Positions 1 through 64,000 of a stretch of 64,000 bases of DNA are shown here, in pieces. Made by a program: the position numbers and the translations under genes. Origin of the DNA: Norana najaformis. Lineage: Eukaryota; Annelida; Clitellata; Crassiclitellata; Hormogastridae. Location: positions 26,860,953 through 26,924,952 of the forward strand of contig OZ029916.1 of NCBI GenBank assembly GCA_964023275.1, read 5' to 3'. The notes beneath the pieces are model-generated. The model saw only the letters and a list, made by a program, of their open reading frames with translations. It was not told the origin of the DNA and did not search any database. The stretch's first letter is position 1. Each line of letters opens with the position of its first letter.

Positions 1-115
1 TTAATGATTAATGGTTTCATTTTAAACAAAACTCATTTTTGAATCACAGCTGTTTCTTGTTTATGAATGTTTTTTAGCATTGTTATAATGATTTGTATGT
101 TGTATTTGATAACAG

Positions 116-3100
116 GCTGGAAAGTATGAAGTTCCTGACTGGGTTTCGAAGGAGAGTGCTGATGTCATAAGTAAGCTCTTGCAAGTAGATCCAAAATGCA
201 GAGCAACAATAAAAGATTTGATGGAGGATCCTTGGGTGACAGAAGAATTTAATGATCCCTTGTCTTGGAGAAGTCAGTTAAGGGTATGTATTGAAAGGCT
301 GTGCTTCTCGTTCAGTTTATCTGCATATATGCCATAACATATTTTAATTTGATGTCATGTCTTCTGTTTACTGGTTTTGCTCTCTAGTGATTGTTTTATT
401 TCCCAAGAAAGCATGACAGCAAAATAACTGCATTTCTGCTTATGAACAGATGTTGCTGCTCTGTCATGTAAATCTGCAACAGATGTAAATCACTGTAATT
501 TTTTGTTTTATCCACCTAATGTTTAGTAGCATGTGTAATTAAACCAAATGTTGTAGTTGCAAAAACCTACCCACAGACCAATCACTCCAAGGCTGTGAAT
601 CGTATTGTTAATGATAGGACCAGTTATGCAGAGCCCTAACTTAACTAATGCTGAAGTAAAGGGTGCTTTACATGCAGTAATACCTAACATGCAACTGATT
701 TAATAAAAAAAGAATGTCTTAAGCTGTGACTCATAGTGTCAGAGAGGTTTCTGAAAGATCATAAATGATGCATACATGTGTGTTTGTAATGAGACATTTA
801 TCTGGTACCTTTTGGAACCTCTCAAAATGACTGTTGTTAAATACCTAATTAACTTGTTCTGCTGCAGCGTGATGTACTAGATGATGACTGCTTGACTCTG
901 CTGAGCAAATTCCATGCAAAGCCAAAAGATGAGTTAAGGCAACTCATTGCAGAGTGGAACTATGACTACCTTACAGCCACCTACTTACTTCTGCTGAACA
1001 AGAAAGCAAAAGGCAAACCACTCAAACTCGGAAGTCACCATGTCACTCCTGGAAGACCAAATCAACTGAATATCAAGGCAAGTCTAGATGAAGAGAATTT
1101 ATTGTACAGGTATAAGTGGATAGAAACGGTATAACAGCTTCAACTTGTGGCTTATTTTGGCAGTTAAGATGTTCAAAATAAAGTTGATTAACTGTTTATT
1201 ATTGTGGAATGGTGTAATTACCTCATAAGTAATCTCTTCACAACAGATGTTATATTAATTTGATTATGTTGTGCTTCACAGATGGCTTGATGTGGTATTA
1301 TGGTTGTGATATATTATGATGCAAGGATGATTCGTTCTTTTGTCTTATGAGCATGAAGAAAGTACATACAAATAGTTAATGGTTTGATGATTGAGTGATG
1401 GCTCGCAATAAAGTGGCATTATAGCTGTACTTTGGTCTCAGTGTTGTCAGCAAGTCATTGGCAAAGTGACCAACTTCCACTTTGAGTGGCCAGATAAGAA
1501 CTATTTATTGTGAGAGCTCCATTTACTGTTTATCAACACAAAATAAAATAAAACTAAACTGCATCAGTTGTGTAATAAACGTCTTTGTTTTTTTCAGAAT
1601 CCTGATACTGGTCTTTCAAATGGGTTTTATGATCCTCCGTATGAAAACTTGGCAACTGTAAAGATGGAAGTGGTGGAGACTTCGCCCACAGACCTACTGG
1701 AGAACGACTGCAATAGTCTCTGTGTAACCTCCCCTGCATCACTAGATTTGCTCATTGGAAATCCAGCAGAGGACAAACCATGCATCAGGCTTGAATCGAC
1801 CGAAGAAATGCCATATGAGAAAATGGAAAAGGAAGAGTGTATCACTGTCATTTCTCTGGTAGAAAGAGATTGCCAGAAGTCACGAGCATGTCCAGAACGT
1901 CATGACGGAGAAACCGATCTCTTAGAAGACTTGGATCGAGAAGCAGAGAGCAAGCTAAATGAAGATCGGTTGAAACAAGAGGGATGTGATTTTTGGCATT
2001 CTGAAGGCGGAATGGCCAAACATGAAAACTTGAACAATCATATTCTGCTCCCTGAAAGAAACAATGGAAATAATCAGCATATGGGATTTGAGAGTTTTGC
2101 TGAGCCACCCAAGTGGCATTCTGAGTCTCAGGAAGTTGACATGGACCCCTGCACAGCTCAGAGGAACCAGAAGGAGGATCTGCTGGAAGTAGCCGAGTGC
2201 ACAGATCAGTTCAGTTCTTTGGGCATTGCTCAGAACACATCGAGAGGCCTGGTCAAGAAGAAGAATCGGGCAGGTATTGACTTTACCGCTAAACTTTACC
2301 ATTCAAGGTGCTCCAACAGATGTCACAAGAGCCGGCCCAGTCGAGCGGTGACACGTGCCTGGCAGAGAGATCATTGTCATCAGGGGCAGAGCTGGTATGG
2401 CTCACTTCTTCCTGCATCTGGACGTAAGGTTGTGCACAAGCGTACTTGCCGTAAGTATGTGGGTGACTTTGAGTTGCCCAAATTGCCCCTCAGGGTTGCT
2501 GCAGAGAGGACAGAACCTGTGCAGAATCAGACAGTCGGACTGGAGGATCACCTTCCAAAAGAGGCATTCCGATCTGAGGATCATCAGCTGTCAGTTGTTG
2601 AGGATGCAGGCTGTTTTAAGATTTGCTGTCGAGAAGGACTGTTTGGACAGTCAAAGACAACAGAGTCAATTGTTACAAGACATGGCCTCAAGGCAGCTGA
2701 CACCCAGAAGATTGAAACAAGGCATAGATGGTCATCAGGGCCTCAGATTCTGTGCCACTCACGACAGCCAGCAGGGACCACTAGTTTCTGTGCAGCCAAG
2801 AGTGACAGAGGGAAATTCATGGTTCCAAAGACGCCTAGGCCTCGAGGGCCTTCTCCCATGTGTAGGTCACCCCAAAGAATGCCTCTGACAACACCGCACA
2901 AGAAGAAGGTTCTTCAAACAACACCTGCCATGTCTGCTTTGCTTCATTCCTTGAATAATGCGAGTAAGTACCAGCGTAGCAAAACGAAATGAAATCTGTG
3001 GAATGCAAGTGACTTTTATATTCTTTCAGTACTTAGGGTATGTTTGTGGTAGACAGCCCAAACAATTTAAGTGACATGTCTTTTAAAATTGAATGACAAC

Positions 3101-6100
3101 ATTATGTAAATTTTGCTTTTCAAGTAAGATAGCTGTAAGTATAATGGTATATACTTACGTATCTGGGCATTTATGTAGCCTATCTGAGCATTTATGTAGC
3201 CCTTTTATGAAGCTTTCAGAGGCACTGAGATCCTCTGCACAAGTAACAGCGTGATTACATGGTACTGTGACTTAACCTGACTTCTTGTGTTGTGTTTGTA
3301 GGCCCAAGCGGAGGTGTCTGTCTGAAAAACCAGCTGAGCTTGGCTCTGTCACCCTCCCGTTCGTTTGATTCACAGCTGAATCACCTTGGAATGGGACCAC
3401 ATTTCCACACTCCAATCGATGAGTTGTAAGTGTAAAACATAATCTTTAATTAATAAAACATTAAAGCACAACCCTGTGCATCTAAGCTGCATGTTTTTTT
3501 ATTCCTCTAAATATTGGCAATATGTTAAATGATTTCAGGAGCCCTTGTTTTATCTTCCACATTTGTGTTTCTGTTGTTCTTTTAGTGTGTGGGAAAAATG
3601 GCTTTTTGAGTGATTCTGAATTTTATGGGTTTTAGTTGTAGTGAATTTTGTGGTTGGCTAACTACATATCAGAAAGACAGATGTATTCTTAGTAAATACA
3701 CATCTGGACAATTATATAGTGTCTTTTGGGAACTTCTCAGAAACATTGCAAAACTGTTGGCTTCAGGAAGTAACATAAAATCTCTGCTTCAGTGCCCCAA
3801 AGAATACTGAGAGAGTGATACAACTGAAACATGACTGAAAAAAATACTATTAATTGGATGTTCTTCTCTGTGTGCATAGTAAGACAAGTACTAATGTGTT
3901 TTCTTATTGTTTGCTACTCTTCAGTGTTTCTGGTTCGGTTGATGCAGAACTAAATCAATTTCATCATAAATTTGAAATGCCTGGGATCAAGCAGTGTAGG
4001 AAGCCCATGGTAGTTGGAAATGTTGATCGGTGGCTCTGTGTCACGGCTCCAAGAAAGAAGGCCCAGCAGACTGAGCCTAGGAAAGTCAGAGTAAGTGGCT
4101 GTTTACTGAATGCCGTAGGAGTGGAACAAAGCCGTGGAATGGTGCTGATTTTCTTGACCAGATAATGAAGTTCCCAAAGTTACACTTCACTTTTCATGCC
4201 ATTATGTGTCTTCGAAGATCGAACCCAGTGTTTTGATACTATTTGCCTCCCCTTCACATATTTCAGTATCTCCTTGTGCATTATGTTTTCCCGATCCAAC
4301 CAAGTGCTTATCTGATCTCCTTAGCCACACCTCAGTCAACTTAATACTGGTTAATTTTAATTGTCAGTTCTACTGGTTAGCGCCGTTATAGTTGTTGTGC
4401 GAGACTTAAATAGCAATGTAATGTATTTGTTCTTTCCCTGCAGGAAATCATAGATTAGGAGAAAGTAATGTTGGTTTGTTGCAATTGAGAAGTTATTATT
4501 ATTATTATTATAAGAAGATTTATAAAGCACTAGTTAATGAAACTTAATGCACCGCAAAAGCGCTAACAGCAGTTGGCTCAGTCCCTTGACAAGAAAAGGT
4601 GAGTCTTCAACTTCTTCCGAAAGCAGAGATCCGGTGTTCGTAGTTCGGTCGGTAGTGCGTTCCACGCCGTAGGGCCGGATACGCCAAATGTTCTTGTGCG
4701 CGTGACAGTGGCCTTACCAGACCAGACCAGGTCATAGCTTCGTGCAGAGCGCAGCCGAGACCGACCAGGGACTGAGGAAGCCAGAACGCAGTCGCAAGAC
4801 AAATATGAGGGCGCCAGTCCGTGTAGACACTTGTAGTCTAGCATCGCCACTTTGAATGTAGTCCTTTTGCGGACAGGCAACCAGTGTAGACCTTGTAGAA
4901 TAGGCATTATGTGTTCGAACCTCCGAGCCCCAGCAACAAACTTCGCAACAGCATTCTGCATGACTTGCAGCTTCCTAAGTAGCCCGCAGCTGATGCCGTA
5001 TAGCAGGCTGTTGCAGTAGTCTAGCAGACTACCGATGAAAGTGCAGGCGAGACTCTTCCTTCAGTTGGGTGACAGCGACGATCGAATCTGTCCCAACTGC
5101 CGCAGCTCGAAATAACATTTCTTACAGATGTTGGCCACATGATCCCTCATTGTAAGCTCCCGGTCTATCAGTGTGATAACTCTGAACCATTTTGGCTTGC
5201 ACTGAAAACCGGTGGTTTCACTGCAGTGCTAGATCACTTTCCATTGCTGTAGTCAGACGTCATCACTTTGCAACATGTTTACAGTTCTCTTTCTGTAGGG
5301 GTGAATACAGGTGACCATAGCTGTATCCACAATTTGGTGCCATGCCTTCCTATTCTGAGCCTTTTTTCATGCAGTGTTCACCTCAAATTATAGTGTTCTA
5401 AACCCTTTTCTGGTCCGATTGTACCATGACACCTCTGCCAGTCCTTTGGGATCAATTCTTTGCAGTCCATAGGGCTTTCTGAGGGTCCTCCTCAAGTTTA
5501 ACTAACTGCAACTGATTACAGTTTTTTACAGCATTTCAGATTGAACCTCACTTACTTTGGAAGTGAATGTTAAGGAAGACAAAAACTGAGAAATGATTTT
5601 GTGGTGTTGTTTTGTAGGATGTGCGCAGTATCTACATAACTAATTATGACTGTGCCAGCGCTGTTCTTAATCGGCTGAAGGCTGTTTTAGAGGAGAAGAG
5701 TCTGCCATATCAGGAGGCTGGGTATGTCCATTCAGCCGTTTTTGCCATGGGAAAATCGCGTTTGAGTTTGTAAAACAACACAATCCAAGTCTTTTATGTC
5801 ACAGTCTGCTATTTGTTGGTGTTTGCGTGAAGATAGTAGAATTTTGTGAAGATTAGTGTTTAACTCATCTACCTTTTAATTCTGCATCCATTAGTTGACT
5901 TGCAGCAATGACATTACCAATTAGTTATCAAACCTGGAAGAAAAAATTATCTTGTTAGACTGCTTTTGTCAAGTTTGCGCCCTACGTTGCGTTTCCTCAC
6001 CTAGTCTTTATAAAGAACTTTATACGGGATCAGCAGATATTTGAAGCAAATAAAGAATACAGACTTTTAAATTTTGTAAGCCCATGCTTTCCTTAAAGGA

Positions 6101-6586
6101 AATTAGACCAACTTTCAACTTTATTTTATTTTTATTATCAAGCCAATTTTTGTTTACAAATCAGCATCGTGAATCTGAGGTGGATCAGTACATTGTTTGG
6201 AATACAATTCATTCTGAGTTGCTTTAAGTGGTGGTAATGAATAAATGCCATAAGTTGCTTTTGATGTTTGCATGAAGTATGAGGTGATGTAGCAATAGTC
6301 TGGCCTGAATGTGCAACTCTAAAGAGTTTCTAAATGTGATGCTATGTAAATATCAGATTACATCACTTGGTCATTTATTGCATTTTTGTTTAATTTCTTT
6401 TTGAACAGTTACATGCTGCGAAGTGTACTAAAGGATAAAGATAGCAAAGTCCAGTTGGCTTTTGATCTTGAGGTTGTCCGTTTGCGCAAATTATCTGCAG
6501 TCGGTATTCAACAGAAGAGATTGAAAGGCGATTCATGGTATTACAAGCGACTTTGTGAGTCGATTCTGAATGCAGCTCGGCTGTGA
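116..6586 (+). CDS. MELK: Maternal embryonic leucine zipper kinase, 3' part (seven exons)
   Basis: Exons by GT-AG sites and phase: 116-283, 868-1128, 1598-2963, 3302-3425, 3925-4090, 5618-5721, 6409-6586 (stop TGA); 788 codons. Exon 1 reads GKYEVPDWVSKE, LLQVDPKCR and DPWVTEEF, the last helices of the kinase domain. Exon 2 carries the UBA domain (DYLTATYLLLLNKKAKGKP). Exons 6-7 are the KA1 domain, ending GIQQKRLKGDSWYYKRL, close to the recalled vertebrate MELK C-terminus. Exon 3 is a 455-codon linker with proline-directed sites near its end (KTPRPRGPSP, LTTPHKKK, LQTTP). Known of the family: AMPK-related Ser/Thr kinase; UBA and KA1 control activity and membrane/cortex binding; TP-rich linker phosphorylated in mitosis. 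The N-terminal lobe and catalytic loop are off the left edge. The linker makes the protein much longer than the 651-residue human one. Identity is firm; limits of exons 4 and 5 are slightly less so. Confidence 0.93.
4478..5195 (-). mobile_element. CR1/L2-like non-LTR retrotransposon 3' fragment in a MELK intron
   Basis: Read on the minus strand this is the C-terminal end of a LINE reverse transcriptase: LLDYCNSLLYGI, then FEHIMPILQGLHWLPVRKR, GLAPSYLS, AWNALPTELRTP and a final RKKLKTHLF before the stop at about 4578. The upstream part (MRDHVANICKKCYFELRQL) is in another frame, so the copy is frameshifted. The 3' end is GCACTTTATAAATC followed by a short TAA repeat, a typical L2/CR1-type terminus. 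It is antisense to MELK within the intron 4091-5617 and is a dead copy. Confidence 0.85.
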
Positions 6587-7440
6587 AGTGGCCAAGGCCA
6601 CTCTGTACAGAAGTTGCAACTGTTGCCATAGCTTCAGCATTCAGCTTGAATTTCAAATTAAAACTGTTTTCTTCTAACAAGAGGATCTGACGGCCACCTC
6701 TGGTTTGGAAAATGCTTTCGATTTTTATTAATTTAAGTCAAGTATTTTGAAGATGAAGTCAGATATTTGACCGAATTTGCTGTTTTAGTTACTGTCTTGC
6801 TGCTAGATATGCCATGATTTTAGATAGTGTGCATATTTGTCTCGACTGTTGACAGAATTTAGTCGGCTTTTTGCTTTAAACCATGACAGTTGCTAAGTGT
6901 GTTTAATAAAGGACATGCTTTTTAAGAGATAAAGTTAGCTTATGTAATTATCAGTTGTTTTGTTTTTCTTGTACTCAGCACTGTGTTTTATATACTTTTG
7001 TAATTAATGAGCATGTGACATAAGGAGGATGTTTTACTGAATGCAGTGTGTGTATTTTACATTAAAGTTGTGATTCTCTGCAGATTGGAGAATACTGTTT
7101 TGTTTCTGAGTGCCTGCTTGATAACTAATTTTTAAAAAGATGGTGCTTATTAGAATTGGAAACTAGTTTGCTTTATTGTTTTCTTTGCAGACTTTTTGTT
7201 ATCTGTTGTTTTTAATTAACTGTTTCTCTGTGTGATAAGTGACAGTCTGATGAAATATGTATTTGTTTCCAGTGAGAAATCTCTCCTTCAACTTCAGTGG
7301 AGCACAGACTTAATTCTTCATTTGTTTAGTAATTTCTGTTTGGTAAGGAGCATAGTTTATTAAATTTAGTCAGTTTCATACTGCTATTTTACAGAAATAA
7401 ATAATTGGAAATTGTTCTTGAAATTGTGATATTTTGTATT
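6587..7440 (+). other. MELK 3' untranslated region with candidate poly(A) signals
   Basis: AT-rich sequence after the MELK stop with no coding signal. Hexamers that could end the transcript: AATAAA at 6905-6910, ATTAAA at 7061-7066 and AATAAA at 7396-7401. Which one is used cannot be read from the sequence. Confidence 0.5.
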
Positions 7441-7463
7441 TGATGATTTGTCTTAATTTACCT

Positions 7464-7735
7464 TTACTGGAGTCTAGTGTTTTTGAGTCTCACGTTTTCA
7501 AGAAATCCCACCCTGATCCTTTGAATCTGTTGCCTTTCCATTTCTCTTGGCTTAAACACAACCCACCCTAACAGCTCCTCTTCCCCGTGTCTCTGTGTCT
7601 TCTGGCAACTGGACCTGGTTCTTGACGTAGCATCTTTGGACAACCCGCTGACTTGATGCACCGGTGATGACTTGAATAAGCTAGTGCCTTGCGCTTAGCT
7701 TTTAAGTAGCACTTTAGAAATATATATAGTTTAGG
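7464..7735 (+). mobile_element. LINE 3' end, family 2, copy 1
   Basis: A short remnant resembling KKSHPDP from a reverse-transcriptase C-terminus is followed by a 3' untranslated segment with GCATCTTTGGACAACC and TAAGCTAGTGCCTTGCGCTTA, ending AAGTAGCACTTTAGAAATATATATAG. The same segment, on the minus strand, recurs at 10376-10512 and 31385-31500, so this is a dispersed family; it lies just past the MELK 3' UTR. Confidence 0.65.
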
Positions 7736-7953
7736 ATTACGAGATTATCCCTCATTTCAAAGCACTACAACAAGGATTGTTTCAAATGTTCTATGCAGTG
7801 TTGCAACCATCTCGTTTTTAAGTTCGTACATTAACAGTCATGACACCATATGTAAAAATCATGATCTTTAATCTGTAGCAGATGGCAATCTGTTTACACT
7901 AAACATTATGTTGCAGTGAATGGGTTTAATGTAGGGTAAGGGCTGGGTGTGGT

Positions 7954-8372
7954 AAGGGGTCGCCCATAAGGACGTCCGCAAAAAATGACCTACTTTGGAC
8001 CCCTCCCTCTCCATTGTCGGCATTTGGCATTACCCTTTCTCCATACCTCTTAGCCGACGCAGCACCCCTGCAGTCCTGCGGCAACTCGGACATAGATTAG
8101 CAAACCTGTTTATCTTGCAGGGTTAACTATGCTACAGGGTGGGGTACTTTGACATTGCCGCATCCTGCGAAGGGTCTCTAATTAGATTCTATGCAGTACA
8201 TACTGTCTGCTGTCTGACTGAAGTTGGTGCTTAAGACACAAGCTGTAAAGAAAACTATGTACCAAATTTAGATGCAGCCGTCCGCATTGGGGATAACCTC
8301 TTACCACCTGTCAGCTTTTGTGCAATTGGGTGACTCTTCCTCCCCTTTTAGACGTCCTTAATGGACGACCTT
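7954..8372. mobile_element. MITE-like non-autonomous DNA transposon candidate
   Basis: The two ends are imperfect inverted repeats: left AAGGGGTCGCCCATAAGGAC then GTCC (7954-7977), and the reverse complement of the right end reads AAAGGTCGTCCATTAAGGAC then GTC (8351-8372). About 420 bp lie between, without any coding signal. Just inside the left end is a C-rich run (GGACCCCTCCCTC); just inside the right end is CCTCCCC. I recall similar GGTCGTCCAT...ACGTC termini as common in marine animal genomes. No target-site duplication could be fixed. Confidence 0.55.
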
Positions 8373-9700
8373 TATAGGTTTGCGGAAATTCCCTCGCTTT
8401 TCAAACCGTTGCTTGTGGGATGCCTTTTGTCAAGTCTGTACCGTCCTGGCCATTTAAGTCTTCTGTGCTGTTTATAGGAACAATTCACACAATGTGTACG
8501 CCTAATTTTATGGGCTCTTGGACTTACAGCTTCACAGCTGGCACCAGCGCTAGTTGTCAGTGCTTGATTCTTTAAAGGCAACACTTGCACACCTTTAATA
8601 AGGTTCTGTCAGGCGCTATATGATTAGCAATAGTGTCGAAACCCTCGCCGTTGCCATATTTTTTTGTTACGAGTGCCCCCTTTAAATGAAAAAACCGCTT
8701 GATTAAGACGTCTTTAAAACGCCTTTGTCGGGTGCAATAGGCCTATAGTTATTTTTGCTTGGTCGATGGGTCCATGTAGTCCTGCGTTCTGGATATACTT
8801 GCTGGAAATTGTGGTCAAAAACCTAAATCTGTATCTAATCTAACGAGTTCTATAGCACCGTTATCGTAAAGCATAATCGATGTTCGCTTCGGGTGAACTC
8901 AGTGGTAAAAAAATAATGCGTTGCAGTAGCCCCGTCGAAACCCGAGAAGGCAGCGAAACCGCAAGTCAAGCTATGGCGGGTAAACAAACCGAAAAAGACG
9001 AGTTTCTTTTAACTCTGAATGACATCTGAAGAACTCCTAGAACACACAACTGGCAACCAAGAGCACAACACTATTCTGGTGCGAGGCACAGTAAGAATCG
9101 AAGTATCCGTTGATCGAGTGCAAGATTTGCTGGTGGATGAGGTGAGCCAGGAGTGGAGGGAGATAGGTAGGCAATCTAATCGAACATTTTTATAATAACA
9201 ATGAGATTTAGCCTAACCTGACCATTTGGCGGAAACATTTAAAGTGTAACACATTTTATATTAATGTATGGAGCAAGTCAATGATCTAGGCATTTAGCAG
9301 TTCTTTACGCAAATTTCTGTGGGCAGCCATTGGTATGGAACGTTAGCGACATCATTTTCTTAGCCTCGGCGTATACAATCCTCTCCCTCGCAAACTGGTT
9401 TCACCGTTTGAGCCCCGACCTTTGGCTTGACAGTCCAGTAGGTTAGCCATTAAACAACCGCGCACAGGACATAAATGACAAATTTTGAACACTGTACTAG
9501 GCCCAATAGGCTATAGGCCTACATAAACCTTTAACACATACAAAAACAAGTCAACGTATTGTGGGCGAAGCTGGCGAACAAGTAGCCTAAATAGGCAAAT
9601 CATTTAAAGTATAAAAGAAAGCTCCCGTAACCCGTACGTATGGGAGGCGCTCATTTCCTGCTCTTCGTCCCTTGTGCCGGCAATGGACGAATCCAAAGGT
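8373..9700. other. Intergenic stretch, no gene seen
   Basis: No long open frame, RNA gene or clear transposon. A possible L2-like tip (GGCGCTATATGATTAGC) lies near 8611. The stretch 9331-9380 (GGCAGCCATTGGTATGGAAC) resembles 21787-21835, suggesting an unnamed dispersed repeat. Confidence 0.4.
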
Positions 9701-9714
9701 CTTGGACACGGGCC

Positions 9715-9828
9715 TAAACGTACACGTTTTTCTATAGCGAAAATAACTATGGTCTCGACCCTGCTCATTTTTCAATGAATTTATCGGGTGAGATCCTTCA
9801 CCAACGCTGCCCGTTTGAATGGCTAGTG
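9715..9828 (-). repeat. tRNA-like SINE, 3' part only
   Basis: Minus-strand copy of the tail module of the SINE seen in full at 9905-10185: CGTTTTTCTATAGCG, CTGCTCATTTTTCAATGAAT and GATCCTTCACCAACGCTGCC appear in the same order. The tRNA-like head is missing. Confidence 0.6.
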
Positions 9829-9904
9829 CGTCGCAGGACTTGCCGTTTACTTCTCAGAAGCCGACGGTACCGAATTCTACTGCCTTGTGACAGAGTTGGC
9901 AACT

Positions 9905-10185
9905 GTAAGTGTACAGGTTTTTATAGATGTCAATGTATATGTTTTCTATAGCGACCGTGTGGCCTCTACCCTGCTCATTTTCCAACAAATCGATCAGGTA
10001 AGATCCTTCCCCATCACTGCCAGTCTGAATGGGCGCCACGCCATTGTATATCTCCGTGTACGGACCGTGCTAGCCCGAGATTTCACTCTCTGAAATATAA
10101 ACTAGCTGCGATCGCTATGCGAACCGGCATCCCTCCGCACAGAGATGCCTTGACATATGCGCTATCCAGTGTAGCTAGCCAGGCT
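9905..10185 (-). repeat. tRNA-like SINE, full copy
   Basis: On the minus strand the head starts GCCTGGCTAGCTACACTGG, has a pol III A-box-like TAGCTACACTGG (10166-10177) and a B-box-like GGTTCGCATAGC (10114-10125), then the body GGCTAGCACGGTCCGTACAC, GCGCCCATTCAGACTGGCAG and GAGCAGGGTAGAGGCC, and a tail with TATAGAAAAC. The same modules recur at 21165-21448, 31775-32035 and, in part, 9715-9828 and 59628-59785. Length about 280 bp. The family is not one I can name. Confidence 0.65.
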
Positions 10186-10259
10186 AATAAATGTGGGCGA
10201 ACACCTTGTCCAAGTCGTTACACGGAATCCGTTTCAGCAGGCTGGAACCGGTAATCGCT

Positions 10260-10390
10260 GGATTCTTCTTCCATCCTCTCGTCCTTCCCTCCCTTCTCTT
10301 CCTCCTTCTACTTCATATTCCTCTTCTACCTCCTCCCCTCCTTCTCATCTCCTGTTCCCGTTTATCTTCTTATCCTTCTTCGTCTTCTTC
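10260..10390. repeat. Polypyrimidine tract
   Basis: About 130 bp almost entirely C and T, with CTTCTTCCAT, CCTCCCCTCCTTCTC and similar runs. Such purine/pyrimidine tracts can adopt triplex structure; the open frames through it are low-complexity artefacts. Confidence 0.75.
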
Positions 10391-10512
10391 GTAAACTCTA
10401 AATTTCTAAAGCGCTACTCTAAAGCTAAGTGCAGGGCACCAGCTTATTCATGAGCGCTGCGTCAAGTTAGTGTGGTTGTCCAAAGATGCCATGTCAAGAA
10501 CTAAGTCCGCCT
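10376..10512 (-). mobile_element. LINE 3' end, family 2, copy 2
   Basis: The reverse complement matches 7464-7735: TTCTTGACATGGCATCTTTG, GACAACC, GAATAAGCTGGTGCCCTGCA, CTTAGC and GTAGCGCTTTAGAAATTTAG. Only the 3' untranslated part is present. Confidence 0.6.
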
Positions 10513-10514
10513 AC

Positions 10515-11475
10515 GCGACCAGATCAAGAAAATTCCTGACCCCTCTATATCCCTCAGCCTCCACCCACACGTTTAGGACCTAATACTAACTCTTCTATCC
10601 ACAATTTAGGTGTAGGCCCTAATATTCGACCAAAACCTCAGCTTTAGTGATCATATCACAAATCTTTCTCGCTCTTGCTTCATGCATATCCGTGACCCTC
10701 GCAGAATACTCCCCTAGCTTGACTTCAAAACAGCATCTACCATCGCCACATCTATAATCTATACAAAACTAGACTACTGCAATTCACCTTTCCTGAATAT
10801 AGACATAACTCAGATAAACCGCCTTCACACTATCTAGAATGCTGTTGCTCGTGCTGTAACCCAAAACCCCCAAATACCATCACGTAACTCCTGTTATTAA
10901 ATCACTTCACTGGCTTAAAATACCTGAACTAATAGAATACAAAGTCCCATCACTTACCTTCAACACATTTCAATCCTCCAAACACTTCTATCTTCGTCAG
11001 CTATTTACAGTCCAACTAATCCAATCAACCGGTTCCTCTTCTATCCTGACACTTCTCCCCCCAGTCACCTCATCCTTAACATTTGGAAATCGTTTCATGG
11101 CCATAGCTGTTCCACCCTATGGAATACACTCCCGCCAGAATTAGACCTACAATTACATGGTCCATCTTACGAACTCACCATCACTTCACTCCTTGCAATC
11201 TCTGCGTCTTCCGCTCAAAACTGAAAACACTCCCCTTCCGCAGATCCTATGCTGATTCCGCTTCTTCCCCTTATCTTTCTAGTGAATTCAATTCCAAACA
11301 CCATCCACCGTAGCCGTCTGACTGTCTGCCTGTTGGATCTTGACTTGGAACCGAACTGTCCTTGCCTTTCGATTTTGTTTTGACTGAGCGCCTATAAATA
11401 AGCTGCTTCCCACGATTTAGCTTTCGTTGGGCGCTGTAGAAATCTGGGTTTTACGATTACTACTCTCATTACGTG
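10515..11475 (+). mobile_element. L2-like LINE 3' part, family 1, copy A
   Basis: Degenerate reverse-transcriptase C-terminus read across frames: SFSDHITNLSRSCFMHIRDP, LDFKTASTIATS, KLDYCNSPFLNI, SLHWLKIPELIEYK and FYLRQLFTVQ. It is followed by the family 3' untranslated module: TTGACTGAGCGCCTATAAATAAGCTG, here split as TTGACTGAGCGCC and AATAAGCTG, then TTTCGTTGGGCGCTGTAGAA and TTACGATTAC. Stops and shifts make it a dead copy. It faces copy B at 11812-12665. Confidence 0.8.
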
Positions 11476-11811
11476 TTGCGCCTCGGTGTGTAAAGACACA
11501 GGGTAAGCCTACTATTGTACCATTAGGTAGCCGTGCTCCAGCGCCTTTGTGACTTACTTAAGAGGCGCTGTGCAAGTTTAGTGATACATAGGCTACACAG
11601 GTCTACATTACAATGTAGTGTTGTATCTGCTTACGACACATAATCTGTGCTACCGAGACTGAGAAATTGGGAGAGAAAGATCGCGGTATTTTAACCCGCA
11701 AATTACCAGAATTGTTGCAATCACTAATTAGTTAATGCAGCAAGAAACTAAACTAGAAACCGCTGACTAGAAAATATCGATTTCATGAACCTAATAAGAC
11801 TTGACGACGCT

Positions 11812-12665
11812 ATTCGTTATCGTAATCGTAATTCCGAGATTTCTACAGCGCTCAACGAAAGCCACGTCACGGGGACCAGCTTATTCACAGGCGCTTAGTC
11901 AAACCAAAATCGATAGGCAAAAGGATTCGGTTCCAGGTCAAGATCCAAAAGTCAGGCAGAGAGACAGCGTGGCAGCTACGGTTGGTGGTGTTTGGGATTG
12001 GAGCAGAAAGAGAGACAAGAGGAAGAATGGGTGTCAGGATAGGATCTGTGAAAGGGGAATGCTTTAAGTTTTGAGTGGAAGGCCGATGCGGAAATTGTAA
12101 GCGGTTGAGTATAGATGAGTTTATATGATGGGTCAGATCACTGTCGCAGTTCTGGGGAAGTTTATTTCAGAGTGGTGGGGCAGCTATGGCTACGAAGCCA
12201 TTACCAAATTTTAAGGATGAGGTAACAGGCAGGCAGAGAAGTGTTAGGGCAGAACAGAAGCGGGTTGAGCGAAGTGGTTGTACTGTAGATAACTCACGAA
12301 GATAGGAAGGTTGGGAGGACTGAAATGTGTTGTAAATAAATGATAGGACTAAGTTGTACTCGATTCGTTCAGTTATTTTAAGCCAGTGTAGTGATTTAAG
12401 AACAGGAGTGATGTGATGGTTTTTGGGGGTTTTGGTGACAGCACGAGCAAAAGGATTATGTATGGCTTGAAGGCGGCTTATTTGGGTGGAGCCTATTTTC
12501 AGGACTAGTGAATTGCAATAGTCTACTTTAGCATGTACTACGGATGTGGCGATGGTTGATGCAGTTTTAAAGTCAAGCGTAGGGGGGATTCTGCGAAGGT
12601 CACGGATATGCATGAAGCGATGAATTATAACATTACACTGGCCGTGAAAGATGACCTGCATTCAA
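11812..12665 (-). mobile_element. L2-like LINE 3' part, family 1, copy B
   Basis: Minus-strand reading gives an open 164-residue stretch with FMHIRDLRRIPPTLDFKTAS, KVDYCNSLVL, HHITPVLKSLHWLKITERIE and SSQPSYLRELSTVQP, the C-terminal part of a LINE reverse transcriptase. Downstream is the family 3' module ending GCGCTGTAGAAATCTCGG and a tail of ATTACG repeats near 11815-11835. It is less decayed than copy A and in opposite orientation about 340 bp away. Confidence 0.85.
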
Positions 12666-13985
12666 TGCAAACTAAAATCCTAAACTTCAACGCCAACTTC
12701 TGCCAACTAACTTTAAAAAAATAGAAACCAGTAACTACAATTGCTAGAAAGTCAAATAACAAGAAAATCGCGTAACAATTAGGCATACTGAGTCTGTATT
12801 CTCAGAGTAAAACGCCCCATCCAAGCAGTACCCAGAGTTTGTTTTACGCTAAGTTTAGCACTTACGTCACAGCCAATCACAATGTGCAGTTTGAATATGA
12901 CTCCGCCCATTTCAGAAACATACGCAGGAACACCGAAAATGCAAGCTTGTTGGAGGATCGAGTGCCAGTCCCAAGTCTGGGTAAAGGAGGAGGGCGACGC
13001 CAATCATCCTCGTTATGACACCAGGTCGTTAAACAGCAACTACAACAACACAGTGATGTGGGGACTGTAGGACCGCAGATCTCAGATCAGTCGAAGAAGT
13101 GGAATGGCCCGACTAGAGAGAGACATCAGCCGAGAACAGGTGCCTGATATCAGTGACTGGTTCTTCTTCATCTGAAGCCCACCAACCTGGATGATTAGAA
13201 GAGGTGTCATGTTATCTTTCAGTAATACACTCTGTAACTGGCTCCTAGGGTCTTATAATTCATCGCTTGCACAGGCGAGGATCTAGTTCTAATTAGCATC
13301 TACCGATTGGTCGTAGCGCTAGAAGTACCCCACCCAGCGCGTGCGTAGGGGTGAGGTCACGAAAACTAAATCGCACTCAATGGTGCACGTGAAAAGAGGT
13401 AGGGTGGGATCATCAAGACTCGAGCGCAGGGGGTGGGGTTACCAAAGGCTGATGGCGCTTGAAAAATTGAGTTGTTTTCGAGCAAGTGTCCCATTTAAAA
13501 TACTGAACCCGTGACTGAGATCTTTGTCTTTCAGACGGGAAATCCAATCCGTCCGTCTGGATGCGTCTCCCGTGCAGCCCCCCTCCCGCCATCTCCAACA
13601 GGAGCCGACCGGTCTAGTGCGGCCGCCTATTAATCGTCCAGAACAAATCATCGCAAATCATCACAGGCCATCATCAGAAATTGTTTTTGTCTTGAAGGAT
13701 TGTATCTCGACTCGACAACTTCTGTCTGATAGCAAGTGAACCGGAAGCCCGTCTTCAAAATACTTCAGTTATATCTCATGAACAACCTGGCCGTTGTGGT
13801 CACAAATGTGCTCCAGGAGAAAATACGTTCCAGAAAGTTGTTTGGCGAACTTGAGAGCTTCCGAATAATTGGATAATGACATTGATCAAGAGCCTTTCAT
13901 CGCGAGCTATATATACATTTCAAAGTACAATGCTATGCAATGCAATACAATACAATAACGCGTGATGGCACATAGCAACGGAGAA
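12666..13985. other. Intergenic stretch, no gene seen
   Basis: Mixed composition with a G-rich part at 13395-13440. Several short open frames overlap on both strands but none resembles a protein I know, and none has convincing splice sites. Confidence 0.4.
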
Positions 13986-13989
13986 GCAC

Positions 13990-14235
13990 AATCCTTGATC
14001 TGTTTATAATAATAATAATGATGATAATGATAAGACGAGTTTTATAGCGCTGTAGCCCGGCCGAGGTCGAAAGAAAGGGCGCTGTACATGAGTTCAAAAT
14101 TCAACTACGGCCAATTGATATTTTAAAATAACAGGTCCAGAAATGATGCAATCTTCTCATTGTATGGAAGACTGTTCCATGCAGAAAGAATATCGTAAAA
14201 TAGGTAATTTCGGGCAACCGTCGAATAGGGTTAAA
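13990..14235 (-). mobile_element. L2-like LINE 3' end
   Basis: The minus strand reads VARNYLFYDILSAWNSLPYN and then EKIASFLDLLF before a stop, the AWNSLP-containing end of a LINE reverse transcriptase, followed by CAGCGCTATAAAACTCG and a short ATT-rich microsatellite at 14005-14035, the usual L2-type 3' terminus. Confidence 0.7.
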
Positions 14236-14689
14236 CAGAAGACTAATGCACCACACAAACATAATATGTTATACATGAAGAACTGTAGCAGGGTACTTTA
14301 TTTAGCGGCACACTACAGTGATCAGCGGTTAGTGAGGTGGGAATGGATTCGCGACCGAATCTTATCTGCTGCGACACTTGGTTTCTCGTGCATGTACTAT
14401 TCGAAAGAAGTCCGTTCGTTTGCGGAGGCCTCAGAGGACAGTTGGAAGGCTTCTTATAATGTAAACAAGTGTGTCGCCTTACAGAACTTTGTAATAATGA
14501 ATAAGCTGCTCATCTTTGACCGGATAAATCAGGATCTCGTGTTGGTATCTGTCAGGGATGTTTATGACCGGGTTTTGTCTTACGGCGCGTAATCTTTCCA
14601 GCACCACCTGTACCATCCCATCATCACCGCTGGCAATGCGAGACTAGCTTGCCATTAATTTACTTGGTATTCAGGATCATACAATCGTT

Positions 14690-14965
14690 CTGCCTGTGTC
14701 TGTCTTCAGTGTCTGTCTCTTTCTTTCTTTCTGTGTCTCTAGCTTTATGCATCGGTCGCTATCTCTGTCTCTGGCTTTTTTATTTATCTACATGTTTCGT
14801 GTATTCGGCCAATACCCTCGCTGTCTGTGTGCCTGCCTGTATATCGGTTTTCGTAAGTCTGTGCGTTTGTCTGCATATTTGTCAGTGGGCGTGACCCCGT
14901 CTGTGTGTGTGTATGTCTGTATATGTGTCTGTCGGTATGTAAGTCTTCGCAAGTGTAGGCTTATG
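14690..14965. repeat. Degenerate CTGT/CTCT low-complexity tract
   Basis: Repeats of TCTGTCT, CTTTCTTTC and GTGTGTGTATGTCTG without fixed period. The cysteine- and serine-rich open frames across it are composition artefacts. Confidence 0.75.
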
Positions 14966-15097
14966 TGTTGTTGCTAATTATGGTCTAAATGCAAATGCAG
15001 GATGTCAGAAAGTTTTCTGGGTCGGCTTTCCAAACATCATTGCAAGGTATCGTTTTGCTTTTGAAGGCATTTACCAGTTTTCCACAAAAAATACCCC

Positions 15098-15132
15098 TCA
15101 AAAAGAAGAAGAAGAAGAAGAAGAAGAAGAAT
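15098..15132. repeat. (AAG)n microsatellite
   Basis: About eleven AAG triplets in a row. The stretch from here to 16340 is otherwise unremarkable intergenic DNA with no gene seen. Confidence 0.9.
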
Positions 15133-16335
15133 GAACGGCAGCTGAGTCGACTAAACGGCAGCTCACGAGTCAGACTGACTCAGCTGGTTCTATCGTCCGC
15201 AGTCATTATCATCTGGCCATGCACTGGAATTCTGTTTTCTGAATTCCTGTTTGTTGATCGAGACTTATACAGGAGACGAGAAACGCATACAACAATTAAA
15301 ACTGCGATAGTCGGTCACAGAACAGAGTGAAACAGAATTCACCGGTGTAGAAAAAATATATAAGATTCCAACCTAATTCAGCACTTATAAAAAGTGTACG
15401 TTTCTGTGGCATTTTAAAAAAATAGATTGTTATATAGTATCAGATTGGGATTCTGAATTTAAACAACTCATTTGGTAACAGCTATAATAATTCATCCTCT
15501 AAAGTCAAGCTTTCGAGTATTTTTCTTTGTGTGTTAAATGTACCAGTAACCAATCAGTAGGCTAAATACTTAAAGAGGAAGGGTAAACTATAACCAGTGC
15601 ATAAGAGTAAGGACCACTTGTCTTACCATAGTATCTGCTTGTCTCTAGTGGAGCAAATGGAGGATCCTGTATACATTGCCACACTATTAAAGTAATGTCT
15701 AGTAATAGCAAGCTCTACTAATGGGGTTCATTCACAATCTTCATTATTGTCTGGTAATAAACATACAGACTGTAAGCTACAGAAGTCTTATAATATGGTC
15801 AGAGAAATTATTACAACTTAAGACACTGTAGTACATAATAATTATTATTAACAGTGTTATTAAAAACTGTAAAGCACAGATGACGGTTGCAGCCACAATA
15901 ATGTGTGCATCACTCTTACGATACTTGTAAGAGTGCACCTGGCTTTCAGAGGAAGTTTCTTCCTGATTCTTTGAGGAATTTCTCATTGCTTCATTTCTAA
16001 AAAGTTTAGCTTAGAAGTTTGGCCATTCAGCAGTGGTTGCATGGCGGGCATTCCTTAACTCCAGTGGCGCTGATATTGCAGTGCAGCATCACAGATTACA
16101 TTTCTCAAGTTTCTCAGTCATATTTTGCAATCTCATCGTTTCTGTCTCTTTTTGGATGTTATAGTTTTGGCAGGCTTAATACTTACGCTTTGTTATCTAT
16201 GTCTGCGCATTGCAACTGGACATTACTATAATAGCTCCTTACTATTGTTAATTGTTTGTGTGTTTGTTAATCCCTCCATGCATGACATTACTGCCATGAC
16301 ATCCATACCTGTCATGGCATACATATATACATGAC

Positions 16336-16453
16336 ATACTGCAAATGTATGTATGCATGTATGTATGTGTTTATGTATGTATGTATGTAAGTATGTGTGT
16401 ATGTATGTATGTATGTAGGTATGTATGTAGGTATGTATGTAGGTATGTATGTC
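16336..16453. repeat. (GTAT)n microsatellite
   Basis: Over 100 bp of GTAT/GTAG/GTGT tetramers, interrupted. The tyrosine/cysteine/valine-rich frame over it is an artefact. Confidence 0.9.
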
Positions 16454-16799
16454 ATGCGGATATTTCTAAGATCTCAGAAGTTCCCGTATCTATAATACTG
16501 TGCCATGTTACACTTAAGTTTCTGCAGTCACTGAATTTAAGCAACGTGCTGTCCTATCAGTAACTTGGTGGGTGACCATCTAGAAATGCTGGGCATTGTG
16601 AGACATAGGCTGTGTACAATTAACACAGCGGCTGATTGGTTGAGTGCTCGCCTTCTAACGCAGTTTATGCAGATTTAGCCTCAGCTGAGAAAGTATATGG
16701 GGCCATGAGCCTTCAACTGATGTCTTTTTATCTAATGACGCTATATAATTATAAGAAATAACAGTATCAGTAATGATATTGATAAAATAATAATAGCAG

Positions 16800-17280
16800 T
16801 TATGTATCGTTAGTGTTAGTGTATGTGTGTATGTTTGTGTGCGTGCGTGTGTGTGTGTGTGCTTATGGGCGGTTGCGTGTGTGTTCTAAGCGAGCAATGG
16901 TATGTAATTTCATAGTGATGTCGGGCGATGATGATAATGATGATGAGCCTGTGTTCCGTGGCATCAGTGTTAGCAGCAGCAGCAGCCCAACAGTCAGTCG
17001 CAGCTGTTCTTTGACACACCAGAATAGTTGGATATTGGCACCACTTGCTATATCCAAGCCTATCCGACGCACGGACGCACGGACGGACGAACAGCCTTCG
17101 CAGCCGAATTCCTCCTCCTCCTCCCATCCTCCAATGCCAACATCCCGACAGGTTCACAGCAACTGATACGGATGAGGAGTAAGAGTAGGAGTAGGAGGAA
17201 GCCGTCAGCACCAGAGCCTCGGACGGACGGACGGACGGACGGACGGACGAACGAACGGACGGACGGACGGACGGACAACC
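16800..17280. repeat. Microsatellite cluster: (GT)n, (AGC)n, (GGAC)n
   Basis: A GT run at 16810-16862, AGC triplets near 16973-16987, a GGAC/GCAC run at 17066-17090, TCC triplets near 17110-17130 and a GGAC/GAAC run at 17218-17275. A second GGAC run occurs at 41068-41098. Confidence 0.85.
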
Positions 17281-17399
17281 GCCGGTCATAATAAGTCAAG
17301 CTGCGTATTAAAGGGACATGATTTACGATCTCTCTCCTGGTTAGGATAACCATGTCACTAACTCCCGAGTCAATCCAGTGTGTTACCGATGCTGTTTTG

Positions 17400-17645
17400 C
17401 CTGCTTTTCTTTCTTTCTGTCTGTCTGTCTATCTGTCTCGCACACACTGTCTATGTCTCTTTCTGTCGATTCTGTCTATCTCCATTTGGCTGTGTCTTCT
17501 CTTTCTTGTCTTTCTGTTTGCGTGTCTGTTTCTCTGTTTCTTTGTGTGTCCCTGTGTCTCTCTTGCTGCGCGTGTACGTGGCTCCGTGTGTCTCTCTTTC
17601 TATCTCTCTGTCTCTCAATCTGTCTCCTTAGATTTCTTTCTGCGT
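17400..17645. repeat. Pyrimidine-rich CTGT/CTTT tract
   Basis: About 245 bp rich in TTTCTGTCTGTCTG-like runs, open in several frames on both strands only because it lacks A-containing stops. Confidence 0.75.
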
Positions 17646-18009
17646 CTCCGCACAACATGTTTTGGCGTTTGCTGAGTCGGTCTCCATCGGTCTACAGGAC
17701 TCTGTCTGCATTCTTACATGTATGTCTACCTCTTCGTCACTAATCTGTCTTTCCGTATGGTTCGTCTCATCCGTGTACTTCTCACCAACAACCTGTGATT
17801 TACAGCCAGTTTTCCGAGCCACTTCTCTCTTCTGAGATGCGGCCCTGTATTCCTGCCTCCTTAGCCTGGTAAGTAATCTTCCACCACCACCACCTCCTCC
17901 TCTGCCTCCTCCTCCTCCCTCTAACTTTGATGCTTTATGAAGTCTGTAGCAGCAGCCACGCCGCTCCTCTCTGTCAGCACCTCCGTTTCAATCCTCCGTG
18001 ACATTTAGT

Positions 18010-18030
18010 ATGGCAGAGCCTCGGCGGCTG
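18010..18030 (+). other. Candidate first coding exon (MAEPRRL), phase 0 donor
   Basis: TTTAGTATGG is a good initiation context (A at -3, G at +4). Seven codons, MAEPRRL, end at CTG with the donor GTGAGC. The phase (0) matches the acceptor of the exon at 43715. Very short and unsupported by homology. Confidence 0.25.
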
Positions 18031-18655
18031 GTGAGCACGCCTCTGCGCCCAGTGGCGGCAGCAACAGCCGAATGGCGGAGGTGGTTGTTACATCAGCCTA
18101 GGCATTGTAGTGTACTCCGGCGAGAGAAAGCCAGCCAGAGAGACAGAGACAGACAGAGACAGATAGAGAGAGTGACAGAAAGAGAGCAGGAGGTGTAGGA
18201 TTACGTGAGCGCCGGCCTTAAATAACAAGTAAGTTCATCACTGTATAGTGGTTGCCCGTTTGGGAGATGTTATCATCGGCGTCTGCGGCAAGTGTCATTG
18301 GTATATTTACTAGCCTGCGCCTCCTCTAGGCCCTCACATACTCTAGACAACATGGGCTCACGAGGCACTGGCGTCTGCAGCAGCAGCAGCATCAGCAGCC
18401 GGCGTTGTTTGTCTACCGTTTGCTCATCTCGACACAACTATTGCGCATAGGTTGGTCGTCGCAGCGGCCGTAGTCATCGTCGTCGTCGTCATCGTCGTCG
18501 TATTCGGTTCCTGCGTGTTTTGTCGCCGTTCTTCTTCCTGCTCCTTCTCCCACCCCTCTTCCACTCGTGCTCTTCTTCTTCTTCGTCGGAGACTCTTCCG
18601 TCTTTCAGTTTCATGTGACCGAGTCTTGCATGAGAGACATTCGTCATCGCCGTCA

Positions 18656-18691
18656 ATGTCCAGTGGAGGAGAGCTATCGTCCGATCTGATT
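18656..18691 (+). other. Candidate first coding exon (MSSGGELSSDLI), phase 0 donor
   Basis: ATG followed by twelve codons ending in ATT and a strong donor, GTAAGTAT. The phase matches the exon at 43715. The initiation context is weak (T at -3) and short upstream ATGs exist, so it competes with the candidates at 18010 and 35317. Confidence 0.3.
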
Positions 18692-19229
18692 GTAAGTATC
18701 CAGACAGATCTCTTCTTATTATCATTATTATTTAATTCTGTCGAACGAATCGGAGATTTTTTCTACTGTAATAGATGGAAAATTTCCAATTGGCCAATCA
18801 AATGCTTCTTAGATTGCATTTTATTAGGCCGCGAAGAGGAGGAAGGATTTGCCACCCGCCCTGACATGCCGATGTTAAGAAAATGATGTTGCTGAAACTT
18901 CTTACCCATAACTGCCTTTCTCGGTGTTAACTCAAGGTACTGCTAGTCTTCTTTATCAAAGTTCCGTTGGATTCCAGTCGATCCACCCGTCTGTTGTGTT
19001 GTGAATTTTATCCAATCGGATGATTTCTTTCAAGTTTCAGTTCTGTGCACCAGTCGAGTGATACCTTTCTGTTGACTGTGATACGCCATTGGATTCTCTA
19101 ATTTGTAATTATAATTTATAATTCTATAATATGTGTTGATCTTGAATTATGATACAGCAGAATGACTGCTTGTACGCTTCATGTTGTTTGCTTTTGATCC
19201 TGGCTTTTCGTAGATTCTGATCAGAGGTG

Positions 19230-20000
19230 CATTTAATCACCTTATCCTACCTAAACTCACCGTGTATTCGCTCTTACCTCACCTTTCGTTATTATACTTC
19301 ACTTTATCGTAATTAATTCGTCTTTCCTTTACCTTACCTTATTTATACTTAACTCGCCTCTTCTTCACTGTAGCTCACCTTACTCAACCATATCTCTCCC
19401 TTTCATTACGTATCTCGCTCTCTCCCTTATCAACTCAGCACTTTATTCCAGTTCTGTGGAATGAATTGAGTTTGTCATCTTGAATACAAGGACCACCTTG
19501 AGAGGACATGATATTTGGAAATTCCTCCTACTCTTCTTCTTCCGTCTCTCCTCCTTTCTCTCCTCCTATTTCTCTTCTTCCGCCTCCTTCTTTTCCCTCG
19601 TCCTCGTCTCCTCTTGCTGCAGTGCCTGATCGTCTCCCATTGGATACCTGAATCGCCATAACCATTTACGTTTGGACTTGTAATTGACATAAGCTGGATT
19701 GCCTTTCAAGCTGTTGCCTCTCGCAGAGTCACCAGGAGTAAACATACTTCTGTTGTCTTAGACTGTAAATCTCGTAATTATATCCTACAGAGGCTGCCTG
19801 CAGAGACCAATGGGCATCGGAGCTCAGAGCTTAGTTCAGTGCTTCGGAGAGGTTCTTAGAAAGGCACGGTTGGGGGGGGGCGTACATGCAAGTCATGTAC
19901 TGCATTAGATTGGATAAGATTATATCAGATTAGCTTTGATTAGATTAGATTACGTGAAATCAGTTCAGTTTAGATTCAGATTAGATAGGTTAGGACTGGC
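19230..20000. repeat. Degenerate CCTTA, polypyrimidine and AGATT tracts
   Basis: 19240-19440 is built of ACCTTA/ACTCACC-like pentamers, 19515-19620 is a pyrimidine tract with CTTCTTCC runs, and 19905-19995 repeats AGATT/GATTAGATT. No gene seen here. Confidence 0.6.
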
Positions 20001-20308
20001 TGAGAGATTCTGAGACCATCGGAAAGTTTATAGAAGATAGTAACATTACTTTAAGTCTATTTTTGTAGCGTCATTGTGAGCCGTGGTTTATAACACGACT
20101 CATGTAAGTGCCCACCCACATCCAGGTACACAAACACTTACGTTCACGTACACACACATGAACCATACTGTTTAGTGGACTTTACCAGGTTCACCTGGGA
20201 CAGGTGGTTGCTCGCAAGGTGGCTTCAGTTTCCTCAACTCCACCTGCCTCCACTGCACCACATTCAGCGCCACTTAGTAGCTCTTAAAAGACGCTATCTA
20301 ATCGCTTC

Positions 20309-20395
20309 AGACAGATACATACATACATACATACATACATACATACATACATGCATACATACATGCGTACATACATAAATACATGAATGCATATG
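20309..20395. repeat. (CATA)n microsatellite
   Basis: About 20 CATA tetramers with a few substitutions. Confidence 0.9.
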
Positions 20396-20799
20396 ACGAT
20401 TTTTATAATGAGGCTGCAGTGTAGCCTACGTAGAGTTAAGAGTTGGCCACAGCGGATGGAAAATGGCATCGGATAAACTGGAACTATTTCCATTGGATCC
20501 AATTTCAACATAAAATTAATGAATTTGCCCTATAAATCTATGCCTCCGAACCGATTCTGCGCCGCGCCTGTATAGACGGACGTATATGTGTATATACGTC
20601 TGAGGCAGACATTGTATAGCGACGGACACAAAGATAACAAGTGGTTTACGGTATTTCGCTAGTGCTGTGGTATCAGTGCTACAAGAACTAAAATAAACTC
20701 ATTCTGCGATCGCAACCATGACTAACACACGCACCGCAACATGAAACATCTGGGCAATTCTGCATGCATTTAACAATTTAACCTTTTCTGTATATAACA

Positions 20800-20802
20800 A
20801 TT

Positions 20803-20846
<44 letters not shown>

Positions 20847-20905
20847 TAATAATAGAATATTAATAATAATAATAATAGAATAATAATAATAGTAATAATA
20901 AATTT
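20800..20905. repeat. (AAT)n microsatellite
   Basis: About 20 uninterrupted AAT triplets followed by broken copies. In this window such runs often mark the 3' tail of an L2-like LINE, but no coding remnant was found next to this one. Confidence 0.9.
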
Positions 20906-21164
20906 AATAAGATATATCATTCCAGAGCAATGTTCCATAAACAACATTAACATCGTCACAGGCTTAATCATCATCACCATATTTGTTATTATCATCGTCA
21001 ACATTATTATCATGGCAATAATTATGAATGTGCTGTTGGTTTGCAAAGCTGCTTACAGTGTGATAGGTATTGGTAGACTTTTAACAACAATTAACTCCAA
21101 GTAGACCGACCTGAAGGGACCAACAGAGAATGGAATAGAACCCTTACACCCCCTATCGTTTTAC

Positions 21165-21448
21165 GACTATATTTGATGATGACTTTTTAACGAATGACAA
21201 AAATGCTGCATATGCCAAGAGCCTCTGTGCTTGAGGATACTCGGTTCGCAACCCAATCGTGTCTTATTTCAGAGATTTGAATGTCGGGCTAGCACGGACT
21301 GTAGATGGGGGACCTTAAATGACGTGGCGCCCATTCAAAAATGGGCAGCGTTGGTGAAGGATCTTACCCGATAAAAACATTGAAAAAATGAGCAGGGTCG
21401 ACGCCATACGGTCGCTATAGAAAACCGTTATATATTTACATTTAGGCT
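21165..21448 (+). repeat. tRNA-like SINE copy
   Basis: Plus-strand copy with B-box-like CGGTTCGCAACCC (21241-21253), then GGCTAGCACGGACTG, GGGGACCTTAAATGACG, GGGCAGCGTTGGTGAAGGAT, GAGCAGGGTCGACGCC and TATAGAAAACCG, ending in ATTTAC-like sequence. Module order equals the copies at 9905-10185 and 31775-32035. The A-box half is poorly kept. Confidence 0.6.
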
Positions 21449-21950
21449 AAAATACCTTTCTACCTTACCTTTTCTTAACTTTTTTTCTTAGCCATAACTT
21501 ACGTTATTTGATTTTCCCTTGCCTTAGCTTGCCCTGTCTTGCCCTACGTTACTTAACCTTTTCCTCAAATTGCCTTAGCTCAGCCCCCGCAGATTACTGA
21601 AGTGGGGCCTATTGGCCTGTTCGTACTTTGTCGAGCTCTGAGCGGGCCACCTCTTTTTCAGATTCTGACCAGGGCCCCGTCAGTTGCGGAAAATGCGGCT
21701 CATAGCTACGCTACCTGACCTACACTTTCTGAATCTTGTCTTGGTCTGATAAGAGGAGAAGAACAGTCGCTTAAGCTAACACTGACAGGCAGCCATTGGT
21801 ACGAAGTGCTAGCGATTCAATTTTTCACAGCCCCGGACTAAAAGGACGGGTGTCGAGTCCTTTCTCCAGGGCTGTAGGCTCGGTCTTGGCGTCTCGATCT
21901 CGAGACGGACCTACGATCTCGTCTCGGTCTCGTCTCGGACTGCAGACTGG

Positions 21951-32899: not shown

Positions 32900-35316
32900 A
32901 AGTCATATATTTCGTTGGTGCTGTAACATGCATTGTGATGATATTCCGTCATATTTTTTGCTGCTCTATTTTCTGAGTCAGTTGACCTTTTCGTGACCCC
33001 TGCACTTGTTGCTGTGCGGCGTGTTTACAGCCTGACTGACACCTATGGCCCTTAAATTCAGTTTTCTTTGAATCCTAAGTCAGCTTCATGCCGCCGCCGC
33101 CGCCGCCGTCTTAAGTTTTTATATCTGCAGCCGGTTACAGCGGCAGGAGTTGCCTCAGCTGCCGGGTGCTGCCCTGGCTGAAGACGGATGAAGATGAGGA
33201 GTAGGGGAGGGGAGAGAAAAGAGGATGTAACTTTAGTCAGGCAGCGGGTGCAAGAGGTCTTCAGTTACAAAATCCAATCCTGCGAGGTTTAATGATCTTT
33301 GGTAACAACTGGTTCAGTGCTATACGGTTGGTGACAAAAGTCTGCTGGCTGTCTGTTTGTCTGTCTCTCTGCATGTTTGGTTGCGTCTGCTCCGAGTGAC
33401 AGGAGTGGTGACAAAGCTAGAGGTGATGGTTGGCAGATGGACCTGCGCTGTCACCCCACCCCAAAGAGAGGGAGGGAGGGAGGCAGAGGTGGGTGAAAGA
33501 CTGAAAGTGTCAGCCTCGTCCTGTCTAACCCCGTGGGGGATTTATTGTGCGTTTTAATGGCTGCATGGGTGACTTCTGATCCCTGGGGTACCAGTTTAAT
33601 TAGCTGGTCCCACGCTTGACTAGGGAGTTGAAATTGGAGGCTGGCTTCAACCTTGCTTCTCAGGATTTTGCGTCTCTGTGATGGCGTTGAGAAGACATTT
33701 TACGAAATATGCCCCACGCTCGAATGTCCCAGCATCATATCTGAGCTTTATAATTGCCATCGTCTGTCTTATTAGTAACCTGGTTGCCATTCATTATCGA
33801 CTTTAACAGTTTCGTTTGCATTTATAAACCTAATTTGTTTCACTGAATAATAACTCATGCCTGTGTTTAACAGTGCTTGTTGTAAAATTAGAGTTCGGAA
33901 AGTGAAAATCCGATTTTTGGGCAAATCAGAGAATTCAGCTTAAACTTTTCAACTTTTGTGAATGTCTGGTCGCGGGCCACGACAGCCGATTGGATACAGC
34001 GCTCGTCATGTAATGTGGAGAGTAGGCCTAGAGGTCCGAGCATCTGCTAAGACGGTTACTGCATAGAGACCTTGGGCAAGTCCTTCACTCACAACTGCTC
34101 AGCGTCACCCATTGACGCTTAGTCATTAAACAGTGACGCTTCATAAATACAGAATATAATATTAGCAGTAGTAATAATAATAGTAATAGTAGCAGCAGTA
34201 GTCATAGTAGCAGCAGTAGCAACATTAGCCACGGTAATGGAAGTAACTTTAATACGGTATTTTAAAAAAAACGAGCAATAAAATGTTAGATTCAAAGAAC
34301 AATGGCGGCTGTTGATGACACCTCACAAGAAATCTGCATTACCTTACATTTTAGTGTGCAGTCTGCTGTGTAGTCTAAAGACGTTTTATCTAGGCAGGAA
34401 TTTAAAATCACTGTTTAACATCAGGTTCTCTGTATACATGGGACGTGGCTCATCAAGTGACTGAAATGCAATAAAAATCAGTCCGCGTTTCTTATAATAG
34501 GCACAATCACTCCGTCGTTATGGTTGTGTGTGTCGAACGTGACAAAGCATTTGAAGTAAAGCCCGCATGTTAAGTTGCTATTGATTTTTTAAATCTACAA
34601 TCGCCTCATAAATGGGCCTGTAGTGTTAAATTAGCGGGGCCTTTCTGATAGGCCCTATTATTATGCGGTAGCAGAACCTATTAAGTGATTTTCTCCAGTT
34701 TCTCTTTACACTTTGACGACATTTGCTACCATTTTCTAAACGCTGGTGCCCTGCCTTTTATAAAATCAGAGACTGATAAAGGCACTCCGTAATAATTGCC
34801 TGCTGTCGGATCATCGAGGGTTTTCCCTCCCTCCTTCGCTAAACAAACAACAACGTTCAAAACCACAAAGGTGTTAGATTTCGTTTATATCGACTTGCCG
34901 TTTGGCTGATACACCTATTGTGATAGATTATACCTTTCAGGTCTCTTTGTCCGGTTCGTGGCCGTTCTAAGCTTAACGATCAGTTCTGAACTAGCATCCG
35001 TGTGACTCCGAACTCACATGTCGTGCCAGATGCAGCATTGATTGTTCATGTAATAATGTGTGACAAACCATGTCATCTAATCTTTTGCGAGCAGGCCTCG
35101 CCGTATTGTATGCTAATCGCCGATGGTGTTTTGCAAGTGAGAGGCATTCGTAAAATTATTCGCTCTTGGCCGAAGCACATTGTCTCGTGAACTTGTGTCA
35201 TGGTATTGTTCGCTGTCATTTGACTGCAGAATCTCGCCGTGCGGAGAACTTAAGCGGGATTATCTGTGACGCTTCGATTTGGAGATTTCCGATTTCAAAG
35301 TAGAAACCAGACGACG
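32900..35316. other. Non-coding stretch, no gene seen
   Basis: Contains a CCG triplet run (33090-33108), a G-rich part (33190-33220, 33465-33485) and AGT/AGC triplets (34155-34215). If the middle gene starts near 18 kb this is intron; otherwise it is upstream DNA. Confidence 0.4.
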
Positions 35317-35415
35317 ATGTTGAGCGCGATGCCCTCTGGCGCCAGTTGCGCCTTTGTCGCGCAATTGGATGCTGCTGTCACGTCAAAACATTTGTCAAAC
35401 GTCGCACAGATTACG
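35317..35415 (+). other. Candidate first coding exon (33 codons), phase 0 donor
   Basis: ATG in ACGACGATGT, then MLSAMPSGASCAFVAQLDAA and on to VAQIT, ending at ACG with donor GTTAGT. The segment is GC-richer than its flanks (GCGCGATGCCCTCTGGCGCC) and a CRE-like GTGACGTAAC sits at about 35557. The phase fits the acceptor at 43715. It competes with candidates at 18 kb; no homology. Confidence 0.25.
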
Positions 35416-38400
35416 GTTAGTGGTAATCGGCTTCGGTGTCCGCGTGCTCATTGTCTAAACTTTTCTTGTCGAGAAGGTGACCGAAGACGAAATAAATTGT
35501 TTGTGTGTTCTGGGATTTTCGATTTGGCTCCATCGGAAATGCAACCTCTGTTTACGGTGACGTAACAATTACGCCTGGATCTATTCTTCTATCGAGGGTT
35601 TCGATGACTGAGTGTACAGGAATTTTGGAATCTCAGCATTTTAAAGTTTGTTTATTAGTTTTCCTGACAGGTGATGTAGGAGGAAGTCTCTCCGGCTGGA
35701 TACTGCGATATTCCTACAAAGTTACATCACTCTTGGAGATCAGATTGACAGGTGTCTGCTGTCTCTGATAAGACTGGTCTAGGTGTATACGCCCTTTGCT
35801 TTGGATATCCGTATCACACCATATCGTAAAAATTTCATGTTCAGGATGAAGGTAATGATTTATAACGACGATGATTACGATGACGACGATGTAGGATGAC
35901 TAAGAAAATGTTGATGATGATAAAGTAATTTACAAGTATGTAAGAGCGTTCCATTTCTGGTAGTTAAGTCTGGCGTACTTACATTTACAGTGATACGCTA
36001 GCGGATATTGAGCTGAACTGGAAATGCACCACTAGCAGATCAGCTAATGGTGCTATGATTAAATTTGTTGTCTTCAGGTGCTACCTTAATAAAACTGGCT
36101 TCTAAATGGTCTAGTCGACTTGGCCCAGAATTAAATGATAAACCTGCTGTGTGGATTCTGAACTGTTTGAAAATGTACAAAACTGCAGTTGGCAAATATC
36201 ATGTAATGTAACAAGCTGATAAAACTCAATATTCATCTCATAATGTAGAAAATTAGATAACTTTTTCACATGTAGCTCAGTGATAATTGTTCCAAGGTTC
36301 ACTGTTGTATTAAAACTGGAGAAATGAATCGTAGTGCTTCAAATGAAATTGGTTGTCTGTTGTGAAAAGGTTGAAAACCTGTAGTAAAAAGTTATCTACG
36401 GGTTACTATGGTTGCATCTGTGCTTCAGCTGAGATTGTTTAGTCATAAGACTCCATTTAAAGGACTATGGTTGATTATGATGCTATTGACATGATGTTTT
36501 GGTAAGATAGAGACTTGATGCTAACTGTAAAAAATGTAGTACTAACAACTTCTGACAGAATGTTATGACCGTGTGGATCATGACTGGATGATTGGTGGGA
36601 AGGATTATGATTAATAATATGATGCCGTTTAAGTACTTCTTTTGAAGCGTACTTAAAAGGTGCTATATAGATATTCAGATACACACATAAATACAGGGAC
36701 TATGCATTTACTTTGAAGCAACCCTTGATTGTGTTTTGATAATGGGGCTCACAAAATCTACAGATTAAATTAGACTCGATGCTTGGAGTAGTGTTTGATG
36801 GTACCATCAATTGATGGTTTATAGTTCCATTTGATTGTTATCCAAGTCAAAGTTGTATACTTTGGTTCAAAGATAACCTCTACTTCTCAGCTTCTCAGTT
36901 CAGATGTACTGAATATTTTTGTGCTTGTTTAAGTGCATCCTTTGAGTGCAAGTGGGTCATCTGCACTTTCTGGCACAGCTGCATCAGCTGCAACCAGTCC
37001 TGCATTAGAAATAATCATTATCTTAATCTCATCTAATCAACAGTCTTATATAGTGCCGGTATCATTACACACAAGGCATCAGTTAATGGTCACTTTGAAG
37101 TTAAATCACACAGTATGTATGTATCTAGCTCTTTATATAGCACCTTTTAAGAACCTCATGAAGTTGCTGTAATCATAGTTCTTTGGATGGAGCCAGTCAA
37201 AATCCAATTAGAAAAACATCAGTTTCATATCTATCCTATGCTAGCATAGATTTATGAGATCCTTAGCAGACACTGTATTAGGTATCTGATTACATACAAA
37301 CATACAGTGTCAGAAAACTGGTATAACAACAGAACTGGTAGCCTGACTTAGGAAACTGTGTGCCCAGGTATTTCGAATTCCGCTATAGCAAACCCAGTAT
37401 CACAAAACTCACCAAAGTGTGTGGTGATTGAGTAAAGTCTGGGGTTAGCAAGCAAGGGTGAGAGATAGGTTGGCTGACTCAAATGTGATACTGTCGGATC
37501 AATTTTAAACAGGAGCTAGTATTATTATGATTTTTGTACAAGGATGATTTGTTGACTTCTGAGGCTTTCATTTTGGCCCTTTAACACCTGTGACAAGTGA
37601 ATTACAATAATCAAGTTGACTAGAAATCAGCCAGTGAAGTCAAAACAGGTCGAGGTGTATGAGGTTTTATTTCACTCAAATACAAACATACTGTATCACC
37701 AGGTATAATGCTTTACTGCTTTCTTGGTGTGTGTTAACCACATACTACTGAGATACTGCAAAAGGATGTGGTATTTGCTTGCCCTAACACACCTAGTGTA
37801 CCGGTAGTGTGATGTAATGGTAAGGTAGTGCAATTTTTATATAGCATCCTTCAAGATAGCTGCTGGAAAGTTCTCCCACCCCTGTCCTGCCTGTTGAGTG
37901 CAAATATATCCAAAGTATTGGAAATTCAGTATATAATTCAATGTAATTCATTGCAATAAGGCTGTATTCATAGATGAACAATGCCAGTAGGGCTGTCTTC
38001 ACAAGTGAGCAATAGCACTAGGACTGTGTTCTTTGATGAGATAGCAATATGACTGCACTTTCATGTATGTCAACAACAGGTCTATAATCCTCAGATGAGC
38101 AACAGAAATGTCTTGATTGCTTAGAAAAACAGTAGGACTGAGCAATAACAATATTTCAGTTTTTTATTCATTCTGGCAGACATTTGAACAGTAAGATAGT
38201 CTTATAAATTGTTAGCCCACTGTCTTCAGGTTTCCCTGACTTTTTGGATTTCAACAAGGCTTCTTGAAGAGTTTAGGATTTTACTATGGTTTCAAATTAA
38301 ACGGCTGTCAATTGATGTCTCGTGCAGTAGGATAACAGTGCATAGAAGTAATTAGGTTACATTAGTTTGGATCCAGGATTTGACAGTCAGTGGGTGGTCA

Positions 38401-38480
38401 AAGTGGATTATACTTGCTATATTGCTGTAAAGAGATGATACTGCATAATGTAATACAATAAAATACAATACAACAAAACT
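35416..38480. other. Non-coding stretch with L2-like LINE tips
   Basis: No gene seen. Possible LINE 3' tips with TATATAGCA/TGCTATATAG lie at about 36660, 37133 and 37838. A degenerate tandem repeat is at 37955-38140. Confidence 0.4.
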
Positions 38481-38690
38481 AAAATTTGTTAATGCCCTCC
38501 TTACAAGTTCAGAAATGCACTTGTAGCCAGGTTATGTGAGGTATTAAGAACCATAAGCAGACTGGAAGAGGTAAGTTTTAAGGTTAGAGCGAAAGACAGC
38601 CTCAGTAGGAGAGTTGCAAACATAAGGAGGTAGAGAGCTCCAGATGGAGAGACCAGCAACTGTACACAAATGCATAGGTGCACGAGAATG
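38480..38690 (-). mobile_element. L2-like LINE reverse-transcriptase C-terminus
   Basis: The minus strand reads AGLSIWSSLPPYVCNSPTEA then VFRSNLKTYLFQSAYGS and a stop, the standard end of L2/CR1-type proteins (compare FWNSLPVSVRSAQ at 41650). Confidence 0.75.
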
Positions 38691-39739
38691 AAGCAGCCCG
38701 TAAATTGTAACTAGTGGTTTTTACCCTAAGGTACTGTATGGCCTAAACTGTGCGACTGCAAAATAATCTAAATATGTTTTGAGCCTTCTAAATGGCCAGT
38801 CCCATTACATCACATCACATTCCGTAAGAGTAATGCCGACTTGCTGGAGGAGAGGTGTATTTACAGGATAAGGATGTCTGTTTGTAGACCCCTTTTTTGA
38901 TATCATAGCCTTCAGGCTGTGTGATTTCATTACATATCCCTTCCTACCATTTATTTCCGTCATTTAGACATGACGTGTAGCTATTATAGCTCAATGACTG
39001 AATGCATTTCAATCAAATTAGCTAAACGTCACGGTGTGTGGGCCTGAGGTCGTATCGATCTGGTGACCCTGTTTGGAGCACGGATTTCATTGAAGAGGCG
39101 CAGGTGTGAGTTATTGAACTGTGTGGCCGTTGCTTGATGTGACGTCTGTTCGTCAGTCCATCGATCTGAAATGTCATGTCATCGCTGTACATTGTCAATT
39201 GTTTCCCCATGTGTCACCAACTGCTTCGCTGTCACGCCGTCCATTTCATCGTTGTCATCATCCTCTCAGTCAGTCCGACCTATTCCTCCGAAATTAAATG
39301 CGATGAATTGAATGAGAGAACACCTGGGAAAAACAGGACCACGACTACACAGGAGGTGGTGGTGGTTATTCGGTAAGAAATTAATCTTCAGGGAGATCTA
39401 GTGCAATCTTTTCACTCCTTCTATATATGAGGAAAACAGGAGAGCTTTGCTGAAGGATCAGGTGCAGATTCCAACTTTTTTGAAGCCTCCAGTGAGCAGA
39501 GTGGCTTAAGTGATATTAAGATGCTTTATCAGACTGCTAATGGGTTGCTGAGAGATTTTTTATCATCAGAGATGATCATCTCATTCATGTTATTCAGAGA
39601 AGCTCAGAACTTCGTCATTTATTTGGAAGGTGTATTAAGTGCAGTTGATAGGTTCCGTGGGGGCGTTCTAACACTCATGCATTTGTCTGGCATCTGGCAA
39701 GATCTGCTTGTCATATTCCCTAATTGTCTGGTCCGGCGG

Positions 39740-39880
39740 TTGGTCAGAGTATCTGTCTGTCTGGTTTCCTCTCTCTCTGACCTGCCTTCTGTCTGCCTTT
39801 CTGTCTGTGTGCCTACTTATCTGGCTTTCTTTCTGTCCATGTGCCTGTTTGCCTGCTTGCCTGTCCACTGTTGCATGTAT
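39740..39880. repeat. CTGT-rich low-complexity tract
   Basis: Repeats of TCTGTCTGT and TGCCTGCTTGCCTG. Open on both strands by composition only. Confidence 0.7.
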
Positions 39881-40374
39881 GCCTTGTATGGTCATAAATT
39901 TAACAGTTTTCTTTAGAATATTTGGTCTTTGTTTATAGCCATGACATCAAAATCGAGTGTGTTTTGCTTCATCAGTTTGTAAATCCCATCACTGTTTAGA
40001 TACATGACAACCAATGTCAAAAAATTGTTTGTATTTATAATCTGTCCCTGTTGGAATACGAAGATATCATCTATAGGAGTCAAGATCGCGCTGTTTGTCC
40101 CTGTTGTACACCTGAAGTCGTCCAAATAAATAACCCAGTTTTAATATAATTTTTATGCTTTTAAGTTGATTGCTCTTTTGAAATTGATATGTGGAATATT
40201 TTAACTACTGAGGAAATTCTACTGCATGAACTGTATAAATTCCACAGCTCTGGTAAAAAAATGGATGACGACACATGTACACCACACAAATAGATATATG
40301 TTTCAGGTGATTTCCAGGGTAATTTTTATGAAGAAGTTATCTTTCTCTTCATACCTATAGCTGATATAATATTA

Positions 40375-40395
40375 ATAATAATTATTATTTTTAAA

Positions 40396-40426
<31 letters not shown>

Positions 40427-40640
40427 TATTATAGTTCTTGCATATAGTTTGAAGAGCAAAGCCAAAGTTCCTTCATACAAAGTGCCTAACTTAGGCACAT
40501 CGGAATGGAGCAGACTGTCCTTCAGGACTTTATTGAAGCCCTGGCAGAGAGTGATATCGTATTATTATTAATTATTATTATTAATTATTATTATTATTGT
40601 TGTTGTTGTTATTATTATTAATTATTAATCAGACATTTAT
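40375..40640. repeat. (TTA)n microsatellites flanking a possible LINE tail
   Basis: TTA runs at 40378-40434 and 40560-40630 flank about 125 bp that has no coding signal. The arrangement resembles nested L2-like tails on the minus strand, but no protein remnant was confirmed. Confidence 0.5.
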
Positions 40641-41067
40641 ATTGCATTAATTAATGAATTGGTTTGAAGATGCTGTAGATTTTGAGTGTACTAGAGTATA
40701 ACTAACACCCATCACCTCATATCTGGCATTAGGAACATGCTGTTGCAGCTGCTGTTGCTGATGACGATGATTCTGGTTTCCCTGTTGCTATGTGTTATGT
40801 GTGCCAGAATAACCTAGTATTCCACGTGGAAGTTAAACATGGTCCTCTCTGAATGGCCCTATTATCAAGACTGCATACTGGGGATGAGGTCCGACCCTGC
40901 CCCTGTTGAGCTAGCTCTGAAGTTGACATTCAGCTAATGTTGATGCTGCAGTGACTTTCGGGTGACTTTCTTGTTACGAATGTTAGGAATCCACAGGCAG
41001 AAAAGATTTTTTTGCTTTTTATAGACCAGTTGGTTGTGGTAAAGTGGACTAGACCAAAGAGCGGTCG

Positions 41068-41100
41068 GACGGACGAACGGACGGACGGACGGACGGACTG
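41068..41100. repeat. (GGAC)n microsatellite
   Basis: About eight GGAC/GAAC tetramers, like the run at 17218-17275. Confidence 0.85.
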
Positions 41101-41589
41101 AGCGAGCAGCGCTGCAGGCTGTTTGTTTTGAAAGGAAGTTGGTCGGTCGACATGGTTAGTTTCATGACCAGAGGTGCCTATCATGAGGCCTGTCTTTTAG
41201 TGCCCTTTTATGATGTGTGGAGAAGACAGTGATCCTGATCCTAACCCAAGGCTACCTGGGATCAAAGACTGGATGAAGACTCAAAGGAACCTTTGGAGTT
41301 GTTCCCACTACATAACACAAGGCTCCTCCTCTGTATCTAACAGGTTTTGGGCATGCTCAACGGCCTGCATGTAGTCCATTTTGTTTCCGAGATAGCCAAG
41401 AAGGCAGCTGTGCCTACTGTACATTGCTGTGATGACTGATAGATGCCAGGCTTTCGGTGACTTGTTGAAAATTGCCCTGGAACATTATTTGCCTCTAGCA
41501 GATTATGAGCGCCAGAGACCTGAATAGGACTGTGTGGGATGTGCTGTTATTTAGATCTTCCATAACCTGCATCGGACTGACTGCTTATA

Positions 41590-41925
41590 AGCTTTGGTTA
41601 TGGTTGAACATGATTCTTGTCTTCTGTTATTATTTATTTACATGGATAAACGGGCTTTTTCAGTTGCTGGACCTAAATTTTGGAATTCCCTCCCTGTGTC
41701 TGTTCGTTCTGCTCAGTCGCTTTTGTCATTTCGTTCTCAACTTAAAACTTACATTTTTCAAATTGCTTATCCACTGTAGGCTGCCTCTCTGTCCTGTGGA
41801 CTGACCTTCTGGATATTGGCCTGATCGTGGCTTGGCTTTGGTGTGCCATCGGTTGATGCCTTGTGCATTAGACACCGGCGCATTAGAAGTTCTAATTATT
41901 ATTATTATTATTACTGTTAATCACA
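41590..41925 (+). mobile_element. L2-like LINE 3' end
   Basis: Plus-strand frame ends DKRAFSVAGPKFWNSLPVSV then SFRSQLKTYIFQIAYPL and a stop at 41779, followed by a 3' segment closing with GGCGCATTAGAAGTTCTAAT and an ATT repeat. This is the best-kept LINE tail in the window and shows the family terminus clearly. Confidence 0.85.
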
Positions 41926-41929
41926 AGAT

Positions 41930-42125
41930 CTCGACTGTTAATTGGTGTGGATCTTGATCAACAGCTGTTATCTTGCTTGACTGTAATCTTATTACTTGTT
42001 ACCTTGATTACTGTGATCTTATGCTCTGTCGTCGTGATTGACTGTGATCTTCGTTATCTTTGACTGTGATTCACTCTGATCTGTAGTCGCTCAGTCTATG
42101 ATCTCTTTGTTTAGACTGTTCGTTC
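41930..42125. repeat. Degenerate tandem repeat around TTGACTGTGATCTT
   Basis: At least six diverged copies of a 25-30-bp unit: CTTGACTGTAATCTTATT, CTTGATTACTGTGATCTTA, GTGATTGACTGTGATCTTC, CTTTGACTGTGATTCACTC. Confidence 0.6.
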
Positions 42126-42599
42126 TTTGGCATCTGTTAGCGTCTGCGTGATGCCTTCCTAGTACATGTTTGTTTGGTCTGGTGTCTTTAGCTTCTCATA
42201 GTAAACTTTAGATCATCTTATCTTGACTGATTGCAGTCACACAGCCTGAATCAGAAGGTCATCCCGTGGCTACCGGAAGTCGGTCTGCCTTTTTACCAAG
42301 TGGGTGGAGTTGAGATGATGATCAGCCAACCACATTTGACATCTGCTCTAATTGGCCAGTAGCTGCTTAACTTTAATGTTGTTTGCTATAGCATCAGAAG
42401 GCAATGCATAAATTAAAGTGAATTTAAATGCAGTGCTTGTGATTAAATGATTTCAGATACTCTGTTTAAATAACGAATTTCATTTTGGAATGGGTTATCA
42501 AGAAACTTAAGACTAGGACTTGTGAGTCTTCCCTGTATTTATTCTATTGAAGGCTGAAATCATCTTGTTCAATGGTAGATTGGTGTTGGGTCAGAAACA

Positions 42600-42690
42600 C
42601 TGCTGCTTAAGGAGTTTCTTGACATGGTGCTATATAAATGTTCAATATTAAATTGCATTACATCACATTACATTCAATTTTTATACTGAT
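42600..42690 (+). mobile_element. L2-like LINE 3' tip with ATTAC tail
   Basis: TTTCTTGACATGGTGCTATA then TAAATGTTCAATATTAAATTG and pentamer/decamer ATTACATCAC repeats. Only the tip remains. Confidence 0.5.
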
Positions 42691-43714
42691 TTAATGTAAT
42701 CAAGAAGGTTGGCAACAGAAGTCTTTAGCAATTTCACTTTCTTGGCCTCTGCATGAGAACTATGTAAGTGGTCAGCCCTCTCCAGTCTTATCTGTTATTG
42801 AATGTTGATACTTGTCACTTGATACTTGATACTTGCCAAACAGGAATTCTGAAGTCTTTTTGATGTGTGATTTCAAAGTGTTCAGAGGAAGCTCAGATAG
42901 CAAACAATCTGCCATCTTCTTTTGACACAGTTGCAGATTGCTAATGTATTTGGCTATCAGTGCATGAGTCCAGCACTAGAAAAGTTTCAGGATGCTTAAT
43001 ATAAAACTGACAGATCACTGTGAAGTTATGTAACATATAAGGAAAGTTTGTAAGGGTGATGGAATGGATTGCAGTTGCCGTGCAAGCTGCAGTAGCCTTC
43101 AGCAGAACACTGGTGGAAGAGAAATCTTAAAATATGTGTCTATTCTGGCTGAGATTAGAGGACCCAACCTCAAGATCTAGGTTGACCGTACAGCTGCTAA
43201 CCACTGAACAGCCGCATACCCGCATGTTAGGTGATGTGTGTAATGTGTAATAATTGAGCATTTACTTTGTCTTACCTTACCTTATGTAGGTATGTATCGA
43301 TATACTTACCTGGTGATATAGCACCTTCTGGTATAGCCATTTTCTAAGTACCTGTCAAAAGTGCAGCACACATGGCTATCTAACTGTTCTAAACAAGTAT
43401 GTTTTAAAATAGTTTTGAAATGTATGCTGAACAGAGTCAAATGCAACAGTATGCATATACGATGGAAGCCTGTGTCAAGATAAAGGGAAAGTCTTCCTTT
43501 AGACTTTATACTTGTCATTTGTCTGAAATGCCTTTGAAAGTTGCATGAAAGGGTGTACATAAATCTCCAGTTACATAATAAATACATCAGGCTACATTTC
43601 ATATTACAGGTGTCAGGAATTGTCAGTTCTGTCACTTGGCTACTTTGCCACTGTGCGCTCAGGCCAGTGTGTGTTGATGGTTTATGTCTATTTGTTATTG
43701 TTTGTTCATTGCAG

Positions 43715-46700
43715 GTCTCTGCACAAGATACTTTTGAGGAAGTTCTTGGTTGGTATGGTCTAAGGCCATACACACAGTTCACTGATCGGTGTGCTGAGGT
43801 CAGTCCAATGGACACGGCCAGCACCGGATCTGTCATCACGAGGGACACGGCCTCAGCTACAAGGGACACAGCTTCTGTTGTGAGCAGGGACAGCTCGGTC
43901 GAAGATGGAGACATCGAAGTAGATGGAGATCATCCCGTTGATCTGACCAGCGTGGCACCCGTGTTATCATCCTCTGCAGCTGACCAGGGAACCATATGTG
44001 AGCATTCTGATAAATTCTTGCTTACCTAACAGGTCTTTGCAGTCATAGTTATTCCTGGCAAAGTATTTTTATACTACAGCCTCTAAAAACTAACGCAGAT
44101 ATTTATCATTTGTATTAATGTTACTCTATGTTAGTTTATTTGCAGATGATGAAAAAATTATGTGCTAGTAAGTAAGTTAGTAAGTATGCAAATGAAACTT
44201 GAGTTATTACTGTAATCATTACAAAAATTTGTAATACGGCAAAGTCACACAGAAATGTGAATGTGGAGGCATGGTGAACCCAACAATAACCCCATCAGGT
44301 AAATGTTGGGCATTAGCTGTCGAATGAGCTACATCATATCTTCAGATTGCTCATGTTTTACAGCCTATCTTCTAGTCTCTAGGGCCTCGTGAATCTCAAC
44401 TGGTTTCAGTCTGAGGATTATGATTTCGGAATGCTGTTTTTTTGCTTAGAAGCAGTCATGGATTGATGCCTAAGTATGTTACGATAGTGGTGCTATAGAA
44501 GTTTCAGGATTGGATTAGGTCAGCAGTAGCAGTAGTTGCAGCAGTAGAAGCAGCAACTGCTAATTAAATATCGTTAAGCATTATCAGTCCACTTCAATGT
44601 CATCAATCTATCATAATCATCAACATGATTTATTTATTTTATTTACTGCACTTAATATGCATCCCAGGTCAGTAAAGGTGAATCTGAGGTATGAGACAAG
44701 AGCGTCAGGGGTCGTTAACAACCTGTAGCAGAATTGGACAATGAGTCAACCGAATGACAAACCAAGAATTCAAACCAACTGAACAGTGGTGTAAGGTGTG
44801 GGCAAGACCATGTAGCCATTTTCCATTTGATGAGTAGCCTTAAAGTTCAGTGACTGCTATTTTGTATGAACAGCGGATGTGCTTAAGATGCAGTGGGGAA
44901 GTCACAAGAAGCTGGTTGGCATCCGATTCCTCTTTCCTCCGCTGGATGAACAGATGAGCCTTCTGGAAAAGGCCAAGATCTGGGTTGCCCGACATGACTA
45001 CAAGTACTTTGTGGACTGGACGGAAGCTGAACTGGAAAGCATCGATCCCATCCTCCGACCCCTTTCCATCATCACCCGAGACATCTACAAACTACACATG
45101 AACAGGTGCGAAATCGATTTCTACACTTAACTAGACTAGCTGTATCTACCACACACTGATATTCATTAGTAAACTGGATGTCTTGGCAAACATGGAACAG
45201 GTGGCTTTGGTAAATAAAGAAGGGGTTGCCTTGGTAAACAAGGAGCAGGTTGTCTTGGTAAAGACAGTACAGGTTGTCTTAGTACATGTAAAAATGGAAG
45301 GGTTGTCTTCCTAAATAAGGAAACGTTTATCTTGGTGAACCAGTTGTCAGGTGGTTTAGACTGTCAGTGAAGATATCAGTGCACTGATACCAATGGAATT
45401 GGATTGGCCTTATGATGAGAGTGGCAATGGGTGATGATGAAGATGATAAAAGTATTGGTGATGAGTAGAGTGTTGGGGTTGGAGTGGTGGTGATGACTAT
45501 GATGATGATAGTTGCACAAGTGTTTTGATGTTGGTGATGGTGGTGGTGATGGTGATATGGAATATATCTATTGCCAAGAAAGAATTCCTGGCATCGTAAA
45601 ACATCACAAGGATCTGCTGAGTCTTCTGCGCTTAGAATGATACAATTTATGTGTTTGAGAAAGACACGAGAAGAATATTGTTGATGAAAGTGCTCCTTGT
45701 CTGAGGCCTTTGCAACAATGTAAGCAGACATCACACTAGAAAAGCAGCCACTGAGAAGCGGACTGAGAGAAACAACACAGCACATAACATCAGCCAGACA
45801 GACGGACAGACAGACAGAGAGGCAGGCAAACAGAGAGGCAGGTAGGTAGACATGGAGGCAGGCAGACGGACAGCAAATAGATAAACAGACAAAAGCAGGA
45901 TACACAGACACTGAGGGCAGAGCATATGGAGACTGACAAGCAGGAAAACAGCCAGGCAGGGCAAGCAGATACACAGGCAGGCAGTGAGGGAAAATGATAA
46001 TGATATGCAGGGGGGCAATCAGACAGACCTGTGGCAGTTACAAAGTTAAACATACATGCAGACAAGTAGAAGGCTGGCAAATAGGCAGGTAGACGGACTG
46101 TTATGCAAACAGGCAGAAAGGCTTGTTGTCAGAAGTTTAGGGTGTTGCCTGATAAATGCATTATAGGTAGTGGCTACACAGAAGTCACACGGTTGATATA
46201 GGTTACATTACGTTGTATGAAATTAACAGATGATCTTATGACAGTGTCTTTGTTTTGACTGTCCTTGTAAGAGTTACAGCAGATTTTGTGATACAGTAAT
46301 AAACTTGACATTGATGCTATTGTCTGTGACGTGGCCAGTGACAGTGAAGCTGCCGTGATATTTTCAGGCTATCTTTAAAATAATGTTGTGACAGTTGCAC
46401 TGGCACTGCAGTTTCTGTGACACTTGTATAGCAATCTGTTGTGAGTGTTAAGCTGTGACGTTAGTCTGCGCTGAAACTGTCACAACTTTTGTTAAAGCAA
46501 TTGCAAAACTGTTTTGACATTTTCTATCAATTTTTTTGACAGTTTTCTCTTTTAAAAGCAGTCTAGTCTAGACTTGTCACATTAACGTCATAATGTCACT
46601 GTGTTGTTTGTTTGTAGGAGTGAGTATTGTCGTAATGTAAAGCTGAAGTACTGCTTGCAGTCTGATGCATCCTGGGCTCAGCAGTTTCGGGAGAATCTGG

Positions 46701-49700
46701 CAAAATCCTCCACTGAGGGTGGATTTACTGGTGAGAGACAAATTAGAAACAGGCCGTTCACAGTTTGCAGACGTATGATCAAGCATCTGATTTAAACTTA
46801 GGGCTAAGTAGGTGGCTTCACCTGCTAAATTTAGCCGAGTTTGATCCTTTGGCAAGTTGTTTACGCGCAGTCGTCTTAGGTTTAAATCTTGTAATTTGGT
46901 AGCTGCCACATACATGTACAAGACCTGTGATCAGGACTTTGCTCAGGTGTTAGGAAAAGGAAATGAGCACTATACCTATACTTTGCTTGAATCAACTATA
47001 TGCAGCATATGTACATCTTTCGTTCACCAAACTGATGCAAAAACACAGAAAAACATTTATTTTATATAAATATATTTATTATGATATGTAAATATTAAAT
47101 ATCATCAGTTTTCTTTTCATTGTTATAGAAATTGCGCCATAGCACTATGTTCTGATTGTTATTTTTCCTGCAACATTTTGTAGTCTGAAAAGCACTGGCA
47201 GGTCATCGCTTATATTAATAATTTCTGTGGTAAGGTTCTCTTGAAGCTTTGTGCTGTTTGGTTGCAGGTCTTTGTCAGGCCAAGATTGTAGCTGCTGAGC
47301 TGTGGCGTAAATATAGTGAACATTACCGCAGTCACCAGGCTCGACACCCAAATCTACGTAATCGCGATGCCAAGGTTGCTAATACAAAGGGTGCCATGGG
47401 AAATACAAAGAATGAGCAGTGCATAACATTGTCTGGACCATGCTACGATGCACTCTGCACAGACTCAGATGCACTATCAGAAGATGGAGAAAGGGAGAGT
47501 GATGGAAAGCCAACCATCAGGGACGATTTAGGAACAGTGCAGAGGTCAAGTGCTATGGAGGATGTGGATGAAAGGAAGGATGGGGTCCTGAGAGAAGATG
47601 AAGGTGTACCGGATGACAATGAAGAAGATATTTGCAACACAAGAGAAGTCGCTGATGATAGGTCAAAGAGACATAAACCAACAACAGACTTTGAAGAACC
47701 AAGTTGTAAGAAAATGAAAGAAGAAATGCCTCACAAAGTACTTGACTCAAGAACTTCTGATCGTTTTGAGGAAAATGTTGCAAGCAGTCAATGTCATTCA
47801 TCAAATGACTGCTCTGCGGTTATTAATCTTACAAAAAAGATCTTAGATGAGTCAGAAAAAAAGCAGAACAACAACTTTGCAACAAGAATATCATCGCCCT
47901 CAGAAGCCAGTGTAAAATCTGAAGTGAACCGAGATGCAGATGCCAAGTCCAGCCTGAGACGTGCAACACCTACCAGTGCCATGCCCTACTGGAATGTCTC
48001 GCAAATCGGACCCTTGATGTACCAGTTGCCAATGGCTGCATATTATACCAATCCAATGTCCTGCTTCTTGGATTCTTCTTTAAACTCACCAGGACTCCAC
48101 CACCCGATCTACCCCTTTGGCTCGGCCTCTCAGAACTTTGCTTCTTCTGCTTCTAGTCTGGACAACATGGCACCTCTCAAGAAGTCTTCCAAGATGCGCA
48201 GCAGCAGCCGAAATGAAATGAACACAGAGTATCGTCGGTCAGAGAGGGGACTTTCCTTCTTATTTCCAAGCTTTTCTGACCACAACATGTCACTGATGGA
48301 TAAAGTCCAGATTACTATAACACGTCACAAAAACAACTATTTTCTGGGATGGGATGAGGCTGCGCTTGAGAAGCTTGATCCACTTGTTCGACCAAAGATG
48401 GTTGTGACACCAGAGATCTATAAGGAATACTGTCATCGTAATGCTATGAAGTATGACTCAAACCTCCAATTTGCAATGGAATCAACAGAACCATGGGCAC
48501 AGGATTTTCGCAAGAAACTATCACTTCCGGCTAGCGAGGGTGGCTTTACGAGTCTATGCGAGGTAAAACTCGAAGCTGGCAGACTTTGGCGCGAATATTC
48601 TGGCAAATATCGCATGCACAACATTGTGAAGTGGCAGATGGACCTGAATAGCAATACGGTTCCAGCAAAGCCTCCAGGTGTTGGGCTGGCCTCAGAGACC
48701 AGGTGTAACAAATTTGGATTTAGAAAAATCCAGCGACGAACTCGCGTGAAGGACCAGCGTATGTCGATTCAGAGAAGCCTGCCTTCTCTGCAGAATGGCA
48801 GTTTGATGTCGATGCAGAATGGAAGCTCACCATCACCTCACAATGGTGGTCACTCCTGCACACAGAACGCTCGTGCTTTTGAACATTTGCGGAAGGGTTC
48901 GAGCCATAGCAGTCCTCTCGCCAGATCATTTTCTGAGGGCGCATCTCCAAGGGTGTTCTCACAAAGTGATGCTCCTCCCAGTGACATGTGCCGTGTTTCA
49001 CGTTCCCTTGACAACTCTCCATCCATGGGAGGCAGCTGTGATGGAACTGCCTCTTCTGCTTCTGTGGCTGGGGACACTGGCTGCAGCCTGACTATGATGC
49101 CATCACCAAAGGCAGCAGTGGCACCAAGACATGTAGAATCCTCTAACGACTTTCTCTTTGTGCCTTTGCCACGGCAAATGCCTGTGGCACAGCAACTCTT
49201 TGTGTGGCTTGAGCGTCATAACAACAACTACTTCCTTGGGTTTCCCAAGGAAACCCTGGCATCTCTTCACTCGTACCTCCGGCCGCAGGTAGTTGTAACA
49301 CAGGACGTATTCCAGCGTCATATACCGGAGAGCATGGTGGACGTACTTGGCAAAATCAAGTGGATGATGTCATCAACTGAAGACTGGGCCATCAAGTTCT
49401 GTGAGCGATTGGCAAAGAACCAGAAAGATGGAGGATTTTCAACATTTGAGGAGGCCCTGACAGAGGCTGTGGTGCTTTGGCATATCAACAAAGATAGGAG
49501 ACCACCAGAGAGATTATTGACAGTGAGCAGTTCCAAGAGTACGGGCATCGATTTAAAGGCTGAGATCAGAAAACAGTCACACAAAGACGATGATTCTCAT
49601 TCAAAAGTTGCCATTACAAATGCACAGGACTCATCCTGGAGTCCAGTCAGCCATCAAGAATGCGATCATCTTTCTAAAGAGTTGGATGCTTCAGCAAAGC

Positions 49701-50062
49701 CAAAGCCTCTGCTGACTAAAGAGGATGGCGAGTCAGAAGATGCCATTTGTGTGAAATCGGTGCTGTCAGAGAGCGGAGGTGATGCTGCTGCGGCTGTGTG
49801 CAGCCCTAACTTGAGACAATCTCAGGAGGTCAGTCTTGGATCTCTGCTACAGCTGCTGTGGAATTTACGCCAGGCACTGCATTTGCTGTGCCAGGACAAT
49901 GCGGCCGAGAGCTGGCAGCAGAGACTGACGCCATTTCTTTCAGTCCTGCAGCGAGTCGTCGGTGCCAGTTATGTGGCACCGAGCACCAGTTCTTCATGCA
50001 TCGTTGACCTCGTCATGGCTGTGATGCACAGGCATCTTGAAGAATTCTTCTCAGACTCTTAG
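43715..50062 (+). CDS. Large unrecognised protein with three copies of a ~120-residue domain (start codon not found)
   Basis: Exons by splice sites and phase: 43715-43997, 44874-45105, 46618-46730, 47268-50062 (stop TAG); 1,140 codons. A first exon is missing because the 43715 acceptor opens in phase 0 without ATG. Residues are counted from 43715. Copy 1 (~110-233, three exons), copy 2 (~538-662) and copy 3 (~836-955) share FLFP/FVPLP, RHxxxYFxxW/F, LRPxxxxT, WAxxF, GGFxS and a final LW. Exon 1 has EVLGWYGLRPY and short RDTAS repeats. Linkers are serine-rich, with KRHK...KKMK (possible nuclear signal), a basic KIQRRTRVKDQR and QNGS repeats. The C-terminus is predicted helical (LLQLLWNLRQALHLLC). 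I do not recognise the family. The domain pattern could suit a protein-binding helical module; nuclear location is inference only. Confidence 0.85.
44215..44295. repeat. Dispersed repeat, copy 1 (pair with 51665-51740)
   Basis: TTACAAAAATTTGTAATACG, GGCAAAGTCACACAGAAATG and GGAGGCATGGTGA match 51665-51740 in the same order and orientation. It lies in intron 1 of the triplicated-domain gene. Identity unknown. Confidence 0.5.
45177..45345. repeat. Intronic degenerate minisatellite, about seven units
   Basis: Units of 24-29 bp such as CTTGGTAAACAAGGAGCAGG, CTTGGTAAAGACAGTACAGG and CTTTGGTAAATAAAGAAGGG. It lies in the intron that splits domain copy 1. Confidence 0.7.
45410..46110. repeat. GATGGTG-rich and CAGA/CAGG-rich low-complexity tracts
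   Basis: 45410-45560 is rich in GATGATGAT and GGTGGTGATGG. 45785-46110 is rich in CAGACAGAC and GGCAGGCAG. Both are intronic; the long minus-strand open frames over them are artefacts. Confidence 0.75.
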
Positions 50063-51081
50063 GCTGATGTGCTTCTCAATCCTCAGGGCTTGCTCAGTTC
50101 TTCTAGCTTAGAAACACTTCTTTTCATGAGTGATGCCAGCGGCAAAGGCTTAGCTTTGTTTCTGGTTGCTTGAAGCGGTCAGTTTAAACTTTTACTGTTT
50201 GACTTGATTGTCAAAGAAAGACTCTGTATTTCGGGAAGAAATTTTCATTCTTCGTTTCTTTTCTTGTTTTTAAGCAAGTTGTATGTAAATTTCAATAATC
50301 TCTATTCCAATTTGTATCATAAAATCGAATTTGTTGGAGTTTATTGTTTAACACCTGATTGTCCTGTCAGTTTTTATTTTAAAAACATGCATTGCAATGT
50401 ACATGTTATGTAGAGGAAGTGATTTTGAAAGTCACTGGACCTAAATTTACAGAGCACTCAGGTCAGTGCAATGATTTCAGGAAACCAGTTTATGTAGGCC
50501 AAGTAATGATTCAAAATGGATGCAGATGAATGGAGCTCGAGGCCACTTCAGTTTCTTACTTTACAACGGCTGTGGGCCAGGAAGTATACTGATTGAAGAT
50601 CTTTTAGGAATTTCAGCAACTTGATTTAAAAATAAGATTACAGAATTTTATGCGGCAATACCAATTAGGAAATTGTAAAGAACAAACACGAAAGATTTGG
50701 AAGGAGCTGTAATGGAAATTACCGCCTAATGGAAACAGAACCAATAATGTAGCAAGAAACGAACTCATTGAATCCAAGACATTTTCACAGGGGAGAGAAG
50801 AATGGGAGGATGCTTGTGTTGTGGAATTTACACCTGTTAAACCTTACGCTTGAATTACCTGTAGAATAGGTGTACTCATTTTTATAGAAAGTGCCACTGA
50901 ACTAAGATAACAGCAATGACCGATATTTTGTATGTATTCATAACTGCTAATCCTGTGCACCCTTTAAATAATTTCCTATTTAGCTGCTTTACAGATTTTT
51001 ATTGCAGAAACTCTCGTCTCACTCGATACCAAACTGCAAGGCTAGAAAAAAGTTTGTTATATTTTTGTCTGGCACAATAAA
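50063..51081 (+). other. Probable 3' untranslated region of the triplicated-domain gene
   Basis: AT-rich, non-coding sequence following the stop. The first plain AATAAA is at 51076-51081 (CACAATAAAAATC), giving a 3' UTR of about 1 kb. Later AATAAA-type hexamers exist near 52577. Confidence 0.5.
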
Positions 51082-51539
51082 AATCGGTGAATAGGTTGTA
51101 AACGAACTACTGACTTTTGTTTACATTTTCATTTGCTACAGCAATATATATTGTTTGCAGAAGTTTTCTGTTGTATTTTGATATTCATGTTAAAATTGGC
51201 TCATGCTTGTTTATAGTGCAATGTACAAATATCACCTTAGGTGCCTTAAAATTTGAACAGCTTTGTGAAGTTCTTATTTTGCAAGGACTGGTAGCCTGTG
51301 ATCTTGAAATAGAAAAAGATGCAAGCCCTTAATTTTTATGAAAACTGTTTTTCTAATGATTTGTACAGATATCATGTATGTGTATGTCTAACTACCATAC
51401 TTTAGTGCTTCAGCACTCCTGAATATATTGCTTGAAGGTTTCTTGGGCAGATTTAGCACTGCAGTGACTCTAATCAAATAAGAAAATTCTAAGCTTGGTT
51501 GCTGGCCAGTGCATGTATGTATGGAAATTCCAAACTGTA

Positions 51540-51745
51540 ATTCTTTGTCTCATTGGCATTATTATTTTGCCCTAAGGTGCTATGCGCCCAAGGGCTATGT
51601 AAACTCAGTCCCAACTTGCACAAAATTATTATTATTATTATTACTGTTATTGTTATTGTTATTATTGTTACGAAAATTTGTAACACATGCCAAGTCACGC
51701 CGGAACGTGATTCTGAGGCATGCTGAGTATTGCTGCAACATTTCT
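51540..51745. repeat. ATT microsatellite and dispersed repeat, copy 2
   Basis: ATT/GTT triplets at 51627-51669 are followed by ACGAAAATTTGTAACACATG, CCAAGTCACGCCGGAACGTG and GAGGCATGCTGAGTA, a diverged match to 44215-44295. Confidence 0.55.
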
Positions 51746-51749
51746 TTAA

Positions 51750-53100
51750 CTTGTAAAGATTTCAAATCCCAGTATGTTATTATTGTAATATTGGCATTTG
51801 GCAGGAACCCAAAATGAAAGATTCTTTGTTCAGGAACCAGGGAAAAATGATTGTTTAGTTGTTTTGTTGGTTTCATCAGATTTGCAGCATCGTCTGATAG
51901 GTCTTTCAACCCAAAGAATGTGTCTTCGAGAGCTTTAGTTTACAGAAGTGTGCAGTAATGTGCATCCAGGTTACATATATTTGTTAAAGAATTTTAAAGC
52001 TTCTTTGAGTCATGTTCATCTGAAGGCTATTCCCACTGGCCCATCAGTTTTTGACAGTTACTGTCTTAAATTTCTCCTGCTGCTTGAAAGTTGCCATATT
52101 TGTACTTGAATGAATGTTGTTGAAACAATATCACTTGTTGGGTTGTTGCTTTCTATTGTGTAGATACTTATCATCTGCAGCGGTTTGACCCAATAGCCAG
52201 TGTTAATTTCTTTCCTCTAATTGAAGTATTGAATGGGTAAATTTTCTCTTTGTTTGTTGGAGAAACAAATTGTAGGTGTAACCTTTAATACCTAAACTTG
52301 ACTGAAATTCCTGCCTTGCCCCATTCCTTTGAATTTAGAGGTCTTTTATATTTGGCTGCAGTGAATTAAAGACTAAGCAATTACAGCTAACCTTTTTCAT
52401 GCGTAGCAAGTATATTCTTATCTCTTAAACCTCATGCTGTGTTGTGAGTGTTGCTGGTTCAAGTCTCCTCAGTAAAGATAACTGTGTAGGAACTTTGAGC
52501 ATGTCCTTCACACACTGTTACTGCCGTTGGTTGTTGCTTTGTCATTATATATAGGCTCTGTATAAATGTATGAAAATAAATAACTGAATTAACTCACATT
52601 TCTGTGAACTCTGATTATTTTATGGCTTGAATGGTGAGATCTCACCAGACTATCTTTAGAATTCTCTTATGCTCTGGTAAAGTGATATGTTGGTTTAATT
52701 GGTATCTTCTAGTCAGATGATTCTGAGTTGAACCAAATTCAATATCCAGTCTATTGCGCTTCCATCAAGGTTTGGAAATTTGCTTATGTTATCATAGTTT
52801 CTGCCTTGATTACCATCTTCCCAAAAAAGTTTTATCTGTACAACAGTATATTCCAAAAACTGTCTGTTGTTAATTCCAGGGTGCAATTTGTAGGTGGAGA
52901 AGGGGGAACTTCCCCCACTGGTTAAGAATATCTCCCACTGGATTAATTTTCTCCATACATTTCTGTCTACCTATAGGCCTTTCCCCACTGCTGTCTATCA
53001 CTAGTCACACCCTGATTATTTCTGTTTTCATTGTTATGTTCTTAAAATTAGGCATAGTTTACTGCTACTGCACAGCTAATACTACTAATGTAAATTAGTA
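51750..53100. other. Intergenic stretch, no gene seen
   Basis: AT-rich DNA with no convincing exon, RNA gene or transposon. It may include extended 3' UTR of the upstream gene. Confidence 0.4.
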
Positions 53101-53124
53101 TTGTCACCATTGCTAGCATACGTT

Positions 53125-53545
53125 GTGTCAGGATGAGTTATGGGACGGTACGAGTTAATGAACTGGCATGAGTTAATGCATTGGCGTGAGTTATACATCA
53201 GCATTATTTAACGGATATAAAGTAATGGGTCTGCATTAGCTAATCAGCATGAGTTACAAGTCAGCATGAGTTATGGTCGGCATGAATTACTGAATTGGCA
53301 TAAATTCTACATCAGTATTACTTAACAGATTAACATAAATAATGCGTTTGCATCAGCATGAGTTAATGGGTCAGCAATAACGAATGAGTGGGAGTTACAA
53401 GTCTGCAAGAGTTAATGGATTGGCATGCGTTAATGAGACAGAATGAATTAATGGGTCAGTTGTTTTATTGGTTAGCTTGATTTACAGGCTTGAATGGGTT
53501 TTAGATCAACGTGTATATTGTGGGGAAGGAGTTATGATCAGTGCA
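53125..53545. repeat. Degenerate minisatellite around GGCATGAGTTAATG
   Basis: Roughly twenty diverged units of about 21 bp: GGCATGAGTTAATGCATT, CAGCATGAGTTACAAGT, CGGCATGAATTACTGAATT, CAGCATGAGTTAATGGGT. A longer period is hinted by ACATCAGCATTATTTAAC and ACATCAGTATTACTTAAC about 104 bp apart. Confidence 0.75.
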
Positions 53546-53989
53546 AGTTATAGTCAGTACACCTGTATGTTGTTATAAATTGCCTAATTCATTGGTTTAC
53601 TATGCAGCTTGTTTTATGAATTTATTATTTGTTTATGCTGGTGAAGCTCTGCTGTTAGTCTGCAAACTTTCACGTGGTTGTAGGACAAGATTATTTAAAC
53701 TCATGATCCCTCTAGCGCTAATCTGTGACTCCAGTGTCACTCTCTGACTAGGTCTCGCAGCTCATTTTCTGTTTGTGACACGTTTGCGGCGTAGTTTTCA
53801 TGGCTTTCTGCCTTAGCGTATTCATCAGTTTTCTTCTATACCTGTAAGGGAACCAGTTGTCTTAAATTTACTCAGTATGCCTGTATTAACTAACCTCAGA
53901 GGCATGGCCCTGTGGTTGGAAGATCTGTAAAATGGCAACAGCCAACAACACAACATATGTGTATGTAAGAATACAGGAATGCATGTTAC

Positions 53990-54130
53990 ATATATCTGCA
54001 TATGTATATATGTGTGTATGTTTGTATGTATATCTGTATGTATATGTGTATGTATGTCTTTATGCAGACACTTATGTGTACTTTTATATAGCACCTGCAA
54101 AGAAGCTAGTAAAAGTGCTACAATTTTTAA
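53990..54130 (-). mobile_element. GTAT microsatellite joined to an L2-like tip
   Basis: GTAT tetramers (54000-54063) are followed by TTTTATATAGCACCTGCAAA and GAAGCTAGTAAAAGTGCTAC, the minus-strand LINE terminus seen elsewhere. No coding remnant. Confidence 0.45.
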
Positions 54131-55129
54131 AACTCGGTAGTAAATAAATTAACAGTCTAGAACAATTTTCGGTCTAATATCCAGTTTAAAAAAGGCATTG
54201 TTTTCTGTTCTCAATTTTTACATTAACTGGTTAAGCCAGCTGCTACTTCTCATTACATTTAATTTTCTGCAGAGATATGTAAAATGCTCAATTATAATTA
54301 ACTAGCATGCAATAATTAGCTAACTGTATAATTAATTGTGTACTGTTTAAATTCTTTTTCATTTAAGCAGTTCCTTTATAACTATTTTAATCAATTATCC
54401 AGTAGAACTGACTGAAAATGACATTGTAAACGTTTCATTAGTGATTAGTTACTAATTTTATCTCTCGTTTTGAATGTACATGTATTTTGAATAGGCCTAA
54501 TTCATTGTGAGTCCCCACTTCTCCTGATTAGTTTTTAGTTCTGTATTATTTTCATAGTATTTTTTGTTTTTTCTCTAAGCATCTTTGCAAAGCTACAATC
54601 TTTAAAATTTATTTTCTTTTTCTATATTTGAATACAGTTGTTATTAAAGCATGCTTGTTTCTCCACTTAAGTGTGATATGCATTAAGTAAATGATGGTAT
54701 AGAGAAAAAAATTATACTTAGAGAATATATTTTCGGTGACTTTCTAGTCGAAGTTTTTGTGGTGGTAACTAATTTCCGTGTTATTCAGGTTCTGCCCGAA
54801 AATTAGCTCATTCTAGAAATTTTAACAATATTTTGTTCTGATTGCAAGAACTTTGAGTTGAATATTCAGTTCACTCTGCTGACTGAGTTTCGTTTATTTT
54901 ATCAATGAGGTAAATGTCTAAGTCTTGTTTTCTTGTTTACTTTTGTTCTCAATTGTCTTGAAGAAATGTTTTTGAATCATTTGATTTTCTGTTGTAAAAA
55001 CGCGAACATATTAATTCAGCTTCTTGTTATATTGGCTTAGATTGTTACCAGCTTTATTAAAAAAACGAGGATGAAATTTACGCTACCATTTTGTTAATAA
55101 AATTATCGCTCCATTTGTTTCATCATTTC

Positions 55130-55325
55130 TTTTGTCAAGTAGACATTTAAGAAGACACAGTCTGAAATTTTATCATAGGAGGGTGCGAGTGGACATTAAA
55201 AAATTCGTATTCAGGCAGGGGATTGTAGAACACTGGAACTGGCTACCAGAAGTAATACCTGCACCAAGCTTGAACAGTTTAAAAAACTTGACAGTTGGAT
55301 GGAGAGAGAGGCACTAAAAGTCAGT
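55130..55325 (+). mobile_element. LINE reverse-transcriptase C-terminal fragment
   Basis: Plus-strand frame reads RRHSLKFYHRRVRVDIKKFV, then GIVEHWNWLPEVIPAPSLNS and LKNLTVGWRERH before a stop. I recognise the H-W-N-x-L-P-E-x-V...SLNSFK pattern as the end of a non-LTR reverse transcriptase of a type different from the L2-like copies. Confidence 0.7.
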
Positions 55326-55329
55326 ACAG

Positions 55330-56480
55330 CTTACTTAGCATGTTAACTGTAACTGTCGTCAAACTGTCTGAGATTGAATCTGTTGTAACCTAGGGTAAGA
55401 AATTTTGCCCAAGCTATTTTGCAGGCGCCAATGCCATCACTGGTGTCAACATTTAGTGGCATAGTAACAACAATATTTTTTAACAACACAAAAACTGGGC
55501 TAAATTTGCACAAAGTTTAAGTGTCATCACACACACACCTACACACACACACGCATGCTCACACACATGTATTTAAATACATGCATAAATACACTTATAG
55601 TAGTAAACAATGGTGATCCACTTTCTTAGTTTCTTTTTAGTTAAGTTTTAGTTAAGACTTTCTTTAGTTCAGTTGTACCTAATATTGGTTAAACATTTTT
55701 GTCGACATATGCATTTTGTAATAGGCGGCCCTAATTTAGCGGGACTTAAGACCCTTTTGGGTCTACCATTTGTATCCCAACAATCTATAAAATGGTCAAT
55801 GTATTTGTTTTTTTCTTTTGTTCTTTATTTGTTCTTTTGAAATCATACACATACACACATGTGTACATAGTGTACAAGCCTACATGCACATACATACATG
55901 CACACACACACTGACACAGCACCGTCATTGCCATGTGCCCGTGAAAGTCCCGTGTTTTCCAGCCATTTCATTAGAGCGCCAGTTCGATGTCTGACAAAAC
56001 ACACGTTTTAATAATAGCTGTAGATCTGTTCTTCTGCTTGCATTGTATCATAGTAACATAGGCATCGTACGTAGAAGGTCAACCTGAAACAGAGACAAAC
56101 AACCGCATAAACATGTTTCCACCCTTAAATGATGTCAACCAGTAACAGATGAAGGGTCAAACTGCGATGTCTGCGCGTCTTTCTATCTGATTGATTAAAT
56201 GCTAGGTGGCGCCACTAGGCGTGTTTACTACCAATGATATATACTCTAAGTAAGTAGTATAACCTCTTTGTTTACACCCTACGTTCTCGTGTTGCTGATA
56301 TTTATAGTTTTTTAATTTTGCGTGGCCAGAACTAACCTGACTTTAGATATACTCTCGAATAAGTTAATATTTTCGTACAGTTATTCATTCAAATCGATAC
56401 GCATACAATGACTGTCTGTTGTCTCTTAATTTCTGCTTAAGTCGCGTCTGTTGCTGTCCATCAGTTTGTGTATGACCGTT
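55330..56480. other. Intergenic stretch upstream of GNMT
   Basis: CACA-rich microsatellites at 55530-55570 and 55850-55915; no gene seen. Confidence 0.4.
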
Positions 56481-56489
56481 AGTGACGGC

Positions 56490-56594
56490 CTATGGCGGCG
56501 TGTTCCGTGTAATGGCGGCCACGTGCACCTGAGGTTAGAGGCCACTGATTGGTCAATGCGGACTTATGGTGTGACGTCATGACGCCTTTAAATA
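56490..56594 (+). promoter_or_regulatory. GNMT core promoter: E-box, inverted CCAAT, CRE, TATA-like box
   Basis: In 105 bp: YY1-like ATGGCGGC twice (about 56491 and 56512), palindromic E-box CACGTG (56520-56525), inverted CCAAT (ATTGG, 56548-56552), full cAMP-response element TGACGTCA (56572-56579) and TATA-like TTTAAATA (56587-56594). A start site about 25-30 bp further would leave a 5' leader of about 125 bp before the ATG at 56745. The motifs are seen; their use is inference. Confidence 0.6.
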
Positions 56595-56744
56595 CCGAAT
56601 ACGATGCAGAATCTGTTCAATCTTCAGAGCCGTTGAAGCGGAGAAATACTGAGCAAAAACAGACAGATTTACGACTAGGTGTACGCCAACTGCAGTCATC
56701 TTCTACAGCTGATCATCTGCGATTGTTTGAACAGATTCTGAGCC

Positions 56745-59700
56745 ATGGTCGACAGCATCTACCGAACGCGTTCGCTGGGAGTGGCGGCGGAGGGAATCCC
56801 GGACCAGTACGCCGACGGTAAAGCGGCCAGGGTCTGGGAGGTCTACATCGGGTCGAAGCAGAGCAGGACGGATCATTACCGTAACTGGATCGTCTCGCTG
56901 CTGACCGACAGAGGCTGCAAGAACATTCTGGACGTTGCCTGTGGAACTGGGTAAGAAACGGTCGGCCCTACTGATCCACCCAATGCCCATCCTATGGCTA
57001 CCTCCCACTCTTCCCTCTGTCCCAGTGGTTAGATTGCTCATCCAGATGTGATGGATCTCCAGATTTTTGCAAATCTAAAACCGAAGCCTAGGTCTGTGTA
57101 TTATATGTGACGAGTCTATAACATTTATTCACTATTCAAATAAAACATGAAATGCATGAAACACGCACGATGCATATCATCAATTAATTAGGCCTATTGT
57201 AACAAAAAAACACATTTAGTCTAGGCCTACTGAAAAGCATTAAATAACATATTAAAAAAACTGCTTAGATCGAAATGTCAAGCTTGATAACTTACAACAA
57301 TGCATAGGCCTAACTACAAAATACAATATGGATTTTGTTTGGCGGATCTCCAGCTTTAGATGACGGGATCTCAGCCTGTAGGTGGCGGATCTCATAGTTC
57401 AGATGGCGGATCTCAAATCAGAGGTGCCGAATGGATCTCAGGTCCGACAGAATCTGGCTAAATTTAACTCCTGCTATGTCCCATGCCCACTTTCGAAGCA
57501 TCCCCAACCGGTCCTATTTTCCATCCTTGCTTCCTTGTGTCCTAACTTAGCCTACTTAAAAGGCTACTTTCATCCTTCGGATCCTTTGCATTCTTTTTTC
57601 TTTTCGTTGTTCATCTTGAAAGTAACCTTCATTTCAAAGCCAAATATCACTTTTAGGCCTAATTCTCGCCCCAAACCAGAGCCGGATTAACCAACATTGC
57701 AGAATATGTCCAATGCATGGACCCTCAACGACAGAAGTTCCTTCTACCACTAACCAGAATAATTTCTCATGCAGATAAAGTCGTTCAGCAAAGACTCCGA
57801 TGGTATCATGGTTTGGTCATTTGGACGAAATGCCAACTAACCGAATCCCAACCAATGCATTATTGCAATGCAAGATGTGAAGGAAAGAGAAGCAAATGAA
57901 TACAATAACTGCGCTGGATAGACAATGTAAGCAGGACTTGGACTAAATGAGAACAGCACTTAATTTGACTTAATATTACTTAGGCCTAATAACCGAAAAA
58001 GTGGAGATCGCCCATCGAAGCCAGACGGTTAGCGTCAGGAACCGATTGATGATGATGACGACGACGATGATGATAATAATAATAAATAAATCCTGAGGGA
58101 TAATAAGTACCTCGGGTAAAAACACAATAATGGTGGTGGTGATGATGATGATGATGATGATGATATGCCAGTATCATAGGGCATAAAATATTTAATATTA
58201 GGCTTTTGGAAACTGCCCAAGCCTTTGGGCTTGCCCTGAAGGTAGCATGGAGAACAGGGCGTCTGCTAAAGCCATTTGGTTTAACGGTTGGCTCATGGTC
58301 GTTTGGTCTGAAGCAAACGATTTTTATGAAGCGCGTTAAGGCGCAAATGCAATTATTTCAGTTGAACGGAATTCGTCATGAAAGGCTTAAGAATTCTGGC
58401 GAATGTTAACCCTTGAACTCCAGATCGCATCGAAAAGGACTGCGGGGCGGTAGTCGATCGAAAAGAAATCAATTTGTAGGCCTATAGTAACGAACTGTTG
58501 CCCACTGCGATTAGCCGCCACGCTGTCTCTCTGCCTGACTTTTGGATCTTGACCAGGAACCGAACCTTTTTATCTATTGATTCTGTTTTGACTGAGCGCC
58601 TGTGAATAAGCTGGTTCCCGCGGCGCGGCTTTCGTTGGGCGCTGTGGAAATCTGGGAATTACGATTACGGTTCTACAGAAAGGTCAAGAGAAAGAAATTC
58701 TTTGCCCTGAAACAACGCCAACTGTCCGATACGTACGACAACTCACGGGTCCCACGGGGTCTGACTCCTCGAGTGAATCGACTTTATCGTGTATGCCAAC
58801 GTGCGAGGTATTCTTAAAATTCAGTCAGTTAGCTGATGCCGCGTGGGTAAGGCCAGTAAAGAATAGGCCTAACATGATTGATATGTTAATGAACTGTCTT
58901 TGTGACTAATTGTGAGATGTGAATATAGATGCTGAGTGAATATTATAAGTGTTTTCATTTATAACTGAAACATAGCAGTAATTGTACAACTTATTACAAA
59001 ATCATTCTATTTCTACAATCCGTCCAGTAGGCCTATAGGCCTATGTTAATTCAAAGTGTGCGGTTTCTGTTGGCACTGCCAGGGCAACTCACCCTTTTGT
59101 AGATTAGGCCTCTAGCTAATGCACTGTGGTTCTTCGACGCCAAAACAATCTTGCTTGCAACCGCTGAGCAACCGAAGTTCAGAAAGTCCAAAGAATGTCC
59201 AAATAAACAAGTAAATCAAGTCACAGTCGACGGACTTTATCAGGACTTGGTTCAACAGGAAAAACTAACAGACCTAGGCCTACAGGCGCATTTCTGAAGC
59301 TCAATTCGCCACCTTTAGACACACACGTGCGATTATTTGCATTTGCGAGCTGACAACATGGTTCACCCAGTTATCCTGCCCAACATCGATGAACAGTTAC
59401 TTGAAAGTCTAGGCGATATTAAGTAATTTGTGAGCGTCCACCATGGTATGATGTGTTCAGTGATAGCAGATTTTGCGCAGTTATGGGCATAAAGCTTAGA
59501 TATGTAGTCGTGTCCTGTGAATAAGCCTATAGGTCTAAGTTTTAAAATGTGTAGGACTACAATTTTCCCCCTACATATATAACTCAATTAATTCGGGAAT
59601 TTTCTGTTTGAATTATTTTACATGTACAGTCCGTGAAAGGGGACCTTAAATGGCCTGGTTCTCTTTCTAACGGGCAGCGGTGGTAATGGATCTCCCCCTA

Positions 59701-62700
59701 TTAATTCACTTAAATATGAGCAGAGTCGAGTCCATACGGTCACTATAGAAAAACGTGTAGGCCTACATTTACATTTACTTTGACATCTGCACTCGAGAGT
59801 CGAGACGTTAACTGCATTGAACTGAAGTGCAAACCTGCACTGAGCAAACGTATAATTAGTCACATCAGTGCACAACTTTTTCACATAATGTATATCTTAA
59901 TTAGGCTTATGGACCTATTTTTAGGCCTAATGCAGGCCTATTACGATTCAATGACTGACACCTGCACTCGCGAGTCAACCAAGATGTTGACTTCATTGAA
60001 CGGAGATGCAAACCTGCATTAAGCTGACGTAGTCATCAGTCACATCAGTCCTCAACACTTTCACAGACATGCATGCATGCGTTTGAACTCTAGATTATCA
60101 GCCAGAAGTATTGGGGTGAACGTGTTGGACGGGAGTCGGTGAACGCAATTACTACACCTCGCTCCGGCTCTAAACACTTCCTCGATCTCCTCGTGTACCT
60201 GCTCAGTCAGTCAGTCAGTCAGTCAGTCTGTCTGTCTGTCTGTCTGTAGGCAGGCAGACAGCTAGACAGACTGTCTGAGACAGACAGACAGTCTGTCTCA
60301 GACAGTCTGTCTAGCTGTCTGCCTGCCTACCTGCCTGCCTTTCTGTCTGTCTTGCAGAGATTAAACGTCCATCTAACTTCGTTTCAATATTTAGGCGAAA
60401 CGCGGTCCGTCAAGTATAGCTCACGTCCGTTCCTCCCCCACTACCCTAAATCCGCTGCTGTTCACAACTTTCACATAATGATTTGCAGAAAAGTGTATGC
60501 AATTTATTTACTATAGTTGCGAGGTCAAACATTTGTAATCAATGAGTGTAAGTGATTTTTATACCGTCATGGTTGTTTGGCGATCTGATGCAACATTTGG
60601 AACATCTGACATCATTCTTAATTTGCAAGCCTCTGCATCAAACCACATCTGCTCAAATAAATAATTTGTTTTGAAGTTGCGTCAATGCTGTAGCAATAAT
60701 TGTTGTGCTAGTTTTTCAATCAGCCACCTGGTGGTTGTAATATCTCAAGATGCGCCTATAGATGTATCATCACTCAGCTGCTATCCTGACACCCCCTCTT
60801 CCTCTTGTCTCTCTCTCTTCTCCAACCCCAAACACCCCCACTCCGTAGCTGCCGCTGTCTCTTCGTCTGACTTTTGGATCTTGACCTTGAACCGAACCCT
60901 TTTGCCTATCGATTTTGTTTTGACTGAGCACCTGTGAATAAGCTGGTCCCGGCAGCGCGGCTTTCGGTGGGCGCTGTAGAAATCTCGGAATTATGATTAC
61001 GATTACGATAGGCGGTGTGTCTTTAGTCTATGACACAATGTTTCATAATGATGATGATGACGACGACGACGATGATGATGATGAAAACAATAATAATAAA
61101 CTCAAAAACTCTTAGATTAACTCTAGTCCAAGATGGCATTTCTCAGCACAATGACTCCAAGCGCAAACACCCTAGATGAGGTGGTAGACGAGGCCTTTGT
61201 TCGCCTCGACGGTCTTAAGTTCTGCGCGGTCCTTGGTTCAGAGATCGAAAAGCAGAAGGTGACTGCCGAACAGTTCTACGACGAGGATGCTGCGCCTCGG
61301 CACCACCGCAACCGCAGCCTACTCTGGTCTGAAGCAGCGCCCATCCTCAATGCAACCCTCGAGACGCAATCGCAGAAGCGAAAGCGCAGCTGCTTCGGTA
61401 GGCCTACTTAGGGAAGTTCGTTGATGAGTTATCAGGCTGGAGGTTTAGGCGAGTTGTGGCGCAGGATTTTGGAATAGCTCAGACCTTGTCGGAAAGAGGC
61501 CGGGAAAGAAAGGAATCAGATATTTGAGTTAGAAAGGACCAGACTCACTGAGGGATACTGTTTATAAACTTTTAAGGAAGCCATAGAGTTGGCATTTGCG
61601 GCAGATCAGATACTGCGCATCCATTTTAAAACCTCTTTGACCTGGCTTCAAATCCAGAGTTGCGCTTGTGAAACTGGTAGCAGATTCTGCAGGCTTGCTT
61701 TGACTGCAGGGGCCTCTTCTTAGACAATGACCATTGAAGGTTTCTCCGATCAAATCACCCTTTTGCCCCACCTCTGCTTTGCGTACATCTGTGACGTTCG
61801 CAGAATCTGCCTTATGCATGACTTTAAAACCATGTCTACCATAGTACATGCTAAACTGGACTACTACAATTAACTTTCTGAAAGTTAACACCTTCCACCG
61901 TGGCTGTATGACCGGCTACCTGCCTGATCCATGGATCTTGCATGACCTGGAACATAATATGACCTTACCTGCCTATCGATTTTGTTTTGACTGAGCGCGT
62001 GTGAATAAGATGGTTCTCTCAACTTAGATTTCTTTGAGTGTTGTAGAAATTACGATTATGATTATAATTGGCCTTCAGAGGAGATAGACACCCCGGTTTG
62101 GTAATGGTAGGCTAATTTTTAACTGTGGTCTCCCTCCAGGTATTATGGCTATTGTAAAAGATCACATTACTTGGATAAGGATGGATTTTTTCTATACTCC
62201 AGTATCGAAGGAATTATTATGTTGCAGGATAGATTTGATTTGTAGCAGTATGAATATTATTACAGTCCAGGATGGTTTGAATTTTTGCTGAATTTGATAA
62301 TTTTGCAAACTGATGTTTTAATATTGATTTGATTAGACTGCAGGACCGATTTGATCATTTTTATAGTGGATTTGATTACTATATTACAGAATGGAGTTGA
62401 TATAATACTGCAGGCTAAATTTAATGTTAAATAGTGGATTTATGCAGCAGAGTTGATTGAGTTTAACATTATGTAAAATCTTGCAAATTCAGAGTAGTTT
62501 GCATGTAGATAGAATTATGTTGTAGGGTGGATTCAGTAATGTTGCTGGAGCAGGGATTCAATGTAACAAGTACTGATGCCAGTGACAAGATGCTCAAGTA
62601 TGCTCTAAAGGAAAGATGGATCCGCCGAAAAGAAGAAGCTTTTGACAAATGGAGTATGTAATGCTAAAGACATTTTAGTAAGACAAAACTTCTGTCAGTT

Positions 62701-63817
62701 TTGACAAATGGAATGTGTAAAACTAGAGGCTCATCAGTAAGACTAAACTGTTTTGCTGCCTCCATTAGGGAGGCATCAGCTTTAGAGAGCCATGCTGTAA
62801 AGTTAATTTAGGTTAGGTAGAGCTAAATAAAACCAGCTGAGGTTCTAGTACTAAACGTAAGGTAAAATATTACATGAAGATATTTGAAACTGAGTAAATT
62901 CTGCAGTAGTGAATTATTGTATATTTATCTAGAGGACCAGCTAAGCTGAATGAGGATCATTCCTTGTCAATCATTCAGAGCTATAGCCTACATGTAGATC
63001 TTTCTCATGTTTTGTTAAGTACTCCTCAGTGAAACTTGATGAGAGGTGAAATCTTTACCAGAATACCTTGTTACTTGTCCAAGGTATGATTTTTTGTGTT
63101 AGGCGAAAATGCAGTGGTTGATGAAACTGGATGATTAACGATGTTCGAGTAGCGTTTCGCCCATGTTCAACAGCATACTCACTATGGATAGTGAAGATAT
63201 GAAATAGAGTCTTATTCAAACGAAGACACACATGTGTTACTCAAATTTGTACTGAGTGAGTACTTTTCATGCATTTCCAGAGGGGCGCTACATTCACTGG
63301 CATCTCCAGGTTTGCTTGCATGGGGGTCAAGAGCATTTCCAGAAGGGCGCTAGATTCTGGCAGTCTACCATACACAGGTCTGGTCTGAGGGGCGCCGGCA
63401 TATAACCAAGAAGGGTGTGGGGGACGAACTGCCCTCTCACTCCTGTCGCTAACTCCACCACTGATATGGCTCCAGAGTTAAAGCTAGTTATTTAATGCTC
63501 GCTTTCCTGAAACTCAGATTTAATCAGACATTTTCTCGGTATACTGTGCAGTTATTGAAGAAGGCAATTGGCTGACACTGGTTGAGGATCTGGAGAATGT
63601 CAAGGGCATTCCGAAGAAAGGCTTTGATGCTGTCATCTGCCTTGGTAATTCTTTTGCCCACATGCCGGACTTTGCTGGCGACCTCAGCAGCCAGAAGTCA
63701 GCTCTGAAAAACTTCATGCATCTCGTTAAGCCAGGTGGGATCCTTGTCATTGACCACCGAAACTATGACGAAATTCTTGCCACTGGACTTGTGCCAGCAA
63801 AGAATATCTATTACAAT
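56745..63817 (+). CDS. GNMT: Glycine N-methyltransferase, first three exons (gene runs off the right edge)
   Basis: Exons 56745-56950, 62526-62653 and 63552-63817 join in phase to exactly 200 codons; vertebrate GNMT has about 295, so the C-terminal third is outside. The start ATG sits in AGCCATGG. The protein opens [17 protein letters not shown] and [17 protein letters not shown], almost as in mammals. Met-less numbering puts the known rat residues in place: Glu15, Tyr21, Trp30, Tyr33, Arg40, Ala64 (in DVACGTG), Asp85, Asn116 and Trp117. Exon 3 has [13 protein letters not shown] and VIDHRNYD; the loop before it is about five residues longer than in rat. Known of the family: cytosolic tetramer making sarcosine and S-adenosylhomocysteine from glycine and S-adenosylmethionine, inhibited by 5-methyltetrahydrofolate. 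Intron 1 is 5.6 kb and full of repeats. Confidence 0.96.
57340..57450. repeat. Degenerate minisatellite around TGGCGGATCTCA (GNMT intron 1)
   Basis: Five diverged units of 21-23 bp: TTGGCGGATCTCCAGC, GACGGGATCTCAGCC, TGGCGGATCTCATAG, TGGCGGATCTCAAATC and GAATGGATCTCAGGTC. Confidence 0.7.
57745..57950 (+). mobile_element. LINE reverse-transcriptase end (family 3, copy 2)
   Basis: The frame [15 protein letters not shown] with following LTES and, after a break, the RWIDNV region is the end of RTE/Jockey-like elements (normally RLRWYGHV...RGRP..RW). The sequence around CTAACCGAATCCCAACCAATG and GCGCTGGATAGACAATGTAA matches 25960-26350. Confidence 0.65.
58040..58170. repeat. GAT/GAC and GATGGT microsatellites
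   Basis: GATGATGACGACGACGATGA at 58048 and following, an AAT run, and GGTGGTGATGATGATG at 58132-58163. Confidence 0.85.
58500..58675 (+). mobile_element. L2-like LINE 3' end, family 1, copy D
   Basis: Only the 3' untranslated module: TTTGGATCTTGACCAGGAAC, TTTTGACTGAGCGCCTGTGA, ATAAGCTGG, TTTCGTTGGGCGCTGTGGAA and GAATTACGATTACG. Matches 11313-11475. Confidence 0.75.
59628..59785 (+). repeat. tRNA-like SINE, 3' part only
   Basis: AGTCCGTGAAAGGGGACCTT, AAATGGCC, AACGGGCAGCGGTGGTAATG, GAGCAGAGTCGAGTCCATAC and TATAGAAAAACGTGTAGGCC, ending in CATTTACATTTAC. The head is missing. Confidence 0.6.
60200..60352. repeat. (CAGT/CTGT)n microsatellite with a perfect 40-bp-arm inverted repeat
   Basis: CAGT tetramers (60203-60227) and CTGT tetramers (60227-60247) run into an exact inverted repeat: left arm 60246-60285, spacer AGACA, right arm 60291-60330. 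The left arm begins GTAGGCAGGCAGACAGCTAG and the right arm ends CTAGCTGTCTGCCTGCCTAC. A single strand could fold into a hairpin of 40 uninterrupted pairs. Confidence 0.95.
60775..61010 (+). mobile_element. L2-like LINE 3' end, family 1, copy E
   Basis: A remnant [20 protein letters not shown] matches SYADSASSPYLSSEFNSKHH of copy A, followed by the 3' module with TTTTGTTTTGACTGAGCACC, AATAAGCTGG, GGTGGGCGCTGTAGAAATCT and an ATTACGATTACG tail. Confidence 0.75.
61040..61090. repeat. GAT/GAC microsatellite
   Basis: GATGATGATGACGACGACG and further GATGATG, ending in AAT triplets; joined to the tail of the LINE copy E. Confidence 0.85.
61133..61411 (+). pseudogene. Unrecognised open frame, 92 codons, in GNMT intron 1
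   Basis: ATG in CAAGATGGC, then [20 protein letters not shown] and [20 protein letters not shown], with third-position GC unlike its flanks. It lies between LINE copies E and F. It may be a fragment of a mobile-element protein or a processed copy of a host gene; I do not recognise it. It is not part of GNMT. Confidence 0.3.
61735..62070 (+). mobile_element. L2-like LINE 3' end, family 1, copy F (internally deleted)
   Basis: Degenerate reading includes [20 protein letters not shown] then VHAKLDYYN, matching copies A and B, after which the sequence jumps to the 3' module (GATTTTGTTTTGACTGAGCG, AATAAGATGG, GTTGTAGAAATTACGATTAT). The region between LDYYN and the module is lost. Confidence 0.7.
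62170..62530. repeat. Degenerate tandem repeat running up to GNMT exon 2
   Basis: Diverged units built on TTGCAGGATAGATTTGATTT: CCAGGATGGTTTGAATTT, CTGCAGGACCGATTTGATC, TTACAGAATGGAGTTGAT, CTGCAGGCTAAATTTAATG. The exon 2 acceptor itself, TTGTAGGGTGGATTCAG, looks like one more unit. Confidence 0.6.
62640..62750 (+). repeat. 59-bp tandem duplication across the GNMT exon 2 donor
   Basis: TTTTGACAAATGGA is followed by GTATGTAATGC at 62640 (used donor) and again, 59 bp on at 62699, by ATGTGTAAAAC. Both copies continue to TAGTAAGAC/CAGTAAGAC and AAACT. In the second copy the donor GT is lost. Confidence 0.8.
63265..63360. repeat. Short tandem duplication, period 61 bp (GNMT intron 2)
   Basis: GCATTTCCAGAGGGGCGCTA at 63271 and GCATTTCCAGAAGGGCGCTA at 63332, each followed by nearly the same CATTC/GATTC. 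Confidence 0.75.
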
Positions 63818-64000
63818 GTGAGTATAAAATAAAATAAACTAAAACAGAATATCTGTTTCAACGAAACTGCATCAGGTGGTGGTCTCTACCCATGTGATAA
63901 AGCATCCACAGTCTGGGCACTGAAAGCAAATTATCATCACTATAAACGACTAGGTGTTTTGAGATAAAACTTTTTTGTGCAACTTCTCCACAAAGGCATA

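Follow-up and report, generated by a model that had tools for sequence, protein, structure and literature searches.

A ~120-residue module present three times in one predicted protein of Norana najaformis

We analysed a spliced gene within a 64,000-nucleotide stretch of Norana najaformis DNA (the window) and found that its predicted protein almost certainly carries three copies of one module of ~120 residues, set apart from each other by serine-rich polar linkers. From comparison of the copies, the threefold module is confirmed as both real and old. It is left unnamed by the family and structure libraries that we searched, and it may plausibly represent a new protein family. Two of the three copies were modelled as the same helical arrangement, and short motifs outside the modules tentatively suggest a role in the nucleus.

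Gene structure and genomic surroundings

The gene segment extends from 43715 to 50062 on the forward strand and consists of four exons, which when spliced give a single 1140-codon frame closed by a stop codon (Table 1). The coordinates given in the earlier note are correct, as the segment opens directly after an AG acceptor (first base 43715) and closes with the stop codon (last base 50062). AG acceptors are present at all four exons and GT donors at exons A, B and C, and the introns (43998-44873, 45106-46617 and 46731-47267) are of the GT-AG type. The open frame of exon D comprises 942 codons, counted from 47234. Its coding score of 184 is the highest among the stretches printed by the codon-score scan (next 90), where the score was trained on few sequences, among them exons of this very gene, and the printed stretches exclude the minisatellite at 21800-25400. 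Exon C is absent among the printed stretches. Past the stop codon, the first AATAAA on the forward strand lies at 51076, a signal found 89 times in the window compared with 60 expected by chance.

Exon A begins in phase 0, and no ATG precedes the acceptor in its open frame. Therefore, either at least one upstream coding exon is missing from the segment or translation starts at the ATG at 43808 inside exon A; we consider one or more missing 5' coding exons the likelier case. Neither the codon score nor stop-through Pfam scans found such exons. The latter gave nothing above cut-off for 25403-43702 on the forward strand. The single row there, at 31303-31569 on the forward strand, was the capsid family MCP1_SIFV of a filamentous archaeal virus (E 0.0049, 17 bits against a cut-off of 27) and is most likely a chance match.

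The gene is flanked by the C-terminal part of a MELK-type kinase gene upstream (853-6583) and by a glycine N-methyltransferase (GNMT) gene on the forward strand downstream. MELK is an animal kinase and, together with the intron structure, points to an animal genome. A 481-codon open frame in the MELK region (1547-2989) and an open stretch with a good coding score between the GNMT exons (61130-61390) showed no Pfam row at 0.1. A GC-rich minisatellite occupies 21961-25192 (33-bp unit, 97.9 copies, 97% matches) and is overlapped by open frames of more than 1100 codons on both strands. Three stretches, at 4581-5060 and 12170-12661 on the reverse strand and at 10860-11221 on the forward strand, resemble the final part of a reverse transcriptase of the non-LTR type. 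Pfam returned no row at 0.1 for the two reverse-strand stretches, and the stop-through scan none at 0.01 for the third. A search of the whole 64-kb window with Rfam yielded 0 matches.

Table 1. Positions of exons, protein regions, motifs and neighbouring genes in the window
Feature	Position	Strand	Basis
UBA_MELK	853-1131		Pfam, E 2.6e-18
KA1 domain	near 6455-6583		Pfam, E 1.1e-12
Exon A, first recognised	43715..43997	+	acceptor ...cattgcag, donor ATAT/gtgagc; coding score 22.9
PVDLT, PxDLS-like (CtBP-binding type) motif	43934..43948	+	pattern scan, exon A
Exon B, first half of copy 1	44874..45105	+	splice sites, frame; coding score 22.4
Module copy 1	44918..47338 (pieces 44918-45103, 46619-46729, 47270-47338 and intron-split codons)	+	alignment, profile
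Exon C, middle of copy 1	46618..46730	+	splice sites, frame
Exon D, with the last part of copy 1, all of copies 2 and 3, the C-terminal region and the stop codon	47268..50062	+	open frame; coding score 184
Linker 1-2, 304 aa, polar (KRHK 47666-47677, KKMK 47708-47719)	47339..48250	+	pattern scan; no Pfam row
VINLTKK, second, looser CtBP-like motif	47819..47839	+	pattern scan, linker 1-2
Module copy 2, 124 aa	48251..48622	+	alignment; AlphaFold2 model
Linker 2-3, 175 aa, 19% serine (RRTR 48734-48745)	48623..49147	+	pattern scan; no Pfam row
Module copy 3, 119 aa	49148..49504	+	alignment; AlphaFold2 model
C-terminal region, 185 aa, with a hydrophobic stretch towards its end	49505..50059	+	no Pfam row
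GNMT exon	56742-56945	+	best E 2.7e-28
GNMT exon	63524-63829	+	best E 1.3e-29

Relationship and age of the module copies

When the protein was searched with a profile of its three copies, matches lay at residues 111-233, 538-661 and 837-953, with no fourth place. Pairwise BLASTP comparison gave 43% identity for copies 1 and 2 (2e-40), 35% for copies 1 and 3 (1e-24) and 31% for copies 2 and 3 (3e-20). The corresponding Smith-Waterman scores of 296, 191 and 164 were reached by none of 2000 shuffles for any of the three pairs (shuffle maxima 53, 53 and 58, respectively). Copies 1 and 2 form the closest pair, with copy 3 more distant from both. Across all three copies 23 columns are invariant, including FLF, RH...YF, RP....T, S...WA..F...L, GGF and LW. 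The earlier note had described an ordered motif pattern in these three regions, and this description stands overall, except that the P of its FLFP start is found in two of the three copies and the final S of its GGFxS in only one (the site reads GGFTG, GGFTS and GGFST across the copies). Low complexity, which the note had also argued against, was rejected as an explanation for the likeness: the modules contain 35-39% WFYLIMV residues and can be aligned over their whole length.

Two introns (phases 2 and 1) interrupt copy 1, whereas copies 2 and 3 both lie without interruption in a single 2.8-kb exon. As introns occur only within copy 1, they were either gained there or lost from the other two copies. 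Synonymous sites between the copies are saturated (pS 0.78-0.83, without a finite dS) and dN ranges from 0.51 to 0.75. Residues that are identical between two copies use different codons in 33 of 53 cases for copies 1 and 2, in 18 of 35 for copies 2 and 3 and in 20 of 38 for copies 1 and 3. Saturation at synonymous sites alongside a conserved protein indicates that the module copies are old and that selection has preserved their protein sequence, which supports the ancient internal duplication proposed in the note.

Searches for relatives and predicted fold

The four exon frames gave no match above cut-off in Pfam-A (24,736 models), the exon A rows for Cadherin_4 (0.29) and EGF_Tenascin (0.69) being below it. 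Each of the three module copies returned zero rows up to E 10, and the module consensus, both linkers, the C-terminus and exon A likewise yielded nothing above cut-off (rows at 0.11 and 0.25). The first of these two rows, PF21572 (Archaeal Nop5/56-related N-terminal domain; consensus 39-100, E 0.11, 13.3 bits against 27.8), was taken as chance. That the module could not be linked to a named family, as the note had put it, therefore holds for the copies, the consensus and the exon frames in Pfam. Searching PDB sequences with the three-copy profile gave a best E of 0.24 (a beta-glycosidase), while the best values for the C-terminus and exon A were 0.67 and 1.1 and the 942-residue frame had no match up to E 1. 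Rows from PHROGs (0.037, 0.044 and 0.28) and PADLOC (Csf3-Csf1, 0.038) each came from one of the three copies and were considered chance matches. With the consensus and the C-terminus as queries, NCBIfam returned one row only, from the C-terminus (0.12). No relatives were found among the pattern matches in IMG/VR (1 and 63 in two scans) or GTDB genomes (43), which is expected for viral and GTDB contigs because this is an animal gene. Further, four module peptide strings had no match in the open-licence literature.

Within the animal's own genome (608,420,607 bases, 17 contigs), a six-frame search found no module elsewhere below E 0.1, and the C-terminus and exon A each occur in one place only, with no other match up to E 1. 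Five weak matches, all of them on other contigs (E 0.76-5.0), were set aside as chance, three being loose alignments to one copy each and two lacking an alignment up to E 1. By this search, which scored the best candidates only and could miss a strongly diverged paralogue, the gene sequence is single in its genome.

AlphaFold2 models of copy 2 (pLDDT 91.4, pTM 0.82) and copy 3 (pLDDT 89.3, pTM 0.77) were calculated from a very thin alignment of five window-derived rows, which in each case included the other copy, so that the two models share input and are not independent; the weakest of the five models reached a pLDDT of 70 for copy 2 and 68 for copy 3. Predicted helices span residues 15-27, 36-40, 54-60, 63-77, 81-91 and 102-123 in copy 2 and 13-25, 34-37, 52-58, 62-75, 79-89 and 100-117 in copy 3. 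Helix order is the same and positions are nearly identical: copies 2 and 3, the two of the three that were modelled, are confidently predicted to adopt the same six-helix arrangement. The agreement of predicted structures, proposed in the note as a check, thus extends to helix order and spacing in these two copies, as compared by helix limits rather than by coordinate superposition. Among the invariant residues, numbered as in copy 2, T53 and S78 would immediately precede helices 54-60 and 81-91, respectively, and G97-G98-F99 the last helix. Most conserved residues look like core, helix-start and turn positions of the predicted fold, together with an Arg-His pair and an Arg-Pro.

Foldseek searches of the PDB (350,542 chains) returned no row at E <= 0.001 for either model (0 of 27 rows for copy 2, best query TM-score 0.29; 0 of 10 for copy 3, best 0.27). 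For copy 2, the viral folds of BFVD likewise gave none at this threshold among the best 50 of 75. A module that is modelled at high confidence from five window-derived rows and finds no Foldseek match in the PDB would merit experimental structure determination and a domain name. If orthologues occur in other animals, the module would provide a handle on a regulator without a Pfam domain; if it is restricted to one lineage, it would illustrate how a conserved domain in several copies can arise within a single lineage.

Possible role and competing explanations

The most specific explanation that we can offer, tentatively, is that the modules would engage three protein partners at once and that the protein would act as a nuclear adaptor, delivering a corepressor (for example CtBP) to the molecules bound by the modules. 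Here, the linker-type motifs PVDLT and VINLTKK would recruit CtBP while the folded modules hold the partners. Binding of proteins rather than nucleic acids is suggested by the near-neutral net charge of the modules (+2, +1 and 0), and the conservation of core, helix-start and turn residues, the Arg-His pair and the Arg-Pro also points towards protein partners. Nuclear recruitment of CtBP is proposed because CtBP-like motifs and basic runs are found in the linkers. PVDLT is the kind of PxDLS-like short motif expected of a CtBP-binding adaptor, as judged from sequence and with a chance of about 5%: the pattern P.DL[ST] matched 4.6% of 20,000 shuffled linkers. The pattern behind VINLTKK matched 3.9%, a generous figure as this pattern was picked after seeing the match. 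The regions around the modules contain 13-19% serine (four regions) compared with 5-8% within the modules, in agreement with the serine-rich linkers of the note. Its possible nuclear signal fared less well, since a few short basic runs are present but the patterns tried on the protein revealed no long classical signal.

A nuclear scaffold in which modules bind proteins and CtBP-like motifs recruit a corepressor is therefore best regarded as a tentative candidate. Against it stand the expectation of each motif in some 4-5% of shuffled linkers, the post hoc choice of the second pattern, the missing long nuclear signal and the probably incomplete 5' end, as an N-terminal domain that alters the picture may exist upstream of exon A. 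About equally likely is that the module belongs to a known helical domain family but has diverged so far that sequence profiles and Foldseek against the PDB miss it; it would then act as that domain. Both types of search readily overlook small helical folds, and our profile was built from just three copies of one gene. This possibility has to be weighed against the uniformly negative results, namely the lack of any Pfam row up to E 10 for all three copies, a best consensus row (0.11) below cut-off, no PDB sequence below 0.24 with the profile, and no Foldseek row at E <= 0.001 for either model with query TM-scores of at most 0.29 and 0.27.

A scaffold for cytoplasmic or membrane-linked signalling, without a nuclear role and with the motifs present by chance, appears improbable. 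Long serine-rich linkers generally fit kinase-regulated scaffolds and the motif support is weak at the above shuffle frequencies (4.6% and 3.9%), but nothing specific speaks in favour of such a scaffold, and the basic runs and CtBP-like motifs weakly oppose it. Somewhat more doubtful still is a sequence-specific regulator whose modules are DNA-binding domains. Although the 27 Foldseek rows for copy 2 include three DNA-binding proteins (SopB, CENP-B and the HK97 small terminase) and the protein contains basic runs, these three rows are at noise level (E 2.6-9.8, probability <=0.08), all three are absent from the 10 rows of copy 3, and the modules are near neutral; given these structural rows and this charge, we dropped the DNA-binding reading. 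Origin as a domesticated or live transposon protein is very improbable. The surroundings do contain repeats and stretches that we take to resemble old retroelements, but the gene has introns, occupies one place in 608 Mb, and matches no transposase or reverse transcriptase profile in Pfam; its single genomic place and its introns led us to reject this origin.

Returning to the CtBP adaptor, its most far-reaching form would combine a helical fold absent from solved structures, an early triplication and a three-site platform in a single-copy, CtBP-recruiting nuclear protein, a combination that we regard as unlikely. Among known systems, the NOL4 family comprises nuclear proteins of animals that likewise combine helical segments and linkers. 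Pfam includes NOL4 models, and no NOL4 row appeared in the Pfam scans of this protein.

A comparison, by features and not by homology, can also be made with RAI2 (retinoic acid-induced 2), which is described as a disordered protein with two CtBP-binding motifs (PMC11187106). According to the same study, one PxDLS-like motif is sufficient for CtBP binding (PMC11187106). RAI2 carries two short motifs of the CtBP type outside folded domains (PMC11187106), as the protein described here would. However, RAI2 is described there as lacking folded domain structure, with a 21-residue linker joining two ALDLS motifs (PMC11187106), whereas the present protein has three modules, of which copies 2 and 3 were modelled as folded, and its PVDLT and VINLTKK motifs start 320 residues apart.
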